Assembly: GCA_030653935.1 (NCBI GenBank)
Contig: JAURYL010000116.1
Coordinates: 1 to 64,000, forward strand
Origin: Pseudomonadota bacterium
Lineage (GTDB): Bacteria; Pseudomonadota; Gammaproteobacteria; Burkholderiales; Thiobacillaceae
Direction of reading: 5' to 3'
DNA length: 64,000 nt
A model generated the notes under the pieces. It was not told where the DNA came from. It made no database searches and saw only the letters and a program-made list of their open reading frames with translations. Positions 1-64,000 of this stretch are shown here, in pieces (within the stretch, counting starts at the first letter, position 1; each line of letters opens with the position of its first letter). A program made the translations under genes and the position numbers.

Positions 1-22
1 CGCGAGCAGCCCCGGCATGGGC

Positions 23-97
23 GTAGGTTGGGCAAAGCATCGCGGGCCCAACATGCAACGGTTATCTGTTGGGCACGCTACGCTTTGCCCAACCTAC
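23..97. repeat. family A palindromic repeat
   Basis: Imperfect palindrome with outer arms GTAGGTTGGGC and GCCCAACCTAC, about 75 bp, in the gap before the first GGDEF-EAL gene. The same arms recur about twelve times in the window (family A). The rest of positions 1-160 shows no gene. Confidence 0.85.
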
Positions 98-160
98 GTG
101 GCTGCTGTTTCGCATTAAGCAATGCCCCCCCCGCAACCCACCTTGTCTGGAACACCCGCC

Positions 161-2719
161 ATGCGTATCCGAACCTTCATCCTCTCGGCCTCCGCCGTTG
201 TCGCGTTGGGTTTCTTCGGCATCAGCTATTTCACCGTCAGCCACATCCTCGACCATAGCGTCCGGGAAAACGCCCGCGCGGCTTCCGAAGTGCTGGCCGA
301 GACCGCGTTTACCGGCATGGTTCAGGTCATGAGCACCGGCTGGAGCCGAAAGCAGGCCGAGGCGTACATCGCTTCCATGCAGGAGGCCGCCGGGAATTCC
401 GGCACCTCGCTGCAAATCTATCGCGGCCCGGTGACGGCGGCCGATTACGGCGAGATCGCACAACCGGCGCTGGATGCACGGCTGCGCGAGGTGTTCGCGA
501 ACGGCCGGCCGCTGGCCGAATCACCCGCCGGCGGCGTGCGCCACCTCCGGCCGCTCCTGGCCGATGCCAACTGCCTGCGCTGCCATGCCGGCGCCAAGCA
601 AGGCGACGTGCTGGGCATCATCGAAGTGAAGCAGGACTTCACCCCCCTGCTTGCCCGTGCGCGCGCAGCATTGCTGCGCTGGCTGCTGATCGCCGCGCCG
701 CTGTTGCTGGCGGGTGCCGCCCTGGTGGTCTGGCGGGTCAACCGCCGCATCGAGCAGTCGATCGAAATCGTCGATGCCGCCGTGGCCGAAGTCGGCGCCG
801 TCGCCGACCTGCGGAACCTCTCGTTCAGCGGCCGCGACCTCGGTTTCGAGGAACTCAATCGCTTGTTCAGCCACCTCGGACAACTGGTGGAGAAACTGCG
901 CGCGGTGGCCGTGGACAAGGATGTGCTGCGCTTCGAGATCGGCCTCCTGGAGAAATTCGTCATCACCTCGGAAGTGGTGCGCGACTGGGGCGATTACATC
1001 GCCCGCCTGCTGGCCGAAATCAATACGGTGATGCCCACCCATGTACTGTTCTCGGTGTTTCAGGTCGGCGACGAGGTATTCGACCTGGAAATATTCTGGA
1101 GCCAGCCGCCCTCGCAAGCCACGCGGGAAATGATGGAAAACCACATCCGCGCGGTGGTGGCCGCCGACGTGCGCCTCTCCGGCCTGGCCCAGGTCAGCCT
1201 GCACCATCACCTGCCCTCTGGCGGTGGCGAGGAACTGGTGCTCGACCAGCGTTCCGTGGTGCTGGAGACCAAGGCGCTGATACTCGACCAGCCCAAGATC
1301 GGCGGCATCGTCGGCATTGGCGTGCATGCCTCGGCGGTGCATGACGAGACCCTGCGCCTGGTGATGGACAGTATTCTCTCGACCATGCTCAACGTGGTCG
1401 GCTCGGTGAAGGCGATCCACAAATACACCCACGACATGGAGTATTACGCCACCCGCGACCCCCTCACCGACCTCTACAACCGCCGCGTATTCTGGGAACT
1501 GTTCGAATATGAAGTGGCGCGCGCCAAGCGCGGCGGCTACAGCTTCGGCCTGCTGGTGCTCGACCTGGACAACTTCAAACTGGTCAACGACAGCCACGGC
1601 CACGCGGCGGGCGACCGCTATCTGCAAACCTTCGCCCACACGGTAAAACAGGTGCTGCGCCCGGGCGACATCTTCGCCCGCTACGGCGGCGATGAATTCG
1701 TCGTCCTGCTGCCGGAGGTGATGCCGGAAATGGCGGCGACCATCGCGCAGCGGATGCTGGCGGCCACAGACGCCATGCGGGTGGAAGTGCCCGGAGGCAG
1801 CATCTCCGGCGGCGCTTCCATCGGTATGGCGGTATTCCCGCTGCACGCGGACAACGCCAAAGACCTGTTCCTGTTCGCCGACACCATGATGTACAAGGCC
1901 AAGAGTGCCGGGAAAAACCAGATCGGCGCCCCCAGCGAAGAAGATGTCGCGGCCGTGTTCCGCGACATGACCGAGACCGCCGCGCTGGTGGTCAACGCCG
2001 TCAACGAAGGCCGCATCGAACCGTTCTACCAGCCGATCATGGACTTGCAGAGCGGCGACCTCATCGGCCACGAGGTGCTCTCCCGCCTGGTGCTGGAAGA
2101 CAAACACATTGAAGCGGCGCGCTTCATCGAATACGCCGAAAAAGCCGGCGTCATCCACCGACTGGACACCATGGTCATGGAAAAGGCGTTGCGCGCGGCG
2201 GCCGTGCATGAGTATGGCGGCCTGGTTTTCATCAATCTGTCGCCACGCGCCCTCGCCCTGGCTGACTTCTTGCGCAACCTGAAGCGCATCGTCGCCGAGT
2301 GCGGCATCGAGCCGGGCCGGGTGGTGTTCGAGATCACCGAACGCGACACCCTGAAAAACATGGCCACCCTGGAACATCTGGTCGCCGAACTGAAGCTGGC
2401 CGGCTTCAAACTGGCCATCGACGACTTCGGCTCCGGCTTCTCCTCCTTCCAGTACCTGCGTCGCCTGCCCCTGGATTTCCTCAAGATCGAAGGCGATTTT
2501 GTCGTCAACATGCTGGATGACGAGAAGGATCGCGCCTTCGTCCAGAGCATCCACCAACTTGCCCTCAACCTCGGCATCCGGGTGATCGCCGAGCATGTGG
2601 AATCACGTGAAGTTATGGAAGCGCTGCGGGAAATGGGCGTGGAACTCGGCCAGGGCTATTACATCGGCCGCCCGGACAAGACGCTGGGCGGGCAAGCGAC
2701 GGGGACGGGTGAAGCATGA
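161..2719 (+). CDS. membrane GGDEF-EAL protein with CxxCH heme-type sensor domain
   Basis: Predicted c-di-GMP turnover enzyme of the inner membrane, 852 residues. I start at the ATG at 161 because the transmembrane segment follows directly; an in-frame ATG at 122 would add 13 residues lacking signal character. Order: TM1 (about 7-28), periplasmic Tll0287-like (DUF3365) domain with a CLRCH heme-attachment motif near residue 138, TM2 (about 178-200), linker, GGDEF domain with intact GGDEF near 510 and an RPGD inhibitory site, and an EAL domain. The EAL signature reads EVL near 637, but the metal and catalytic positions appear kept (NLS, FEITE, DDFG, LKIEGDF, AEHVES). Both activities are therefore possible; which one dominates cannot be read. 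The next gene has the same sensor architecture, so the pair probably arose by duplication. A redox or gas-ligand signal is inferred from the CxxCH motif only. Confidence 0.88.
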   Translation: MRIRTFILSASAVVALGFFGISYFTVSHILDHSVRENARAASEVLAETAFTGMVQVMSTGWSRKQAEAYIASMQEAAGNSGTSLQIYRGPVTAADYGEIAQPALDARLREVFANGRPLAESPAGGVRHLRPLLADANCLRCHAGAKQGDVLGIIEVKQDFTPLLARARAALLRWLLIAAPLLLAGAALVVWRVNRRIEQSIEIVDAAVAEVGAVADLRNLSFSGRDLGFEELNRLFSHLGQLVEKLRAVAVDKDVLRFEIGLLEKFVITSEVVRDWGDYIARLLAEINTVMPTHVLFSVFQVGDEVFDLEIFWSQPPSQATREMMENHIRAVVAADVRLSGLAQVSLHHHLPSGGGEELVLDQRSVVLETKALILDQPKIGGIVGIGVHASAVHDETLRLVMDSILSTMLNVVGSVKAIHKYTHDMEYYATRDPLTDLYNRRVFWELFEYEVARAKRGGYSFGLLVLDLDNFKLVNDSHGHAAGDRYLQTFAHTVKQVLRPGDIFARYGGDEFVVLLPEVMPEMAATIAQRMLAATDAMRVEVPGGSISGGASIGMAVFPLHADNAKDLFLFADTMMYKAKSAGKNQIGAPSEEDVAAVFRDMTETAALVVNAVNEGRIEPFYQPIMDLQSGDLIGHEVLSRLVLEDKHIEAARFIEYAEKAGVIHRLDTMVMEKALRAAAVHEYGGLVFINLSPRALALADFLRNLKRIVAECGIEPGRVVFEITERDTLKNMATLEHLVAELKLAGFKLAIDDFGSGFSSFQYLRRLPLDFLKIEGDFVVNMLDDEKDRAFVQSIHQLALNLGIRVIAEHVESREVMEALREMGVELGQGYYIGRPDKTLGGQATGTGEA

Positions 2720-2768
2720 CCACTAACAATCATGTCTCAATGGACACCCCCGACGATGAAACAAGGCG

Positions 2769-2838
2769 GTAGGAGCGTCCGCTTGCGGCGCGACAACGAG
2801 CGTGCGTGGAATTGCGCGCGGCTCGCGGACGCTCCTAC
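2769..2838. repeat. family D palindromic repeat
   Basis: Inverted repeat with arms GTAGGAGCGTCCGC and GCGGACGCTCCTAC, about 70 bp, filling the gap between two GGDEF-EAL genes. Related arms recur at 19108-19225 and 45546-45615. Confidence 0.8.
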
Positions 2839-2883
2839 GCGGGACGTGTTTCACGTTAACGCAACCCACATCCCACTTACGCC

Positions 2884-5799
2884 ATGAAACTCGTCTACAA
2901 GCTCTGGCTCGGCATCGGCGCGGCACTGCTGGCCGCCCTGGCGGTCATGGCCTGGTTTGGTTACCAGCACACCCAGCGCAGCGTGGAAGCCGCGCTGCTC
3001 GAAGAAGGCCGTTCGATACATGGCGTGTTGATGGCGATGCGGCGCACTTATCAGCGCCAGTTCCTGTCCAGTGGCCTGGAACTCGACGCCCGCACCGTCG
3101 GTTTCCTGCCCGCCCATGCCATGCCGCGCATCGCCCACGATTTCCAGGCCTTCGACCGGCGCGGCGTGCGCTTCAACAATGTCAGCGACCGCGCCCGCAA
3201 TCCGGGCAACCAGGCGGATACGCTGGAAATGGGGGCCATCCGCCATTTCCGCGCCCATCCGGAGGCCAAGGAACGACTGACTTCCTACTCCGATCAGCAG
3301 GGTCGCCATTACTTCCACTACACCACCCCGATCTGGACTGAACCTTACTGCCTGAAATGCCACGGCAATCCCGAGGACGCCCCGGCGGCCATCCGGCAAG
3401 GCTACGAACTGGCCTACGGCTACAAGGTGGGCGACCTGCGCGGCATCCTCAGCGTCAAGCTGCCGGCGGCGGAAACCGAGGCGCGCATTCTTGGCCTGTG
3501 GTGGCATGAGCAAGCCATCCATCTTGCCGTGGTGGCATTGGCCCTGCTGCTGGCCGGTGGCCTGGTACATCTGCTGGTGGTGCGCCGGCTGAATCTGTTC
3601 CGCGTCGGCGCCCGGCGTCTGGCGGCGGGCGACTATGCCTGGCGGGTGCCGGAAGGCGGGACGGGCGAAACCGCCGAGCTGGCGCACAGCTTGAACGAGA
3701 TGGCGCAGGCCATCGAGCACAGCCAGGGTGAGATGCGCCTGGCCGCCAGCGTGTTCGATCATGCCCGCGAAGGCATCATGATCACCGACGCCGCCGGCAA
3801 TCTCGTCGACGTCAACCCGGCTTTCAGCCAGATCACCGGCTTCGCCGGCGAGGAGGTGCTGGGCAAAACACCGCGCGCGCTCAAATCCGGACGACACGAC
3901 CCGGCGTTCTACACGGCCATGTGGCGGACGATCATCAAGGAAGGGCACTGGATCGGCGAAATCTGGAATCGCCGCAAGAATGGCGAGGAATACCCCGAAC
4001 GCCTGTCCATCTCGTCCATACGCGACCCGGCGGGTGCCGTCAGCCATTACCTCGGCGTGTTCACCGACATCAGCCAGGTCAAGCAACAGGAACAACTGTT
4101 GCAGCATCTCGCCCAGCACGACGCCCTGACCGGCATTCCCAACCGGATATTACTGGCCGACCGGATGCATCAGGCCATTGCCCAGGCGCGCCGCAACGGC
4201 GATCTGCTGGCGGTCGGTTATCTCGATCTGGACGGTTTCAAGCCGATCAACGACACCTACGGTCACGATGCCGGCGACCGTCTGCTGGTGGAAATGGCCC
4301 GGCGCATGAGCGAAGCCCTGCGCAGCGGCGACACCGTGGCGCGCCTGGGCGGCGACGAGTTCGTGTTCCTGCTCCAGGGCCTCTCGGACTTGGCGGAATG
4401 CGAGACCACCCTGGACCGCTTGCTCAGCGTCATCAACCAGCCTGCCCTGATCGACGGACAGATCGCCAGTCTCTCCGCCAGCATCGGCGTCAGCCTATAC
4501 CCCAGCGACGACGAGGACCCGGACACGCTGCTACGCCACGCCGACCAGGCCATGTATGCCGCCAAGCAAGCCGGACGTGGGCGCTACACCTTCCACGACG
4601 TGGAAGGCGACCGCCGCGCGCGCAGCCACCGGGAAACCCAGGAGCGTATCCGCCTGGCGCTGGAGACCAACGAGTTCGAGTTGTTCTACCAACCCCAGGT
4701 CAACATGCGCAGCGGCGAGATCGTGGGTGCCGAGGCGCTGATCCGCTGGCGCCACCCCGAACGTGGCCTGCTCAGCCCGGCGGCCTTCCTGCCGGTCATC
4801 GAAAACACCGAACTGGACATCGCCCTGGGCGAGTGGGTGCTGCAACAGGCGCTACGGCAACTGGCCGCCTGGCGTGAACAAGGGCTGGAACTCACCGTCA
4901 GCATCAACATTTCCGCCCAGCACATCCAGCGCCCCGACTTCGTGGAAAAACTCCTGGCCTGCCTGGCGGTGCATCCCGAGGTTTCGCCACGGCAACTGGA
5001 ACTGGAAATTCTGGAGACGGCGGCCCTGGAAGACCTGGCGCGGGTATCCGAGGTGATCCGCACCTGCCAGCGGATGGGCAGCGACTTTGCCCTGGACGAT
5101 TTCGGCACCGGCTATTCCTCGCTGACCTACCTGAAGCACTTGCCGGTGCAGATATTGAAGATCGACCAGTCCTTCGTGCACGATATGCTGCGCGACCCCG
5201 ACGACCTGGCCATCGTCGAGGGCGTTATCGCCCTGGCCGAGGCATTCGGCCGTGACATCGTCGCCGAAGGGGTGGACAGCCTGGAAGCGGGCCTGCTGCT
5301 GCTGCAACTCGGCTGTGCGGTCGCCCAGGGCTACAGCATCGCCCGGCCCATGCCGGCCGCCGAACTGCCCGCCTGGGTGGCGAAGTGGGACACCCCGCAC
5401 GCCTGGAGCGAGGAGAATTTCCGCCGCTGGCACCGCGAGGATTTCGCCCTGCTGTTGGCGGAATACAACCACCGCGACTGGATCGACAACCTGGCCGACC
5501 GCATCGAAGGCGAAGTGGGCAGTAAAACAGACGTTCCCCTCACCCTGGACCAGGAACTCTGCCGTTTCGGACGCTGGTATCACGGTTCCGGCCAGGTTCG
5601 ATACGGCACGTTGCCTGAGTTCACCGCCATCGACCCAGTACATCGCCAGGTACACGAACTGGGCGCTGAACTCCTCAAGCTGCTCCACGTCGGCAAACAC
5701 GATGAGGCACGCAAACGCCTGCCGGAACTGTTCGCGCTACGCGACGAACTGCTGGGCAAGCTGCGCTCGCTTCAGGATTTGATCGTCTCTGAAAGGTAA
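2884..5799 (+). CDS. heme-type sensor, HAMP, PAS, GGDEF, EAL protein with C-terminal CZB zinc-binding domain
   Basis: Membrane c-di-GMP enzyme of 971 residues. Order: TM1 (about 7-27), Tll0287-like periplasmic domain with CLKCH at about 156-160, TM2 (about 210-235), HAMP, PAS (about 290-390), GGDEF (GGDEF near 490, RSGD inhibitory site), EAL (intact EAL near 617; NIS, LEILE, DDFGTG, LKIDQSF and VAEGVDS retained), then about 120 residues resembling the chemoreceptor zinc-binding (CZB) domain. CZB hallmarks are LCRFGRWYHG near 893-902 and a downstream VHRQVHELG. CZB domains on cyclases bind Zn2+ and inhibit them (the DgcZ precedent), so zinc control of c-di-GMP is a reasonable inference. All catalytic motifs are intact, so it may be bifunctional. 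It follows a paralogue on the same strand. Confidence 0.9.
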   Translation: MKLVYKLWLGIGAALLAALAVMAWFGYQHTQRSVEAALLEEGRSIHGVLMAMRRTYQRQFLSSGLELDARTVGFLPAHAMPRIAHDFQAFDRRGVRFNNVSDRARNPGNQADTLEMGAIRHFRAHPEAKERLTSYSDQQGRHYFHYTTPIWTEPYCLKCHGNPEDAPAAIRQGYELAYGYKVGDLRGILSVKLPAAETEARILGLWWHEQAIHLAVVALALLLAGGLVHLLVVRRLNLFRVGARRLAAGDYAWRVPEGGTGETAELAHSLNEMAQAIEHSQGEMRLAASVFDHAREGIMITDAAGNLVDVNPAFSQITGFAGEEVLGKTPRALKSGRHDPAFYTAMWRTIIKEGHWIGEIWNRRKNGEEYPERLSISSIRDPAGAVSHYLGVFTDISQVKQQEQLLQHLAQHDALTGIPNRILLADRMHQAIAQARRNGDLLAVGYLDLDGFKPINDTYGHDAGDRLLVEMARRMSEALRSGDTVARLGGDEFVFLLQGLSDLAECETTLDRLLSVINQPALIDGQIASLSASIGVSLYPSDDEDPDTLLRHADQAMYAAKQAGRGRYTFHDVEGDRRARSHRETQERIRLALETNEFELFYQPQVNMRSGEIVGAEALIRWRHPERGLLSPAAFLPVIENTELDIALGEWVLQQALRQLAAWREQGLELTVSINISAQHIQRPDFVEKLLACLAVHPEVSPRQLELEILETAALEDLARVSEVIRTCQRMGSDFALDDFGTGYSSLTYLKHLPVQILKIDQSFVHDMLRDPDDLAIVEGVIALAEAFGRDIVAEGVDSLEAGLLLLQLGCAVAQGYSIARPMPAAELPAWVAKWDTPHAWSEENFRRWHREDFALLLAEYNHRDWIDNLADRIEGEVGSKTDVPLTLDQELCRFGRWYHGSGQVRYGTLPEFTAIDPVHRQVHELGAELLKLLHVGKHDEARKRLPELFALRDELLGKLRSLQDLIVSER

Positions 5800-5804
5800 G
5801 CGGC

Positions 5805-5837
5805 GTAGGTTGGGCTGAGGAACGAAGCCCAACCTAC
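5805..5837. repeat. short family A palindrome
   Basis: Minimal 33-bp version: GTAGGTTGGGC, a short loop, GCCCAACCTAC. It lies 5 bases after the stop codon of the CZB-containing gene and could form a transcript-end hairpin. Confidence 0.75.
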
Positions 5838-5844
5838 GCACTCC

Positions 5845-5870
5845 TGTAGCGCCGGCGCCCCGCCGGCGTC
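5845..5870. repeat. family C palindrome
   Basis: Short TGTAGCGCCGGC-type hairpin, the same family found inside aroE, nosL and nosD2. Confidence 0.6.
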
Positions 5871-5886
5871 TTTAACGCGTAGAGGC

Positions 5887-5959
5887 GTAGGTTGGGCAAA
5901 GCGCAGCGTGCCCAACATGGCGACGGGTTGTTGGGCACGCTGCGCTTTGCCCAACCTAC
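5887..5959. repeat. family A palindromic repeat
   Basis: Full 73-bp copy, one of four repeats stacked in the gap (5800-6097) between convergent genes. No gene is visible in this gap. Confidence 0.88.
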
Positions 5960-5988
5960 CTTGCTGAGATAAGGAGCCGTAAGCCCGC

Positions 5989-6081
5989 GTAGGGCGGATG
6001 AGCCGGCGGCTTTTTGCCGGCGTTATCCGCCGAATGCCAACATACATTGGTCGGCGCGATAAAGCCGCTTTTCCGCCCTAC
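5989..6081. repeat. family B palindromic repeat
   Basis: Arms GTAGGGCGGA and TCCGCCCTAC, 93 bp with nested inverted repeats. It ends 16 bases from the stop codon of the minus-strand GGDEF-EAL gene, between convergent genes. Confidence 0.8.
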
Positions 6082-6097
6082 GCGGGCGTAGCCGGCG

Positions 6098-8827
6098 CTA
6101 CCGGGCCGCTTCCGGCCAATCGCCGTGCGCCCTTGCCGCCAGCCAGGCGGTCAGCGCTTCCGCCGACATGGGGCGGCCGAGGTGCCAGCCCTGCAGAATG
6201 TCCACGCCCATTTCCCGGAGCCGCTCGGCCACCGCCGCGTCTTCCACGCCTTCGGCCACGGTGGACAGCCCCAGGGCGTCGGCCATGCCGACGATGGTCT
6301 GGACCAGACGCGCGCCTTGCGGCTGCACAATGCGGCGGACGAAGGCGATGTCGATCTTGAGTTCGTGCACCGGCAGGTCATGCAACTGCGAGAGTGAGGA
6401 ATAGCCGGTGCCGAAGTCGTCGATGGACAGGCGGAAACCGGCCTCGCGCAGTTCCTTGAGACGTTCGGCGGCGTATTCCACGTCGAGCAGGGCGATGGAT
6501 TCGGTGATCTCCAGGGTCACCCGGCCAGGTTCCAGACCATGCACCTGGGTGTCTTCCAGCAGCTTTTCGGTAAAAAAAGGCATGAACAACTGGCGCTTGG
6601 AAAGGTTGACCGAAAGGCCGAAGTCGCCGAAGCCACACTCCCGCCAGCCTTGCATGTCTTGCAGCGCCTGATACCAGACCTGCTCGCCCAGTTCGCGGAT
6701 CAGCCCGAGGTTTTCCGCCATCGGGATGAAGGTGGCGGGGCTGATCCAGCCCCCGTTTCCGTCACTATCCGGTTCGTACCAGCGCGCCAGGGTTTCCACG
6801 CCCTCGACGCGGCCGGTTTTGGCATCGACCAGCGGCTGATAGTGGTTGCTGATGCGTTTTTCCCGGATGGCGGCGGCCAGGCGTTGCTGGATGTACACCT
6901 CCTTCTTGCCCAGGCCCTTGTGCGCCATGTCGGCGAAGAATTGCAGGTTGTTGCGGCCCTGTGCCTTGGCATAGAACATCGCCCGGTCGGCGTGCGCCTG
7001 GAGCAGTTCGCCGTTTTCCGCGTCGTCCGGGAACACCGCGTAACCGGCGCTGATCGTCAGGTGAAACTCGCCCTCTTCCATCGTGAGCGGCGTCTCGGTG
7101 GCCAGGCGGAGTTTTTCCGCCACCTCGCGGATGGCCTCAATCGTGGCCATATCCGGCAGCAGCACGATGAATTCGTCGCCGCCCCAGCGCGCCAGGGTAT
7201 CGCCGCTCCTGAGGTGCCGTCGTAGCCGGTCGGCGAGGGCGATGAGCAATTGATCGCCCATCTTGTGGCCCATGCTGTCGTTGACGTGCTTGAAGTGGTC
7301 GATGTCGATGAAGCCCAGCGCCACCTTGTGCCGGTTGCGCTCAGCCATGCGCATGGCGATTTTCATGCGGTCTTCCAGCAGCACCCGATTGGGCAGGCCG
7401 GTCAGGGCGTCGTGCAGGGCCATGTGGGTGATGCGGCGTTCCTGCAAATAGCCCTGGGTGATGTCGCGCAGCACGCCGCGCAGGCAGTCGCCGCCGCAGT
7501 CGTGGCCGCCGGCGCGCAGCAGACGCAATTCCAGCCAGCGCTCGCCCTCCCCCTCGCCCTGGCGGGCAAGGCGCAGACGGGCGCTGATCTGCTGCTTTTC
7601 GTGACGGGCCAGGGCAGCGACCAGGGCGACCAGCGCCGGCGCGTCCTCCGGGTCGAGATAATCGGCCAACATCTGGCCGGCGGCATCGGCGTCGATGCCG
7701 GTGACCTTGCGCCAGCCGGAACTCACCTGGGTGATGCGTCCCGCCAGGTCCAGCTCCAGTACGGCCTCTTCCAGCATGTCCAGGGTTTGCAGGTAGGCAG
7801 CCTGTTCCGCGTAGCGGCTCTCCGTCTCCTCCATGAGTTGGTCGAGGGCGGTGCCGAGCTGGCCCATCTCATCCTGGCGCGTGGTGAGCTTTTCCAGCAC
7901 CTCCCGCACCCTCGGCGAGCGCCGGAACTGCACCAGGAAGGCGCCGGCGGAACGGCTCAGGGACTCGATCTCCTTGAGATGGCCGCGCACCGCGCGCCCG
8001 AGGCCGAACCAGAGCAGCACCAGCAGAAGCAGGGTGAGCAAGGCGGCGGCGACCATGACGTCGCGCGGTGAAACCAGGGAGTCGAGCGGGCGCTGGATGA
8101 CCAGCAGCGGCGCGTTGCCGCCGCCCGCCTGAGCGTTCTCGCCGGCCAAGGGCAGGCTGACCCACAGCGTATCGCCGTCCCTGCCGTTCCGGTTGGCAGG
8201 GAAAGGCACCCGCAAGCCTTGCTCCCCTAGTGAACTCGCCACCGTGCGCCCGCCCTGGAGTAGAAACAGCGTATCCATGCCGCGCGCCAGGTGCGTGAGC
8301 AGGCCGTTATTCAGAGCGCGGGCAAACAGGGCGGTGCCGCGCTCCTCCGCGCCCAGCCAGATCGGCGTGCGGCTGATGGCATAGACCGTGCCGGCATCGG
8401 CACAATGGCTTTTCACATAGAGATCGTTCAGATTGAGGCTGTCCAGCAGCATGGCCTGGCAGCCGGCGCTGTACAGCGACACGCCGTCGGCGTTGACCAG
8501 CATGACGCCCTCGAAGTAGCGGTATTCCGCCTGGGCGGTGAAGAAGGCGCGCAGGCGCGCCAGGCGCTGCTCGCCGCTGAGTTCACCGATGCGCAGGAAC
8601 TCGATCTGCGCCTTGTGGCGCGCCGCCGCCTTCTCGTTCTCGCGCGCAAAGTCGCTCAGCTTGGCCTGGTAATGGCTCAGGGTCTGCTCATTGGTGCGCT
8701 GCGCATAGGCGTTGGTCGCCCCCCGCCAGGCCAGCCAGGCCGCGCCCACGCCTAAGCCGGCGGCGAGCAGACCGACCATGAGCAGCAGGTAATTGGCGCG
8801 CGTGAGCAGGGAGCGGGGGTTACGCAT
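6098..8827 (-). CDS. membrane PAS-GGDEF-EAL protein
   Basis: Predicted bifunctional c-di-GMP enzyme, 909 residues from the ATG at 8827; an in-frame TTG at 8839 would add four residues. A TM segment (about 10-35) precedes a roughly 200-residue periplasmic sensor of no family I can name, then TM2 (about 240-262), a HAMP-like linker, PAS (about 350-470), GGDEF (GGDEF near 550, RSGD inhibitory site) and EAL. The EAL signature reads ETL near 677 in VETLARW, while the remaining motifs (NLSKR, LEITES, DDFGTGYSS, ELKID, VAEGVED, QGWHLG) are conserved, so phosphodiesterase activity is plausible. The start lies 18 bases after the stop of a short exported-protein gene on the same strand, so the two are probably cotranscribed. 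Confidence 0.88.
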   Translation of the reverse strand: MRNPRSLLTRANYLLLMVGLLAAGLGVGAAWLAWRGATNAYAQRTNEQTLSHYQAKLSDFARENEKAAARHKAQIEFLRIGELSGEQRLARLRAFFTAQAEYRYFEGVMLVNADGVSLYSAGCQAMLLDSLNLNDLYVKSHCADAGTVYAISRTPIWLGAEERGTALFARALNNGLLTHLARGMDTLFLLQGGRTVASSLGEQGLRVPFPANRNGRDGDTLWVSLPLAGENAQAGGGNAPLLVIQRPLDSLVSPRDVMVAAALLTLLLLVLLWFGLGRAVRGHLKEIESLSRSAGAFLVQFRRSPRVREVLEKLTTRQDEMGQLGTALDQLMEETESRYAEQAAYLQTLDMLEEAVLELDLAGRITQVSSGWRKVTGIDADAAGQMLADYLDPEDAPALVALVAALARHEKQQISARLRLARQGEGEGERWLELRLLRAGGHDCGGDCLRGVLRDITQGYLQERRITHMALHDALTGLPNRVLLEDRMKIAMRMAERNRHKVALGFIDIDHFKHVNDSMGHKMGDQLLIALADRLRRHLRSGDTLARWGGDEFIVLLPDMATIEAIREVAEKLRLATETPLTMEEGEFHLTISAGYAVFPDDAENGELLQAHADRAMFYAKAQGRNNLQFFADMAHKGLGKKEVYIQQRLAAAIREKRISNHYQPLVDAKTGRVEGVETLARWYEPDSDGNGGWISPATFIPMAENLGLIRELGEQVWYQALQDMQGWRECGFGDFGLSVNLSKRQLFMPFFTEKLLEDTQVHGLEPGRVTLEITESIALLDVEYAAERLKELREAGFRLSIDDFGTGYSSLSQLHDLPVHELKIDIAFVRRIVQPQGARLVQTIVGMADALGLSTVAEGVEDAAVAERLREMGVDILQGWHLGRPMSAEALTAWLAARAHGDWPEAAR

Positions 8828-8845
8828 GGCGGGGCGCAAACGGGG

Positions 8846-9082
8846 TCAGCGCGGCCCGCCGGCGAAATAGCGCAGCGTCAGGTTCACCCCCTCGGCCCGG
8901 TCGGCGCCGATCTTCTTCATGAGATCAACCGGCAGATGCGAAAGGTTGCCGGGACCAGCGGTGGCCAGGGTGATGGACAGGGCATCCGGCGCGGCCAGCG
9001 CCTGCCCGCTCACCAGCATAAGCGGCAACAGCAGGCGGATCGAATGGCGTGAGAGCAGGGTGAATACAGCGGTGTGGCGCAT
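8846..9082 (-). CDS. short exported protein, probable remnant of an ABC substrate-binding protein
   Basis: 78 residues. The first 30 form a clear Sec signal peptide ending in ALAA. The remaining segment (LSITLATAGPGNLSHLPVDL, then VNLTLRYFAGGP) resembles the start of an NMT1/SsuA-like periplasmic binding protein, in which the first beta strand and ligand loop look like this. The family is normally about 300 residues, so this gene stops after roughly the first 15 percent. It sits immediately upstream of the PAS-GGDEF-EAL gene. It may be a deletion remnant of a ligand-sensing partner, or a short protein still made. Family assignment is tentative. Confidence 0.5.
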   Translation of the reverse strand: MRHTAVFTLLSRHSIRLLLPLMLVSGQALAAPDALSITLATAGPGNLSHLPVDLMKKIGADRAEGVNLTLRYFAGGPR

Positions 9083-9194
9083 GGATGCTTCCTCGAATGG
9101 CTTATGGCTTATGGCTTATAAGTTCGCCGGCTGTCGGCATTTGGTGCGCGCCACTTTAACGGATCATGGCGCCGGCGCGGAAGCGCGCCAGTCC

Positions 9195-10346
9195 TCAGGT
9201 CTGGAACTGCTCCAGACGCGCGTTCAAGTCGCTGGTCAGCTTGGCCATGCGATCGGCGCCGTCGATGATGCCGGCGGCGGTGGCCGCGTTGGCGCGGGCG
9301 CTGGTCTGGATGCGGAAAATCTGGCCGGCGATGCGCTCGACACCATCCTGTACCTGAGCGGATACACCGGCGGTGCTCTTCACCATGTCGGCCACGCCGC
9401 CCACCCATTGCGCAGTGCTTTCGATGACCCCCTCGACATTGCGCGAGGCCTCGGACAGCCCGCGATAGACCTCCGACTGGCGGCTCATTTCACGGCTGGT
9501 CTCGGCCACCGACTGGTTGATCCCGCCCAGGGTGCCGCCGATTTCGTCGACGCTGCGCTTGGTGCGTTCCGCCAGTTTTCGCACTTCATCGGCCACCACC
9601 GCGAAGCCGCGCCCCTGTTCCCCGGCGCGCGCGGCCTCGATGGCGGCGTTGAGCGCGAGCAGGTTGGTCTGTTCCGCCACTTCCGAAACGGTGGTGAGCA
9701 CCTGATTGACCTGGGAGGCGGAATCGGAAAGGTGGCTCAGCCGGCTCGCCAGCGCGTCACCGATGCGGATGCTCTCCGCCACCTGCGCGATCATGGCCTG
9801 CACTTCCTTGCGGCTGCGCGCCAGTTCCTCGCGGGCGGATGCCATGTCGCGCGAGGTCTTTTCGGCATCGGTGGCCAGTTCGGCGACGGCGGCGGCAATG
9901 GCTGCCGCGCTGTCGCCGGCCTGTTCGGCAAGCCCGATTTCTTCCTCCACATGCCGGCCGATCTCGCGCGAAGCCTGGCCGAAGGAAGCCGCGACAGCGC
10001 CGCTTTCACGCGAAGACAGCTTGACCTCGTTGAGCGCAACGCGAATGTTCTCGCGGAACTGGTCGATCACCACCAGCATCTCGTGCACCTCCTGGTTGAA
10101 CGCGGCGTTGATGCGCGCCTCGCGCGAGAGGTCCTTGGCGGTGAAGTGAGCGAGATACGCCGACACCTGACGCACGGTATCCACCCCCCAGCGTTTTTCG
10201 TCGATGTCGTGCAACAGCACGACCAGCGCCACGACGTATTGCACGATGGAGCCGAACAGGTTGTCGGTGAAGAAGGCGGCGTTGCCCAGCAACAGCACCA
10301 CACCCAGCCAATGCACCACGCGCATCCGCAAGAACAGCGATTTCAT
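9195..10346 (-). CDS. methyl-accepting chemotaxis protein without periplasmic sensor
   Basis: Chemoreceptor of 383 residues. The start at 10346 is supported by GGGAG seven bases upstream and by the membrane segment that follows; the longer open frame to 10517 would run through the promoter. Two hydrophobic segments near residues 10-45 form a hairpin with almost no external loop, then a cytoplasmic coiled coil contains the conserved receptor tip ([20 protein letters not shown] and [16 protein letters not shown]). Signal sensing must therefore occur in the membrane or cytoplasm. A sigma-28-type promoter lies 35 bases upstream, which points to co-expression with flagellar genes. It is divergent from the vapBC pair. 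Confidence 0.9.
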
Positions 10347-10380
10347 TTTTTTGCTCCCGGCAGGTTGAAGGGTTGGCCCT

Positions 10381-10407
10381 ATTACGGCGGCGCTGCGGCG
10401 AACTTTA
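10381..10407 (-). promoter_or_regulatory. candidate sigma-28 (FliA) promoter
   Basis: Read on the minus strand: TAAA at 10407-10404, exactly 15 bases, then GCCGTAAT at 10388-10381 (consensus TAAA-N15-GCCGATAA). The spacing is exact and the -10 box keeps GCCG. It sits just upstream of a chemoreceptor gene. Confidence 0.55.
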
Positions 10408-10414
10408 AGCGCCA

Positions 10415-10444
10415 TTGCCACACGCTTCTCCCAACGCCTAAAAT
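10415..10444 (+). promoter_or_regulatory. candidate sigma-70 promoter for vapBC
   Basis: TTGCCA at 10415-10420, 18 bases, TAAAAT at 10439-10444, about 30 bases before the antitoxin start. Each box differs from consensus at one position. Confidence 0.45.
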
Positions 10445-10476
10445 GGCCACCCAATAGCCAGATTAACCGCGCCAGC

Positions 10477-10767
10477 ATGTTGGAAACCCCCATCACGGAA
10501 GCAAAAAACACCTTCACCGCCCTGGTGCATCAGGTCGAGGGCGGCGAAGTCGTGCATCTGACCCGGCATGGTCGGCCGGTGGCGGTGATTCTTTCCGAGG
10601 TCGAATACCAGGAATTGCGTCAGCACTCGGCGCCGCGCGGCGATCTGCTGGACTTCGTACGGGACTGGCGCGGCGATCTGTCGGGCGATTGGCTCGGCCT
10701 GTCCGACAGTGAAATCGACGCCGCGCGTGACCGCGCGCCGGGCAAGGACTTCGCATGGGAAGCCTGA
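10477..10767 (+). CDS. Phd/YefM-type antitoxin
   Basis: Antitoxin of 96 residues. The first 60 match the Phd/YefM fold ([19 protein letters not shown], then a [20 protein letters not shown]-like strand pair), which binds operator DNA and autoregulates the operon. The acidic C-terminal part should wrap the toxin. The gene overlaps the following PIN toxin by 13 bases, the usual coupled antitoxin-first order. It lies directly upstream of ribF, an unusual position beside a housekeeping operon. Confidence 0.88.
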
Positions 10768-11180
10768 GCTTTCTCCTGGACAGCAACGTGCTGTCGGAGC
10801 TCACCAAGGCCGAGGCCAACGCCGGGCTCATGCGGCAACTGGCGCAACATCGCGCCGCCTGCGCCACAACCACGGTGGTGATGCACGAACTGGCCTATGG
10901 CGTGGCGCGCCTGCCCGAGAGCGCGCGCAAGACGCGCTTGCGGGATTTCGTCAGCGGTCTGATCGACTGCGGTATGACGATCTTGCCCTACGACCTGGAT
11001 GCCGCGCTCTGGCACGCGGGCGAGCGGGCACGCCTGGAAGCGGCCGGCTTGACCCCGCCTTTCCGCGACGGCCAGATCGCCGCCGTGGCGGCCAGCCGCA
11101 ACCTGACCCTGGTGAGCCGCAATCTGGCCGATTTCCAACATTTCCAAGGCTTGTCCAGCGCAAGCTGGTTTTCGGAGTAA
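10755..11180 (+). CDS. vapC: PIN-domain ribonuclease toxin (VapC type)
   Basis: 141 residues, the usual size of VapC toxins, which cleave specific RNAs using Mg2+ held by four acidic residues. The expected positions are visible: D near residue 9 (LLDSN), E in VMHELAYGV, D in PFRDGQIAA and D in SRNLADF. The start overlaps the antitoxin gene by 13 bases, indicating translational coupling. The ribF start follows eight bases after the stop, so ribF may receive read-through from this promoter. Confidence 0.88.
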   Translation: MGSLSFLLDSNVLSELTKAEANAGLMRQLAQHRAACATTTVVMHELAYGVARLPESARKTRLRDFVSGLIDCGMTILPYDLDAALWHAGERARLEAAGLTPPFRDGQIAAVAASRNLTLVSRNLADFQHFQGLSSASWFSE

Positions 11181-11188
11181 CTCCCACC

Positions 11189-12121
11189 ATGCTGATGACC
11201 CACGGCTGGTTTGGTATGCAGCATCAAGCCACCCGCCCCAACGCCGTCACCATCGGCAATTTCGATGGCATTCATCTCGGCCATCAGGCCATGCTGGCGC
11301 GGCTGACCTCGCGCGCCGCCTCGGTGGCCGCCGCGCCCACGGTGCTGACCTTCGAGCCGCATCCACGGGAAATTTTCACCCCGGAATCCGCCCCCACCCG
11401 CCTGACTTCCCTGCGCGAGAAGCTGGAGATTCTGCGTGGGCTGGGCGTGGCGCATGTCCATGTCTGCCGCTTTTCCAAACCCTTCGCCGCGCTCACCGCC
11501 GAGGATTTCGTGCGCCGCATCCTGGTGGACGGCCTGAAAGCACGTTATGTGCTGGTGGGCGACGACTTCCGTTTCGGCGCCAAACGGGCCGGGGACTTCG
11601 CCCTGCTGGAGCGCATGGGCAAGGAATTCGGCTTTCAGGCCGAAGCGCTGCACACCGTCGAAGCCGCCGGCCAGCGCGCATCGTCAACCGCCGTGCGCGA
11701 GGCGCTGGCCGAGGGTGACATGGCGATGGCCGCGCAACTGCTGGGCCGCCCCTATTCGATCTCCGGCCGCGTGGTGGGCGGCGACCAGTTGGGCCGCAAG
11801 ATCGGCTATCCCACCGCCAATATCCAGTTGAAGCACAACAAGCCGCCATTGAAGGGCATCTTCGCGGTGCGCGTGCAAGGTCTTGGGCAGCCGGACTGGC
11901 CCGGCGTCGCCAGTCTCGGCACCCGCCCCACCGTCCACACCAACGGCCGCCCGACCCTGGAAGTGCATCTGTTCAACTTCGACCGCAGCATCTACCGCGA
12001 ACACCTGCGCGTGGAGTTCCTGCACAAGCTGCGCGATGAAGCCAAGTTCCCCAACCTCGACACGTTGATCGCCCAGATCGATCTCGATGCGCAACAGGCG
12101 CGGGAATTGTTGAATGTCTGA
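11189..12121 (+). CDS. ribF: bifunctional riboflavin kinase / FAD synthetase
   Basis: Makes FMN and then FAD from riboflavin in the cytoplasm. 310 residues is the normal length. The N-terminal nucleotidyltransferase domain shows TIGNFDGIHLGHQAML (about 20-35) and the ISSTxVR-like RASSTAVREAL. The C-terminal flavokinase domain shows GRKIGYPTANI and VASLGTRPTV. I use the ATG at 11189, with GGAG upstream; ATGs at 11195 and 11219 are alternatives. In related bacteria ribF is followed directly by ileS; here an ORF6N gene is inserted, overlapping the end of ribF by eight bases. Confidence 0.95.
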   Translation: MLMTHGWFGMQHQATRPNAVTIGNFDGIHLGHQAMLARLTSRAASVAAAPTVLTFEPHPREIFTPESAPTRLTSLREKLEILRGLGVAHVHVCRFSKPFAALTAEDFVRRILVDGLKARYVLVGDDFRFGAKRAGDFALLERMGKEFGFQAEALHTVEAAGQRASSTAVREALAEGDMAMAAQLLGRPYSISGRVVGGDQLGRKIGYPTANIQLKHNKPPLKGIFAVRVQGLGQPDWPGVASLGTRPTVHTNGRPTLEVHLFNFDRSIYREHLRVEFLHKLRDEAKFPNLDTLIAQIDLDAQQARELLNV

Positions 12122-12875
12122 GCTGGTGCCCACGCCCTTTGCTGATCGCATCCTGATCGTGCGCGGCCAGCGGGTGATGCCAGCAGCCTGTCGGACTTTG
12201 GATCGTCGGCTGCGAAACGGCCGCGCCGGCCCGGTTTTCGCCGGCTTCTTGGGAAATAGTCCCGGCTATTCCCCGGCGAAGCCGTCAAAAACCGACCTCG
12301 GCGGGGCCGTTTCTCGCTATCGACGCCCAAAGTCCGACAGGCTGCTGGATGCCGATCTGGCGGAGCTTTATGGCGTGCCGACCAAGCGCTTCAACGAGCA
12401 GGTCAAACGCAACCTGGCCCGCTTTCCCGTCGACTTCATGTTTCAACTGACAGCGGAAGAGTTCCAATCTTTGAGGTCGCAATTTGCGACCTCAAAGATT
12501 GAGGGCAGGTGGTCGCAAGATGCGACCACCTCACCCGGCCGTGGCGGCCGCCGCCACATCCCCTACGCCTTCACCGAACACGGCGCCATCATGGCCGCCA
12601 CCATCCTCAATTCGCCCAAAGCGGTAGAGATGAGCGTGTTCGTGGTGCGCGCCTTCATCGAGCGCCGTAGGTTGGGCAAAGCGCAGCGTGCCCAACATCG
12701 CGGCGGTTCGTTGGGCACGCTTCGCTTTGCCCAACCTACGCCACTGGAACGCAAGGTTTCCTCCCACGACCAGGCCCTGGCCGGCGTCATCGACGCCATC
12801 CGCCAGTTGACCGCCCCTCCCAACCCGAAAAAACGTCCCATCGGTTTCGTCACCGACCCAGAAGAAAATGCCTGA
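12114..12875 (+). CDS. ORF6N-domain protein carrying two in-frame repeat insertions
   Basis: 253 residues. The ORF6N core, a DNA-binding-type domain common in phages and mobile regions, is recognisable but split: [10 protein letters not shown] (residues 13-22), then 55 foreign residues, then [30 protein letters not shown] and [20 protein letters not shown]. The 55 codons come from a 165-bp palindromic element (12180-12344). A second repeat (12667-12739, family A) encodes the basic stretch [11 protein letters not shown] to LRFAQPT and appears to replace part of the usual coiled coil before [10 protein letters not shown]. Both keep the frame open. The gene overlaps ribF and ileS by eight bases each, with near-identical overlap sequences (ATGTCTGA and ATGCCTGA). 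Whether the product is functional is doubtful. Confidence 0.8.
12181..12347. repeat. palindromic element inserted in the ORF6N gene
   Basis: Outer arms of 21 bp at 12181-12201 and 12327-12347 are perfect inverted repeats (CAGCAGCCTGTCGGACTTTG and complement). Inner segments (GAAACGGCC, CGCCGGCTTC) also pair imperfectly, giving a near full-length hairpin of about 167 bp. Relative to the ORF6N consensus it adds exactly 55 codons. Confidence 0.9.
12667..12739. repeat. family A repeat inside the ORF6N gene
   Basis: Full 73-bp copy with both arms, lying wholly inside the coding region and read in the same frame as the nosD1 copy. Confidence 0.92.
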
Positions 12876-15708
12876 CTACAAATCCACCCTGAACCTGCCC
12901 GACACCCCCTTTCCCATGCGCGGCGATCTCGCCAAACGCGAGCCGGGCTGGATCAAGCAATGGCAGGAGAACAAGCTCTACGAAAAGATCCGCGCGGCAA
13001 GCAGAGGGCGGCCCAAGTTCATCCTGCATGACGGCCCGCCCTACGCCAACGGCGACATCCACATCGGCCACGCGGTGAACAAGATCCTCAAGGACATCAT
13101 CGTCAAGACCAAGACGCTGGACGGCTTCGACGCGCCCTATGTGCCGGGCTGGGACTGCCACGGCCTGCCGATCGAACTGGTGGTGGAAAAAACCCACGGC
13201 AAAAACATGGAGCCGGCGAAATTCCGCGAACTGTGCCGCGAATACGCCGCCACTCAGGTGGAACGGCAGAAAGCCGACTTCATCCGCCTGGGTGTGCTGG
13301 GCGACTGGGAACATCCCTACCGCACCATGGATTTCCAGTTCGAGGCGGACATCATTCGCGAGTTGGGAAAAATCCAGCGCAACGGCCACCTCTACCTGGG
13401 CGCCAAGCCGGTGCACTGGTGCGTCGATTGCGGCTCGGCGCTGGCGGAAGCGGAAGTGGAATATGAAGACAAGGTGTCGCCGGCCATCGACGTCGCCTTC
13501 CCGGTGGCGGACCTGGACGATTTGGCTCGCCGTATCGGCATCTCCAACCTGGACACCCCCGCCTATGCGGTGATCTGGACCACCACGCCCTGGACCCTGC
13601 CGGCCAATCGGGCGGTGGCGGTGCACGCGGACTTCGCCTATGACGTCATCCGCACCCCGAAAGGGCTGCTGATCCTGGCGCGCGACCTGGCCGAGGCGGC
13701 GATCCAGCGCTACGGCTTCGAGACGGTGGAAACCGTGGCCCAGGTCAGCGGTGCGGCCTTGGCCGGCCTGCAACTGCGCCACCCCTTTTACGAGTACGAG
13801 GTGCCGGTGATCCTGGCCGACTTCGTGACCACGGAGGCCGGTGTCGGCCTGGTCCACATCGCCCCCGGTCACGGCCACGACGACTATATCGCCGGCCTGA
13901 AGTACGGACTGGAAGTCGCCAACCCGGTCGGCGACGACGGCAAGTTCTACGCCGACACCCCCATCGTCGGCGGCCTCTCGGTGTGGGATGGCAACAAGAA
14001 GGTGCTGGAAACCCTCACCGAGAACGGCCACCTGCTGGCGAAAGCCCATCTCAAGCACAGCTACCCGCATTGCTGGCGGCACAAGACGCCGATCATCTTC
14101 CGCGCGACGCGGCAGTGGTTCATCGGCATGAACACCAAATCCCCCCTGGCCCCCCTTTGGCAAAGGGGGGAAAACCCCGGCGCCGCAGCTGACGCGCCCC
14201 CTCAAGGGGCTGGGGATTTCACCCTGCGCGATCTCGCCATGCACGCCGTCGAAGAAACCGAGTTCTTCCCCGCCTGGGGCCGTGCGCGGCTGGAAGCGAT
14301 GATGAAAAGCCGCCCGGACTGGTGCGTCTCGCGCCAACGCAACTGGGGCGTGCCGATCACCTTCTTCATGCACAAACAAACCGGCGAACTACATCCACGT
14401 TCGGCGGAACTGCTGGAGATTGTGGCCAAACGGGTGGAACAGCGCGGCGTCGAAGCCTGGTTCAGCCTCGACCCGAAGGAACTGCTGGGCGAGGAGATCG
14501 AGGATTACGCCAAGGTAAAAGACACCCTGGATGTCTGGTTCGACTCCGGCGTCACCCACGCCTGCCTGTTGAAGGAGCGCGAAGGCCTGGCGCACCCGGC
14601 CGACCTCTATCTGGAAGGCTCCGACCAGCATCGCGGCTGGTTCCAGTCGTCCCTGCTCACCGGCTGCGCCACGGACGGCATCGCGCCCTACAAGGCGCTG
14701 CTGACCCACGGTTTCGTGGTGGACGCCAAGGGCAAGAAGATGTCCAAGTCCACGGGCAATGTGATCGCGCCGCAGAAGGTGATGGATACCTACGGCGCCG
14801 ACATCCTGCGCCTGTGGGTGGCATCCACCGATTACTCGGGTGAGCTGACCATTTCCGATGAAATCCTGAAACGCGCGGTGGACGGCTACCGCCGCATCCG
14901 CAACACCCTGCGCTTCCTGCTCGCCAATACCGCCGATTTCGACCTGTCGCAAAACGCCGTGGCGCTGGACGAGATGCTGGAAATCGACCGCTATGCCCTG
15001 GCGCTCACCCGAGCGATGCAGGAAGAAGTGCTGGCCGATTACCGCAATTACAGCTTCCATACCGCCGTGCAGCGCCTGCATGCGTTCTGTTCGGAAGACC
15101 TCGGCGCCTTCTACCTCGACGTGCTGAAAGACCGCCTCTACACCTGCGGCGTCGACTCCAAAGCCCGCCGCGCCGCGCAGACCGCGCTGTGGCACATCCA
15201 GCACACGCTCACCCGATTGCTGGCGCCCATCCTCTCCGCCACCGCGGAGGAGATCTGGACGCTGCAAGCACAATGCCAGGCGGAAAGCGTGTTCCTGAGC
15301 CTGTGGCACGAGTTGCCGCCACAAGCCGATGCCGACACGCTGCTCACACGCTGGAGCCGCATCCGCGAATTGCGCGCCCTGTGCACTCGGCACATCGAGG
15401 ACTTGCGGGTGGCGGGCCAGGTCGGTTCCTCGTTGCAGGCCGAGGTCACGCTGTTCGCGGCGGGTGATGACTACACCTTGCTCTCCAGCCTGGGCGACGA
15501 TCTCAAATTCGTGCTCATCACCTCCGCCGCGCGTGTGCTGCAAAGCGAAGGCGAAACGCGCGTCGAAGCCAGCGCCTCCAGCCACGAGAAATGCGAGCGC
15601 TGCTGGCATTACCGCGAGGACGTCGGCGCCGTGGCCGAGCATCCGGGGCTGTGCGGGCGCTGCGTGAGCAACCTGTATGGCGAAGGGGAAGCGCGTGAAC
15701 ATGCGTGA
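12868..15708 (+). CDS. ileS: isoleucyl-tRNA synthetase
   Basis: Charges tRNA-Ile and edits Val-tRNA-Ile. 946 residues, normal for class I IleRS. Visible: HIGH signature ([12 protein letters not shown], about 65-76), CP1 editing domain ([16 protein letters not shown]), KMSKS loop ([11 protein letters not shown]) and a C-terminal zinc finger (CERCWHY with CGRCVSN). A 28-residue segment at about residues 424-451 ([11 protein letters not shown] onward) has no counterpart in the family. It is encoded by an 84-bp repeat element at 14137-14220, just after WFIGMNT. The enzyme is essential, so this insertion must be tolerated. The start overlaps the ORF6N gene by eight bases; lspA follows. Confidence 0.96.
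14137..14220. repeat. family F repeat inside ileS
   Basis: 84 bp, exactly 28 codons, bounded by AAATCCCCC and GGGGATTT. An internal hairpin CCCCCCTTTGGCAAAGGGGGG and a second one around CCCCTCAAGGGG. Related C/G-run hairpins occur at 30972-31016. Confidence 0.85.
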
Positions 15709-15720
15709 TGGAGCACCTGA

Positions 15721-15773
15721 TGTAGCGCAGGCATCTCTGCCTGCGAGAATGCAGGCTGGAAGCCTGCGCTACA
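15721..15773. repeat. family C (TGTAGCGCAGGC) repeat
   Basis: Hairpin with arms TGTAGCGCAGGC and GCCTGCGCTACA, filling the ileS-lspA gap. A related copy lies at 42771-42842. Confidence 0.82.
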
Positions 15774-15783
15774 GGGGCGCGCC

Positions 15784-16260
15784 ATGAATGCCCCCCGCTC
15801 CGGCCTCGTCTGGCTCTGGCTCGCCGCCGTGGTGCTGGTTCTCGACCAGGCCACCAAGTTGCTGGTAATCGACAGCCTGGTTGCCTACATCGACGTCATC
15901 CCGCTCACCAGTTTCTTCAACCTGGTCCACGTCCACAACAGCGGCGCGGCGTTTTCCCTGTTCGCCGACCAGCCCGGCTGGCAGCGCTGGTTCTTCCTGG
16001 CGATCGCCAGCGTCGCCTCGGTCGTCATCATTCATCTCCTGCGGAAGACCGACAACCGCCCCCTGTTTGCAATCGCCCTGGCCCTGATTCTCGGCGGCGC
16101 CATCGGTAACGTGATCGACCGTGTCCTCTATGGCCATGTCATCGACTTCCTCGATTTCTACCTGGGCGCCTGGCACTTCCCAGCATTCAACGTGGCCGAC
16201 AGCGCCATCACGGTGGGCGCCGCACTGCTGATCTGGGACAGTTTCCGCAAACCCGCGTAA
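15784..16260 (+). CDS. lspA: lipoprotein signal peptidase
   Basis: Inner-membrane aspartyl protease that cleaves prolipoprotein signal peptides after diacylglyceryl transfer. 158 residues with four TM segments, the family norm. The two catalytic Asp motifs are present: GNVIDRV (about residues 116-122) and FNVADSAIT (about 138-146). An upstream motif LDQATKLL also fits. The usual ileS-lspA order is kept, but a 53-bp repeat separates them. Its substrates here would include NosL and the small lipoprotein at 39301. Confidence 0.96.
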   Translation: MNAPRSGLVWLWLAAVVLVLDQATKLLVIDSLVAYIDVIPLTSFFNLVHVHNSGAAFSLFADQPGWQRWFFLAIASVASVVIIHLLRKTDNRPLFAIALALILGGAIGNVIDRVLYGHVIDFLDFYLGAWHFPAFNVADSAITVGAALLIWDSFRKPA

Positions 16261-16264
16261 ACCC

Positions 16265-16359
16265 GTAGGGCGGAACGGCGATAGCCGGTTCCGCCGGAAG
16301 GTGGGGCGTCAGATCGAACGTGCCACCTTCCGGCGGATCGCCTTCGGCATCCGCCCTAC
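16265..16359. repeat. family B palindromic repeat
   Basis: 95 bp, arms GTAGGGCGGA and TCCGCCCTAC, with a strong inner hairpin (TTCCGCCGGAAGGTGG paired with CCACCTTCCGGCGGA). Placed between lspA and the sigma-28 promoter of the chemosensory cluster; it may insulate the two units. Confidence 0.85.
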
Positions 16360-16381
16360 GCCACTGGTGCAACATTCTTCC

Positions 16382-16408
16382 TAAAGTTCCCCCCCAGTTC
16401 GCCGCTAA
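16382..16408 (+). promoter_or_regulatory. sigma-28 (FliA) promoter of the chemosensory cluster
   Basis: TAAA at 16382-16385, exactly 15 bases, GCCGCTAA at 16401-16408. Seven of eight -10 bases match GCCGATAA. It overlaps the first possible ATG (16408), so translation must begin further downstream. An inverted repeat (GGTCAGGA and TCCTGACC, 16410-16440) follows at the expected transcript start. Confidence 0.8.
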
Positions 16409-16440
16409 TGGTCAGGACATTTTCTGGGGTATTCCTGACC

Positions 16441-16950
16441 GTGAACCGCGCAGTGAACAACAACGCCTTGCATCGCCTCCTCTATATGGTGGTGGCGGGG
16501 CATCGTTTCTGTCTGCGCCTGGGTGATGTGGAGCGCCTGCTGCCGTTGATGCAGGTGCAGCGCGTGCCGGAAGGACCGGACTATCTGCTGGGGGTGATGA
16601 ATCTGCGCGGCGAAGCGGTGCCGATTCTCGATCTGGCGCGCCGTCTCAATCTCCCCTCCAGCGCCGACTACGCGCTGGACACCCCGGTGGTGCTGGTGGC
16701 TATCGGCAGCCTGCGCGCCGGCCTGGTGGTGGACGAAGTGCAAGGCGTGCGGGCGGTACCACGCTCGGCCCTGCGGGGTGATGCCTTGTTCCGCGATGGC
16801 CTGCCGCCGGTGCTCTCGGCGGTCACCAGCAATGACGGCACCGCGCTCCTGCTCGACGCGCTGCGCATCCTGGATATCGACCTGTCCGGCCTGTCGCAGC
16901 CCCTCGCGCTTGATGAAGAACTGCTTTCCCTGTGCCGGGGAGTGAATTGA
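16441..16950 (+). CDS. cheW: CheW-type coupling protein (first)
   Basis: CheW-like adaptor linking chemoreceptors to CheA, 169 residues. The in-frame ATG at 16408 is part of the sigma-28 -10 box, so I start at the GTG at 16441; ATG 16486 is a further option. Features of the fold: VVAGHRFCLRLGDVERLLPL, GPDYLLGVMNLRGEAVPILD (the usual G-x-NLRG-x-x-xPxxD core) and VVDEVQGVRAVP. It opens the cluster in the position WspB occupies in Wsp systems. A second CheW lies after cheR. A family A repeat separates it from cheR. Confidence 0.88.
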   Translation: MNRAVNNNALHRLLYMVVAGHRFCLRLGDVERLLPLMQVQRVPEGPDYLLGVMNLRGEAVPILDLARRLNLPSSADYALDTPVVLVAIGSLRAGLVVDEVQGVRAVPRSALRGDALFRDGLPPVLSAVTSNDGTALLLDALRILDIDLSGLSQPLALDEELLSLCRGVN

Positions 16951-16974
16951 TGCCGGCTCACCCCCCGCTCATCC

Positions 16975-17050
16975 GTAGGTTGGGCAAAGCGAAGCGTGCC
17001 CAACAAGCCGCCGTTGCAATGTTGGGCACGCTTCGCTTTGCCCAACCTAC
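16975..17050. repeat. family A palindromic repeat
   Basis: 76-bp copy between cheW and cheR, inside the predicted transcript. Confidence 0.9.
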
Positions 17051-17074
17051 GCCTCTTTACCGGGAAGCGCATTG

Positions 17075-18544
17075 ATGCCGGCCACCGCTCTGCCAGCCGC
17101 CATCGAAGAGCAGCTCTGCCTGCTGGTGCGCGAGCGCACCGGCATCCGCATTCTCGACCACCAGATGGACACCCTGCGCCGAACCGTGGCTGATGGCCTC
17201 ACCCGTTTCGGCCATGCCGGCGCGACGGAATATCTGGCCGCATTACGCGCCGCGCGGGCGAGTTCGCCGGAGCATGAACACCTGATTGCCGGCATCACCG
17301 TGGGCGAGAGCTATTTCTTCCGCGACCAGGCGCAGATGGCCTGGCTGCGCGAGCAATGGCTGCCGCAACTGATCGCGCGGCGGCGCGCGGAAAACAACCT
17401 CTCCCTGCGCATCTGGAGCGCGGGCAGTTCCGATGGCCAGGAGCTATACAGCCTGGCGATGCTGCTGACGGAACAACTGCCCGACCTGGAACAGTGGAAC
17501 CTGCACCTGCTCGGCACCGACATCAACGCCGAGGCGCTGGCGCGCGCCCTGCGCGGGCGCTACAGCGAATGGTCGCTGCGCGCCACCCCGGAAACCGCCC
17601 GCAAGCGTCATTTCCGCCAGGAAAAGGAGCGCGTGTGGTCGATCTCGGCGGCTTTGCGCGGCCATGTCCACTTCGCCTACCTGAATCTGCGCGAAGACAG
17701 TTTCCCGTCGATGCTGAGCGAGACCACCGCGCTCGACCTGATCCTCTGCCGCAACGTGTTCATCTATTTCGACCCGACCATCGTCGCCGAGGTGATGCGC
17801 AAGTTCCACGCCTGTCTGCTGCCCGGTGGCCATTTGCTGCTCGGCGCCTCCGACCTGATCGACAGCGGCACGCTGGACGGTTTTTCCCTGCACAACCTGG
17901 AAAACGCCTTCTACCTGCAAAGCCGGACGTTTGCCCCGGCGGCGGTCGAGCCGGCACCAGCCGCCGAACGAACACGCCCGCAAACGCCTCCCCTGGTCGT
18001 TTCACACGCTCTCCCGCCCACCGCCGCCGCAGCCAGTTATGAGGAAATCACCCGCCTGCTTGGCTGCGAAGCCTGGCGCGAGGCACTGGAGGCAACCACC
18101 AACAGCCGGATGCGGGGCGACGACAGCGCGCTGCTCCAGCAGTTTCGCGCCAAGGCGCTGGCCAACCTGGGGCGCGCGCGCGAAGCGCTGGAAGCTTGCG
18201 ACGCCAGCCTGGCGCGCGACTCGGGCGACAAGCACAGCCACTTCCTGCGCGCGCTCATCCTGCTGGAACTGCATCGCCTGCCGGCCGCCGAGGAATCCCT
18301 GCGCCGCACCCTCTTCCTGGACCACAACTTCGTCGAAGCGCATTACCAGCTCGCCCTGTTGCAGATGCGTCGGGGTGCGCGCCCGAGCGGACTCAAGTCG
18401 ATGAAGAACGCCCTGACCATCGCCGAGCGCGCGCAACCGGATCGCCGCCTGCACGACGCCGCCGGACGCGACCACGAACGGATGGCGGCCATCCTGCGCC
18501 ATGAACTGCGCATGTACGAATCCGATAGCGGATACCGCAAATGA
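17075..18544 (+). CDS. cheR: CheR-type methyltransferase with C-terminal TPR repeats
   Basis: Methylates receptor glutamates using S-adenosylmethionine. 489 residues: CheR N-terminal helical domain (1-80), SAM domain with RIWSAGSSDGQELYSLAM (about 120-137), LLGTDINAEALARA and DLILCRNVFIYFDP, then a proline-rich linker (about 290-320) and TPR-like helices to the end. The CheR-TPR arrangement matches WspC. Start ATG at 17075 has GGGAAG seven bases upstream; a TTG at 17072 is adjacent. It overlaps the second cheW by four bases (ATGA). Confidence 0.92.
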   Translation: MPATALPAAIEEQLCLLVRERTGIRILDHQMDTLRRTVADGLTRFGHAGATEYLAALRAARASSPEHEHLIAGITVGESYFFRDQAQMAWLREQWLPQLIARRRAENNLSLRIWSAGSSDGQELYSLAMLLTEQLPDLEQWNLHLLGTDINAEALARALRGRYSEWSLRATPETARKRHFRQEKERVWSISAALRGHVHFAYLNLREDSFPSMLSETTALDLILCRNVFIYFDPTIVAEVMRKFHACLLPGGHLLLGASDLIDSGTLDGFSLHNLENAFYLQSRTFAPAAVEPAPAAERTRPQTPPLVVSHALPPTAAAASYEEITRLLGCEAWREALEATTNSRMRGDDSALLQQFRAKALANLGRAREALEACDASLARDSGDKHSHFLRALILLELHRLPAAEESLRRTLFLDHNFVEAHYQLALLQMRRGARPSGLKSMKNALTIAERAQPDRRLHDAAGRDHERMAAILRHELRMYESDSGYRK

Positions 18545-19098
18545 CCACATCCGAAATACCCGACTCCCCCCATGCCCGCGCCGTCCTGCATCGCCGCGCG
18601 GTGCGCCTGGCGAGCGAAACCGATCATGCCCGGCAGACGCCGCGCGGCGATCTGTTTCTCGCGGTGCGTCTGGGCGCGCGCGAGCACTATGGCATTCCCT
18701 ATCGCTGGCTGGATGAAATCGTGCGGCCGCGCGGTCTCACGCCGGTGCCCGGCACCCCCCCTTTCGTCGCCGGCGTGATGCCGCGGCGCGGCAAGTTGCT
18801 GGCCGTGCTCGACCTGGCGCGCCTCCTGCGCGTGGAGGCGGCCAATGAGGATGCCTCGGTGAGTAACGAAGAAACCCGGCTGGTGATGGTCAGCGCCGCC
18901 GGCTACAGCGTCGGCCTGCGCGTGGCCGAAGTGCTGGGCAACGATCGCTATCGTGCCGAATCGCTTGGCCCCGCCCTGCCCGGCGCCGCCGCCGGCGAAG
19001 AACACTGGATTACCGGCATTCATGCCGGCCGATTGGCCATGCTGGATCTGGAAGCCCTGCTGGGCGACCCGCGTATCAGAATCGAGGAACACACATGA
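18541..19098 (+). CDS. cheW: CheW-type coupling protein (second)
   Basis: 185 residues; the CheW fold starts after an N-terminal extension of about 38 residues. Core motifs: FLAVRLGAREHYGIPYRWLD, PPFVAGVMPRRGKLLAVLDL (NLRG-like loop altered to PRRG) and VGLRVAEVLG. Position and the N-terminal extension recall WspD. Translationally coupled to cheR by an ATGA overlap. The altered loop could change affinity for receptor or CheA; that is inference. Confidence 0.88.
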   Translation: MTTSEIPDSPHARAVLHRRAVRLASETDHARQTPRGDLFLAVRLGAREHYGIPYRWLDEIVRPRGLTPVPGTPPFVAGVMPRRGKLLAVLDLARLLRVEAANEDASVSNEETRLVMVSAAGYSVGLRVAEVLGNDRYRAESLGPALPGAAAGEEHWITGIHAGRLAMLDLEALLGDPRIRIEEHT

Positions 19099-19107
19099 AT
19101 TTTGTTC

Positions 19108-19225
19108 GTAGGAGGCCCGCTTGCGAGCCGAAGCGGCGGCAGCCGCAAAGGGCAAACACTCGCTCAAGCGGGGGGGCCACCATTGCGCCCTGCCGGGCGC
19201 TTCGGCCCGCAAGCGGGCCTCCTAC
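19108..19225. repeat. family D repeat
   Basis: Arms GTAGGAGGCCCGCTTGCG and CGCAAGCGGGCCTCCTAC enclose about 80 bp, in the gap between cheW and the HD-GYP gene. No gene is seen in 19099-19330. Confidence 0.82.
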
Positions 19226-19330
19226 AACCTCGCGGGAGCATCCAAAACCTCTTCTGCCAAGCGGACGCTACCGCGCCGGTATTCAGGCGGCATCCCGGTG
19301 GTCACGGAACGCTCAACTGAGGAATCAAAA

Positions 19331-20410
19331 ATGAACGAAATGCAAAGCACTCACGCAAGCGGCGGCCAGGCCCGCATTATGGTGGTGGACGACATGGCCA
19401 CCAACCGCGCGCTGATTCGCGCCGTGCTCGGTTCACAGGAGTTCGAGGTACTGGAGGCGGATTGCGGCGAGGCCGCACTGGTGCGCATCGCCGCCCTGCG
19501 TCCCGATGTGGTGCTACTCGACGTGATGATGCCCGGCCTCGACGGCATCGAAGTCTGCCGCCGACTGCGCGAGCAGGAGGAATTCCGCCTGTTGCCGATC
19601 ATCATGCTCACCTCCCTGGGCAGTCCGGACGATGTGGTGCATGGCATGGAAGTCGGTGCTTCCGACTACATCACCAAGCCGTTCAACGCGGTGGAACTGA
19701 CCGCGCGGGTGCGTGCGGCGGTGGACAAGAAACGCCTGACCGACCGCCTGGACGATACCGAATCGGTGCTGTTCGCCCTGGCGCGCGTGGTCGAGGCCAA
19801 GGACGGCACCACCGGCGACCACTGCGACCGCCTCTCGCATCTCTCCGTGGTGCTGGGCGCAGCACTCGATCTGCCCTATGACGATCTGGAAGCGCTGCGC
19901 CGCGGCGGCATCCTGCATGACATCGGCAAGGTCGCCATCCCCGACGCCGTGCTGCTCAAGAAGGGCAAGCTGAACGAGGCGGAATGGGCGGTCATGCGTC
20001 AGCATCCCACCACCGGCGCCTATCTGTGCAGCGCCCTGCGCACCATGCGGCGCACCGTGGACATCATTCGCTACCACCATGAAAAATGGAACGGCGGCGG
20101 CTACCCCTCCGGCCTGGCCGGCGACGACATCCCGGTGCTGGCGCGCATCTTTCAGGTGGTGGACGTCTACGACGCCCTCTCCAGCGAACGCCCCTACAAG
20201 CCCGCCCTGCCGCGCGAGGACGTCATCCGCATCCTGCGCGAGGAAACCGCGCGCGGCTTCTGGGACCCGGAAATCATCGCCGTCTTCCTCGACATCCTGG
20301 AAAACGATCCCGCCCGCCTGACCATCCCCGCCAACGCCGTGCGCGGCCGCGATGCCGACCTGTTCCACAACATCAGCGGCGATGCGATGGAATGGAGAGA
20401 CCGGAGATGA
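19331..20410 (+). CDS. response regulator with HD-GYP phosphodiesterase domain
   Basis: RpfG-like protein of 359 residues: REC domain (about 15-130; acidic pocket VVDD, phosphoacceptor D in VLLDVMMPG, TSLGS, K in TKPF), a short helix and an HD-GYP domain (about 150-330) with HDIGK, the histidine pair in IRYHHEKWNGGGYPSGL and VVDVYDAL. HD-GYP domains hydrolyse c-di-GMP. Start ATG at 19331 has GAGGA upstream; the longer open frame would run through a repeat. It would be a phosphorylation target of the cluster CheA and would lower c-di-GMP, opposing the GGDEF protein at the other end. Confidence 0.93.
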   Translation: MNEMQSTHASGGQARIMVVDDMATNRALIRAVLGSQEFEVLEADCGEAALVRIAALRPDVVLLDVMMPGLDGIEVCRRLREQEEFRLLPIIMLTSLGSPDDVVHGMEVGASDYITKPFNAVELTARVRAAVDKKRLTDRLDDTESVLFALARVVEAKDGTTGDHCDRLSHLSVVLGAALDLPYDDLEALRRGGILHDIGKVAIPDAVLLKKGKLNEAEWAVMRQHPTTGAYLCSALRTMRRTVDIIRYHHEKWNGGGYPSGLAGDDIPVLARIFQVVDVYDALSSERPYKPALPREDVIRILREETARGFWDPEIIAVFLDILENDPARLTIPANAVRGRDADLFHNISGDAMEWRDRR

Positions 20411-20412
20411 AG

Positions 20413-20510
20413 CAATTTCGGATGTCGGATTGCGGATTTCGGATTTTTCTCGCGGCTGCGCCGCGCCCGACTTCCCACATCCGAAATCCGCAATCCGAAA
20501 TCCGAAATAG
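20413..20510. repeat. family E repeat (iterated CCGAAAT, inverted)
   Basis: Runs of ATTTCGG-type heptamers on the left and CCGAAAT on the right flank a C/G-rich loop, forming a long hairpin before the globin-coupled receptor. Other copies at 24948-25046, 25699-25731 and 27373-27391. Confidence 0.8.
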
Positions 20511-20523
20511 AAAGGGTGCTTGA

Positions 20524-22473
20524 ATGATCGAAAAATTCCTGACCGACGCCGCCGGCGCCAATCTCTGCGAACTCATGAATCTGGGGCCGGAACAGCAGGC
20601 ACAGCACAAGGCCTTCGTCGGGCTGACCGAGGCGGATCTGGCCTTGTTGGTGGAACTGGCGCCGGTGATCGAACGCCATGCCGATGCCGTCGTGGATGGT
20701 TTCTACGTCAACATCCAGCGCCACCCGGAACTGGAGCAACTGATCCGCGGCGTCGGTTCCAATTGGGAGCGCCTGAAACGCACGCAGCGCGCCTATCTGC
20801 TGGAACTATTCAAGGGCGACCTGGGGCCGGACTACTTCGAGCGGCGCCTGCGCGTGGGGGTGATCCATCACAAGATCGGCCTCACCCCGCGCTGGTATCT
20901 GGGCAGCTATTCCGTCTACATGCAGTTGCTGGCACCCATCATCTTCAAGCACTGGCGCTGGCAACGTGGGCGCGCCCTGCAAGCCGTGCTGGCGCTGGAC
21001 AAAATGCTGTCGCTGGATGCCCAGCTCGCCATCGACACCTACATCCACGGCCTCACTTCCGAGCTCAATGTGGTCAACCTGTCCAAGGAAGAACTGGAGC
21101 AGCGCCTGAACGCCTACAACAATCTCATCGACCGCGTCGCCCATGGCGACCTGACCGCGCGGGTGGATGTGGTGGGAGGGTTGGCAGGTGAGGACGATCT
21201 GGCGCGTCTCGGCGGCAACCTGAACAAGATGGTCGACCGCCTGGCGGAAATGACCAGCGAAGTCGCGGAATCGAGCAACGCCATGCTGGTCAGCGTGGAA
21301 CAGGTACGCGCCTCCATCGGCGCCCAGTCCAGCGGCGCCGCGCAGCAGGCCGCCTCGGTCAGCGAGACCACCGCCACCCTGGAACAGATCAAGGCCACCT
21401 CGCAGCAGAACCTGGAAAAAGCCACTGCCCTCAAGGAAGTGGCCGACCGCGCCCGCGCCGAAGGCGACCAGGGGGTCACCGTGGTGGAGGCGGCTGTGCA
21501 AGCCATGCGCCACACGCGTGGACAGGTAGAGGCTATCGCCGGCCACATCGGTGTGCTCAACGAACGCCTGCAACAAATCGGCGAGATCACCAATGCCGTC
21601 GGCGAACTGGCGTCGCAATCCAAGATGTTGGCGCTGAATGCCTCGATCGAGGCGGCCAAGGCCGGCGACGCCGGACGCGGTTTCGCCGTGGTGGCGGAAG
21701 AGGTACGCGACCTGGCCGAGCAATCGCGCCAGGCCACCACCCAGGTGCAGGGCATCCTGGCGGAAATTCGCAATGCCGCCGCGCGCGCGGTGCGCGCCGT
21801 GGAAGAAGGCAACGAGGGTGCCGACCGAGGCGCCAACCTGGCCGACCGCGCCGGCGAGACCCTGCACGGCCTCAACCGGGTGATCCACGACACCGCGATG
21901 GCCAGCCAGCAGATCGTTGCCGCCGTGCGCCAGGAAGCCGCCGGCATCGACCAGATCCGCATCGCCATGGGCGACATCAGCCAGGTCACCAGCCAGTTCG
22001 TCGCCGCCACCCACCAGACCGAGGCCGCCACCGACCAGCTCACCGACTACGCCGCCCTGTTGCAGAACATGGTGAAACTGTTCCAGGTGGGCGGCGCCCG
22101 CTTCGACTTCGACCGCGCGCGTACCCTGCACCGCACCTGGGTGGCGCGATTGGAGGCCTTCCTGGCCGGACGCGAGACCCTCGCCGAGGAAGAAGCCGTT
22201 TCCCACCACCACTGCCAGTTGGGGCTCTGGTATGACGGCGAAGGCCTGCAACGCTACGGCCACATTCCGGAAATGCTCGCCCTGGACGCACCGCACCGTG
22301 AATTGCATGAGTTGATCCACGACGTGGTGCAACAACAGAACAACGGCCATCGCCCCAACGCCGCGCAGGTGATGGGCCGGGTACGCGCCCTGTCGGCCCG
22401 CATCATCGAACTGCTCGACGTCATCGAAGCCAAGTCGCGCGCAATGGATAGCAACCGGGGGCGTGCGGAATGA
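20524..22473 (+). CDS. globin-coupled chemoreceptor with C-terminal CZB domain
   Basis: Soluble receptor of 649 residues with no membrane segment. Residues 1-185 form a globin-coupled sensor with the proximal-His motif [19 protein letters not shown] (heme ligand probably H115), so O2, NO or CO sensing is likely. A HAMP-like stretch (about 205-250) leads into the receptor signalling hairpin ([35 protein letters not shown]). The end holds a CZB-type zinc-binding domain ([14 protein letters not shown] near 562, [11 protein letters not shown]). Heme gas sensor plus zinc domain on one soluble receptor suits a denitrifier handling NO. It lies inside the cluster, so it is a probable input to the CheA encoded there. 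Confidence 0.93.
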
Positions 22474-22479
22474 GCGGAC

Positions 22480-22555
22480 GTAGGTTGGGCAAAGCGAAGC
22501 GTGCCCAACATGCAACCGTTGCCATGTTGGGCACGCTTCGCTTTGCCCAACCTAC
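22480..22555. repeat. family A palindromic repeat
   Basis: 76-bp copy between the two receptor genes, followed by a short tandem of CCTCACCCTACG-like units to 22580. Confidence 0.9.
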
Positions 22556-22600
22556 GCCTCACCCTACGCCTCACCCTGCGCCTGACCTCGGGAGACTGAC

Positions 22601-24778
22601 GTGATCAACGTGGAAAACCTCACCATGCGCGGCAAATTGATCGCCGTGCTGGTCTTGCCCCTGTTCGCCCTCGCCCTGTTTGCCGGGCACGCGCTCTGGC
22701 AGGAGGCCCGGCAGCAGGCCGGCATGGCGGCACTGGCGCGCGCCGGCACACTATCCATCGCCATCGGCGATCTGGTGCACGAACTGCAAGCGGAACGCGG
22801 CCGCACCAGCCTGGTCCTGTCCAGCCAGGGCGGCCGCTTCGAAGCAAAATTCGAAGCGGAACTGGGGCGTCAGCGCGCGAAGGCCGACCAGGCCTGGCAA
22901 GTGCTGGAATCACTCAAGGCGCGGGACACGACGCACGACCTGGGTCTGGCCGGCGGCCTGCTGACGGAACGCCGCGGCGAGCTCACCCGCTTGCGCGGGG
23001 AGGTCGATCACAGGACCCTCCCCGCCCTGCGCGCAGTGGAAAAGTACACCTTGGCGATACGTACCTTGCTGGGCACCCTGGAAAGTCTCGCCGCCTATTC
23101 GCCCGATGTCGATGTCTCGCGCCAGTTCAGCGCCTACCGCAGGCTGATCCAGGCCAAGGAAGCCGCCGGCCAGGAACGCGCCGAGGGGGGCCGCTGGTTG
23201 GCGGGAAACGCCGAGGCGAACCTGGCGAACCGGTTGATCGAGCTTGCCGCCAATCAAGCCCTGCTCCTCGACCTGTTCCAGACACAGGCGCCGGAACTGT
23301 TGCGCCTCGCCTGGCACGACGCCGAACAGACCGACTGCGTGCGCGGCCTGCCCGCGTTGCGCGCGGCCCTGCGCGACAGCCAGGCCAAATCACGCCCCAG
23401 CCCGGAAGCCTGGTTCGACAGCGCCAGTTGCCGCATGGAACGTCTGCACGACGTGGAAACCGCTTATGCGCGCTATCTCGCGGACCTGACCAGCGAACTG
23501 GACGCCAGCAGCCGCCGGCGTCTGGCACTGATCATTTTGTTGGCCCTGCTGCCGATTCCGCTCAGCCTGTGGCTGATCGTGCGGGTGGCGCGCAACGTCA
23601 GCGGCAACTCGCGCTGGCTGCTCACCGCCATGCACGGCATCGCCGGCGGCAACTTCAACGTCTCCCTGCCGCCGAGGAGTCGCGACGAACTGGGCGAACT
23701 GGGCCAAGGACTGGACGCTCTGCGTGGCCAGCTTGCCAAACTGGTGGCCGAACAGGGGCAACAACTGAAACGCGAACGCGACACCAGCGAGGAGCTGGAA
23801 CGGCACAGTCTGGAAATTCAGCATTTCGCCCAGCGCATCGCCGCCGGCGACCTCGCCGGGCGGCTGAAAGAAGGCGACGATACCCTGGGTCGTCTCGCCG
23901 GCAGCCTCAACCACATGGCTGGAGGCCTCGCCGGCCTGGCCGGACGGGTACGCGAAACCGGCTCCACTCTACTGGTGACGGTCAGCCAGATGCACAGCGC
24001 GGTGGCGGCACAGTCCTCCGGCGCCAGCGAACAGGCCGCCTCGGTCACCGAAACCATGACCACCCTGGAGCAGATCCGCGCCACCTCGGGGCAAACACTG
24101 GAGAAGGCACAGCGCCTCGGCGAAATGGCGGAACGGGCGCGCAGCGAGGGCGAGCACGGGCGATCAGTGGTGGAGGAAAGCATCGTCGGCATCAGTGAGG
24201 TGAGCGTCAAGGTGGATGCCATCGCCCGCACCATTCTGTCCCTCAACGAACAGACCCAGCGCATTGGCGAGATCACCTCGGTGGTGGGCGGCATCGCCCG
24301 ACAACTGCGTCTGCTATCGCTCAACGCGGCGATCGAGGCGACCCGCGCCGGCGAGGCCGGACTGGGCTTCGCGGTGGTCGCCAGCGAGGTGAAACAGCTC
24401 GCCGAACAATCTCAGGCTTCCACCGAACAGGTGCAGCACATCCTGGAAGAAATCCGCCATGCCACCGACCGCGCGGTAATGGCCACCGAGGATGGTGCCA
24501 AGGGCGTGGTGCGCGGCCTCGATCTGGTGCAGCGCGCGGGCGAGGCGATCCGTGGTCTGGAAGGCGTGGTGCGCGACACCAGCCTGGGCAGCCGCCAGAT
24601 CGTCGCCGCCGTGCGCCAGGAAAGCGCCGGCATCGAACAGATCGCCACCGCCATGAGCGACATCCACGCCGTCACCAGCCGCTTCGTCAGCGCGACCGAG
24701 CAGACCCGCGTCGCTACCGACGAACTCTCTCACCTCGCGCAGCGGCTATCGGCCGTGGCGAGCCTCTATAAGGTGTAA
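22601..24778 (+). CDS. chemoreceptor with NIT (nitrate/nitrite-sensing type) domain
   Basis: Membrane receptor of 725 residues starting at a GTG with GGGAG six bases upstream. TM1 (about 12-32), then a helical periplasmic NIT-type domain recognisable from [20 protein letters not shown] (about 50-70) and the helical repeats after it, TM2 (about 305-328), two HAMP-like segments, and a signalling domain with [19 protein letters not shown] and [19 protein letters not shown] domains sense nitrate or nitrite in characterised cases, which suits this denitrifier. A diverged 45-bp copy of the 3-prime end of this gene occurs at 24885-24929. Confidence 0.9.
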
Positions 24779-24801
24779 ACGGATGAACACGCATCGCCAT
24801 C

Positions 24802-24880
24802 GTAGGTTGGGCAAAGCCGAAGGCGTGCCCAACATTTGCGGCACCTGCACGTTGGGCACGCTACGCTTTGCCCAACCTAC
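24802..24880. repeat. family A palindromic repeat
   Basis: 79-bp copy between the NIT receptor and a duplicated receptor 3-prime end, at an apparent deletion junction. Confidence 0.88.
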
Positions 24881-24884
24881 GGTG

Positions 24885-24929
24885 CTCGCGCAACGGCTGT
24901 CGGCCGTGGCGAGCCTCTATAAGGTCTAG
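24885..24929 (+). pseudogene. 3-prime remnant of a second chemoreceptor gene
   Basis: These 45 bases match the last 45 bases of the NIT receptor gene (24734-24778) at 41 positions. Two of the four differences are synonymous third-position changes, one is a stop-codon switch (TAA to TAG) and one changes GTG to GTC (both Val). It reads [14 protein letters not shown] and stop. The four-base gap to the family A repeat suggests that recombination at repeats removed the rest of a paralogous receptor. Confidence 0.75.
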
Positions 24930-24947
24930 CGATGTCGGATTTGCTCA

Positions 24948-25046
24948 ATTTCGGATTTCGGATTTCGGATTTCGGATTTGAAACCCGCAGGGCGCGCGCA
25001 AGCGCGCACCCCACATCCGAAATCCGCAATCCGAAATCCGAAATCT
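24948..25046. repeat. family E repeat (iterated ATTTCGG / CCGAAAT)
   Basis: Four ATTTCGG-type units, a GCGCGC-rich loop, then inverted CCGAAAT units, ending right at the cheA start codon (25048). It leaves no recognisable ribosome-binding site for cheA other than the repeat itself. Confidence 0.82.
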
Positions 25047-25047
25047 A

Positions 25048-27261
25048 ATGCCCCGTTCCGACATCGACCCACGCCTGATGCAGCAACTGCTGCAAACCTT
25101 CAGCGCCCAACTGGAAGAGCGTCTGCAGGCCATCGTCGATGGTTTGCTGGCGCTGGAACAGGGGGCCACGGGAGAGGCGCGCACGAAACTCCTCGACGCG
25201 ATCTTTCGCGCCGCCCACAACATCAAAGGCGCGGCGCGTGGCGTCGGTCTGGAGCGGTCGGCGGAACTGGCGCATGCCCTGGAAGACCTGTTCTCCGCGC
25301 TCAAGCGCGAGACCGTGGCCAACCAGCCCGGCCTGCTGGAACTGTGCCTCTCCGCAGTGGACGGAATGCGCCGCCTGGTCGAGGCGGACACGACGAACAG
25401 CCCCATCAGCCAGGCCAGCGTCGAATTGCTGCAACGCGTGCGCGCGGTCGCGGCGGGCGCCGCCCCGCCCCCCGCAAGCAAGACCACCCCGGCGGCGGCG
25501 GCGCGACCGCTGTCGGACACCATCCGCCTGCCGGTGGCGCGTCTGGATCGCATCGCCGACCTGGCGGAAGAATTGCAGGCCAGCAAGATCCGCGTCGACG
25601 ACCATTACCAGGCCAGCCGCCACCAGCACGACCTGGCGCAACGCCTGAAACAGCTTTGGGAGCAACTGAACCAGAGCCGGCATGACCAGATGGCATACCC
25701 ATCCGAAATCCGAAATCCGAAATCCGAAATTGCCCTGGACCGCCATCTACTGATCGAGGCCAGCGATCTGATCCTGGAAATCGAGCGTCTGGCCGATTCC
25801 ATGCAGCGCGGCCTGCGCGCCACCGTGGCGCAGTTGCGCCCCTTGGCCACCGGCCTGCGCGAGGACGTGCGCGATCTGCGTATGGTGCCGGCGGAGAGCG
25901 TGCTCAAACCGCTGGTACTGACCGTGCGCGACCTGGCGCGCGACCTGGGCAAGCGCGCGGAACTGCTACTGGAAGGCGAGCGCCTGGAAATGGATCGCGC
26001 CATCCTGGACGCCCTGCGTGACCCCCTCATGCACCTGCTGCGTAATGCCGTGGACCATGGCATCGAAGCGCCGACGCAGCGCCGCCTCATGGGCAAAACG
26101 GAGACCGGCCTGATCACGCTGCGCCTGGAACGGGAGGGGCAGTCGGTGGTGATTACGGTGTCCGACGACGGCGCCGGGGTCGATAGCACCCGGGTGCGCA
26201 GCCGCATCCGTGAGCTTGGCCTGGCCAGTGAAGAGGAAGTCGCCGCCCTGCCCTCGCGCGCCCTGCTCGACTATCTGTTCCGCCCCGGCTTCAGTACCCG
26301 TAGCGTCGTCAGCGAGGTCTCCGGGCGCGGGGTCGGGCTGGACGTGGTGCAGGTGAATCTGCAAGCCCTGGGCGGGCGCATCGCGCTGGAGACCGAACTG
26401 AACGGCGGCACCCGTTTCCGGCTCTGCCTGCCGCTGACCCTGGCCAGCGACCACGGCCTGCTGGTACGCGCGGCCGGCCAGGTGTTTGCCCTGCCCAGCC
26501 TGTATGTGCAACGTATTCTGGAGCTGACGCCGGCGCAGATTCTGGAGGTATCGGGCAGCCAGGCGGTGACGGTGGACGACACGCCGGTGCCATTGCGCGA
26601 CCTGGCCAGCCTGCTCGGGCACCGTGGCACGCTGGACGACTATGCCGAACTCATCAGCGTGGTGGTGATTCAGCGCGGCTGGCAGCGCGTGGCGCTGCGC
26701 GTCGACCACGTCCTGGGCGAACGCGAAATGGTGGTCAAGCCACTCGCACCGCCCCTGGTCGCGGTACGCCACATCGCCGGCGGCACCCTCGGCCGCGATG
26801 GCGACATCCTGCTGGTGCTGGCGGTGGCTGACCTGCTCGCCAGCGCACTGGGCGCCAGCGGTCGCGTGGTATCACATGCTCACCCCGAAGCACGCCCGGC
26901 GCCGCGCATCCTGATCGCCGACGACTCCATCACCACCCGCACCCTGGAACAGAGCATCCTGGAAAACGCCGGCTACCGCGTGCAGGTCGCAGCCGACGGC
27001 GAACAAGCCTGGGAAGCGCTGCACAGCGGCAGCTTCGACCTGCTCATCACGGATGTGGAAATGCCCGAACTGGATGGCTTCGAACTCACCCGCCGCATCC
27101 GCGCCGACGCCCACCTGGCCGATCTCCCGGTGGTCATCGTCACCTCGCTGGGCAGCGAAGAACACCGCCGCCGCGGCCTGGAAGTCCGCGCCGATGCTTA
27201 TGTCGTGAAAAGCAGCTTCGAGACCCGTGAACTGCTGGAAGTGGTGGGCCAGCTTTTATGA
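25048..27261 (+). CDS. cheA: hybrid chemotaxis kinase CheA with receiver domain
   Basis: Histidine kinase of 737 residues. Hpt (P1) domain with FRAAHNIKGAARGVGL (phosphoacceptor H57), dimerisation helices, HATPase (HLLRNAVDHGIE, VSDDGAGVD, GRGVGLDVV), CheW-like P5 domain (about 470-610) and a C-terminal REC (IADDSITTR, LLITDVEMPELDGF, TSLGS). The CheA-REC layout is that of WspE and other non-E. coli systems. About ten residues (SEIRNPKSEI, near 218-228) are encoded by an in-frame family E repeat inserted between the dimerisation helices, so helix geometry could be affected. It receives signals through the two CheW proteins and should phosphorylate CheB and the two REC proteins. Confidence 0.94.
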   Translation: MPRSDIDPRLMQQLLQTFSAQLEERLQAIVDGLLALEQGATGEARTKLLDAIFRAAHNIKGAARGVGLERSAELAHALEDLFSALKRETVANQPGLLELCLSAVDGMRRLVEADTTNSPISQASVELLQRVRAVAAGAAPPPASKTTPAAAARPLSDTIRLPVARLDRIADLAEELQASKIRVDDHYQASRHQHDLAQRLKQLWEQLNQSRHDQMAYPSEIRNPKSEIALDRHLLIEASDLILEIERLADSMQRGLRATVAQLRPLATGLREDVRDLRMVPAESVLKPLVLTVRDLARDLGKRAELLLEGERLEMDRAILDALRDPLMHLLRNAVDHGIEAPTQRRLMGKTETGLITLRLEREGQSVVITVSDDGAGVDSTRVRSRIRELGLASEEEVAALPSRALLDYLFRPGFSTRSVVSEVSGRGVGLDVVQVNLQALGGRIALETELNGGTRFRLCLPLTLASDHGLLVRAAGQVFALPSLYVQRILELTPAQILEVSGSQAVTVDDTPVPLRDLASLLGHRGTLDDYAELISVVVIQRGWQRVALRVDHVLGEREMVVKPLAPPLVAVRHIAGGTLGRDGDILLVLAVADLLASALGASGRVVSHAHPEARPAPRILIADDSITTRTLEQSILENAGYRVQVAADGEQAWEALHSGSFDLLITDVEMPELDGFELTRRIRADAHLADLPVVIVTSLGSEEHRRRGLEVRADAYVVKSSFETRELLEVVGQLL
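25699..25731. repeat. family E repeat inside cheA
   Basis: Four consecutive CCGAAAT-type heptamers within the cheA coding region; because heptamers shift frame, the translation cycles through SEIRNPKSEI without a stop. Confidence 0.88.
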
Positions 27262-27281
27262 GCGACTTCCGCACCACTGCC

Positions 27282-27354
27282 GTAGGTTGGGCAAAGCGAA
27301 GCGTGCCCAACGAACCGTCGCGATGTTGGGCACGCTTCGCTTTGCCCAACCTAC
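27282..27354. repeat. family A palindromic repeat
   Basis: 73-bp copy between cheA and cheB, followed at 27373-27391 by a short run of CCGAAAT units that ends seven bases before the cheB start. Confidence 0.88.
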
Positions 27355-27397
27355 GGCGCTGCGGCGCTCAATAAATCCGAAATCCGAAATCGCCCGC

Positions 27398-28441
27398 ATG
27401 ATCAACATACTGATAACCGAAGATTCCGACGTCGTCGCCGCCCTGCTGCGGGGGATATTCCAGTCCGAACCGGACATGCGAGTGGTCGGGCGCGCGCGCG
27501 ATGGCCGCGAGGCGGTGACCCTGGTGAATGAGTTGAAGCCGGATCTGGTGACCATGGACATCCGGATGCCGGTGATGGACGGCTTCGAAGCCACGCGCAT
27601 GATCATGGCGACACAACCACTGCCCATCGTGGTGATCAGTTCCAGCGTGGATGACGAGGAATTGCGCATTACCTTCCGCGCCATCGAGGAGGGCGCGCTG
27701 GCGGTCATCGAAAAGCCGCGCGGCTTGAGCCATCCCGATTTCGAACGGATACGGCGCGATCTGGTGGAAACGGTGCGGGCGATGGCCGAGGTGAAAGTGG
27801 TGCGCCGCCGCCGCCCACAGCCGAGCGCGGCGATCTTCCAGGCGCCGGCGCCACGCCGTGGCGGTGCCCGCTACGAGGTGGTCGGGCTGGCGCTGTCCAC
27901 CGGAGGGCCGCAGGCGCTATCCACGCTGCTGGCCGGCATGCCGGTCGGCTATCCCCTGCCGCTCCTGGTGGTACAGCACATCTCGCCCGGCTTCGTCGGC
28001 GGTTTGGTCGGCTGGCTGCGCGGCCAGACGCTGCTGGAAGTGTGTCTGGCCAAGGCGGGTACACCCTTGCAAGCGGGCACCGTGTACGTCGCCCCTGATG
28101 CACACCATCTGGAAGTGGCGCGCCGCGATGGCCGCTTACATGCACGTTTGTCCTCGGAGCCGCCCATCGACCGCTTCCGGCCCTCGGCCACCGCCCTGTT
28201 CCATTCTCTGGCGCGCTGCTGCGGCGCGGCCGCGATCGGCGGCATCTTCACCGGCATGGGTTCGGACGGCAGCGATGGCCTGGTCGCCCTGCACCGCGCC
28301 GGCGGCCATGTCTTCGCCCAGGACGAGGAAAGCTCCGTGGTCTACGGCATGCCCGGCGCCGCCTGCGCCGCCGGCTGCGTCGATCAGGTCGTCCCCCTGG
28401 CACGCATTCCCACCCATCTCATCGAACTGGCAAGGAGTTGA
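27398..28441 (+). CDS. cheB: chemotaxis methylesterase CheB
   Basis: Response-regulator methylesterase that removes receptor methyl groups, 347 residues. REC domain (ITEDSD, phosphoacceptor D in VTMDIRMPVMDGF, ISSSV, K in IEKPRG) joined by a linker (about 130-155) to the esterase domain. Catalytic Ser lies in ALSTGGPQA, His in VVQHISPGF and Asp in GMGSDGSDG. I start at ATG 27398; the upstream open frame is only repeat translation. Equivalent to WspF. The stop overlaps the TTG two codons before the next start, so the following gene is coupled. Confidence 0.93.
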   Translation: MINILITEDSDVVAALLRGIFQSEPDMRVVGRARDGREAVTLVNELKPDLVTMDIRMPVMDGFEATRMIMATQPLPIVVISSSVDDEELRITFRAIEEGALAVIEKPRGLSHPDFERIRRDLVETVRAMAEVKVVRRRRPQPSAAIFQAPAPRRGGARYEVVGLALSTGGPQALSTLLAGMPVGYPLPLLVVQHISPGFVGGLVGWLRGQTLLEVCLAKAGTPLQAGTVYVAPDAHHLEVARRDGRLHARLSSEPPIDRFRPSATALFHSLARCCGAAAIGGIFTGMGSDGSDGLVALHRAGGHVFAQDEESSVVYGMPGAACAAGCVDQVVPLARIPTHLIELARS

Positions 28442-28443
28442 CC

Positions 28444-29262
28444 ATGCCGAATTCCCAAGACGCCCCGCTGTCGCGTGAAGTCCTCCTGGATGTCTTCTGC
28501 AAGGAGACACGGGAACGTCTGGCGCGCGCACTTGCCAGCCTGGAACAAGGGCCGGAAGGCTGCGACTACGATCAGGTGCATCAGGAATTCGACAGCCTGC
28601 ACGGCGGCGCGCGCGCGGTGGATCTGCCCTGGCTGGAACACTACAGCCGGGTGGTGGCGGGCTACGCGCGCTTGTTGCGCCACCTGAAACGCGGCGGCCA
28701 GCACGAGGAAACCCACGCACTGCTCACCCAGGCGGTCAGCGCGTTGGTGGAGCAGTGCCGCAAGACCCCGCTGGTCGAACTGCTCTCAGGGGATGAACCG
28801 GAAATGCCGATGCGCGCGATGCTGAACAGCATGCAGACCCTGATGCAGCGCGCCAGCCTGAACGAGCTTTCGCCCTGTGCGAAGCTGGCCGCCGAGCGGC
28901 CACTGGTGCTGCTGGTGGTGGATGATTCCTCCACCTCGCGCCTGCTGTTCCGGATTCATATGCCGACGGACAGCGGCCACGTCGTACATGAGGCGGAGGA
29001 TGCCGAAAGCGCGCTGCGGGTGGCGCTGGAAGTCCGGCCGGACGTGGTGTTCCTGGACTACAACATGCCCGACTGCAATGGCGTGGAGATCGCCCGCAAG
29101 CTGCGCGCGGCGGGGCTCGATCCGTGTTGCATCCTGCTCACCGCCAATGTGCAGCAGGCCGTTCTCAACGAAGCGCGCGATGCGAGTTTCGCCGGAGTGC
29201 TGGAGAAGCCGGTGAGCCGCGACAAGATCGCCGGCGCGCTGCGCATGGCGACACAGGGCTGA
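28444..29262 (+). CDS. Hpt-like/receiver protein
   Basis: 272 residues. The C-terminal half is a clear REC domain (VVDDSSTSRLLFR, phosphoacceptor D in VVFLDYNMPDCNG, LLTAN, K in LEKPVSRD). The N-terminal half is all helical and carries DSLHGGARAVDLPWLEHYS, which resembles an Hpt phosphotransfer motif with H near residue 52; that identification is tentative. A perfect AAGGAG six bases upstream fixes the start at 28444. It sits between cheB and cheC and may act as phosphate relay or sink between CheA and the other receivers. I know no named orthologue. Confidence 0.82.
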   Translation: MPNSQDAPLSREVLLDVFCKETRERLARALASLEQGPEGCDYDQVHQEFDSLHGGARAVDLPWLEHYSRVVAGYARLLRHLKRGGQHEETHALLTQAVSALVEQCRKTPLVELLSGDEPEMPMRAMLNSMQTLMQRASLNELSPCAKLAAERPLVLLVVDDSSTSRLLFRIHMPTDSGHVVHEAEDAESALRVALEVRPDVVFLDYNMPDCNGVEIARKLRAAGLDPCCILLTANVQQAVLNEARDASFAGVLEKPVSRDKIAGALRMATQG

Positions 29263-29267
29263 AGCCG

Positions 29268-30044
29268 ATGCACCTGTCGGACGCGCAACGCGACGTGCTC
29301 ACCGAACTGGGCAACATCGGCATCAGCCGGGCCGCGCGCCAGCTTTCCAGTTTGCTGAACGAACCGATCCGCATCGCGGTGCCGCGCGTGGAGCTGTGTA
29401 CCGCGAGCGAAGCCAGCGCCTGTCTCGACAGCAAGGGCCTGTCCATGGATAACTTGGACAATTATGGGTGTGCCGGCGGGATGCGATGTAAGGCGCCGGA
29501 CGCGCAGCATGGCCGTTCCCTGCAAGCGGACGGCAACGCAGCAGCGCGCCCACCAGTGCAGCCAGAATGTTTAAGTTATCCATGGACAGGCCCCAAGGGC
29601 GGCGAACTGGCCTGCGTCTACCAGCGCATGTCCGGCGAATTGAGCGGCCGCATCGCCCTGCTGCTGCCTTCGGGCGGCAGCCACCTGCTGTTCCATGACC
29701 TGCTCGGGCACGCGGCGCCGCTACAGGGGCTGGATCTACGCGCCTTCGAACACGAGGCGATGACCGAAATCGGCAACATCCTCATTTCGTCCTGTGTCAG
29801 TGCCATGGCCGACATGCTGGAACTGCGTATCGACGTCTCCGTGCCGCGCTTCGCCGAGGCCACCGCCCACGACCTGTTCAACGACACGATGCCGGATCAG
29901 GAGGAAGCGCCAGCGTTGCTCATCCACACCCGCCTGACCGCCGCCCGGCGCGAGCTGGAAGGCTCGATCATGCTGCTGCTGTCGGCGGCGGCGGCGGAAA
30001 AGGTGATGTTTGCGGTTCAGGCCCTGATCCTGGCCGCGGATTAA
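29268..30044 (+). CDS. cheC: CheC-type phosphatase with in-frame palindromic insertion
   Basis: 258 residues. CheC proteins dephosphorylate receiver domains with two E-x-x-N active sites; both are present: LTELGNIGISRAARQL (about 10-25) and EAMTEIGNILISSCVSAM (about 164-181). Between them a 54-codon block (about residues 58-111, from LSMDNLDNYG to YPWTGPKG) has no family counterpart. It is encoded by an element with perfect 20-bp terminal inverted repeats and a possible CAAGGG target duplication. Without it the sequence reads ACLDSKGGELACVYQRM, a smooth CheC strand. The insertion lies in a surface region between repeats of the fold, so activity may survive. Start ATG at 29268, five bases after the previous stop. 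Confidence 0.85.
   Translation: MHLSDAQRDVLTELGNIGISRAARQLSSLLNEPIRIAVPRVELCTASEASACLDSKGLSMDNLDNYGCAGGMRCKAPDAQHGRSLQADGNAAARPPVQPECLSYPWTGPKGGELACVYQRMSGELSGRIALLLPSGGSHLLFHDLLGHAAPLQGLDLRAFEHEAMTEIGNILISSCVSAMADMLELRIDVSVPRFAEATAHDLFNDTMPDQEEAPALLIHTRLTAARRELEGSIMLLLSAAAAEKVMFAVQALILAAD
29436..29592. mobile_element. MITE-like element inside cheC
   Basis: 157 bp bounded by perfect 20-bp inverted repeats at 29436-29455 and 29573-29592 (GGCCTGTCCATGGATAACTT and complement). CAAGGG occurs on both sides (29432 region and 29594-29599), fitting a 6-bp target duplication; element plus duplication is 162 bp, exactly 54 codons. No transposase is encoded. Confidence 0.85.
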
Positions 30045-30055
30045 GGCGGAAAACC

Positions 30056-30970
30056 ATGCACGGCAAACCCTATGACCCCCTACCCATCGGCGTCCTGGTT
30101 CTGGATGGACAGATGCGGATACGTACCTGGAACCGCTGGCTGGCCGAGCACACCGGCATTCCCGACACCCGCGCCATTTCACAGCGCCTGGAAGACCTGT
30201 TTCCCGGCTTTCGCAATCCCCGCTTCCAGATGGCCGTGGAACAGGTTCTCCGCAACGGCGGGCCACAGATTCTGTCGCAGGCGCTGCATCGCTACCTGAT
30301 TCCCATCGACTTGCCGCACCTGGCCCGGCACGGCTTCGGCCTGATGCGCCAGCATGTGCATATCGAGGCCTACTCGCGGGGCGACGAGCGCCTGGCCCTG
30401 GTCAGCGTGATCGACGTAACCGGCAGCGTACTGCGCACCGAGGCGCTCACCGACGTGGCGCAACGCCTGGAGCATGACGTCAACCATGACCCGCTGACCG
30501 GCCTGTTCAACCGCCGCTTCATGTGGGAATGGCTGGATCATCAGCAACGCCAGGCACAACGGCACCATTACCCAATCGCCGCCATGATGCTGGACGTGGA
30601 CCATTTCAAGGAAATCAACGACCGCCACGGCCACCCCATTGGTGACCGCGTGCTACAGGACCTGGCGCGACAATTGACCATCTGGGTACGCGAGTCGGAT
30701 GTCGTGGTGCGCTACGGCGGCGAAGAATTCCTGATCCTGCTGCCCTGCTGCGACCAGACCCTGAGCCAGGAAGTGGCCGAGCGCATCGTGCGGCAGACCC
30801 GCCAGAGCTGCCTGGGCAGCCTGCCCATCGGCGCGATCACTTGCAGCATCGGCGTCGCCCTGTTCGACACCGATCACCCGCTGCCCCCCGCCGACCTGCT
30901 CAACCTCGCCGACCGCCGCCTCTATCTGGCCAAGCAGGCTGGGCGCGACCGGGTCGTGACCAGCGGTTGA
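30056..30970 (+). CDS. PAS-GGDEF diguanylate cyclase
   Basis: 304 residues. N-terminal PAS-like domain (PIGVLVLDGQMRIRTWNRWL onward, to about 130), a coiled-coil linker and a GGDEF domain with intact GGEEF (YGGEEFLILLP) and an RESD inhibitory site five residues upstream. Substrate-binding residues (LDVDHFKEINDRHGH) are conserved, so c-di-GMP synthesis is expected. It ends the chemosensory cluster where wspR would lie, but it has a PAS rather than a REC domain, so it cannot be a direct CheA phosphorylation target by sequence. Control may be through ligand binding or protein contact. Confidence 0.9.
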   Translation: MHGKPYDPLPIGVLVLDGQMRIRTWNRWLAEHTGIPDTRAISQRLEDLFPGFRNPRFQMAVEQVLRNGGPQILSQALHRYLIPIDLPHLARHGFGLMRQHVHIEAYSRGDERLALVSVIDVTGSVLRTEALTDVAQRLEHDVNHDPLTGLFNRRFMWEWLDHQQRQAQRHHYPIAAMMLDVDHFKEINDRHGHPIGDRVLQDLARQLTIWVRESDVVVRYGGEEFLILLPCCDQTLSQEVAERIVRQTRQSCLGSLPIGAITCSIGVALFDTDHPLPPADLLNLADRRLYLAKQAGRDRVVTSG

Positions 30971-30971
30971 G

Positions 30972-31016
30972 GGGGTGGCCTCCCCCTTTTTCAAAGGGGG
31001 ATTGAGGGGGATTTAG
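30972..31016. repeat. family F hairpin
   Basis: CCCCCTTTTTCAAAGGGGG hairpin followed by GAGGGGGATTT, at the end of the chemosensory cluster; related to the element inside ileS and possibly acting as a transcript end. Confidence 0.6.
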
Positions 31017-31018
31017 TC

Positions 31019-31091
31019 GTAGGTTGGGCAAAGCGAAGCGTGCCCAACATGGCGACGGGTTGTTGGCCACGCTGCGCTTTGCCCAACCTAC
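31019..31091. repeat. family A palindromic repeat
   Basis: 73-bp copy between the GGDEF gene and fkpB. The rest of 30971-31214 holds no gene. Confidence 0.88.
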
Positions 31092-31214
31092 GCCTCAAAC
31101 CATGCGACTGCTGAGGCAGCCTGCAAATCAGGGCGCTATAGCCCCTTCGGATTTCGGAATGCACCCTTGGCGGGCGGTAAACTCGCGCGCTGTTCGCTTG
31201 TCTTGCCTCCTGCC

Positions 31215-31658
31215 ATGAACCTTGATTCCACTGCCCTGCGCCTGGGTGACCAGGTCACCCTGCATTACCGCCTGTCCTGTCAGGACGAAATACTGGTCGA
31301 CACCTTCACCGAAGGACCGGAGACATTCACCCTCGGCCACGGCGAGATCGACGCGCGCCTGGAAAGCCTGTTGCTCGGCCTGCGCGTCGGTGACCACCCT
31401 CTGTTCGAACTGCCCCCCGGCGATGCGTTCGGCCCGCATGATCCGACGATGATCTATCTTCTGCCCCGGAACGACTTTCCCGGTGACATGGAACTCGCCG
31501 TGAACAGCGGCGTCGATTTCACCCTGCCCAATGGCCAGAGCGTGACCGGCTCCGTGCTGGAGATCGACGCCGACGAAGTGCGCGTCGATTTCAACCACCC
31601 CCTGGCCGGACTGCCGGTGAACTTCGAAGTCCGGATACTCGCCATCACACCGAAATAA
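31215..31658 (+). CDS. fkpB: FKBP-type peptidyl-prolyl isomerase (SlpA)
   Basis: 147 residues, SlpA-like FKBP with inserted-in-flap domain. Visible: [46 protein letters not shown], the DAFGPHDP turn, and [19 protein letters not shown] at the end. Catalyses prolyl isomerisation in the cytoplasm and acts as a chaperone in the family. The start at ATG 31215 leaves out an unconserved 16-residue extension. It precedes ispH by two bases, the conserved fkpB-ispH pair seen near lspA in many proteobacteria; here the lspA link is broken by the 15-kb chemosensory cluster. Confidence 0.93.
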
Positions 31659-31660
31659 CC

Positions 31661-32587
31661 ATGCCGAAAACCATCCTCCTGGCCAATCCGCGCGGCTTCT
31701 GCGCCGGCGTCGACCGCGCCATCACCATCGTCGAACGTGCCCTGGAAAAATACGGCGCGCCCATCTTTGTGCGCCATGAAGTCGTCCACAACAAGTTCGT
31801 GGTGGATAACCTCAAGGCCAAGGGCGCGATTTTCATCGAAGACCTGGCCGACGTGCCGGCCGGCGCCACCCTGATTTACAGCGCCCACGGTGTGTCGCTC
31901 GCGGTGCGCCACGAGGCCGAGGCGCGCGGTTTCAATGTCTATGACGCCACCTGCCCACTGGTCACGAAAGTGCATGTGGAAGTGAAGAAGATGCGCGAGG
32001 CGGGCCTCGACATCGTCATGATCGGCCACAAGGGCCACCCGGAAGTGGAAGGCACCATGGGCCAGTCGGACGCCGGCATGCACTTGGTGGAAACCCCGGA
32101 GGATGTCGCCGGCCTGAGCGTGGCCAACCCGGAAAAACTGGCCTACGTCACCCAGACCACCCTGTCGGTGGACGATGCCAGCCGCGTGGTGGACGCGCTG
32201 CGGGCGCGCTTCCCGGAGATACGCGGCCCGAAGAAGGACGACATCTGCTACGCCACCCAGAACCGCCAGGACGCGGTGAAAACGCTGACCGCGCAATGCG
32301 ATCTGGTGATCGTGGTCGGTTCGCCGAACAGTTCCAACTCCAACCGCCTGCGCGAAGTCGCGGCCAAGGCCGGCACGCCCGCCTACATGGTGGACAACGC
32401 CGGCCAGTTGCAAGCGGAATGGCTGCAAGGGAAGCAGCATGTCGGCGTCACCGCCGGCGCCTCGGCCCCGGAAGTGCTGGTGGAGGGGGTCATCCAGCGC
32501 TTGCGCGAATTGGGCGCGAACTCGGTTGCGACACTCGATGGCGTCGCGGAAAACGTCAATTTCCCGTTGCCGAAGGGGTTAGCGTAG
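31661..32587 (+). CDS. ispH: 4-hydroxy-3-methylbut-2-enyl diphosphate reductase
   Basis: Last step of the MEP isoprenoid pathway: reduces HMBPP to IPP and DMAPP using a [4Fe-4S] cluster. 308 residues, family norm. Cluster cysteines appear in [13 protein letters not shown] (C13), [12 protein letters not shown] (C96 region) and the third in [12 protein letters not shown]. The catalytic Glu motif reads [14 protein letters not shown] and the substrate loop [10 protein letters not shown]. The last codon and stop (GCG TAG) lie at the beginning of a family B repeat. Confidence 0.96.
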
Positions 32588-32679
32588 GGCGGAACGCCGA
32601 AGGCGGTTCCGCCGGAAGGTGGATCACCTGATCGAGCGATCCACCTTCCGGCGGATCGCCCTGCGGGCATCCGCCCTAC
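32584..32679. repeat. family B repeat between convergent ispH and mgtE
   Basis: 96 bp with arms GTAGGGCGGA and TCCGCCCTAC and a strong inner hairpin. The TAG in the left arm is the ispH stop and the complementary TAG in the right arm is the mgtE stop, so one symmetric element ends both genes; it may also act as a bidirectional terminator. Confidence 0.92.
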
Positions 32680-34118
32680 AGCAGCACCAGCGTCGCCAGC
32701 CCCAGGAAAATCAGGAAACCCATGCTGTCGGTGATGAAGGTCAGCAGGACATGGGCGCCGAAGGCCGGGTCATGGCCGAGACGGACGATGATGATGGGCG
32801 CCACGAAACCGGCCAGGGCCGCCACAATCAGGCTCATCAGCATCGCCGCCGCCATCACCAGGGCCAGCGCCGGATTGTCATAGAGCAGCCAGGTAACCAG
32901 GCCCATGATGCTGCCCCACATGACGCCATTGAGGATGGCGATGCCGAATTCCTTGATCAGCAGACGCTTGGTGTTTTCCCGTGAGATCAGCCCCAGGGCC
33001 AAACCGCGCACCATCAAAGTCAGCGTCTGGCTGCCTGAATTGCCGCCCATGCCGGCGACGATGGGCATCAGCGCGGCGAGCGCGGCGAGTTTTTCGATGC
33101 TGCCTTCGAAAGCACCGACCACGCGTGAGGCGAACAGGGCGGTACACAGGTTGATGGCCAGCCACAGCCAGCGGTTCTTGGCCGCTTTCCAGACCGTGGA
33201 GAAGAGGTCTTCCTCCTCGCGCAGGCCGGCGGCTTGCAGCATGTCCTCCTCCGCCTCGGCGCGGATGAAGTCCAGCACCACGTCGACGGTGAGACGCCCG
33301 ACCAGATTGCCGCGCGCATCGACGACCGGCGCGGTCACCAGGTCGTAACGCTCGAAAGCCTGCGCCGCCTCGGTGGCCGGGTCGGAGGGGTTGAACGACA
33401 CCGGATCGTCCGACATGATCGCCGCCACATGCACGTCGGGGTCGTGCACCAGCATGCGTTTCAGCGGCAGGGTACCGATCAGGTGTTCGTTCCGGTCCAC
33501 CACGAACAACTTGTCGGAATGGCTGGGCAATTCGCCCAGGCGGCGCAGATAGCGCAGGGCCACTTCCAGGGTGACGTCGGCGCGGATGGTGACGAAGTCG
33601 TAGTCCATCAGGCCACCGACCGAATCCTCGTCGTAGGACAGGGAGGACTCGACCTGGGCGCGCTTGGCGTTGTCCAGGGACTTCATCAACTCCTGGACGA
33701 CATCCTTGGGCAGATCCATCGCCAGGTCGGCGATTTCGTCGGTATCCAGGCTGGCGGCGGCGGCCACCAGTTCGCGGATGTCCATCGTCGCGATCAGGGA
33801 CTCCCGCACCGCGTCCGAGACTTCCAGCAGGATGTCGCCGTCGCGATCCGCCTTGACCAGGCTCCAGACCAGAAGACGGTCTTCCAGCGGCAGGGCTTCC
33901 AGGATGTAGGCCACATCCGCCGGGTGCAACTTGTCCAGCCGCTTCTGAAGTTCCACCAGGTGCTGCTTGTGCACCAGCGACTCAACCAGGTCGTGGCGCG
34001 GCATCTCCTGCTTGTGCACCAGGCCTTCCACCAGACGATGCCGCGCCAGCAGGTTCTTGACCTGCTTCAGGCTGTCCTCGACAGGCATTTGGGCGGGGAG
34101 TTCGTGTTGGTCGGACAT
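32676..34118 (-). CDS. mgtE: MgtE-type magnesium transporter
   Basis: 480 residues: N-terminal superhelical domain (about 10-140; HPADVAYILEALP), two CBS domains (about 145-270) that sense Mg2+, a plug helix, and a five-TM channel domain with the signature GGNSGSQTLTLMVRGLALG (about 375-393). Imports Mg2+ (or Co2+) across the inner membrane. The ATG at 34118 is used; the 41-residue upstream extension lacks family similarity. An imperfect internal duplication near the N-terminus (RLVEGLVHKQEMPRHDLVES followed by LVHKQHLVEL) is visible. The stop codon is supplied by the repeat shared with ispH. Confidence 0.94.
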   Translation of the reverse strand: MSDQHELPAQMPVEDSLKQVKNLLARHRLVEGLVHKQEMPRHDLVESLVHKQHLVELQKRLDKLHPADVAYILEALPLEDRLLVWSLVKADRDGDILLEVSDAVRESLIATMDIRELVAAAASLDTDEIADLAMDLPKDVVQELMKSLDNAKRAQVESSLSYDEDSVGGLMDYDFVTIRADVTLEVALRYLRRLGELPSHSDKLFVVDRNEHLIGTLPLKRMLVHDPDVHVAAIMSDDPVSFNPSDPATEAAQAFERYDLVTAPVVDARGNLVGRLTVDVVLDFIRAEAEEDMLQAAGLREEEDLFSTVWKAAKNRWLWLAINLCTALFASRVVGAFEGSIEKLAALAALMPIVAGMGGNSGSQTLTLMVRGLALGLISRENTKRLLIKEFGIAILNGVMWGSIMGLVTWLLYDNPALALVMAAAMLMSLIVAALAGFVAPIIIVRLGHDPAFGAHVLLTFITDSMGFLIFLGLATLVLL

Positions 34119-34256
34119 GGGCGATAGGATGAAAAGCCCGCCGATTCTAATGGCTTGCGGGGGGTGGGCAAACGGCAACCTGGCCGGTCCGCGCGGCATA
34201 TGGAAGCAAAGGGTGGAAATAAATCGTTCCACCCGCGCCATCTGGTAGCAAAAGAC

Positions 34257-34283
34257 TAAAGAAGCAGCGCGACACGCCGATAA
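34257..34283 (+). promoter_or_regulatory. sigma-28 (FliA) promoter
   Basis: TAAA at 34257-34260, exactly 15 bases, GCCGATAA at 34276-34283: a perfect match to the flagellar class 3 consensus, 30 bases before a chemoreceptor start. Confidence 0.92.
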
Positions 34284-34312
34284 ACACCCAATCTCAACGG
34301 GGGTATATCGCC

Positions 34313-35962
34313 ATGTTCAGGAATCTCAATGTGACCTACCGCATCCTGGCACTCATGCTCGCTTGCGGCCTGCTGCTTCTATCGATCGCACTCATCGGCT
34401 GGCAGGGCATGAAAACCATGACCCGTAGCCTGGATACGGTCTATCAGGACCGCGCCGTGCCGATGCGCGATCTGGCGCGCATGCAGATGCTGCTCCAGAA
34501 GAACCTGACGGAAATTCTGCTCGCCTATCAGCACGACCCGAACTCCCCGGCCGCTCATCTGCACGACCACCCGATCGAGATGCACCTGGAGGCATTCGTC
34601 GAACGGCGCAAGGAAATCAACGCCTTATGGAACGATTACACCGCCACCCTGCTGACCGACAAGGAGAAGACGCTGGTCGCCGATTTCGAATCCCAGCGCC
34701 AGGCCTGGCTGGTGGCCTGCCAGCCGGCATTCGTGAAACTGGCGGCGCACGATTTCGAGAAGGAGGCCCTGATCGGCTTTCTCAAGGAGCGCAAGCACAG
34801 CGGCGAGGCCGCGCTGACCACCCTGGGCAATCTGATCCAGCTCCAGGCTGACGTCGCGAAAACACAATTCGAAGAGGGGCATGCCCTCTACCAGCGCAAT
34901 CAGACGCTGTTTCTCGGCCTGATCGTGGGCGGCCTGGGCCTGACCGGCTTGTTCGCCTTCCTCCTGATCCGTTCCATCACCCACCCCCTCAAGCAGGCGG
35001 TGGAACTGGCGGAAGCCGTGGCACAGGGCGATCTGAGCCGGCCCATCGAGCCTGGCGGCACGAACGAGATCGGCCGCTTGCTGACCGCGATGGGCCGCAT
35101 GCAGGAAGGACTGAAGCAAATGGTGCGCGCCAGCCAGATGAACGCGTTACGACTCAACGATGCCGCGCACGGTTTGTCCGCGTCCGCCGCCGAGGTCGCC
35201 CGCGCCAGCGAGGAGCAGAGCGAGGCCGCCTCGGGCATGGCGGCGGCAGTCGAGGAAATGAGCGTGTCCATCGACCAGGTGGGCGACCACGCGCGCGAGG
35301 CGCACGCGCAATCCCTGCGTTCCGGCGAGCAATCGCGCGAGGGCGGGCAGGTGGTGCATGCCGCCGCCAACGAGATCGGCCGCATCGCCGACGCGGTCAA
35401 TACCTCCGCGTCCAGCATCCGCGAACTGGAAGGTTATTCCAACGAAATCTCGGCCATCGTCGGGGTGATTCGTGAAATCGCCGACCAGACCAATCTGCTC
35501 GCGCTCAACGCCGCCATCGAGGCGGCGCGCGCCGGCGAGCAGGGACGCGGTTTTGCTGTGGTGGCCGATGAAGTGCGCAAGCTGGCGGAACGCACCGCGA
35601 GTTCCACGCAGCAGATCGCCGGCATGATCGACAAGGTTCAGGCCGGCGCGCGCCGCGCCGTATCGGAAATGGAGGCGGGCGTGACGCGCGTCGCTGAAGG
35701 CGTGCAGTTCGCTCATCGCGCCGGCGATTCCATCATCGGCATCCAGGAAGGCGCGGCGCGCGTGGTAAGCGCGGTGGACGACATCGCCGCCAGCCTGCGA
35801 GAACAATCCATCGCCGCGCAGTCTCTCGCTGGCGGGGTGGAGCGCATCGCCCAGATGGCGGAGCGGAACAGCGCCGCAGTCGGCCAGACCGCGGCCTCGG
35901 CGCAGGAAATGGAAACCCTGGCGGGCGAACTCGGCGCTTCGGTGGCCCGCTTCCGGGTATAG
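34313..35962 (+). CDS. methyl-accepting chemotaxis protein with four-helix-bundle sensor
   Basis: 549-residue transmembrane receptor. TM1 (about 10-30), periplasmic helical bundle of the 4HB type (about 32-190) containing [22 protein letters not shown]2 (about 198-220), HAMP (about 221-275), and a signalling domain with the conserved tip [20 protein letters not shown] and [16 protein letters not shown]. No C-terminal CheR/CheB tether pentapeptide is seen. The perfect sigma-28 promoter upstream places it in the flagellar regulon, so a role in swimming chemotaxis is likely. The ligand is unknown. Confidence 0.94.
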
Positions 35963-35975
35963 ATGCGGCAGGCCC

Positions 35976-36665
35976 TCAGCGCGGCACCGAGACTTGCCAC
36001 ATGCGCGCGGCGATGATGCCTTGGCGTTTCAACAGGCCGCGCGCGGAGCGGTGGCTTTCGTAGTAGCGCGGGTTGGGAATCATCGCCGCCAGATGCGCCG
36101 CCTGCCCCGGCCCCAGGGCCGCCGCCGAGCTCTTGAAATAGCGCCGCGCCGCGGCCTCGGCGCCGTAGATGCCGTTGCCCCATTCGATCACGTTGAGATA
36201 GACCTCGAGAATGCGGCGCTTGCTCCAGAGCTGTTCGATCATCACCGTGATGACGGCCTCCTGGAGTTTGCGAAACGGGTTCTTCGAGGCCGACAGAAAC
36301 AGGTTCTTCGCCAGTTGCTGGCTGATGGTGGAGCCGCCGGCGGCGAAGCGGCCCTTCTTGATGTTCTTCTCCACCGCCTTTTCCAGGGCTTCCCAGTCAA
36401 AACCCTCATGGGCGATGAACTTGCTGTCCTCGGCGGCGATCACCGCGCGTTTGAGATGCGGCGAGATGCGCGGGTAGTCCACCCAGCGGTAGCGCAGTTC
36501 CGCCTCCGGGTTCTTCTCCTGCATACGCGTCAGGCCGGCTTCCATGAAGGCGGTGGAGGACGGATCGAAAGCCTTCCACCAGAGCACATGGCCGAGGTAC
36601 CAGAACTGCATGAGCAGAAACAGAACCGCCAGCAGCAGCAGACCTTTCCAGATCAGGCGGAACAT
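35976..36665 (-). CDS. mtgA: monofunctional peptidoglycan transglycosylase
   Basis: Glycosyltransferase family 51 enzyme polymerising lipid II in the periplasm. 229 residues with one N-terminal TM (about 5-25). Motifs: AVIAAEDSKFIAHEGFDW (catalytic Glu, about 75-92), GGSTISQQLAKNLFL, and EVYLNVIEWGNGIYGAEAAA. Start ATG at 36665 overlaps the aroE stop by one base (TGATG), so the two are coupled. The aroE-mtgA pairing is common in betaproteobacteria. Confidence 0.95.
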   Translation of the reverse strand: MFRLIWKGLLLLAVLFLLMQFWYLGHVLWWKAFDPSSTAFMEAGLTRMQEKNPEAELRYRWVDYPRISPHLKRAVIAAEDSKFIAHEGFDWEALEKAVEKNIKKGRFAAGGSTISQQLAKNLFLSASKNPFRKLQEAVITVMIEQLWSKRRILEVYLNVIEWGNGIYGAEAAARRYFKSSAAALGPGQAAHLAAMIPNPRYYESHRSARGLLKRQGIIAARMWQVSVPR

Positions 36666-37516
36666 CAGCCGGCCCTCAGCATCGCGATCACCGCCGCCGT
36701 CTCCGGCCGCGCGCCGCGCCAGAGGCTGAACGCCGCCGCCGCCTGTTCCACCAGCATGCCCAGGCCATCGGCGCAACGCGCACCCTCGCCGCGGGCGAAG
36801 GCGAGGAACGGCGTGTCCTTGCCGTACATCATGTCGTAAGCCAGGGCGCCGGCGGCGAACAGCCCGGCCGGCAGCGGCGGCAGATCGCCGGCCAGGCTGG
36901 CGGCGGTGGCGTTGATCACCAGGTCGTATTGGCCGGCGATATCGGCGAAAGAACCCGCCCTGAGCCTGGTGCCCCCTGTAGCGCCGGCATCCTTGCCGGC
37001 GTGTTTGCCAGACGCCGGCAAAGATGCTCGCGCCACCAGTGCCACCGCCTTTTCCGGCGTCCGGTTGGCGATGAACAACTCCGCCGGCCCCCGCTCCAGT
37101 AGCGGCAGCACCACGCCACGGGCGGCGCCGCCCGCCCCCAGCAGCAGGATGCGCTTGCCGGCCAATTCCAGCCCGAGATTGCCGACGAGATCGTTGACCA
37201 GGCCGACGCCATCGGTGTTGTCGCCGAAAACCTCCGCCGCCGAGAACACCAGGGTATTCACCGCGCCGGCGGCCTCGGCGCGCGCGCTCAGGCGGTCGGC
37301 AAGCACATACGCCTGTTCCTTGAACGGCACCGTCACATTGGCACCCAGCCCGCCTTCACCGCGAAACGCCGCCACGGCTTCGGCAAACCCATCGAGCGGC
37401 GCGAGGCGCGCCTCATAACTCAGCGTCTGGCCAGTCTGCGCGGCGAACGCGGCATGGATGCGCGGCGACTTGGAATGGGCGATGGGGTTGCCGAAAACGG
37501 CGTAACGGTCAGTCAT
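36665..37516 (-). CDS. aroE: shikimate dehydrogenase with in-frame repeat insertion
   Basis: Reduces 3-dehydroshikimate to shikimate with NADPH. 283 residues. Substrate motif NPIAHSKSP (about 10-18), catalytic Lys in [17 protein letters not shown], nucleotide loop [16 protein letters not shown], and the C-terminal [15 protein letters not shown]. Between VALVARA and [20 protein letters not shown] lies [20 protein letters not shown], encoded by a family C repeat (36977-37035) read in frame; it falls in the variable part of the Rossmann domain after the second strand. The start at 37516 is preferred over a non-homologous six-residue extension. Confidence 0.94.
36977..37035. repeat. family C repeat inside aroE
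   Basis: Begins TGTAGCGCCGGCATC and contains two facing GCCGGC arms (TTGCCGGCG and CGCCGGCAA) inside the aroE reading frame. Confidence 0.82.
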
Positions 37517-37597
37517 GGTCGGAGAGGGCGTCAATCAGGGTGGCGAAGGCTACCTGACGTTCGCGGTTCCAGAAACCCGTGCGCACGGACCAGTAAT

Positions 37598-37614
37598 TGC
37601 ACCATGATGGTGCG
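37598..37614. promoter_or_regulatory. NtrC-type binding site 1 upstream of glnA
   Basis: GCACC-ATGAT-GGTGC dyad, matching the NtrC consensus TGCACC-N5-GGTGCA. Centred about 128 bases upstream of the predicted sigma-54 start site, a typical enhancer position. Confidence 0.78.
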
Positions 37615-37617
37615 TCG

Positions 37618-37635
37618 CGCACCAATCGGGGGCAC
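37618..37635. promoter_or_regulatory. NtrC-type binding site 2 upstream of glnA
   Basis: Weaker dyad GCGCACCAATCGGGGGCAC next to site 1, about two helical turns away; a paired site would favour NtrC oligomerisation. Confidence 0.5.
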
Positions 37636-37707
37636 ATCCCGCACCCACTTTTTCCCGGCTTTGGATCAGACCCTTGTGGCACAATGCTCTGTCACCTTTT
37701 TGGGGCA

Positions 37708-37723
37708 TGGCATGAAACATGCT
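37708..37723 (+). promoter_or_regulatory. sigma-54 promoter of glnA
   Basis: TGGCATGAAACATGCT: GG at 37709-37710 and GC at 37721-37722 with the required ten-base spacing (consensus TGGCACG-N4-TTGCW). Transcription should start near 37734. Confidence 0.82.
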
Positions 37724-37780
37724 TAACCCCTCCCCGTGAATATTCCTCTCACGCAAACCTGCTCAAACAAGGAGTTCGAA

Positions 37781-39196
37781 ATGGCGGTCGCCGATGTAAT
37801 GAAGATGATCCAGGATAACGACGTCAAATTCGTCGATTTCCGTTTTACCGATACCCTAGGCAAGGAACAGCACGTCACCGTGCCAGTTTCCGAAAACGGA
37901 TTCACCGAAGACAAGTTCACCGAGGGCCACGCCTTCGACGGTTCCTCGATCGCCGGCTGGAAAGGCATCCAGGCTTCCGACATGCTGCTGATGCCGGACC
38001 CCGACACCGCCAACATCGACCCCTTCATGGACGAGGCCACCCTCATCCTGACCTGTGACGTCATCGAGCCGGACACCGGCAAGGGCTACGACCGCGATCC
38101 GCGTTCCATCGCCAAGCGTGCCGAGGCCTACCTCAAGTCCACCGGCATCGGCGACACCGCCTACTTCGGCCCGGAACCCGAATTCTTCATCTTCGATTCC
38201 GTCACCTGGCATGACGACATGTCCGGCTGCCACGTCAAGATCAAGTCCGAAGAGGCCGCCTGGTCTTCCGGCGAGCAGACCGAAGTCGGCAACAGCGGCC
38301 ACCGCCCCAAGGTCAAGGGTGGCTACTTCCCGGTTCCCCCGATCGACAGCCTCCACGATATCCGCGGCGCCATGTGCCTGGCCATGGAAGAAATGGGCGT
38401 GCCGGTCGAGGTGCACCACCACGAAGTCGCCACCGCTGGCCAGTGCGAGATCGGCACCAAGTTCTCCACCCTGGTGCAGCGCGGCGACTGGACCCAGATC
38501 CAGAAGTACGTGATCCACAACGTCGCCCACAGCTACGGCAAGACCGCCACCTTCATGCCCAAGCCCATCGTCGGCGATAACGGTTCCGGCATGCATGTGC
38601 ACCAGTCGCTCTGGAAGGATGGCAAGAACCTGTTCGCGGGCAACGGCTACGCCGGCCTGTCGGAGATGGCCCTGTACTACATCGGCGGCATCATCAAGCA
38701 TGCCCGCGCGCTGAACGCCATCACCAACCCCGGCACCAACTCCTACAAGCGCCTGGTGCCCCATTACGAGGCCCCGGTGATGCTGGCCTACTCGGCCCGC
38801 AACCGTTCCGCTTCCATCCGCATCCCACACGTGGCTTCCGACAAGGCGCGCCGCATCGAAACCCGTTTCCCGGACCCGATCGCCAACCCCTACATGTGTT
38901 TCGCCGCGCTGATGATGGCCGGCCTTGATGGCATCCAGAACAAGATCCACCCGGGCGACCCCGCCACCAAGAACTTGTACGACCTGGAGCCGGAAGAAGA
39001 AGCCGCCATCCCGACCGTCTGCCACAGCCTGGACCAGGCTCTGGAAGCACTCGACAAGGATCGCGAGTTCCTGACCAAGGGCGGCGTGTTCAGCAACGAT
39101 TTCATCGATGCCTACATCAAGCTGAAGATGGAAGAAGTCAACCGTATCCGCACGACCACTCACCCGGTCGAGTTCGATATGTACTACAGCGTGTAA
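37781..39196 (+). CDS. glnA: glutamine synthetase type I
   Basis: Makes glutamine from glutamate, ammonia and ATP; 471 residues, dodecameric GSI type. Motifs: [12 protein letters not shown] (about 51-62), EPEFFIFD, the ATP-site [35 protein letters not shown] and [20 protein letters not shown]. Near the C-terminus [10 protein letters not shown] contains the tyrosine adenylylated by GlnE in enteric-type enzymes, so activity is probably adenylylation-controlled. Start ATG at 37781 has AAGGAG seven bases upstream. A sigma-54 promoter and NtrC-type sites precede it, and ntrBC lie 1 kb downstream: a complete nitrogen-response unit. Confidence 0.97.
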
Positions 39197-39212
39197 GTCT
39201 TCGCGCTATAGC

Positions 39213-39247
39213 AAAGGGCGGACAGGTTGACCTGTCCGCCCTTTTTT
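39213..39247 (+). terminator. rho-independent terminator of glnA
   Basis: Perfect 11-bp stem GGGCGGACAGG / CCTGTCCGCCC with a TTGA loop and a run of six T, beginning 17 bases after the glnA stop. Confidence 0.93.
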
Positions 39248-39300
39248 ATTGCTCGCCGCGCGGGTGGTAATGACGACTACTTTGTATTTTTAACCGCCCC

Positions 39301-39513
39301 TCAGTTTCCGCGAGCGGCCGCTTCCAGGGTTTGCAGCCGTTGCTGTTCCACCAGCGCGGCGGCGTCCAGTTGTTGCTGGACACGCTCCTTGAGTTGCCGG
39401 CCCTGCTCGATTTCCTGTTTTTTCTCGGCGGCGACGATGGCCGTCGTCGCCACTGTCTCCGCGCCACAACCGAGCAATGCCAAGGGCAACACCAGAATGA
39501 ACAACCTGAACAT
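39301..39513 (-). CDS. small lipoprotein
   Basis: 70 residues with a lipoprotein signal (MFRLFILVLPLALLGCG, lipobox LLGC with C16) and a short helical, Gln/Glu-rich mature part (EKKQEIEQGRQLKERVQQQL) likely to form a coiled coil. Start at 39513 is chosen because the signal begins there. It converges on glnA and is divergent from the DUF4124 gene. I cannot assign a function. Confidence 0.72.
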   Translation of the reverse strand: MFRLFILVLPLALLGCGAETVATTAIVAAEKKQEIEQGRQLKERVQQQLDAAALVEQQRLQTLEAAARGN

Positions 39514-39581
39514 GATCACGCTCCATGAACGAACAAGTCGTCCATGATAATGCGGACGCCGATAGCCGCCGTCGGCATCCT

Positions 39582-39587
39582 TATAAT
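39582..39587 (+). promoter_or_regulatory. candidate -10 box of the DUF4124 gene
   Basis: Perfect TATAAT 26 bases before the start codon; no convincing -35 box at standard spacing. Confidence 0.4.
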
Positions 39588-39613
39588 GGCGGCTGATTCC
39601 TGACGGCTCCACC

Positions 39614-40105
39614 ATGCTCAAATCTTCGCGCCCACGCCCGCACCCGCCCGCATCCCGCCATCTCGCGGCATGTTTGGCCTGCCTCGCATTCGCCTGGGGG
39701 AATGGCGCGCATGCCGAGATCTATAAATTCGTGGACGACAGCGGGCATGTCACCTACACCAACATGCCGCGCCCCGGCGCCAAGAAGCTCGACCTGGGGC
39801 CAAGCAGGAGCAGCACCGCCACGGCGGAAACGAAGACCACGAAGAAGCGCGGTGCCAGCGCCAACCCTACTCCGGACTATTTCCCCCGCGTCGACCCCGG
39901 CACTCAGAGAAAACGCGATGACATGCGCCGACAACTGCTGGTTGAGGAAATGGACAGCGAACGACGCAACCTCAGCGCGGCGCAATCGGCCTTCACCAGT
40001 GGCCGCCGTCTCCCCGCCGCGGAGCAGAGCCGCTTGATGGATTCCGTCCGCCTGCACGAAAAGAACATCGAAATGCTCAACAAAGAGTTGTCGCATATTC
40101 GGTAG
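39614..40105 (+). CDS. DUF4124-domain exported protein
   Basis: 163 residues. A long signal peptide (about 1-34, hydrophobic LAACLACLAFAWGNGAHA) is followed by the DUF4124 core EIYKFVDDSGHVTYTNMPRP (about 35-54), typical of small betaproteobacterial envelope proteins next to ntrBC. The remainder is charged and helical (RRQLLVEEMDSERRNLSAAQ). Function unknown in the family. It lies between glnA and ntrB with its own TATAAT. Confidence 0.85.
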   Translation: MLKSSRPRPHPPASRHLAACLACLAFAWGNGAHAEIYKFVDDSGHVTYTNMPRPGAKKLDLGPSRSSTATAETKTTKKRGASANPTPDYFPRVDPGTQRKRDDMRRQLLVEEMDSERRNLSAAQSAFTSGRRLPAAEQSRLMDSVRLHEKNIEMLNKELSHIR

Positions 40106-40158
40106 CGTGCGCCGTGCGCACGATCCACAGCCAGTCGTGCGCACGGCGCACGCTACCG
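40106..40158. repeat. palindrome between DUF4124 gene and ntrB
   Basis: GTAGCGTGCGCCGTGCGCACG facing CGTGCGCACGGCGCACGCTAC, a near-perfect 21-bp inverted repeat immediately after the stop codon; possible hairpin terminator without a T run. Confidence 0.78.
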
Positions 40159-40208
40159 GCTGGCTTGCTTCTTGCTAACCTTGAAGCACCTCTCACTCCA
40201 ACACGCCC

Positions 40209-41240
40209 ATGACCCCCGCTGCCCCGAGCCTGGATTTGCTTGCCACCGCCGTGCTCCTCGTCGATGAACAGCGACTCATCAGCTATCTCAACCCGGCGGC
40301 GGAGAATCTGTTGGGCGTGTCCATACACAATGCGCGGGGACGGCCCCTGACCAGCGCACTGGGCGAATGCACCGATCTGGTGCGCGTATTGGAATCCGCG
40401 CTAAAGGAGGGCGTCAGCTATACCGAGCATGACCTGAACCTGCATCTGCTCGGCCAGAGCCTCACCCTCAGCGCCACCATCTCGCCACTGGAAAAACCTG
40501 CCGGATCCGCGCTGGTGGAATTGTGCGCGGCGGGCGGCGGCGCCCGTATCGCCCGCGATGAACAGGTGATGGCGCAAACCCAGGCCAGCCAGAACCTGCT
40601 GCGCCAACTGGCCCACGAAATCCGCAACCCGCTGGGCGGCATTCGTGGTGCGGCACAACTCCTGGAAGCGGAACTGGAAGAGAGTGACCTGAAGGAATAC
40701 ACCCAGGTCATCATTCAGGAGACCAACCGCCTGCAAACGCTGCTCGACCGCCTGCTGGCGCCGGCCAAGCGGCCTGTGGTGCAAACGGTGAACCTGCACG
40801 AAGTACTGGAGCGGGTGCGCAGCCTGCTCCTGGCGGAATACCCACGCCTGGAAATTCACCGCGACTACGACATCAGCCTGCCGAATCTGGAGGGCGACCC
40901 GGAACAATTGATCCAGGCCGTGCTCAATATCGCCCGCAATGCCGCTCAGGCGCTTGATGGTGGCGGCCGCATCGTGTTGCGGACACGGGTGGCGCGCCAG
41001 GTCACGCTGGCGATGAAACGCTGGAAACTGGCGGTGCGCATCGACGTCATCGACAACGGCCCCGGCATTCCGGAAGACATGCGCGACCAAGTGTTCTTCC
41101 CGCTGATTTCCGGCCGCGAAGGCGGCAGCGGACTCGGTCTCACCCTGGCGCAGACCCTGATCCAACGCCACGAGGGCGCCATCCATCTCGACAGCCGCGC
41201 CGGCCATACCTGTTTCTCCATCCACCTGCCGATCAAATGA
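40209..41240 (+). CDS. glnL: nitrogen regulation histidine kinase NtrB
   Basis: 343-residue cytoplasmic sensor kinase of the nitrogen response. PAS domain (about 10-115), HisKA with LAHEIRNPLGGIRGAAQLLE (phosphoacceptor His about 135), HATPase with NIARNAAQAL, DNGPGIPEDM and GGSGLGLTLAQTL. Phosphorylates or dephosphorylates NtrC according to PII (GlnB) state. No TM segment, as expected. It overlaps ntrC by four bases (ATGA). Confidence 0.95.
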   Translation: MTPAAPSLDLLATAVLLVDEQRLISYLNPAAENLLGVSIHNARGRPLTSALGECTDLVRVLESALKEGVSYTEHDLNLHLLGQSLTLSATISPLEKPAGSALVELCAAGGGARIARDEQVMAQTQASQNLLRQLAHEIRNPLGGIRGAAQLLEAELEESDLKEYTQVIIQETNRLQTLLDRLLAPAKRPVVQTVNLHEVLERVRSLLLAEYPRLEIHRDYDISLPNLEGDPEQLIQAVLNIARNAAQALDGGGRIVLRTRVARQVTLAMKRWKLAVRIDVIDNGPGIPEDMRDQVFFPLISGREGGSGLGLTLAQTLIQRHEGAIHLDSRAGHTCFSIHLPIK

Positions 41241-42634
41241 AACCAGTCTGGATCATCGACGACGACCGCTCCATCCGCTGGGTGTTCGAAAAAGCCCTGG
41301 CGCGGGAAAACCTGCCGCACCGCATCTTCGAGAGTGCCGAGGCCGCCTTGCGCGCCCTCGACGAGGAAGCGCCCGGCGCGGTGCTGTCGGACATCCGCAT
41401 GCCCGGCATGAGCGGACTGGAGTTCATGGAGCGCCTGAAGGCCGAGCACCCGCGCCTGCCCATCATCATCATGACCGCCTATTCCGACCTCGATTCGGCC
41501 GTATCGGCTTTCCAGGGCGGTGCCTTCGAATACCTGCCAAAGCCATTCGACGTGAACCACGCGCTGGAACTGATCCATCGCGCCCTGGAGGAAGGCAATC
41601 GCATCGACGTATCCGGCGGCCTGGAGGCCGGCCCCTCCGGTCAAGCCATGCTCGGCCAGGCACCGGCGATGCAGGAAGTGTTCCGCGCCATCGGCCGCCT
41701 GGCGCAAAGCCACACCACCGTATTGATCACCGGCGAGACCGGCACCGGCAAGGAACTGGTCGCCCACGCCCTGCACCGGCACAGCCCGCGCCGCGACAAG
41801 CCCTTCATCGCGCTGAACACCGCCGCCATCCCGAAAGACCTGCTGGAATCGGAACTGTTCGGCCACGAACGCGGCGCCTTCACCGGTGCCACCGCCTCGC
41901 GTCGGGGCCGCTTCGAGCAGGCCGACGGCGGCACCCTGTTCCTCGACGAAATCGGCGACATGCCCTCCGATCTACAAACGCGGCTGTTGCGCGTACTCGC
42001 CGATGGCGACTTTTATCGCGTCGGCGGCCATGCCCCGGTGCGCGTCAACGTGCGCGTCATCGCCGCCACCCACCAGAACCTGGAAGATCGGGTACGTGCC
42101 GGCCTGTTCCGGGAAGACCTGTTCCACCGGCTCAACGTCATCCGCATCAAACTGCCTTCCCTGCGCGAGCGGCGCGAAGACATCCCGCTCCTGGCGCGCC
42201 ACTTCCTGCAGAAGAGCGCACAGGAACTCGGTGTGGAAGTAAAACAGGTGTCCGACGAAGCGATGCAGGCGATAGCCGCCCTGCCCTACCCCGGCAACGT
42301 GCGACAACTGGAGAATCTCTGCCACTGGCTCACCGTCATGGCACCGAGCCAGGTCGTCGAAGCCAAGGACCTGCCGCCGGAAGAGCATCAGGAAGCGGCC
42401 ACGACGGCTATGGACTGGGCCGATGCCCTTGCCCAAACTGCCCAAAAACAGCTCGCGCGGGGTGAATCCGGCATTCTCAACGATCTCACCAGCGAATTCG
42501 AACGCACCCTGATCCGCGTCGCCCTGGCCCACACCGGCGGCCGCAAGATCGAAGCCGCCAACCTGCTCGGCTGGGGCCGCAACACCCTCACCCGCAAGAT
42601 TCAGGAACTGGGCATGGAAGCGGGCGAAGATTGA
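41237..42634 (+). CDS. glnG: nitrogen regulator NtrC, sigma-54 activator
   Basis: 465 residues: REC (IIDDDRS, phosphoacceptor D in AVLSDIRMPGM, K in YLPKPFD), AAA+ domain with Walker A GETGTGKE (about 168-175), the sigma-54 contact loop ERGAFTGA, Walker B GGTLFLDEIGDM, arginine-finger region, and a C-terminal Fis-type HTH (KIEAANLLGWGRNTLTRKIQ). Activates sigma-54 promoters under nitrogen limitation; the glnA promoter in this window, with GCACC-N5-GGTGC dyads, is the obvious target. Coupled to ntrB. Confidence 0.96.
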   Translation: MKPVWIIDDDRSIRWVFEKALARENLPHRIFESAEAALRALDEEAPGAVLSDIRMPGMSGLEFMERLKAEHPRLPIIIMTAYSDLDSAVSAFQGGAFEYLPKPFDVNHALELIHRALEEGNRIDVSGGLEAGPSGQAMLGQAPAMQEVFRAIGRLAQSHTTVLITGETGTGKELVAHALHRHSPRRDKPFIALNTAAIPKDLLESELFGHERGAFTGATASRRGRFEQADGGTLFLDEIGDMPSDLQTRLLRVLADGDFYRVGGHAPVRVNVRVIAATHQNLEDRVRAGLFREDLFHRLNVIRIKLPSLRERREDIPLLARHFLQKSAQELGVEVKQVSDEAMQAIAALPYPGNVRQLENLCHWLTVMAPSQVVEAKDLPPEEHQEAATTAMDWADALAQTAQKQLARGESGILNDLTSEFERTLIRVALAHTGGRKIEAANLLGWGRNTLTRKIQELGMEAGED

Positions 42635-43075
42635 TGTAGCGCCGGCGTCTCGCCGGTATCGTGGGGCTGATCAGCGGTTGGCCAAGCGCGGCGTACCCAA
42701 CCCGCGACGGTCGGAACTTCACGCCGCCAATCGCGGGCAAGCCCGCTCCCACGATTAGCCGAAGCAGACATGTAGCGCAGGCGTCTCGCCTGCTTCGTGG
42801 GCCTGATCAGAAAGACAAAGCAGGCGAGACGCCTGCGCTACATGCGAGCCTCCGGCGTCGCCCCGGCCAAAGGACGATTTTGGATTAGTCCAACTTCCGA
42901 TTCCAGGTTAATCAGCACCGCTTGTCGGGTTACGCCGACATGAAGCCATCGGCTAACCCGACCTACGAGTTGGCTCACCATCATGGCGCCCGGTCAGATG
43001 GTCAAAGCCAAGGATCTACTTGGCCGGCGCCACAACGGCGCTATAGTTCGCTCATGTGTAACTGTGGGCAGACGC
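42635..43075. other. repeat-packed intergenic region
   Basis: About 440 bases without a gene. In order: a family C hairpin (42634-42660), a GTGGG...GCGGGCAAGCCCGCTCCCAC block, a 72-bp family C variant (42771-42842), and a GTCGGGTTACGCCGACAT ... GGCTAACCCGACCTACG pair (about 42928-42967), each an unrelated repeat type. A plain stretch (42985-43075) that should hold the vapBC2 promoter follows. Confidence 0.7.
42771..42842. repeat. family C (TGTAGCGCAGGC) repeat
   Basis: 72 bp, arms TGTAGCGCAGGCGTCTCGCC and the exact complement at the other end (about 24 paired bases). Confidence 0.88.
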
Positions 43076-43315
43076 ATGAAAAACCTGACTTTATCCCTGG
43101 ACGACGAGGTTTATCGTCAAGCGCGCATCGCGGCGGCGGAGCGCGGAACTTCGATCAGCGCGCTGGTGCGCGACTATCTGCAAGCGCTCTCCCGTCCTTC
43201 CAGCGTCGTGATTGATCCTGCCGCGGCGCTGTTGGCGACACTGGATCAGGCGGGCGCATTCCGCGCGGCGGATCGTCTGAGTCGGGACGAGGCGCATGCC
43301 CACCACGCTGCTTGA
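43076..43315 (+). CDS. ribbon-helix-helix antitoxin
   Basis: 79 residues. The N-terminus MKNLTLSLDDEVYRQARIAA followed by ERGTSISALVRDYLQAL is a CopG/MetJ-type ribbon-helix-helix that dimerises and binds operator DNA; the C-terminal tail should bind the toxin. I use ATG 43076; the open frame further upstream is not conserved in character. It overlaps the PIN toxin gene by 20 bases. A second, unrelated antitoxin type compared with the Phd protein at 10477. Confidence 0.85.
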   Translation: MKNLTLSLDDEVYRQARIAAAERGTSISALVRDYLQALSRPSSVVIDPAAALLATLDQAGAFRAADRLSRDEAHAHHAA

Positions 43316-43724
43316 TACCAACATCCTGCTTTATGCCATCTCCTCGTCCCCTGACGAGGCGGCCAAACGGCAGATCGCGCGTGCGCTATTGAGCGGCGCC
43401 GACTGGGGCTTGTCCATCCAGGTCTTGCAAGAGTTCTACGTCAACGCCACGCGCGGCGCGGCGCCGGCCATGAGCCATGAACTGGCCGAGACGGCCATCC
43501 GGCAGTTTCTGCTTCGCCCACTGGCCATCAACGATACCGCGCTCATGCTGAGTGCCCTGAAGATCAGGCGGCGCTATCAGTTGTCCTTCTGGGATGCCGC
43601 GATCATCGCCGCCGCCCAAGTGCTTGGCGCTGGCGTGGTGTATTCCGAAGACCTCAATCACGGCCAGGACTACGCCGGCGTTCGCGTCGTCAACCCTTTC
43701 CTCCAGGCCGAACGCGTTCAGTGA
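43296..43724 (+). CDS. vapC: PIN-domain ribonuclease toxin (VapC type)
   Basis: 142 residues. Acidic active-site positions: D in TLLDTNILLYA, E in VLQEFYVNAT, D in SFWDAAIIAAA and D in YSEDLNHGQ. Expected to cleave RNA when freed from the antitoxin. The stop overlaps the GTG of the next gene (GTGA), so the transporter downstream may be translated from the same message. Confidence 0.88.
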   Translation: MPTTLLDTNILLYAISSSPDEAAKRQIARALLSGADWGLSIQVLQEFYVNATRGAAPAMSHELAETAIRQFLLRPLAINDTALMLSALKIRRRYQLSFWDAAIIAAAQVLGAGVVYSEDLNHGQDYAGVRVVNPFLQAERVQ

Positions 43725-44668
43725 CCCCAGACTTCTTCATTCAACTCCTCCTGCAAGTCTGGCTACCCATCGCCCTGCTGGTCGCGGCCGGTGGCGCCTG
43801 GGTGCGCTTTCGGCCGCAATTCCCGGCCAACGCTCTGCGCGTCAATCTGAACCGCTTGGTGATCGACGTGTTTGCTCCGCCGTTGCTGTTCGCGCTGTCG
43901 GCGCAAGCCACCATCAGCCGCGAACTGCTCACCGTGCCGGTCCTGACCATCGCCGGCATCGCCATCAGCTTCGCCCTGCTCTATCCCTTGCTCTGGCATA
44001 CCGCGCTGGGGCGCGGGTTGAAACGCGAGACGCGCGCCGCCATCCTGCTCGCCGGCACCTTCGGCAACGTGCTGTTCATGGGCTACCCCACGCTCACCTT
44101 TCTGTATGGCGACATCGGCGGCAGTTACGCGGCGTTCGCCGACGTGCTCGCCTCGACGCCGCTGGTCTGGACCTTCGGGGTCTGGGTCGCCACCCGTTTG
44201 GGGCATGAAGGGGGCCAAGGCATCAGCCTGTTCCGCACCGTGCTGGCGCTGCCCCCGATCTGGGGTTTTGTCCTCGGTTTCACGGTCAACCTCAGCGGCC
44301 TCGAAGTCGCGCCCCTGATCACAGCCGCCAAGTTCATGGGCCAGGCCACCATCCCCATCATGCTGTTCACCCTCGGCCTGTCGATTCCCTGGGGCGACCT
44401 CAAACCCACCCGCCCGGTGCTCGCCGCCGTCGCCGTGAAACTGCTGATCGCCCCGTTCCTGGTGTATGCCCTGGCGCGCGCCAGCTTCGGCGATCTGCGC
44501 CCGGCCCAGATCGGCGCCATCCTGGAAACCGCCATGCCCACCATGCTCATGGCCGCCTCCTTCGCCGACCGCTTCAATCTCGACGTGCGCGCGGCGGCCC
44601 TCACCGCCAGTTGGACCAGCCTGCTGTTCCTGCTGACCTTGCCGGGGTGGATCGCGTTTTTACGGTGA
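43721..44668 (+). CDS. AEC-family transporter
   Basis: 315-residue integral membrane protein, about ten TM segments in two five-helix halves, matching the auxin efflux carrier (AEC) family. Conserved features: PPLLFALSAQ near the first half-helix break, GTFGNVLFMGYPTL (about 108-121) and the second-half ETAMPTMLMAASFADRFNLD. Substrates in bacterial members are often carboxylates; none can be named here. GTG start, overlapping vapC by four bases. Confidence 0.88.
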   Translation: MTPDFFIQLLLQVWLPIALLVAAGGAWVRFRPQFPANALRVNLNRLVIDVFAPPLLFALSAQATISRELLTVPVLTIAGIAISFALLYPLLWHTALGRGLKRETRAAILLAGTFGNVLFMGYPTLTFLYGDIGGSYAAFADVLASTPLVWTFGVWVATRLGHEGGQGISLFRTVLALPPIWGFVLGFTVNLSGLEVAPLITAAKFMGQATIPIMLFTLGLSIPWGDLKPTRPVLAAVAVKLLIAPFLVYALARASFGDLRPAQIGAILETAMPTMLMAASFADRFNLDVRAAALTASWTSLLFLLTLPGWIAFLR

Positions 44669-44886
44669 GGAACCGGGCAGCTTTCGCAACGCCGATCCTG
44701 GATGACACCTGCCCGGAAATGACCGTGCCCGGATGAATGTCCACGCTTATCATGTGAGCCGTGCTGATCTAGCGCTGTTTCCGCCAGATCAAACACGAAT
44801 TATCATCTTTCACCCTAACCAGATCGCCGCTGCGCCGCAGCCGGCCCTTTTCACCGGCCACCCAGCCGAGATTTCAGGAGCAGACA

Positions 44887-44994
44887 ATGAAAGGCCAAGA
44901 AGGCAAGAAAACCGCGAAGAAAGAGCCCGCCAAGACCATGAAGGAAAAGAAGGCGGATAAAAAAGTCAAGAAAGAGGAAAAACAGCGGCAATAG
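44887..44994 (+). CDS. lysine-rich 35-residue protein
   Basis: ATG preceded by AGGAG six bases away, then 35 codons almost free of hydrophobic residues: about 15 Lys with Glu and Ala (for example KKTAKKEPAKTMKEKKADKK). The strong ribosome-binding site and the sharp composition, in a region where other frames break, support a real gene. Composition suggests nucleic-acid or ribosome binding, but that is inference. Positions 44669-44886 before it show no gene or clear signal. Confidence 0.6.
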   Translation: MKGQEGKKTAKKEPAKTMKEKKADKKVKKEEKQRQ

Positions 44995-45065
44995 GCATTC
45001 GGCGGCCCGGTGGGCCGCCCTATGCGAATTGCTCTCCCCCCTCCCAATATTCGGATATCCAGCCC

Positions 45066-45524
45066 ATGGCCGCCTGGCTCCCCGTTCTGAAAGCCGCTTT
45101 GCCCTATGTCAGCAACATCGTTGCGGCGGCGCTGCCCGTATTCACCTCGCGTCGTGGCCAGGATGCCACGGGGGATCTGGTCGGCCGCCAGATCGCCGAA
45201 CTCCAGGCAGCGGTCACCAGCAATGCGGAGACCATGAAAGGACTCGCGGCTCAGCTTGAACAAACCCTCTCGGCGATCGCGACGGGTGAAACCGACCAGA
45301 CGCAACGTCTGGCCACACTTCAGGAAGCGCTCGCGCGCTGCGACAGCACCGCCAACCTGGCGCAAGCCCAGGTCACCCGCCTGGAGAGCGTGGCGGCGGC
45401 ATTGCAGGCACGCGTCGACGGCTTCGAACAGCTAGGTGAGGGTACCCGGCGCCGCGACACCACGGTCGCCACCATCGCCGTGGTCGCGCTGATCGTCGCC
45501 GTGCTCGCCTTGCTGCCGCGCTGA
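45066..45524 (+). CDS. coiled-coil protein with C-terminal membrane anchor
   Basis: 152 residues, family not recognised. A short hydrophobic N-terminal stretch (AAWLPVLKAALPYVSNIVAAALPVF), a long heptad-type helix (about 40-120, IAELQAAVTSNAETMKGLAA onward) and a C-terminal TM segment TVATIAVVALIVAVLALLP ending with Arg: a tail-anchored layout. It lies between the lysine-rich gene and the nosZ promoter region on the same strand; no functional link is visible. Confidence 0.65.
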   Translation: MAAWLPVLKAALPYVSNIVAAALPVFTSRRGQDATGDLVGRQIAELQAAVTSNAETMKGLAAQLEQTLSAIATGETDQTQRLATLQEALARCDSTANLAQAQVTRLESVAAALQARVDGFEQLGEGTRRRDTTVATIAVVALIVAVLALLPR

Positions 45525-45545
45525 CCGCGCGCGCCGAGGCATTCG

Positions 45546-45615
45546 GCCCGCAAGCGGAGCCTCCTACGCGCTGCGAATCACCGGGGAATGCGACGTAGGA
45601 GCGTCCGCTTGCGGC
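45546..45615. repeat. family D repeat, arms reversed
   Basis: GCAAGCGGAGCCTCCTAC followed 27 bases later by GTAGGAGCGTCCGCTTGC, i.e. family D arms facing outward, upstream of the nosZ promoter. Confidence 0.75.
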
Positions 45616-45682
45616 GCGCACCACCGCTGAAATCGCTTATCACCAATACCCATGTAGGCGCAGGTGCTTTTTTGCCCGATAC

Positions 45683-45696
45683 ATGACAATCATCAA
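45683..45696. promoter_or_regulatory. FNR/DNR-type box upstream of nosZ
   Basis: ATGAC-AATC-ATCAA, close to TTGAT-N4-ATCAA with a perfect right half. Its centre is 41 bases before a plausible start near 45730, with TAAATA as -10 (45719-45724), the class II activator geometry. Confidence 0.65.
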
Positions 45697-45777
45697 GATA
45701 TAACCCTCCCGAATGGTCTAAATAGTCTAGTGTGACAATTTGTCGCACCCCCTATCTCTTCCATTCCAGGAGGCACC

Positions 45778-48072
45778 ATGAAGCGCGCTACCCTCCACGC
45801 CCTGTCGCTGCTGCTGGCGTCCGCGCTGGGAATGTCGGCCGGCACCAGCTGGTCGGCCGATTCCCTGCAGGACGTCATGAAGAAACGCGGGCTATCCCAG
45901 CAAGACCTGCTCGCCGCGGCGAAAACCTATGTGCCCACCGGCAAACGCGACGAATTCCTCGCCTTCAGTTCCGGTGGCCAGAGCGGTCAGGTGATGGTCT
46001 ACGGCATTCCGTCGATGCGGATTCTCAAGTTCATCGGCGTGTTCACGCCCGAACCGTGGCAGGGCTACGGCTATGACGAGGAATCCAAGAAGGTGTTGAA
46101 AGGCGGCTGGATCAACGGCAGGGAAGTTACCTGGGGCGATTCACACCATCCGGCCATCTCCGAGACCAATGGCAACTATGACGGCCAGTTCCTTTTCATC
46201 AACGACAAGGCCAACCCGCGTATCGCGGTCATCGACCTGCGCGACTTCGAGACCAAGCAGATCGTCGCCAACCCGATTTTCAAATCCGAGCATGGCGGCG
46301 CCTTCGTCACCAGCAACACGGAATATGTGATCGAGGCTTCGCAATATGCCGCGCCGCTGGAAAACAAGTTCGTGCCGCTGGAAGAGTTCAACGAGAAATA
46401 CCGCGGCGGTATGACGTTCTGGAAGTTCGACCGCCAGAAAGGCCGCATCGACGCGGGCAAGTCGTTCTCCTTCGAACTGCCGCCCTATAGCCAGGACTTG
46501 TCCGACGCCGGCAAGGGCCCGTCGGAAGGCTGGGCCTTCACCAACTCGTTCTGTTCCGAGCGTTATGTCGGCGGCATCGAGCGCGGTCGGCCACCGTTCG
46601 AGGCGGGCTGTTCCGCCAAGGACACCGACTACATGCACGTCCTCAACTGGAAGCTCGGCGAGAAGTTGGTCGCCCAGGGCAAGGCCAAGACCATCAATGG
46701 CCACAAGGTCATCCCGATGGACGTGGCGGTCAAGGCCGGCGCGCTGTTCCTGATCCCTGAGCCGAAGAGCCCGCACGGCGTCGATATCACCCCGGACGGC
46801 AAGTTCATCATCGTCGCCGGCAAGCTCGATACCCACGTCTCCGTGTTCAGCTTCGAAAAAATCATGGCGGCCATCAAGGCCGGCAGGTTCGAGGGCAAGG
46901 ATCCCTACGGCATCCCCATCATCGGCATGAAGGACGCCCTGGACAAGCAGGTGCAACTCGGTCTCGGCCCGCTGCATACCCAGTTCGACTCCACCCCCTG
47001 CGAGGCCTACACGTCCCTGTACGTGGACTCCCAGGTGGCGAAGTGGGACTACTGCAAGGGCAAGGTGCTCGACAAGATCCCCGTGCATTACAACATCGGC
47101 CACCTGATGACCATGGAAGGCGACACCATGTCGCCCAAGGGCAAGTATCTGGTCGCGCTCAACAAGCTGGCGATCGACCGCTTCAACCCGGTCGGCCCGC
47201 TGCATCCGCAGAGCCACCAGTTGATCGACATCGCCAGCGACAAGATGCAGTTGCTCTATGACATGCCGGTGCCCCTGGGTGAGCCGCACTACGCCGTGGC
47301 CATCGCCGCCGACAAGCTGAAACCCGGTATCCGTTACAAACTGGGCACCGACAGCCGTACCGACACCAAGCACCCCGGCGCGGTCAGGGGCGGTGAGGAG
47401 AAGACGATCAAGAAGGGCAACAAGGTCACGGTCTACGCCACCATGATCCGCTCGCACATCACGCCCGAGATCATCGACAACGTGGATGTGGGTGACGAGG
47501 TGACCATCCACCTCACCAACCTCGAACGCGCTCAGGACGAGACCCACGGCTTCACGATCAGCGGCTTCAACGTGCATGCCTCGGTGGAACCCGGCAAGAC
47601 CGCCACGGTCAAGTTCAAGGCTGACCGTGAAGGCGTCTTCCCGTACTACTGCACCGAGTTCTGCTCGGCGCTGCACCTGGAGATGCAGGGCTATCTGCTG
47701 GTCAAGCCCAAGGGCTGGAAACCCGGCAAGGTGAGCAAGGCGGAAACCAAGACTTACACCAAGGCCGACTACGACAAGCAGTACAAGACCAACCTGGACA
47801 CCCAGGCGGTCATCGACCAGGTCGTGGGTTACATCACCAGCGTCAACTACAAGGACTTCCCGGAAGTCGTGGCGATGGTGGAAGACGCCTTCGACCAACT
47901 GGGCAAGACCAAGGACGTCAAGGTGAAGATGGAAGCCGCCGTCAAGGCGCAGGATTGGCAGAACGCCACCCTGTGGGCCGGACAATGGTGGCAGTACCAG
48001 GTCAAGACCGCCGACCTGGGCCTGCGCGCCAAGACCTATCTTGAGCAGAACGGCGCCAGGAAAGTGAAGTAA
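45778..48072 (+). CDS. nosZ: nitrous-oxide reductase, Sec-exported (clade II type)
   Basis: Periplasmic copper enzyme reducing N2O to N2; 764 residues. The signal peptide (1-27, hydrophobic SLLLASALGMSAG, cleavage after SWSA) lacks a twin-arginine motif, the mark of Sec-dependent clade II enzymes. CuZ histidines are seen in GDSHHPAIS (H123, H124), SEHGGA (H172), SPHGVD (H333), PLHTQF (H400), NIGHLM (H442) and GEPHYA (H504). The CuA site is DETHGF (H590) with CTEFCSALHLEM (C625, C629, H633, M636); Glu occupies the position where P. stutzeri NosZ has the backbone-donor Trp. About 120 residues follow CuA. AGGAGG precedes the ATG. An FNR/DNR-type box lies upstream and a strong terminator follows. 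Confidence 0.97.
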   Translation: MKRATLHALSLLLASALGMSAGTSWSADSLQDVMKKRGLSQQDLLAAAKTYVPTGKRDEFLAFSSGGQSGQVMVYGIPSMRILKFIGVFTPEPWQGYGYDEESKKVLKGGWINGREVTWGDSHHPAISETNGNYDGQFLFINDKANPRIAVIDLRDFETKQIVANPIFKSEHGGAFVTSNTEYVIEASQYAAPLENKFVPLEEFNEKYRGGMTFWKFDRQKGRIDAGKSFSFELPPYSQDLSDAGKGPSEGWAFTNSFCSERYVGGIERGRPPFEAGCSAKDTDYMHVLNWKLGEKLVAQGKAKTINGHKVIPMDVAVKAGALFLIPEPKSPHGVDITPDGKFIIVAGKLDTHVSVFSFEKIMAAIKAGRFEGKDPYGIPIIGMKDALDKQVQLGLGPLHTQFDSTPCEAYTSLYVDSQVAKWDYCKGKVLDKIPVHYNIGHLMTMEGDTMSPKGKYLVALNKLAIDRFNPVGPLHPQSHQLIDIASDKMQLLYDMPVPLGEPHYAVAIAADKLKPGIRYKLGTDSRTDTKHPGAVRGGEEKTIKKGNKVTVYATMIRSHITPEIIDNVDVGDEVTIHLTNLERAQDETHGFTISGFNVHASVEPGKTATVKFKADREGVFPYYCTEFCSALHLEMQGYLLVKPKGWKPGKVSKAETKTYTKADYDKQYKTNLDTQAVIDQVVGYITSVNYKDFPEVVAMVEDAFDQLGKTKDVKVKMEAAVKAQDWQNATLWAGQWWQYQVKTADLGLRAKTYLEQNGARKVK

Positions 48073-48090
48073 GCGTCTGACAGGCAACAC

Positions 48091-48117
48091 GGGGGGAGCC
48101 GCGGCTCCCCCTTTTTA
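48091..48117 (+). terminator. rho-independent terminator after nosZ
   Basis: Perfect palindrome GGGGGAGCCGCGGCTCCCCC followed by five T, 19 bases after the nosZ stop. It should separate nosZ from the downstream nos operon. Confidence 0.92.
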
Positions 48118-48130
48118 TTCACGAAAAAGA

Positions 48131-48144
48131 TTGATGATGGTCAA
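48131..48144. promoter_or_regulatory. FNR/DNR-type box A
   Basis: TTGAT-GATG-GTCAA, nine of ten half-site bases match TTGAT-N4-ATCAA, right after the nosZ terminator. Confidence 0.75.
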
Positions 48145-48148
48145 CGAA

Positions 48149-48162
48149 TTGACGTTCATCAA
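48149..48162. promoter_or_regulatory. FNR/DNR-type box B
   Basis: TTGAC-GTTC-ATCAA, nine of ten bases match. Its centre is 18 bases from that of box A. Two tandem boxes suggest strong control by an FNR/DNR-family factor of the promoter for the nosC-onward operon. Confidence 0.75.
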
Positions 48163-48259
48163 TGCCGCATTCCCGGCTTTGGCATTCCATGGCGGCCAGG
48201 CGCCCGACGCCCGAAACCGCCCCCGCACAAACCCGGATACACGAACAAGGATCCCTCCC

Positions 48260-48898
48260 ATGAAAACCGCAAAATTGCTCACCCTCTGCCTCGCCCTGGC
48301 CACCACGGCCGCCTGGGCTGGCCCGCATGGCGCGGGCGGCGGCGCCGATCCGCTCAAACTCAAGGGCGACGCCAAGAATGGCGAGGAAGTCTACGAGGTC
48401 TGTTCCGCCTGCCACCTGGCCAACGGCATCGGCCGCCCGGATGGCATGCTGCCGGTCGTCGCCGCCCAGCACAAGGCGGTACTGGTCAAACAGATGGTGG
48501 ATATTCTCGTCGGCCATCGCGACAACCCCACCATGCTGCCGTTCGCCCAGTCGATGACGCCGCAGGAGATGGCCGACAGCGCCGCCTACATGCACACCCT
48601 CAAGCTCTCGCCGAAAAACGGCAAGGGCAGCGGCAAGAACGTGAAACAAGGCAACGCGCTGTACGAAAAGGACTGCAAGTCCTGCCACGGCGCCAAGGCT
48701 GAAGGCAACGAAGCCAAGCTCATCCCGATGCTGACCGGCCAGCACTTCAAGTACATGCAGCGCCAGCTCGTGGAAATGCGCGCCGGCAAACGCAAGAATG
48801 CCGACAAGGACATGCTCAAGGTCATCAAATCCTATAGCGACGCCGACATCGAAGCGGTCAGCGACGCCATGTCACGCCTGCCGATCGGCAAGAAGTAA
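48260..48898 (+). CDS. nosC: diheme cytochrome c of the nos cluster
   Basis: Periplasmic electron carrier, 212 residues. Signal peptide 1-20 (LLTLCLALATTAAWA), then two cytochrome c domains with heme sites CSACH and CKSCH and later Met residues as likely axial ligands (PTMLPFAQSM, IPMLTGQ). The layout resembles cytochrome c4/c553 proteins. Position between nosZ and nosB is that of the c-type cytochromes of clade II nos clusters, so it likely passes electrons to NosZ. ATG 48260 has AAGGA eight bases upstream; the open frame further upstream runs through the FNR-type boxes. Confidence 0.9.
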   Translation: MKTAKLLTLCLALATTAAWAGPHGAGGGADPLKLKGDAKNGEEVYEVCSACHLANGIGRPDGMLPVVAAQHKAVLVKQMVDILVGHRDNPTMLPFAQSMTPQEMADSAAYMHTLKLSPKNGKGSGKNVKQGNALYEKDCKSCHGAKAEGNEAKLIPMLTGQHFKYMQRQLVEMRAGKRKNADKDMLKVIKSYSDADIEAVSDAMSRLPIGKK

Positions 48899-48965
48899 TC
48901 TCCAGCGCGGGCGCTCCGGTGCCCGCGCTCCTTCACCCCCATTTATTTCTCACGTTCAGGATTCC

Positions 48966-49916
48966 ATGATGGCTCGCTCATCCACCCAGACCACCCGACT
49001 GCTCACGCTCGGCGCCCTGCTGGTGCTGATGGCGACCTTTTTCGCGCCGATCTGGTGGGTCTCGCTGACCGCCCCGAATTACCCGCCCGACGCCTTCCCG
49101 GACGGCATCCGCATCCATTTCCACTTCGATGGCGTGTTCAACGGTTGCAAGGGCACCGTCATCAAAAACAGTGACATCTATCAGGGCGACCTGGGCGATG
49201 AGCGCGAGGAGGAACTGCGCGGCAGATCCTCCCAGAAACAGTCGCTGGACTGCGTCCACGAGATGAACACCATCAACCACTACGTCGGCATGTACCCCAT
49301 CGACGCCGGCGCGCCGGTGGAACGTGGTCTGTCGCGTTATTTCTTCGGCTTTTTCGCGGCCATGCTGGCGGCCTTTGCCTTCCCCGCGCGCAAGACCCAG
49401 GCCACCGTCCTGGCACTCGGCTTCCTCGCCGTGGCCGCGTGGATGGGCGGCGAGATGCTCGGCGCCGGGCGCCTGGACGCTCTGCTGGAACACTACCGCG
49501 TCGCCGCCGGCTCCTATTTCAACGAACCGGCCACCATCGCGCGCTGGACCGCCAACCTGGAACTGGCCCTGAAAATCAGCATGGCCGGCCTGGTGGCCGC
49601 GATGCTGGTCGTGCTCGCCGGGGTCTGGTACTCGCGTCCGTTCTCCCTCTTGTTGGCCCTGATACCGGCGCTGCTGCCGATCTTCTTCCTCATCGACTAC
49701 GCCGGCTGGCTCTGGTTCTTCGGCCACAACCTGCACCCCTGGGGCGCGTTCACGGTCAAGGCCTTCATGCCCACGGTGTTCGGCGAGGGCAAGGTGGCGC
49801 AGTTCTCCACCTATTCCTACCCCTACATCGGCTACGGGATGCTGCTGCTGGTGACCGGCCTGTTGTTGCCGGCGATCCTGCTGCGGCGCAAGGCGATGCG
49901 CGAAGGCCAGGCGTGA
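48966..49916 (+). CDS. nosB: NosB-like membrane protein
   Basis: 316 residues, about six TM segments: one at the N-terminus (LLTLGALLVLMATFFAPIWW), a periplasmic loop of about 100 residues with two Cys (GCKGTVIKN, LDCVHEMN), then five TM segments. No cofactor motif is visible. A membrane protein of this size between the cytochrome and nosD is characteristic of clade II nos operons and is called NosB; its role there is not established. Two tandem ATGs (48966, 48969) share an AGGA. It overlaps nosD1 by four bases (GTGA). Confidence 0.8.
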   Translation: MMARSSTQTTRLLTLGALLVLMATFFAPIWWVSLTAPNYPPDAFPDGIRIHFHFDGVFNGCKGTVIKNSDIYQGDLGDEREEELRGRSSQKQSLDCVHEMNTINHYVGMYPIDAGAPVERGLSRYFFGFFAAMLAAFAFPARKTQATVLALGFLAVAAWMGGEMLGAGRLDALLEHYRVAAGSYFNEPATIARWTANLELALKISMAGLVAAMLVVLAGVWYSRPFSLLLALIPALLPIFFLIDYAGWLWFFGHNLHPWGAFTVKAFMPTVFGEGKVAQFSTYSYPYIGYGMLLLVTGLLLPAILLRRKAMREGQA

Positions 49917-51358
49917 TCCTGCCGGATCGATGGCTCAGGCGTAGGTTGGGCAAAGTGCAGCGTGCCCGACATCGTGGCAGTTTGTTGGGCACGCTGCGCT
50001 TTGCCCAACCTACGGCGCTGCTCGCCGTCCTGGCCTTGACCGCCACTGCCTCGGTCGGCTTCGCGCCGGAACAGGAACCGGTGCGCGGCGAAACCGAGCA
50101 CGCCGCCGTGCGCACCGAAGTGAACGCGCCCAAACCGGTCTTCCCGCTCTATCTGCGCGACAAACGCATTCACGGGCTGCAACCGTTCCAGGAGTTGGTG
50201 GATGCCGCCCCTGCCGGTTCCGTGCTGCGCCCACCGCCGGGCAACTACGCCGGGCCGGTGAATTTGACCAAGCCGCTCACCATCGAGGGCAATGGCAAGG
50301 TCCGCATCGACGCCGGCGACAAGGGCAGTGTGTTCATCATCGCCACCGACGGCGCCGTCCTGCGTGGCGTCCACCTCACCGGCTCGGGCGATGTGCACGA
50401 CACCGAGGACGCCTGCCTGGAGATACGCGGCCACCGCAACGTCGCCGAAAACCTGATCATCGACAACTGCCTGTTCGGCATCGACCTGCGCCAGTCCAAC
50501 GAAAACATCGTGCGCAACAACCACATCTCCTCCAAACCCGCCGACCTCGGCGTGCGCGGCGACGGCCTACGCCTGTGGTACAGCATGAACAACCGGATCG
50601 AGGGCAACAGCCTGATCGATACCCGTGACTTCGTGGTCTGGTATTCCAACGGCAACCTCATCCGCAACAACCTCGGCCGGCGCAGCCGCTATTCCATGCA
50701 CTTCATGTTCTCCGAGAGCAACGTGGTGGAGGGCAACCGCTATTACGACAATGCCGTGGGCATCTATGTCATGTACACGGAAGGCATCACCATCCGCAAC
50801 AACCTGATCTCGCACGCCACCGGCGCCACCGGCATGGGTATCGGCTTCAAGGAGGCGAGCAACACGGTGGTGGAGAACAACGACATCATCTACTGCGCCA
50901 CCGGCATTGCCTCCGACCTGTCGCCCTACCAGCCCGACAGCAAGATATGGATCCGCAACAACCGCATCGCCTACAACGGCATCGGCATGCTGTTCAACAA
51001 CGAGCGCGTCGGCAACATCGTCAGCGACAACGTATTCGAGGGAAATCTCACCCATGTCGCGGTGAACGGCGCCGGCAACGTGCGCGGCAATACCTGGCGG
51101 GGCAATTACTGGGACGACTACCAGGGCTTCGACCGCAATAACGACGGCCGCGGCGACAGCGCCTACGAGACCTACGCCTATGCCGACCGCATCTGGATGG
51201 AACGGCCGCATGCCCTGTTCTTCAAGAATGCGCCGCTGATGGAGGCCCTGGATTTCCTGGAACGCCTCGCCCCCTTCTCCACCCCCAACCTGATCCTGCG
51301 CGACGACACGCCGCGCTTCACCAAGCCCGCGCGTTATGGCAGCCAAACTCCCACATAA
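49913..51358 (+). CDS. nosD: copper-site maturation protein NosD (first copy), repeat-derived signal peptide
   Basis: Periplasmic beta-helix protein required for assembling the NosZ copper cluster; 481 residues from the GTG at 49913, which overlaps the nosB stop. Mature part: PLYLRDKRIHGLQPFQELVD, the carbohydrate-binding/beta-helix repeats (RNNHISSK, RIEGNSLIDT, IRNNLISHA and similar), and a C-terminal GNYWDDYQGFDRNNDGRGDS. The N-terminus reads MILPDRWLRRRLGKVQRARH, then [20 protein letters not shown]: a complete family A repeat (49941-50013) encodes the basic region directly before the hydrophobic core. The protein should still be exported. It probably cooperates with the NosFY ABC transporter. 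Confidence 0.92.
   Translation: MILPDRWLRRRLGKVQRARHRGSLLGTLRFAQPTALLAVLALTATASVGFAPEQEPVRGETEHAAVRTEVNAPKPVFPLYLRDKRIHGLQPFQELVDAAPAGSVLRPPPGNYAGPVNLTKPLTIEGNGKVRIDAGDKGSVFIIATDGAVLRGVHLTGSGDVHDTEDACLEIRGHRNVAENLIIDNCLFGIDLRQSNENIVRNNHISSKPADLGVRGDGLRLWYSMNNRIEGNSLIDTRDFVVWYSNGNLIRNNLGRRSRYSMHFMFSESNVVEGNRYYDNAVGIYVMYTEGITIRNNLISHATGATGMGIGFKEASNTVVENNDIIYCATGIASDLSPYQPDSKIWIRNNRIAYNGIGMLFNNERVGNIVSDNVFEGNLTHVAVNGAGNVRGNTWRGNYWDDYQGFDRNNDGRGDSAYETYAYADRIWMERPHALFFKNAPLMEALDFLERLAPFSTPNLILRDDTPRFTKPARYGSQTPT
49941..50013. repeat. family A repeat inside the nosD1 signal-peptide coding region
   Basis: 73-bp copy with both arms, lying between codon 10 and codon 34 of nosD1. Confidence 0.92.
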
Positions 51359-52253
51359 GGCGGAACAAGCGCGCCGCCGCTTCCTGCGCGCCCTCATCGG
51401 CGGTGGCGCCCTGCTTGCCGCCGGTGGCGCCGGCTGGCTGCCGCTGGCTTATGGCGGCGAAGTGCGGCTGCGTCCCCCCGGCGCCCTGGAAGAGGATGAC
51501 TACCTCGCCTCCTGCATCAAATGCGGCCAGTGCGTCCAGGTCTGCCCGGTCAACGCCCTGATACTCGCCGACCTGGGCGACGGCCACGGCATCGGCGCAC
51601 CCTACATCGACGCCCGCGCCCAGGCCTGCGATTTCTCCTGCGACGCGGTGCAGTGCATCCTCGCCTGCCCCACCGGCGCCCTGACCTACACCAAACCCGA
51701 ACATCTGGACACGCGCGGCGCCATGCTCATGGCCGCCGCGCCCATCCTGCTGGCGAAGGAAAAAGACCCGGAGCCCACCCTCAACCTGAAGGAACGCATC
51801 GGCGTCGCGCGCCTGGCGCGGCCCGAACTGTGCCTGGCGCGCCAGGGAAAGGGCTGGAAGGGCGCGGCGCGGGCGGCGGAATATGAAGGCATGCTGCGCT
51901 TCATGGAGGTGGACCGCTGGCAACCGATTCCGCTCAACGACCACCCCTTCGACGTGGCGGTCTGCGACCTGTGTGTGCGCACCTGCCCGATCAAGGGGGC
52001 GATCACTTTGGAGGCGTTGGCGCCTGATCGAGCACCCTCACTGATGGAACTACCAGCCAACCGACTAGGCCGCCAAAAAACGTCGGCCAAGTCTCTGGCT
52101 GCCCCGGCCCCTCTCCCGCCTGCGGGAGAGGGGAGCAACAGAATGACCCCGGTGGTGCATGAACCCTGCGTCGGCTGCGGCGTGTGCGAAATGGCCTGCC
52201 CAACCGAACCGGCCGCCATCGTCATCGATCCGCGTCGCGGCTGGGAGGGGTGA
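51336..52253 (+). CDS. nosG: NosG, periplasmic-type polyferredoxin
   Basis: NapG-like Fe-S protein of 305 residues. The N-terminal RRRFLRALIGGGALLAAGGA looks like a twin-arginine-type signal or anchor (RRRFLR). Four cluster motifs: CIKCGQCVQVCP (about 57-68), CDFSCDAVQCILACP, CDLCVRTCP and CVGCGVCEMACP. Thought to take part with NosH in quinol-to-NosZ electron flow in clade II systems. About 40 residues (APSLMELPANRLGRQKTSAK onward, about 231-268) between the third and fourth motifs look inserted; the DNA contains a perfect 12-bp hairpin and is probably a repeat element. It overlaps nosD1 by 23 bases. Confidence 0.9.
   Translation: MAAKLPHKAEQARRRFLRALIGGGALLAAGGAGWLPLAYGGEVRLRPPGALEEDDYLASCIKCGQCVQVCPVNALILADLGDGHGIGAPYIDARAQACDFSCDAVQCILACPTGALTYTKPEHLDTRGAMLMAAAPILLAKEKDPEPTLNLKERIGVARLARPELCLARQGKGWKGAARAAEYEGMLRFMEVDRWQPIPLNDHPFDVAVCDLCVRTCPIKGAITLEALAPDRAPSLMELPANRLGRQKTSAKSLAAPAPLPPAGEGSNRMTPVVHEPCVGCGVCEMACPTEPAAIVIDPRRGWEG
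52108..52133. repeat. hairpin inside nosG
   Basis: CCCCTCTCCCGC and GCGGGAGAGGGG with a two-base loop, inside an apparent in-frame insertion in nosG. This hairpin type commonly recurs in intergenic DNA of GC-rich proteobacteria, but no second copy is in this window. Confidence 0.7.
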
Positions 52254-53221
52254 TGTCGCTACGTGAATCGGCACGGCTCCTGCTCGGCGGAGAAGTACGG
52301 AAACCCGCCCCCGAGGACTACACCCCCGGCGCCCGTCAGGTGCATGAACTCAAACGCATGGATGTCGAGCATCAACGCCAGCTCAAGGAACACGCCAAAC
52401 TCGGCCACCCGCACCGCAACCGCTGGCGCAACCGGCGCTGGGCGGTGCTGATCGCGGTGAACCTGCTGTTCGTGTTTTCCTTCTGGCTGGACATCCAGAT
52501 CCTCGAAGGCGCGCTCACCGCCTCGCGCTTCCTCGGCTTCCACCTCATCGACCTCAATTCCGCCCTGCAAGTGATGCTGGCGCACAAGCACATCCTGGTG
52601 AATCTGGTGATCGGCACCGCCACCGTGTTCGTGCTCTGGGTGCTACTGGGCGGGCGCGCGTTCTGTTCCTGGGTGTGTCCCTACCACCTGCTCGCGGAAT
52701 GGGCGGAAAGCCTGCATCTGTATCTGGTGAAAAAGAAGAAGGTCAGCGACCATGCCTTCCATCGCGGCCTGCGTACCGTGCTCTGGCTGCTGTTCGCGGC
52801 CCTCGCCTTCGCCACCGGCTACACCGTGTTCGAGACCCTGTCGCTCACCGGCATCCTCTCGCGCGCCCTGATCTACGGCCCCGGTCTTGGCCTGCTCTGG
52901 GTGCTGTTCTGGCTGCTGCTCGAAGTGGTCTACTCGCGCCGCGCCTGGTGCCGCTATTTCTGCCCCATCGGCCTCACCTATGGCGCCGTCGGCTTGGCCA
53001 CTCCGCTGCAAGTCGGCTACCGCCTGGGAAACTGCTTCCACGAAGGCGACTGCCGCAAGGTCTGCCTGGTGCCGCATGTGCTGGAATGCGTCATCAAGGG
53101 CCGCGCCACGGATGAAAAGATGGACATCGGCGCCGACTGCACCCGCTGCGGCCTGTGTGTGGACGTCTGCCCCAGCGGCGCCCTGAATTTCGAGGTCAAA
53201 GGCTTGAGCAAATGGCTGTAA
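52253..53221 (+). CDS. nosH: NosH, membrane Fe-S quinol dehydrogenase subunit
   Basis: NapH-like protein of 322 residues. A soluble N-terminal stretch (1-62), four to five TM segments, two membrane-associated Cys motifs (CSWVCPYHLL and CRYFCPIGL) and C-terminal ferredoxin motifs (CFHEGDCRKVC and CTRCGLCVDVCP). Proposed to oxidise quinol and hand electrons to NosG and cytochrome. The start overlaps the nosG stop by one base (TGATG). A long family A repeat lies between this gene and nosF. Confidence 0.92.
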   Translation: MSLRESARLLLGGEVRKPAPEDYTPGARQVHELKRMDVEHQRQLKEHAKLGHPHRNRWRNRRWAVLIAVNLLFVFSFWLDIQILEGALTASRFLGFHLIDLNSALQVMLAHKHILVNLVIGTATVFVLWVLLGGRAFCSWVCPYHLLAEWAESLHLYLVKKKKVSDHAFHRGLRTVLWLLFAALAFATGYTVFETLSLTGILSRALIYGPGLGLLWVLFWLLLEVVYSRRAWCRYFCPIGLTYGAVGLATPLQVGYRLGNCFHEGDCRKVCLVPHVLECVIKGRATDEKMDIGADCTRCGLCVDVCPSGALNFEVKGLSKWL

Positions 53222-53229
53222 ACAAACCC

Positions 53230-53361
53230 GTAGGTTGGGCAGCGGAGTCGTTGCCCGCTTTAGCGGCTTACGAATCCGGCGTGCCCCTGGCGGGTGCAAA
53301 TCGCAGCGTGCCCAACACACACCGGCAATGTTGGGCACGCCTTCGGCTTTGCCCAACCTAC
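53230..53361. repeat. enlarged family A repeat between nosH and nosF
   Basis: 132-bp version: family A arms with an extra internal segment of about 55 bp. The AGGAA ribosome-binding site of nosF begins directly after the right arm. Confidence 0.88.
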
Positions 53362-53372
53362 AGGAACCATCC

Positions 53373-54227
53373 GTGATCGAACTTCGCCACGTCAGCAAAC
53401 AATTCAAGAAGAACCTCGTTCTCGACGACCTCAACCTCAGCGTCGCCTGCGGCGAGCGCATCGCTCTGATCGGCTCCAACGGCGCCGGCAAGACCACGCT
53501 GATTCGCTGCCTGCTGGGGGAATACGTGCATGCCGGTGAGTTGTCCATCCTCGACCTGAACCCGCGCCAGGACCGCGCCGACCTGTTGCGCCGCATCGGT
53601 TTCGTGCCGCAATTGCCGCCGCCGCTACGCATGAGCGTGGGCGATCTGCTGCGCTTTGCCGGTGAACTCGCCGGCACCGACCCGGCCCGCTTCGACGCCG
53701 TCGCCGCGCAACTGGGCCTGGACGTGGCGAAGGTGCGGCATCTGCCCTTCGTCAAACTCTCCGGCGGCATGAAGCAGAAGATCCTCATCGCCGTCGCCCT
53801 CGGCCGCGACTGCGAACTTCTGATCCTCGACGAACCCGCCGCCAACCTCGACCCGGAAGCGCGCCACGCCTTCTTCGACCTGCTCGCCGCGCGCCTGGGC
53901 CAGGCCACCATGCTGATCTCCAGCCATCGTCTCGACGAGGTAGCCCCCCTGGTCAACCGGGTGCTGGAACTGGATATGGGGCGCATCGTCCTGGACGACC
54001 GCGTCGCCGATGATGTCGCCCTCGCCGGAAAGGTGCGCTGCCGTCTGGTCTTGCGCCGCACCGAACCCGCCATCGCCAAGACCCTCGCCGAATGGGGCCT
54101 CGGCAACGCTGGCGACGAGATGATCTGGCAAGGCGCCATCGCCGGCCCAGACCGGCTGCGCTTCCTCGGCATGCTCGCCCGTTATGTCGGCGTGCTCACT
54201 CATATCGAAATGGAGGAACAGGCATGA
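53373..54227 (+). CDS. nosF: NosF, ABC transporter ATPase
   Basis: 284 residues. Walker A GSNGAGKT (about 36-43), Q-loop FVPQLPPP, signature LSGGMKQKI, Walker B LLILDEPAANLD and H-switch ISSHRLDE. With NosY it powers transport of a sulfur species or maturation step for the NosZ CuZ site. GTG start at 53373 with AGGAA eight bases upstream; the longer open frame is translation of the repeat. Ends with an ATGA overlap into nosL. Confidence 0.94.
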   Translation: MIELRHVSKQFKKNLVLDDLNLSVACGERIALIGSNGAGKTTLIRCLLGEYVHAGELSILDLNPRQDRADLLRRIGFVPQLPPPLRMSVGDLLRFAGELAGTDPARFDAVAAQLGLDVAKVRHLPFVKLSGGMKQKILIAVALGRDCELLILDEPAANLDPEARHAFFDLLAARLGQATMLISSHRLDEVAPLVNRVLELDMGRIVLDDRVADDVALAGKVRCRLVLRRTEPAIAKTLAEWGLGNAGDEMIWQGAIAGPDRLRFLGMLARYVGVLTHIEMEEQA

Positions 54228-54772
54228 CCGCTTCCCGTCGCGACGCCCCCTGTAGCGCCGGCATCCCCGCCGGCAAGCGGGTCGCGGACCCGCTTTCAAC
54301 GGGCAATGCCGGCGAGACGCCGGCGCTACAGCGTGGCCGCCTGCGCCTGCTCGCCGCGCTCGCCATCATCCCTATCCTCCCCGCCTGCACACGCGACCCC
54401 GGCCATGGACCGGGAAAAGTGCATTGGGACCGCGACACCTGTGCCCGTTGCGGCATGGCGGTGAGCGACCGCCACTACGCCGCCCAGATACGCGGCGGGC
54501 CGAAGCGCGAAGTGTTCAAGTTCGACGACATCGGCTGCGCCCTGTTCTGGCTCCAGGAGCAAAAGATTCCCTGGGCCGAAGCGGCGGACACCGAAATCTG
54601 GGTCAACAACTTCCGCACCGGCGAATGGCTGGATGCCCGCCAGGCGCATTACCTGCCCGGCAAGACCACGCCCATGGCCTACGGCTTCGGCGCCCTGGGA
54701 GGGGACACGCCCGAGGCCGGCAGCGTCGATTTCGACACCATGAAGGCGAACATCCTGGCCAGGGGCAAATAA
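54224..54772 (+). CDS. nosL: NosL, copper chaperone lipoprotein with repeat-derived N-terminus
   Basis: Outer-membrane or periplasmic lipoprotein delivering Cu(I) to NosZ; 182 residues. The mature part carries the copper motif CARCGMAVSDRHYAAQ, then KFDDIGCALFWL and WVNNFRTGEWLDARQAHY. The signal is LRLLAALAIIPILPAC (lipobox LPAC, Cys near residue 52). Before it stand about 31 residues (DAPCSAGIPAG onward) encoded by a family C repeat (54251-54330), so the n-region is unusually long. An internal start giving a short signal is possible but no suitable ATG is present. Coupled to nosF and nosY by overlaps. Confidence 0.92.
   Translation: MTASRRDAPCSAGIPAGKRVADPLSTGNAGETPALQRGRLRLLAALAIIPILPACTRDPGHGPGKVHWDRDTCARCGMAVSDRHYAAQIRGGPKREVFKFDDIGCALFWLQEQKIPWAEAADTEIWVNNFRTGEWLDARQAHYLPGKTTPMAYGFGALGGDTPEAGSVDFDTMKANILARGK
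54251..54330. repeat. family C repeat inside the nosL signal-peptide coding region
   Basis: 80 bp from TGTAGCGCCGGCATC to GCCGGCGCTACA with an inner GCGGGTC/GACCCGC hairpin, in frame within nosL codons 10-36. Confidence 0.9.
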
Positions 54773-55608
54773 TGAGCAAGACCAACGATTTCTGGCCCAC
54801 CCTGCGCCTGGAGATAAACACCTCCCTGCGCGCGCGCTGGTTCGCCGTGCATTCTCTGGTATTCGGCGGCATCGTCGCCCTGCTCTTCGTCTTCGGCCTG
54901 ACCGAATCGCGGGTGCTCGGCTTCATCGGCCTGTCGCGCCTGCTGGTGACTTACATCCAGTTGGCGATGGCCATCCTGCCCATCTTCGTGCTCATCACCA
55001 CGGTGCGTTCGGTCGCCGGCGACCGCGAGGCGGGCGTATTCGAGTATCTGCTGGCCCTGCCGGTGTCGCTCTCGGCCTGGTTCTGGGGCAAGTTCCTCGG
55101 CCGCTATCTGATGGTGTTCGCGCCGGTGTTCCTGGCCATGCTCGGCGCTACGCTGTGGGCCTTGATTCGCGACATCCCGGTGCCCTGGGGCATGTTCGGC
55201 TATTACACCGCCCTGCTCGCCGCCATGACCTGGTGTTTCCTCGGCATCGCCATGTTGATTTCCACCCTGGCGCGTTCCACCGACGTGGCCCAGGGCGCAG
55301 CCTTCCTCACCTGGCTCACGCTGCTGCTGTTCCTCGACCTGATCCTGCTCGGGGTGATGATCCAGGAACATGTCGCCGCCGAAGTGGCCGTCGCCATCGC
55401 CCTGTTCAACCCGCTGCAATCGTTCCGCACCGCTGCTTTGATGCTGTTCGACCCGCAGCTCATCGTCCTGGGGCCGTCCGCCTATGTCATCTTCGACCTG
55501 TTCGGGGCGCTGGGTTATCAAGTCTTCGCCCTGGCCTGGCCGACCCTGATCGGCACGCTGTGCGCTGTCGGGGGGTATCGAATGTTCAGACGTGGGGATT
55601 TGTTATGA
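54772..55608 (+). CDS. nosY: NosY, ABC transporter permease
   Basis: 278 residues, six TM segments, ABC-2 type permease. Characteristic FEYLLALPVSLSAWFWGKFL (about 87-106) is the coupling-helix region contacting NosF. Partners with NosF, and in the family docks NosD and NosL for CuZ assembly. Start overlaps the nosL stop by one base; ends overlapping the TlpA-like gene by four bases. Confidence 0.93.
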   Translation: MSKTNDFWPTLRLEINTSLRARWFAVHSLVFGGIVALLFVFGLTESRVLGFIGLSRLLVTYIQLAMAILPIFVLITTVRSVAGDREAGVFEYLLALPVSLSAWFWGKFLGRYLMVFAPVFLAMLGATLWALIRDIPVPWGMFGYYTALLAAMTWCFLGIAMLISTLARSTDVAQGAAFLTWLTLLLFLDLILLGVMIQEHVAAEVAVAIALFNPLQSFRTAALMLFDPQLIVLGPSAYVIFDLFGALGYQVFALAWPTLIGTLCAVGGYRMFRRGDLL

Positions 55609-56171
55609 ACTGGAAAATCACAGGCTTTAAACATCGCGGCGGTTTGTTGGGCACGCTGCGCTTTGCCCAACCTACTTGGCTACTACTGGTCGGCCTGCTG
55701 GCTGTATCCGGCGCGATGGCGGAGGAGCCGATCAACTTCTACGCGGCGACCACCGCCGCCTTCGCGCAACCCGGCGGCGGCAGCCTGAAGATCGACAACC
55801 TCAAGGGGCGCCCGGCGGTGGTGAATTTCTGGGCCACCTGGTGCCCACCCTGTCGCGAGGAATTGCCGCTGCTGGTCAAGGTTCATGCCCGCTACACCAA
55901 GAAATACGGCGACAAGCTCGGCTTCCTCGGCTTGGCGGTGGAAGACAACGTCGAATTCGTCGGCGAATACGCCCGCGCCTACGGCCTCGAATACCCCATC
56001 GCCGCCGGCCGCGAACCGGCCATCGCCCTGATGCAGGCACTGGGCAACAAGCAGGCGGGCATGCCCTATACCGTGGTGCTGGATGGCGACGGCCGGGTGG
56101 TCTACGCCAAGCGCGGACTGGTGAAGGAAAAAGACCTGGACCGCGCACTGGCGCCACTGCTGCGGCGATGA
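55605..56171 (+). CDS. TlpA/ResA-like thioredoxin, repeat-derived signal peptide
   Basis: 188 residues. Thioredoxin fold with active site FWATWCPPCREELP (about 72-85) and a cis-Pro loop AGMPYTVVLDGDGRV. Exported: the hydrophobic core WLLLVGLLAVSGAMA ends at about residue 38. The stretch before it ([15 protein letters not shown], about 10-24) is the translation of the right half of a family A repeat. A periplasmic thiol reductant within the nos operon could keep NosL or NosZ cysteines (CuA, CuZ maturation) reduced; this is inference from context. Confidence 0.9.
   Translation: MNWKITGFKHRGGLLGTLRFAQPTWLLLVGLLAVSGAMAEEPINFYAATTAAFAQPGGGSLKIDNLKGRPAVVNFWATWCPPCREELPLLVKVHARYTKKYGDKLGFLGLAVEDNVEFVGEYARAYGLEYPIAAGREPAIALMQALGNKQAGMPYTVVLDGDGRVVYAKRGLVKEKDLDRALAPLLRR
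55631..55675. repeat. partial family A repeat inside the TlpA-like gene
   Basis: Right half only (loop to GCCCAACCTAC), about 45 bp, in frame upstream of the signal-peptide hydrophobic core. Confidence 0.85.
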
Positions 56172-57412
56172 TTTGTAGCGCCGGCTTCCAGCCGGCTGTT
56201 TTCCAGTGCTTCGCAATAGCGCTGCTGTTCTGCCTGACCGCATCAGCCCAGGCTGGCCTTCCCACGCTACAAGCTCTGATCGACGCCACCCCGGCGGGCG
56301 GCACCCTGCGCCCCCCCGCCGGCCGCTATGCCGGCCCGGCGGTCATCGACAAACCCCTCACCCTCGACGGCGGCGGCCGCGTCACCCTGGATGGTGGCGG
56401 CCGCGGTTCGGTGTTGAGCGTGCGCGCCGGCAACGTCAGCGTGCGCGGCATGCACTTGAGCAACTCCGGCGCCACCCACGACGGCGTCGATGCCGGCCTG
56501 CTGATCGAAGAAAGCAACGGCGCGCGGGTGGAAGGCAATGTCATCGACGATGTGCTGTTCGGCATCCACCTAAAACAGGCCAGCCATACCATCGTGCGCG
56601 GCAACACGATTCGCGGCCGGGAAGCGGAACTCAATCTGCGCGGCGACGGCATCCGCCTGTGGAACAGCCATTTCAACCGGATCGAGGGCAACCGCCTCGA
56701 CGGCATTCGCGACCTCACCGTCGCCAACTCCGCCGACAACCTGTTCATCCGCAACCATGTCAGCAACGGCCGCTACGGCATGCAATTGATCTTCTCGCCG
56801 CGCAATCGCATCGAAGGCAACCTCGTCAGCCACACCACCACCGGCATCGCCGTGCTGTATTCAGATCAGGTCACCCTGCGCGGCAACCGCATCGAACATG
56901 TGCGCGATGTCGCCGGCGCCGGGTTGGCCTTCAAGGGCAGCGCCGAGGCCGAGGTCACAGGCAACACCGTCCTGCATTGCACGGTGGCCGTTCAGGCCGA
57001 CGCCCCGCCCTACCCCGACGCGCGCCATCGTTTCCAGAACAACCGCTTCGCCCACAACGTCACCGGCATGTTCTTCTACGGCGACAAGGGCGGCCATATC
57101 GTGCGCAACAACCGCTTCGAGAAGAACCTCATGCAGATCGGCGTCTCCGCTCCCAGCAGCGCGCGCGACAACGACTGGCGCGGCAATGACTGGGACGATT
57201 ACGAAGGTTTCGACCGCAACGGCGACGGCATCGGCGACACTCCCTACGCGCTCCATTACTATGCCGACCGCATCTGGATGGAGACGCCGCAGGCGCGCTT
57301 CTTCCGCAACTCGCCGGCGCTGGAATTGCTCGATTTCCTGGAACGACTGGCGCCGTTCTCGGTGCCGGAACTGATCCTGAAAGATCCGCAACCACGCTGG
57401 TCACGAAAATGA
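56168..57412 (+). CDS. NosD-like beta-helix protein (second copy), repeat-derived signal peptide
   Basis: 414 residues, a paralogue of the NosD at 49913. Shared features: LQALIDATPAGGTLRPPAGR at the start of the mature part, many beta-helix turns (NRIEGNRLDGI, NRIEGNLVSH, RNNRFEKNL) and a C-terminal GNDWDDYEGFDRNGDGIGDT. The signal peptide begins MICSAGFQPAVFQ, the translation of a TGTAGCGCCGGC repeat, followed by the core CFAIALLFCLTASAQA. Two NosD-type proteins in one operon is unusual; the second may serve another copper step or another target. ATGA overlaps join it to both neighbours. Confidence 0.88.
   Translation: MICSAGFQPAVFQCFAIALLFCLTASAQAGLPTLQALIDATPAGGTLRPPAGRYAGPAVIDKPLTLDGGGRVTLDGGGRGSVLSVRAGNVSVRGMHLSNSGATHDGVDAGLLIEESNGARVEGNVIDDVLFGIHLKQASHTIVRGNTIRGREAELNLRGDGIRLWNSHFNRIEGNRLDGIRDLTVANSADNLFIRNHVSNGRYGMQLIFSPRNRIEGNLVSHTTTGIAVLYSDQVTLRGNRIEHVRDVAGAGLAFKGSAEAEVTGNTVLHCTVAVQADAPPYPDARHRFQNNRFAHNVTGMFFYGDKGGHIVRNNRFEKNLMQIGVSAPSSARDNDWRGNDWDDYEGFDRNGDGIGDTPYALHYYADRIWMETPQARFFRNSPALELLDFLERLAPFSVPELILKDPQPRWSRK
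56173..56205. repeat. family C repeat at the nosD2 start
   Basis: TGTAGCGCCGGCTTCCAGCC arm beginning five bases after the A of the ATG; encodes residues 3-12. Confidence 0.75.
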
Positions 57413-57861
57413 ATCTGGAACGCAGAAACCCAATGAAAATCAAATGGCTCGCGCTCGGCCTGCCGCTGCTCATCGTCGCAATCACCGCTTTGGTGCTCTG
57501 GCGTGAAGCCGAAACGTCGCCCCCGCTCGCCGTCAACCTGCCCTGCCCCACCCCGGCCGCCGGCTGCACCACGCAAATCGGCAACCGTTCCATCACCATC
57601 GGCCTGGACGACAAACTCAAGGCGCTGCAACCGTTCCAAGTCTGGGTAAAAGCCCCCGGCACCGACAAAGTGCAAGCCAGCTTCACGATGGTGGACATGA
57701 ACATGGGCTTCAACCTCTACACCCTGCGCCCGGACAAAGACGGCGTGTTCCGCGCCCAGGTCACCCTCCCCGCCTGCGTCAGCGGCCGCCGCGAATGGGT
57801 AATGACCGTGGACATCGACAAGGCCACACGGCTTGCCGTGCCGTTTTCCACGGAGTTGTAG
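57409..57861 (+). CDS. membrane-anchored periplasmic protein with Met-rich motif
   Basis: 150 residues. One N-terminal TM or uncleaved signal (about 11-31), then a beta-rich domain with a conserved-looking loop SFTMVDMNMGFNLYTLRP (about 85-102) and a Cys pair (LPCPTPAAGC; a third Cys near the end, LPACVSGR). The MxxMxM pattern and immunoglobulin-like strand order recall YtkA/FixH-type domains near copper enzymes, so copper handling is a reasonable guess. ATG 57409 overlaps nosD2 (ATGA); ATG 57433 is an alternative. It ends the nos operon. Confidence 0.7.
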   Translation: MNLERRNPMKIKWLALGLPLLIVAITALVLWREAETSPPLAVNLPCPTPAAGCTTQIGNRSITIGLDDKLKALQPFQVWVKAPGTDKVQASFTMVDMNMGFNLYTLRPDKDGVFRAQVTLPACVSGRREWVMTVDIDKATRLAVPFSTEL

Positions 57862-58049
57862 ATTTTTGTGGGGGGGGGTGCGCTGCCACTGATAGCGACT
57901 ACTGCGTCGACGGCTCTGTTCATGCCGGAGGGAGCGGCGGGAATACGCGAGCGCCGTGGACCATCCAAGCAGCCATTTCCATTGCGCCCTGTCAACAGGG
58001 GCCAACTGCGAACGGATACCCAGCCCAGCAAACCAAGGTACGTCCCCAA
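57862..58049. other. junction between nos operon and defence block
   Basis: 188 bases without a gene between convergent units. It contains a run of nine G (57871 onward) and a weak GCCCTGT/ACAGGGGC hairpin near 57988. No clear terminator, integrase site or tRNA is visible. The window changes from GC-rich to visibly AT-richer sequence here. Confidence 0.5.
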
Positions 58050-61000
58050 TTACTCGCGACGCACGCGTGCGGCTAACCGATAGTAAATCTGGCTACCCAG
58101 TGACTTGGAAACCAGCTCCTGCAAGTCTGGCTTGCCCATATAGTCAGTGAAAAGCGCCTCGTTCAGTTCCATCCGTTCGATGAACAACGCCTCTAGCGCT
58201 TGCCTGAACACAAGCTGGAACTTGTCCAATGAATTCACCGCCGCTGCCTTCTGTAAGGCCTCGATCTTGCTGGCTGCTTCTGCTATCTGATCGAAGAATA
58301 ATTGGTCAGCTTCATTCAACTCACCACCAAAGCGTTCATTGATGATGTCGATTAGACGTGACAGCGAGACGTGCTCCTCGCGCACCATGCCGGTACCTAC
58401 CTCCCGCGGGCCATCCAGCGGCTTGATGTAGCCCTCATTGAGACTAATAGAACCTTCACTGATTTTCTGCAGCCGGTAGTAGTCCAACTCGACTTCCTCG
58501 TCGAATTGGTAACCGGGCCCAGTTTTTCTCTTTGGCAGCTTCAGAGCAAGATGGCGCAGGTAGGTGAACAGTTTCTCAAGGTCGCTGTCCTGATATGGAA
58601 TCACCTGGCTAAGAAAGCTGTATAGGTTTCTGAAGGCTTGTGTCTTGCCCCGCCACAAATCAGCCTCCTCCTCTGATCTGGCTTGCAACTGCGTGAAACG
58701 CGCGACCGCTTGGTCGAGTATCGCATTCATGGTCTTGTGATCTGACGGGCTCTGGCGGCGCTTTGGAGCAAAAAATACTTTCGTGAAATCATCAATCTCG
58801 CTTTGCAGATAGATCGCCGAAGCGTCGAGCTCCGCCTTTACTTCATAAAGCTTGTCTGGGTCTACCTGCTCGCCCATTACTGAGCCTTCGTAGTATTGAC
58901 GGAAGGCCTCCTGGATCTCTGCGGGGTCATTCACAAAATCAAGCACGAAGGTCTCGTCCTTGAGTGGATGAGTGCGGTTCAGGCGCGAGAGTGTCTGCAC
59001 GGCTTGAATACCGGAGAGCCGTTTGTCTACATACATGGTGTGCAACAGCGGCTGGTCAAAACCGGTCTGATATTTCTCAGCCACCAACAACACGCGGTAG
59101 TCAGGCTTGGCGAATGTGTCGGGCAACTCTTTTTCTTTTACCCCATCGTTCATTTCGACTTCGGTGTAGGTTTTCTCGGCCAGCTTGTCGTCTTCCACGG
59201 TTCCCGAAAAAGCCACCAAACTCTTGATTGGGTAGCCCTTCTCGGCGATGTATTCATCGAACGACTGCTTGTAGCGGACCGCCTCCAACCGTGAGCCGGT
59301 TACCACCATGGCCTTGGCGTGACCACCAATCTTGTGTCGGGTGAATTGCTGGAAATGCTCGACCATCACTTCGGTCTTTTGGCCGATGTTGTGCGGGTGC
59401 AGGCGCATGAATCTGGCTAGCGCTTGCGCGGCCTTCTTGCGCTCGACGTTCGGATCGTCCTCAGCCTTCTTGATCAGCTTGTAGTAGGTCTTGTACGTCA
59501 CATAGTTGAGCAAGACATCCTCAATGAAGCCTTCCTCGATGGCTTGTCGCATCGTGTAGCGGTGAAAGGGCTCACCGTTGCGACCAAAGATCGCCAGCGT
59601 CTTATGTTTGGGCGTGGCGGTAAACGCGAAGAAACTCATGTTGGGCTGGTGGCCGCGTTTGGCCATTGAACGAAACAGCCGCTCCAATTCAACTTCGCCT
59701 TCTTCTTCGGCCATTTCCTGCGCCTTCTTGCGCAATTCGGCGCCGCCCAGCACACCCTTTAACTCGGTGGCGGTTTCACCCGACTGCGAGCTGTGCGCTT
59801 CGTCGATGATCACCGCGTATTTGCGTGTCGGCAGATGGCTACGACTGCCTTCGCCGCGCTCTTCGGCGAGCTTCATCAACTGGACAGAAACAAAAGGAAA
59901 CTTTTGTAGCGTAGTAATGATGATCGGCACACCGGATTCAAGCGCCTCGGCAAGTTGCCGCGAATCCTCATCAATCTTCTGCACCACGCCTTGGCGGTGA
60001 TCAAACTGGTAAATCGTATTCTGCAACTGCCGGTCCAGTACCACGCGGTCCGTAATTACCACCACGCTATCGAAAATCCGCTCGTCTTTCTCGTTGTGCA
60101 GCGAAGAAAGCCGGTGCGCCAGCCAAGCAATCGTATTGCTCTTGCCGCTACCCGCCGAATGCTCGACCAGGTAGTTATGCCCCACCCCTTCGGAAGCGGC
60201 AGCACCCACAATTTGACGCATGGCTTGAAGCTGGTGATAGCGCGGAAAGATCATGATTTCCTTACGCACTTTTTTACCGTCCTCAGCGATATTTTCTCGA
60301 ATATCCAGATGGAGGAAGCGCGCCAACAAGTCCAGCAAGCTGTCGCGCTGCAAGACTTCTTCCCACAAGTATGCTGTCTTGTAGTTGCGACCGGCCTTGT
60401 CGGGTTCATTACCAGCCCCGCCATGGTTGCCACGGTTAAATGGCAAAAAATAGGTTCCAGAGCCAGCGAGGCGCGTGGTCATATGCACCTCTTCCGTGTC
60501 TACAGCAAAATGCACCAGAGTACGTTTGGTGAACTGGAATAGCAGTTCGCGCGGATCGCGATCATGGCGATATTGATGAATGGCGTTGGCCGCCATTTGG
60601 CCTGAAAGCGGGTTTTTTAATTCCAGCGTCGCCAATGGCACGCCGTTTACCGACAACACCACATCCAGCGATTTCTCGTTCTTTGGGCTGAAATGCAGTT
60701 GCCGAGTCAGGCCAAGCCGATTGGCCTGGTAGCGTGCCGCCAGTGCTGGATTGAGCCCATGCGCCGGGCGAAAAAAGGCAATGCGCAGCGTCTTGCCGAA
60801 GCACTTGAAGCCGTGGCGCAAGGTTGATAACGCCCCTTGGGTGTCCAGCCATTTACACAGCGATTCCAGCACCCGCTCGCCGGTTTGATCGCCATGCAGG
60901 GCTTCCAGCTTCTCCCACACCTTGGGCTGGGTTTCCCGGATAAAGGCCAGCGCCTCAGCCGGAAAGATGGCCCGTTCACGGTCGAAGCTGTTGCCGTCTA

Positions 61001-61073
61001 CGCGGGTGTAGCCATTCGTCAGCAAAACGGATTCGATGGCGGTTTCGAAGGCGGCTTCACTGGTGGATTTCAT
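58050..61073 (-). CDS. hsdR: type I restriction enzyme, R subunit
   Basis: 1007 residues. N-terminal PD-(D/E)xK nuclease with D137 and E151-L-K153 (LDVVLSVNG, LATLELKNP), then an SF2 translocase: Walker A HSAGSGKSN (about 305-313), DEAHSS (424-429) and FAFTATPK (motif III), followed by the second RecA lobe and a helical C-terminal domain binding the methylase core. Cleaves unmodified foreign DNA after ATP-driven translocation. The start overlaps the Septu-type HNH gene by four bases (ATGA), so all four genes of this strand are coupled. Base composition is lower in GC than in the rest of the window, suggesting transfer. Confidence 0.95.
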   Translation of the reverse strand: MKSTSEAAFETAIESVLLTNGYTRVDGNSFDRERAIFPAEALAFIRETQPKVWEKLEALHGDQTGERVLESLCKWLDTQGALSTLRHGFKCFGKTLRIAFFRPAHGLNPALAARYQANRLGLTRQLHFSPKNEKSLDVVLSVNGVPLATLELKNPLSGQMAANAIHQYRHDRDPRELLFQFTKRTLVHFAVDTEEVHMTTRLAGSGTYFLPFNRGNHGGAGNEPDKAGRNYKTAYLWEEVLQRDSLLDLLARFLHLDIRENIAEDGKKVRKEIMIFPRYHQLQAMRQIVGAAASEGVGHNYLVEHSAGSGKSNTIAWLAHRLSSLHNEKDERIFDSVVVITDRVVLDRQLQNTIYQFDHRQGVVQKIDEDSRQLAEALESGVPIIITTLQKFPFVSVQLMKLAEERGEGSRSHLPTRKYAVIIDEAHSSQSGETATELKGVLGGAELRKKAQEMAEEEGEVELERLFRSMAKRGHQPNMSFFAFTATPKHKTLAIFGRNGEPFHRYTMRQAIEEGFIEDVLLNYVTYKTYYKLIKKAEDDPNVERKKAAQALARFMRLHPHNIGQKTEVMVEHFQQFTRHKIGGHAKAMVVTGSRLEAVRYKQSFDEYIAEKGYPIKSLVAFSGTVEDDKLAEKTYTEVEMNDGVKEKELPDTFAKPDYRVLLVAEKYQTGFDQPLLHTMYVDKRLSGIQAVQTLSRLNRTHPLKDETFVLDFVNDPAEIQEAFRQYYEGSVMGEQVDPDKLYEVKAELDASAIYLQSEIDDFTKVFFAPKRRQSPSDHKTMNAILDQAVARFTQLQARSEEEADLWRGKTQAFRNLYSFLSQVIPYQDSDLEKLFTYLRHLALKLPKRKTGPGYQFDEEVELDYYRLQKISEGSISLNEGYIKPLDGPREVGTGMVREEHVSLSRLIDIINERFGGELNEADQLFFDQIAEAASKIEALQKAAAVNSLDKFQLVFRQALEALFIERMELNEALFTDYMGKPDLQELVSKSLGSQIYYRLAARVRRE

Positions 61074-61720
61074 CTGGTGGCTCTTGCTTGCTTTTTCCTA
61101 AGCCAGTAGACAATGACCTGCGCGTACTCCGGAAGGTCGCCTGGTTCTGACCCGTCCCATTTGGGAAGTTCTCGTGCCGGGTCAATGCGGCGACCGTGTT
61201 GCAGGCGTTGCTGGAACGCATCCAGTACAGCCCTCCGATTGCTGGTCAGCCGAGGCCAGTTGAGGTTAAGCACTGAATTCAGAGCCTCATTGATGGCAGC
61301 ATCGTCCGACGTGATCTGACCATTACCCAGCAACCGAATCTGCCGTTCGATAAGGTGGGCTGGATCACAGACACTAAAGCACAGGTTGGAATTGCCCTTG
61401 CGCGTGTCGCAATGCTGCTCGCGTTCTGGGTGGCCCTCGCGACCCAGGCAGGCGCCCAGCAGGTTGGTGAAATCGAGCTGCCGTGCCGGGTAGCCGGTCT
61501 GGCTCTGCCAGTGCTCAATCTTCATGTATTTGTTTGTTGGCTTGCCTTCTGCGTCGATTGCCCTGATCCGCGATTGGCAGTAGCAACAAACCCCGCGTTG
61601 CTCGGCGACCAGGTATTGACGCAGCTTGTCCTTGTCGGCGTAGTTGTCGTAATTGGCGTGCGGCTGCTGGCGGTGCCACGTCAGAGATTGGGGTTCCTGT
61701 ACCTTCTGGATCGTCCGCAT
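61070..61720 (-). CDS. ptuB: HNH nuclease of a Septu-like system (PtuB)
   Basis: 216 residues. Zinc-stabilised HNH fold: CCYCQSRI (C45, C46, C48), MKIEHW (H70), LDFTNLLGAC (N86 and C91) and HCDTRKGN (H103, C104, N110), matching the retron/Septu-associated HNH family (TIGR02646). In characterised Septu systems PtuB is the DNA nuclease acting with the PtuA ATPase against phages. It lies between the ATPase gene and hsdR, overlapping both. Confidence 0.85.
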   Translation of the reverse strand: MRTIQKVQEPQSLTWHRQQPHANYDNYADKDKLRQYLVAEQRGVCCYCQSRIRAIDAEGKPTNKYMKIEHWQSQTGYPARQLDFTNLLGACLGREGHPEREQHCDTRKGNSNLCFSVCDPAHLIERQIRLLGNGQITSDDAAINEALNSVLNLNWPRLTSNRRAVLDAFQQRLQHGRRIDPARELPKWDGSEPGDLPEYAQVIVYWLRKKQARATR

Positions 61721-63033
61721 TACTCGGTACCCTCCAGAAAGCGGATCAGTGAGCTGGCACGGGTTAGCTCCGGTTCATCCTGACCCAGCTTCTGTTCCAG
61801 CTGCTCAATCGCGGTGCGTGCATCGTCGAAACGCTCTTCGTCAATCAACTCAAACAGGTGTTTCAGCTCGCCATCCACCTGCCGGTTACGAACAGGAGCG
61901 CCCATGAACTCTTGCAGGATGCGGTTGGCGTCCATGCCGTAGGCCTCGGTCGGCACGGTTACGCATACCTTGCCATCTCGGAACTCCAGGAAGCGCACGC
62001 AGCGCGCCTCGACTTCGCCTAGCACCAGCGGTGAATGCGTGGTCACCACGAACTGGCAGGCCCGGAATATGTGCTGCAAACGTTGCAGCACATCCCGCTG
62101 CCACTTGGGGTGCAGGTGCAGTTCAATCTCGTCGATCATCACCAGCGCCACGCCCTCGGCAATCGGGTTACCGCTTTCCGGGTTAGCAATCGCAAGGCGG
62201 CGGGTTAGATCGAACACCAGGGCCAAGAGGCCGCGCTCGCCGTCCGACAATTGGTGCAGATAGAACGGCTGGCCGCGCTTGTCCACCACGAAGCCGAGCC
62301 GGGGCGCTTCAACGATGCGCAAGTTGTTGAACTCGGGCACCAGATCAGTGACCACTTGGCGCAGAGCCTCCAGCACTTTCAGGCGTTGCGGATGGCCTTC
62401 TGCCCCTAACTTCTCCTGCGTGCGGAACCAGTGCATGAACTCACGTAGCTCCACTTCACGGTCTTGGAGCGCCCGACTATAGGCGATGGATGGCTCGAAG
62501 GGCTTGGCTGGTGGCAGGGTGCGTGGTTGGCCCGGCAACTGGCGTTTGGGCGAGAAGTACACCGCTAGCGGTGGGTGGCGCGATGCTTTGAGGCTGGCCA
62601 GCGCTGCGCGGGTTTCCTGCATACCGGCATGTAAATCGCCGGTCAAAGTACGCGCCTGCAATGCCTGGGCGAAATCGTCGCTGCTCCCGCTGCTTTGGTC
62701 CTGTCGCAGCAACACAAAGCGATCACTTTCGTCCTCAGCCGCACGTACACGCTGAACGCCGACGTTCAAGGCCTGGTCGGCCACGCGCAGGCGGGCCGAC
62801 ACCTCCAGCGAAGCCTTGTCACTATGGATATCGTCGTCAGTGAAATACAGGGGCGCGGAACGCGACGGGGTGAACTCAGGCATGGCGCGCGACAGCAACA
62901 CCGCCAGCGCGTGCAGCACGGTCGATTTGCCCACGCCGTTAACGCCGGCGATCAGCGTCACATCCGGTTCAAAGGTGATATCGAGCTGTTCAAAGCCGCC
63001 ACAGTGCACGAGGGTGAGGCTATCCAGTTTCAT
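61720..63033 (-). CDS. ptuA: AAA/ABC-type ATPase of a Septu-like system (PtuA)
   Basis: 437 residues. SMC/ABC-like ATPase: Walker A AGVNGVGKS (about 29-37), a central region without TM or long coiled coil, signature LSDGERGLLALVFDL (about 264-278), Walker B VALVMIDEIELHLHP and H-loop VVTTHSPLVLGEV. This OLD/PtuA-type layout followed by a 216-residue HNH gene is the two-gene Septu organisation. The ATP-binding protein is thought to sense infection and restrain or activate PtuB. Coupled to hsdS (ATGA overlap) and ptuB (TAATG). Confidence 0.85.
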   Translation of the reverse strand: MKLDSLTLVHCGGFEQLDITFEPDVTLIAGVNGVGKSTVLHALAVLLSRAMPEFTPSRSAPLYFTDDDIHSDKASLEVSARLRVADQALNVGVQRVRAAEDESDRFVLLRQDQSSGSSDDFAQALQARTLTGDLHAGMQETRAALASLKASRHPPLAVYFSPKRQLPGQPRTLPPAKPFEPSIAYSRALQDREVELREFMHWFRTQEKLGAEGHPQRLKVLEALRQVVTDLVPEFNNLRIVEAPRLGFVVDKRGQPFYLHQLSDGERGLLALVFDLTRRLAIANPESGNPIAEGVALVMIDEIELHLHPKWQRDVLQRLQHIFRACQFVVTTHSPLVLGEVEARCVRFLEFRDGKVCVTVPTEAYGMDANRILQEFMGAPVRNRQVDGELKHLFELIDEERFDDARTAIEQLEQKLGQDEPELTRASSLIRFLEGTE

Positions 63034-64000
63034 CCGGTCATCACCTCTAGCGGAATCTGGCCAGTGACGGCGGCAGTGATTAGGGCGACGCGGCGCTCTT
63101 TGAGCAGTTCGGATGACCGCCGAATGTGTTTGCGGATCGGATTCGATGTCTTGGCGTCGTCGTCAAGAAAGCAAACGATTTTCTCCTGCTCGTCGACTGG
63201 CGGAAGGGGGATATGAATTTCACCGTAGCGCGTCGGACTCAGATTGGCCTGGCCGATAGCCGGAATGGCGTTCTTGCGCGCGTATTCCAAAAACTGGGTT
63301 GAGTTCAGCAGATAGACAAGAAAGTGAGGTATGGCGCGATGATTAACGCGAAGTCGTACAAGGTAAGAAGCAAAGGTCAAAGTATTTTCCGGTTCAAAGT
63401 CAATGACACCCACCTTTGCAATTTGGTCGAGGCTGTTCGTTCGATTGAAAAGCAAGTCGTTTCGCTGAAGCAGGAGCGATTCATCGACCTGCGTGATCGT
63501 TCCCGCTTTGGTGACATCGATTCTGCCATCGGCGATGCAACTCATTCGAAGCACTGAGATATCGCCTTCATCGCGAATGCTTTCTGATAAGCCGTAGTCG
63601 GATGAGGCCCAAGTTCGTTTCAGCTGGCAAACATCCCAAGTCGCAGGAACCGAGGGGAGCCACTTCATCTGAGATAGCTTCATCGGTGCATCGGGATTGA
63701 GGCCATGAGTGACGACGCGACTGATAAGGGCTGCGCGCTTTTCTTCCAGCAGCGCCAGCATGCGTTCCTTCTCCGCAATCAGACCGTCAATGCGGGCGGT
63801 TTCGAGGTCGAGGTAGTCGGCGATCTGACTTTGGATGCTCAACGGAGGTAACGGCAGCAAAGCGGAGCCTATGGCCCCTTTGGGCAGTCCGTATCTCGTC
63901 ACGCCTGTCGCTTCTAGCTCCAGTTGGAGTGCCACTGGTCTGGACTGAATGCAACGGAATAGAAAGCGCCCGTCTAGAACATTTTTATCTGGACGAATAA
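63030..64000 (-). CDS. hsdS: type I restriction specificity subunit, 5-prime end outside the window
   Basis: At least 323 codons visible; the frame stays open to the window edge, so the gene begins beyond 64000. Seen: the C-terminal end of the first target-recognition domain (GRFLFRCIQS onward), the conserved central helix LPPLSIQSQIADYLDLETAR with IAEKERMLALLEEKRAALIS, the second target-recognition domain beginning near MKWLPSVPATWDVCQL, and the last conserved helix PLPPVDEQEKIVCFLDDDAK. It determines the DNA site of the methylase and nuclease. hsdM is expected beyond the edge. Confidence 0.93.
   Translation of the reverse strand, partial: IRPDKNVLDGRFLFRCIQSRPVALQLELEATGVTRYGLPKGAIGSALLPLPPLSIQSQIADYLDLETARIDGLIAEKERMLALLEEKRAALISRVVTHGLNPDAPMKLSQMKWLPSVPATWDVCQLKRTWASSDYGLSESIRDEGDISVLRMSCIADGRIDVTKAGTITQVDESLLLQRNDLLFNRTNSLDQIAKVGVIDFEPENTLTFASYLVRLRVNHRAIPHFLVYLLNSTQFLEYARKNAIPAIGQANLSPTRYGEIHIPLPPVDEQEKIVCFLDDDAKTSNPIRKHIRRSSELLKERRVALITAAVTGQIPLEVMTG

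Follow-up and report, generated by a model that had tools for sequence, protein, structure and literature searches.

The window (the whole 64,000-nucleotide stretch of DNA that was analysed) carries a nos operon, in which genes were called with a codon-usage script trained on the 64-kb window itself. Four of the genes, all on the plus strand, have by inspection the features of Sec or lipoprotein signal peptides (a hydrophobic core after the n-region, followed by AxA or a lipobox). The first, nosD1 (49913..51358), was assigned to NosD by PF05048 and TIGR04247 and begins with a GTG in a 4-nt overlap with the preceding gene's stop. An inverted pair of family A repeats (GTAGGTTGGGC...; 49941..50013) occupies approximately codons 10 to 34, with arms (49940-49971 and 49983-50014) of 94% complementarity, and the core ALLAVLALTA follows (50015..50044). 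The lipoprotein gene nosL (54224..54772), whose product matched PF05573 under the cut-off of 24 (20.9 bits; E = 0.0005), overlaps nosF at ATGA and carries an inverted pair of family C repeats (GTAGCGCCGGC...; 54252..54329) within the n-region, upstream of the core LLAALAIIPI (54347..54376) and a lipobox, LPAC, recognized by inspection. The gene for a TlpA-like thioredoxin-fold protein (55605..56171; Redoxin, PF08534) overlaps nosY at ATGA; its n-region holds one half of a family A pair, on the minus strand (55645..55675), before the core LLLVGLLAVS (55680..55709), and the same element is a full inverted pair in two congeners (G006 and G011). Finally, nosD2 (56168..57412; TIGR04247) overlaps tlpA at ATGA, and a single family C repeat on the plus strand (56175..56197) runs from codon 3, 3 nt past the tlpA stop, with the core CFAIALLFCL beyond it (56207..56236). 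The ends of the single repeats were set by a fixed length in the script. For NosD1, NosL, TlpA, and NosD2, respectively, the n-regions measure 34, 41, 25, and 13 residues and the mean KD values of the cores are 2.59, 2.87, 2.80, and 3.01; cleavage-type motifs found by inspection were LPAC, AMA, and AQA, with GFA at the likely site in NosD1. A further family A pair, untranslated, lies in the nosH-nosF spacer (53230..53361), 8 nt past the nosH stop. The original prediction that palindrome-encoded residues directly precede the core in these four proteins was correct in coordinates and frames, all four elements being in frame.

In both families a GTAG (or GTGG) head adjoins a short palindrome (GTAGGTTGGGC..GCCCAAC in A and GTAGCGCCGGC..GCCGGC in C), and a third family, D, has GTRGGAGCSRGC; families A and C are GTAG-headed REPs, and their inverted pairs are REPINs. 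With at most one mismatch, GTAGGTTGGGC matched 23 times in the window versus 0.78 expected, and GTAGCGCCGGC matched 18 times versus 3.36. Across the whole genome, the family A half-site (at most three mismatches) occurred 67 times forward and 67 times reverse, compared to 0 for the reversed control, and the exact C word occurred 144 plus 136 times, compared to 10 plus 14 in controls (280 versus 24). The own-genome sample contained 60 inverted pairs among 73 A sites and 22 among 77 C sites. Overall, the site lists covered 100 of 134 A places, 100 of 280 C places, and part of the ATGA-pattern matches, and one step scored 40 of 76 candidates. Intergenic placement was seen at 207 of 271 sites. The genome has five matches to Y1_Tnp, and the elements are probably miniature elements mobilized by a RAYT, resembling the dispersed, inverted REP pairs of about 70 nt described in the REPIN/RAYT passages of Bertels and Rainey (2011; PMC3116915). 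NosD1 and TlpA read family A in the identical frame; a single obligatory frame was ruled out, since a second open frame is used in L106, L381, and L432.

The same four n-regions were compared in five congeners (G000, the genome of the window, G006, G011, G017, and G033, in that order). Occupancy was A, A, D, none, none for NosD1; C, C, D, none, C for NosL; half A, A, A, none, D for TlpA; and C, C, none, none, C for NosD2. Elements of three families thus fill 14 of the 20 starts in four of the five species, and on the unrooted tree ((G000,G006),G011,(G017,G033)), with UFBoot values of 99 and 100, at least seven insertions are required. The earlier view that this is more than one accident was correct and has a stronger basis than was claimed for it. 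G017 is empty at all four starts and has short n-regions (NosD1, MRFTRLSLVAAL..; NosL, MTSKPQRDRLRLLAAL..; TlpA, VKHWLLIGLL..; NosD2, MSTGMAWRHALC..), so that its four orthologues, free of repeats, also lack the residues. In a sixth congener (L455), the A, C, and D head words were absent throughout the fetched locus, which comprised nosD1, nosL, and nosD2, with no tlpA called. Within the operon, in-gene elements were found at 14 of 20 Sec or lipoprotein starts versus 0 of 19 starts of NosG, NosH, NosY, and the last gene, species being nonindependent in this count; as minimal events, 7 of 7 fell at four of the eight nos starts (P = 0.008). At the nosD1-nosG junction, elements lie upstream of the nosG start in G006 and G011. 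In G017, G033, and L455, nosD1 does not overlap nosB, so that the overlap at this start is no older than the insertion, a point against the explanation favored below.

A NosD1 profile search extended the comparison to other genera through the best 80 of 183 relatives, four of these 80 being congeners already in use. When 210 gene starts were scanned for hairpins under strict criteria, six were flagged; the scan was insensitive, overlooking known cases such as the family D element of NosD1 in G011 and the family C element of NosL in G033. Five were in loci of the congeners already used, two of them flagged for an element not belonging to the flagged gene, and the remaining one, from a Sulfurimicrobium MAG (L460), was a GTAG hairpin in the open frame before the likely nosD start.

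The position of the elements relative to stop codons, which did not figure in the original prediction, probably accounts for their presence at n-regions, because they sit just behind the upstream stop in overlapping gene pairs. As part of the wider site set had been collected by looking for an ATGA ahead of an element and was thereby biased towards stop and start codons, the distance test was redone without the ATGA-searched loci, with the window and L096 (fetched as nos) still included. In the 121 tandem gaps, the element was closer to the upstream stop in 86, closer to the start in 33, and tied in 2 (P = 1.3e-6), with a median distance from the upstream stop of 24 nt; among intergenic sites with a facing stop less than 150 nt away, 100 of 167 were within 40 nt of it. 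For the four elements of the window, the distance is 24, 24, 36, and 3 nt. Overlapping and intergenic elements had median stop distances of 20 and 27 nt, respectively (Mann-Whitney P = 0.064), a result that does not establish equality. Overlap with the upstream gene was seen for 11 of 13 genes with an element at the 5' end versus 89 of 503 other genes; seven of those 11 are nos genes, and 4 of 6 overlapped when nos was left out (P = 0.012). These results are captured by a simple rule, namely, that REPs lie behind stop codons and that gene overlap converts that spot into the start of the next protein.

A weak bias towards exported proteins was also observed outside nos. A first enrichment run covered the own genome only, with 11 raw rows. 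In the wider set, 34 first-codon sites were classed and 30 rows passed the filter (a gene of 70 aa or longer with a score of 20 or higher); sites whose 20-nt flank equalled that of an earlier site were dropped, and nosD1, nosL, and nosD2 of G006 lay outside the 30 rows. A hydrophobic stretch followed 11 of 19 element-bearing starts, four of which (rows 16, 25, 26, and 30) may lie downstream of the element, versus 268 of 923 controls (P = 0.009) and 57 of 164 overlap-junction controls (P = 0.044); when only overlap-junction cases were counted, the figure was 7 of 12 (P = 0.09). Cytosolic-looking proteins were also present among the element-bearing starts (L109, L314, and L298), which we take to be CobU-like, copper-ATPase-like, and DUF3025-like, respectively.

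Apart from tolerated insertion, the elements might be kept as RNA hairpins that tune translational coupling, termination, or mRNA stability in nos, the extra N-terminal residues being the price. Indeed, the junction RNA folded far more stably than shuffled sequences at NosD1 (z = -8.95) and NosL (z = -3.38), and a GTAG-type element, of differing family, occupies the nosH-nosF spacer in all five species. However, folding was unremarkable at TlpA (z = 0.09) and NosD2 (z = -0.30), and RNA folding as a common cause was rejected, since it was unusual at only two of the four junctions. REPs are reported to lower translation when a stop codon lies within less than 16 nt (PMC12306157), but only one of the four window junctions has so short a distance. 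Moreover, all four elements are absent from G017 and different junctions are filled from species to species. We therefore regard retention for an RNA function as unlikely.

A second possibility, selection of the elements as n-regions whose positive charge improves export, had been part of the original prediction and fared worse. With an element, net charges rise to between +5 and +8 in NosD1 (+2 when empty), +3 to +5 in TlpA (+1 when empty), and +4 to +6 in NosL (+3 when empty), and all three n-regions are positively charged. The NosD2 n-region, however, has no Lys or Arg and a net charge of 0 in G000 and is at -1 in G033, the value of +8 in G006 being that of an n-region that also holds other DNA; likewise, the NosL element contributes a net charge of 0 in G000. 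Paired elements of families A, C, and D have open frames that are basic in general (mean net charges of +3.9, +2.2, and +2.4, respectively), so that REP peptides would be basic anyway, and the amino acid constraint on the NosD1 element segment is small, as judged from the few changes described below. Selection for charge is accordingly very improbable.

That the start sites are simply wrong, with translation beginning downstream of elements that are merely intergenic, we consider to be almost certainly not the case, even though PMC3733652 warns that misannotation may explain most REPs assigned to the NH2-terminal part of coding regions, the repeats being in fact extragenic, and even though NosD1 and TlpA hold TTG or GTG codons within the element. 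No ATG, GTG, or TTG codon other than the start precedes the core in NosL of G000 or in NosD2 of G000 and G033, the NosL start retains its ATGA overlap and a GGAGG-like site in all five species, and the frames are open throughout the 13 elements that sit on one contig. In the window, the next in-frame start codon of NosL does not occur before codon 66, and NosD2 has none among its first 70 codons; the pre-core alternatives in NosD1 and TlpA are confined to the element and have Shine-Dalgarno scores of 0 or 1 on our own scale. With no other in-frame start before the core, the repeats in NosL and NosD2 are therefore very probably coding, as judged from sequence.

We consider it probable that REPs settle 3' of stop codons and that, in overlapping gene pairs, they are translated as a tolerated and unselected n-region without a new function. 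Elements would settle mostly within about 40 nt past stop codons and would remain intergenic in ordinary gene pairs. Where genes overlap by a few nucleotides (ATGA or GTGA), the same site would fall within the opening codons of the downstream gene, the elements here beginning at about codons 3 to 14. An insert would persist only if its frame were open and the next protein tolerated a longer N terminus, for which the Sec or lipoprotein n-region, cut off from the mature protein, should be the most tolerant site. Four signal peptides of the operon would thereby have been lengthened by presumably neutral insertions, with secretion still working and no new function. Constraint was observed on the core and hardly any on the element, in one gene with few changes: between G000 and G006, codons 10 to 34 of NosD1 had a dN/dS of 0.74, from only six changes, and codons 35 to 60 had five synonymous and no nonsynonymous changes. 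This bears out the suggestion that repeats were tolerated where constraint is lowest. The nos genes themselves look functional, since dN/dS of the mature parts was 0.13 to 0.50 in 36 pairwise comparisons.

Two further observations concern the flanks of REPINs. Of 124 family A REPINs, 17, some of them doubtful, are flanked by duplications of 15 to 81 nt of host DNA, often with the stop or start of a gene. In one congener, the ancestral overlap of nosD1 and nosG is present twice, with a REPIN from a different family between the copies, and the two genes consequently overlap no longer. We tentatively propose, as a model that may well prove wrong, that REPINs dissolve or rewrite overlapping operon junctions in two ways, by a long target duplication (about 20 to 80 nt for family A) or by a translated insert. 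Duplication at an overlap would copy both stop and start, the upstream gene ending at the left-hand stop and the downstream gene beginning at the right-hand start, so that a mobile palindrome would un-overlap two genes that both stay intact; without duplication, the element would be translated, and the survivors would mostly be signal peptide genes. The list of flanking duplications contains no entry for the four nos sites; the left flank of TlpA resembled a relic of a duplicated target by eye only and was not retained as one. Such duplications do not appear in the passages of PMC3116915 that describe REPINs, and the titles matched for REPINs and target site duplication included no paper on REPIN insertion. 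The mechanism of REPIN dissemination was still to be elucidated according to a statement in a 2021 paper (PMC8266576).

The closest published elements are the GTAG-tagged REPs of Di Nocera et al. (2013; PMC3733652), which, in the passages describing them, share the GTAG or GTGG head and short palindrome, are mostly extragenic and near the point at which the upstream ORF ends, and, when intragenic, are commoner at the NH2 terminus of ORFs than at the end. The NH2-terminal cases there were mostly suspected misannotations, whereas here the overlap, the missing alternative starts, and the empty orthologues favor coding, and the same signal peptides were struck repeatedly; the main text of that paper does not contain the terms "signal peptide" and "leader." Delihas (2007; PMC2759123) described an RU-2/YPAL element within the signal peptide of an exported Yersinia protein, and among the matches listed for REPs or palindromes and signal peptides nothing was closer by title or start of abstract. 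That element is a larger, 168-bp MITE-like sequence, and one exported protein is stressed in the passages concerned; the present case involves several genes of one operon, several families, and several species. Rickettsia palindromic elements (RPE) are likewise palindromic repeats translated in frame within functional genes, but, in the accounts of PMC2229807 and PMC3733652, they are inserted in many proteins, and RPE-4 and RPE-6 are of the CGTC type (PMC3733652). The heads here are GTAG or GTGG and thus unlike that CGTC type, and the present inserts lie at the N terminus of mostly exported proteins.

Together, these results provide a well-supported case in which N-terminal REPs seem to be genuinely coding and not a product of misannotation. 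The stop codon and overlap rule predicts the sites at which translated REPs can occur, REPIN activity could naturally be gauged from signal peptide n-regions, and the duplications at the flanks may offer a handle on the mechanism of REPIN insertion.

In four exported products of the nos operon (NosD1, NosL, the TlpA-like protein and NosD2), the stretch from start codon to hydrophobic core of the signal peptide, the n-region, was found to hold repeats. Family A (GTAGGTTGGGC...) and family C (GTAGCGCCGGC...) each combine a GTAG head with a REP palindrome, and inverted pairs form REPINs; a third GTAG-type family is D (GTRGGAGCSRGC...). Repeat words were far more numerous than in shuffles of the window and than in reversed controls of the genome. 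Congener G017 lacked all four elements and had n-regions of 4-11 residues, versus 13-80 residues in the 13 element-bearing starts that were measured. Therefore, the four-gene observation of the original prediction, repeats ahead of the cores in four exported nos proteins, is real; it is not a chance occurrence. The locus of a sixth congener (L455) was free of A, C and D head words, and the 4-nt nosF-nosL overlap was already there. In G006, NosD2 has an 80-residue n-region with a family C REP and a second, different palindrome (CCCCCCTTTTTCAAAGGGGGG...; L052, 1930-2170), and in G033 a family D REPIN seems to give residues of the TlpA core itself (..SRASPLLLASAVFAQE; L096, 4045-4117, reverse strand).

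The host genome (G000; 3.8 Mb, 135 contigs, the window being part of contig 84) has the operon order nosZ, cytochrome-like gene, 'nosB', nosD1, nosG, nosH, nosF, nosL, nosY, TlpA-like gene, nosD2 and a last small gene. NosZ is a Sec-dependent nitrous-oxide reductase (TIGR04246 match), and the matches were NapG- and NapH-type ferredoxins for nosG and nosH, an ABC ATPase for nosF and an ABC-2 permease for nosY. Pfam gave no match for nosB or the last gene, and the names cytochrome, nosB, nosG, nosH, nosF and nosY are our assumptions from gene position. The mature protein parts were under purifying selection (dN/dS, 0.13-0.50 in 36 comparisons). The nosG gene of the window has about 37 additional codons between its ferredoxin motifs (about 52030-52145) with a hairpin (CCCTCTCCCGCCTGCGGGAGAGGG), absent in G006, G011, G017 and G033.

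Among the 23 genomes of the genus in the collection searched, nosD was present in five, and an element was found at 14 of the 20 starts (four genes in five species). NosD1 carried A in G000 and G006 and D in G011; NosL carried C in G000, G006 and G033 and D in G011; TlpA carried A in G000 (half an element), G006 and G011 and D in G033; and NosD2 carried a single C in G000, G006 and G033. Placed on the unrooted tree of the operon, ((G000,G006),G011,(G017,G033)), this pattern takes at least seven insertions (families A and D each in NosD1 and in TlpA, C and D in NosL, and C in NosD2), a minimum that permits losses. Reading was open and in frame through 13 elements, the G006 NosL being broken across two contigs within its element. 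No in-frame start codon was found between codons 1 and 66 of the G000 NosL, nor, besides codon 1, in the first 70 codons of NosD2 in G000 and G033; the GGAGG-like site and ATGA overlap of NosL were kept in all five species. Between G000 and G006, six changes fell in the NosD1 element codons, 2 synonymous and 4 non-synonymous (dN/dS, 0.74), and five in the 26 codons after the element, all of them synonymous; the element is thus loose and the core tight in NosD1, on small numbers.

Genes were called on 220 loci not picked by start or stop pattern (own-genome A and C sites, G006 A, G011 D and G033 C sites, together with the window and the nos region of G033). The 271 sites were intergenic (207), stop overlapping (20), internal (18), in the first codons of a gene (16), near a gene end (7) or start overlapping (3, one also over a stop). 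Across 121 tandem gaps, the upstream stop was the closer neighbor of the element in 86 and the start in 33, with 2 ties (P = 1.3e-6). Overlap with the upstream gene was seen at 11/13 element-bearing starts (genes of ≥70 amino acids) versus 89/503 other genes (P = 5e-7); nos genes made up 7 of these 11, and without the nos operons 4/6 overlapped (P = 0.012). These distances and overlap counts indicated that elements track the stop codon and that gene overlap puts them N-terminal. PMC3733652 likewise reports REPs near upstream 3' ends. The nosH-nosF spacer held a GTAG-type element in all five species (window 53230-53361; L051, L053, L054 and L096), of differing families: A in G000 and G006, a GTAGGATGTGG type in G011 and G017 (partly degenerate), and D in G033. 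The 3' part of gene 12114-12875 of the window contains an in-frame family A REPIN (12667-12739), just ahead of gene 12868-15708, which we take to be ileS. Short AATCCGA-type repeats lie near gene boundaries at window 20474-20508, 25010-25044, 25696-25730 and 27364-27391. Among the matches listed (G011, G006, G033 and G000), several A and D elements had a common upstream flank like ATGAACCTAAAAACCGCAGTTG..CGT, a likeness hinting that the mobile unit may be larger than the REPIN.

In a wider set (490 sites, of which 30 rows were element-bearing starts, and 923 control genes), a hydrophobic stretch followed the start in 21/30 rows versus 268/923 controls (P = 6e-6). Without nos, the count was 11/19 (P = 0.009; P = 0.044 versus 57/164 overlap-junction controls), and 7/12 for non-nos overlap-junction cases alone (P = 0.09). 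By inspection, the non-nos products with an exported or membrane-anchored appearance include an ApbE-like lipoprotein (L106 and L430), a lipoprotein (L323), signal peptides (L014, L265, L277, L356 and L363), prepilin-like starts (L381, perhaps L432) and membrane proteins (L131 and L388), with L356 and L432 below the hydrophobicity cutoff of the count. Counterexamples resembled CobU, a copper ATPase and a DUF3025 protein. Within the nos operon, in-gene elements occurred at 14/20 Sec or lipoprotein starts and at 0/19 NosG, NosH, NosY and last-gene starts, across phylogenetically non-independent species and with the last gene unmatched in G033. Given these tests and the within-operon contrast, a filter favoring signal peptides is likely, and is firmly visible inside nos only.

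Selection for positive charge in the n-region, originally raised as one possibility, was not supported. The family A frame is basic, and open frames of paired elements had mean net charges of +3.9 (A), +2.2 (C) and +2.4 (D), so that they are basic anyway; in the window, family C added a net charge of 0 to both NosL and NosD2, and the NosD2 n-region had no Lys or Arg in G000 and a net charge of -1 in G033. The positive charge belongs to the repeats as such and does not point to selection.

Junctions that are not translated through were also compared. The nosD1-nosG overlap is present in G000, G017 and G033. The nosD1 stop of G006 is closely followed by a REPIN of another family (GTAGGTTGGTTTAGCC...; L051, reverse strand, oriented 5073-5176), each flank of which is a copy of the ancestral junction: the flanks match each other over 49 nt without gaps (score, 16.5; top of 500 shuffles, 14.5), and the left and right flanks are identical to the G000 empty site at 59/68 and 81/90 positions. 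Because the flanks duplicate this junction, nosG of G006 has its own start. In G011, nosG begins downstream of a family A REPIN that comes after the nosD1 stop, and no clear flank duplication was seen by eye. When 90-nt flanks were compared, a threshold score of 14 was reached at 17/124 family A pairs (0.06 expected from mispaired flanks), 1/26 A singles, 0/144 C, 2/115 D and 4/1719 element-free junctions. At loci without pattern selection, the count was 14/78 A pairs (P = 7e-17 versus junction controls); both this count and the 17 include the doubtful L184 (counted twice, tandem array), L189 (C-rich 15-nt match), and L001, L230 and L197 (perhaps contig edges or repeats of another kind). The four nos signal-peptide sites all fell below the threshold. 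The empty-site comparison concerns nosD1-nosG alone, where the element is not of family A, and the family A duplications were recognized from flank matches. Copies were 15-81 nt long. Direct host-DNA duplications of 22-55 nt, several holding one gene's stop and the next gene's start, accompanied A REPINs at window 24734-24777, 24802-24880, 24885-24928 and 16975-17050 and at L076, L114, L448, L085, L074 and L426. The upstream stop is in the left copy and the downstream start in the right one at L076, at L114 and at 16975 of the window, and the mirror image is seen at L085, L074 and L426.

The best reading is that elements would insert neutrally behind stop codons, be read into overlapping downstream genes, and be filtered for tolerant N-termini. 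Read in this way, the elements would be a variation on intragenic REPs, which are themselves known, and the flanking duplications are the more surprising lead.
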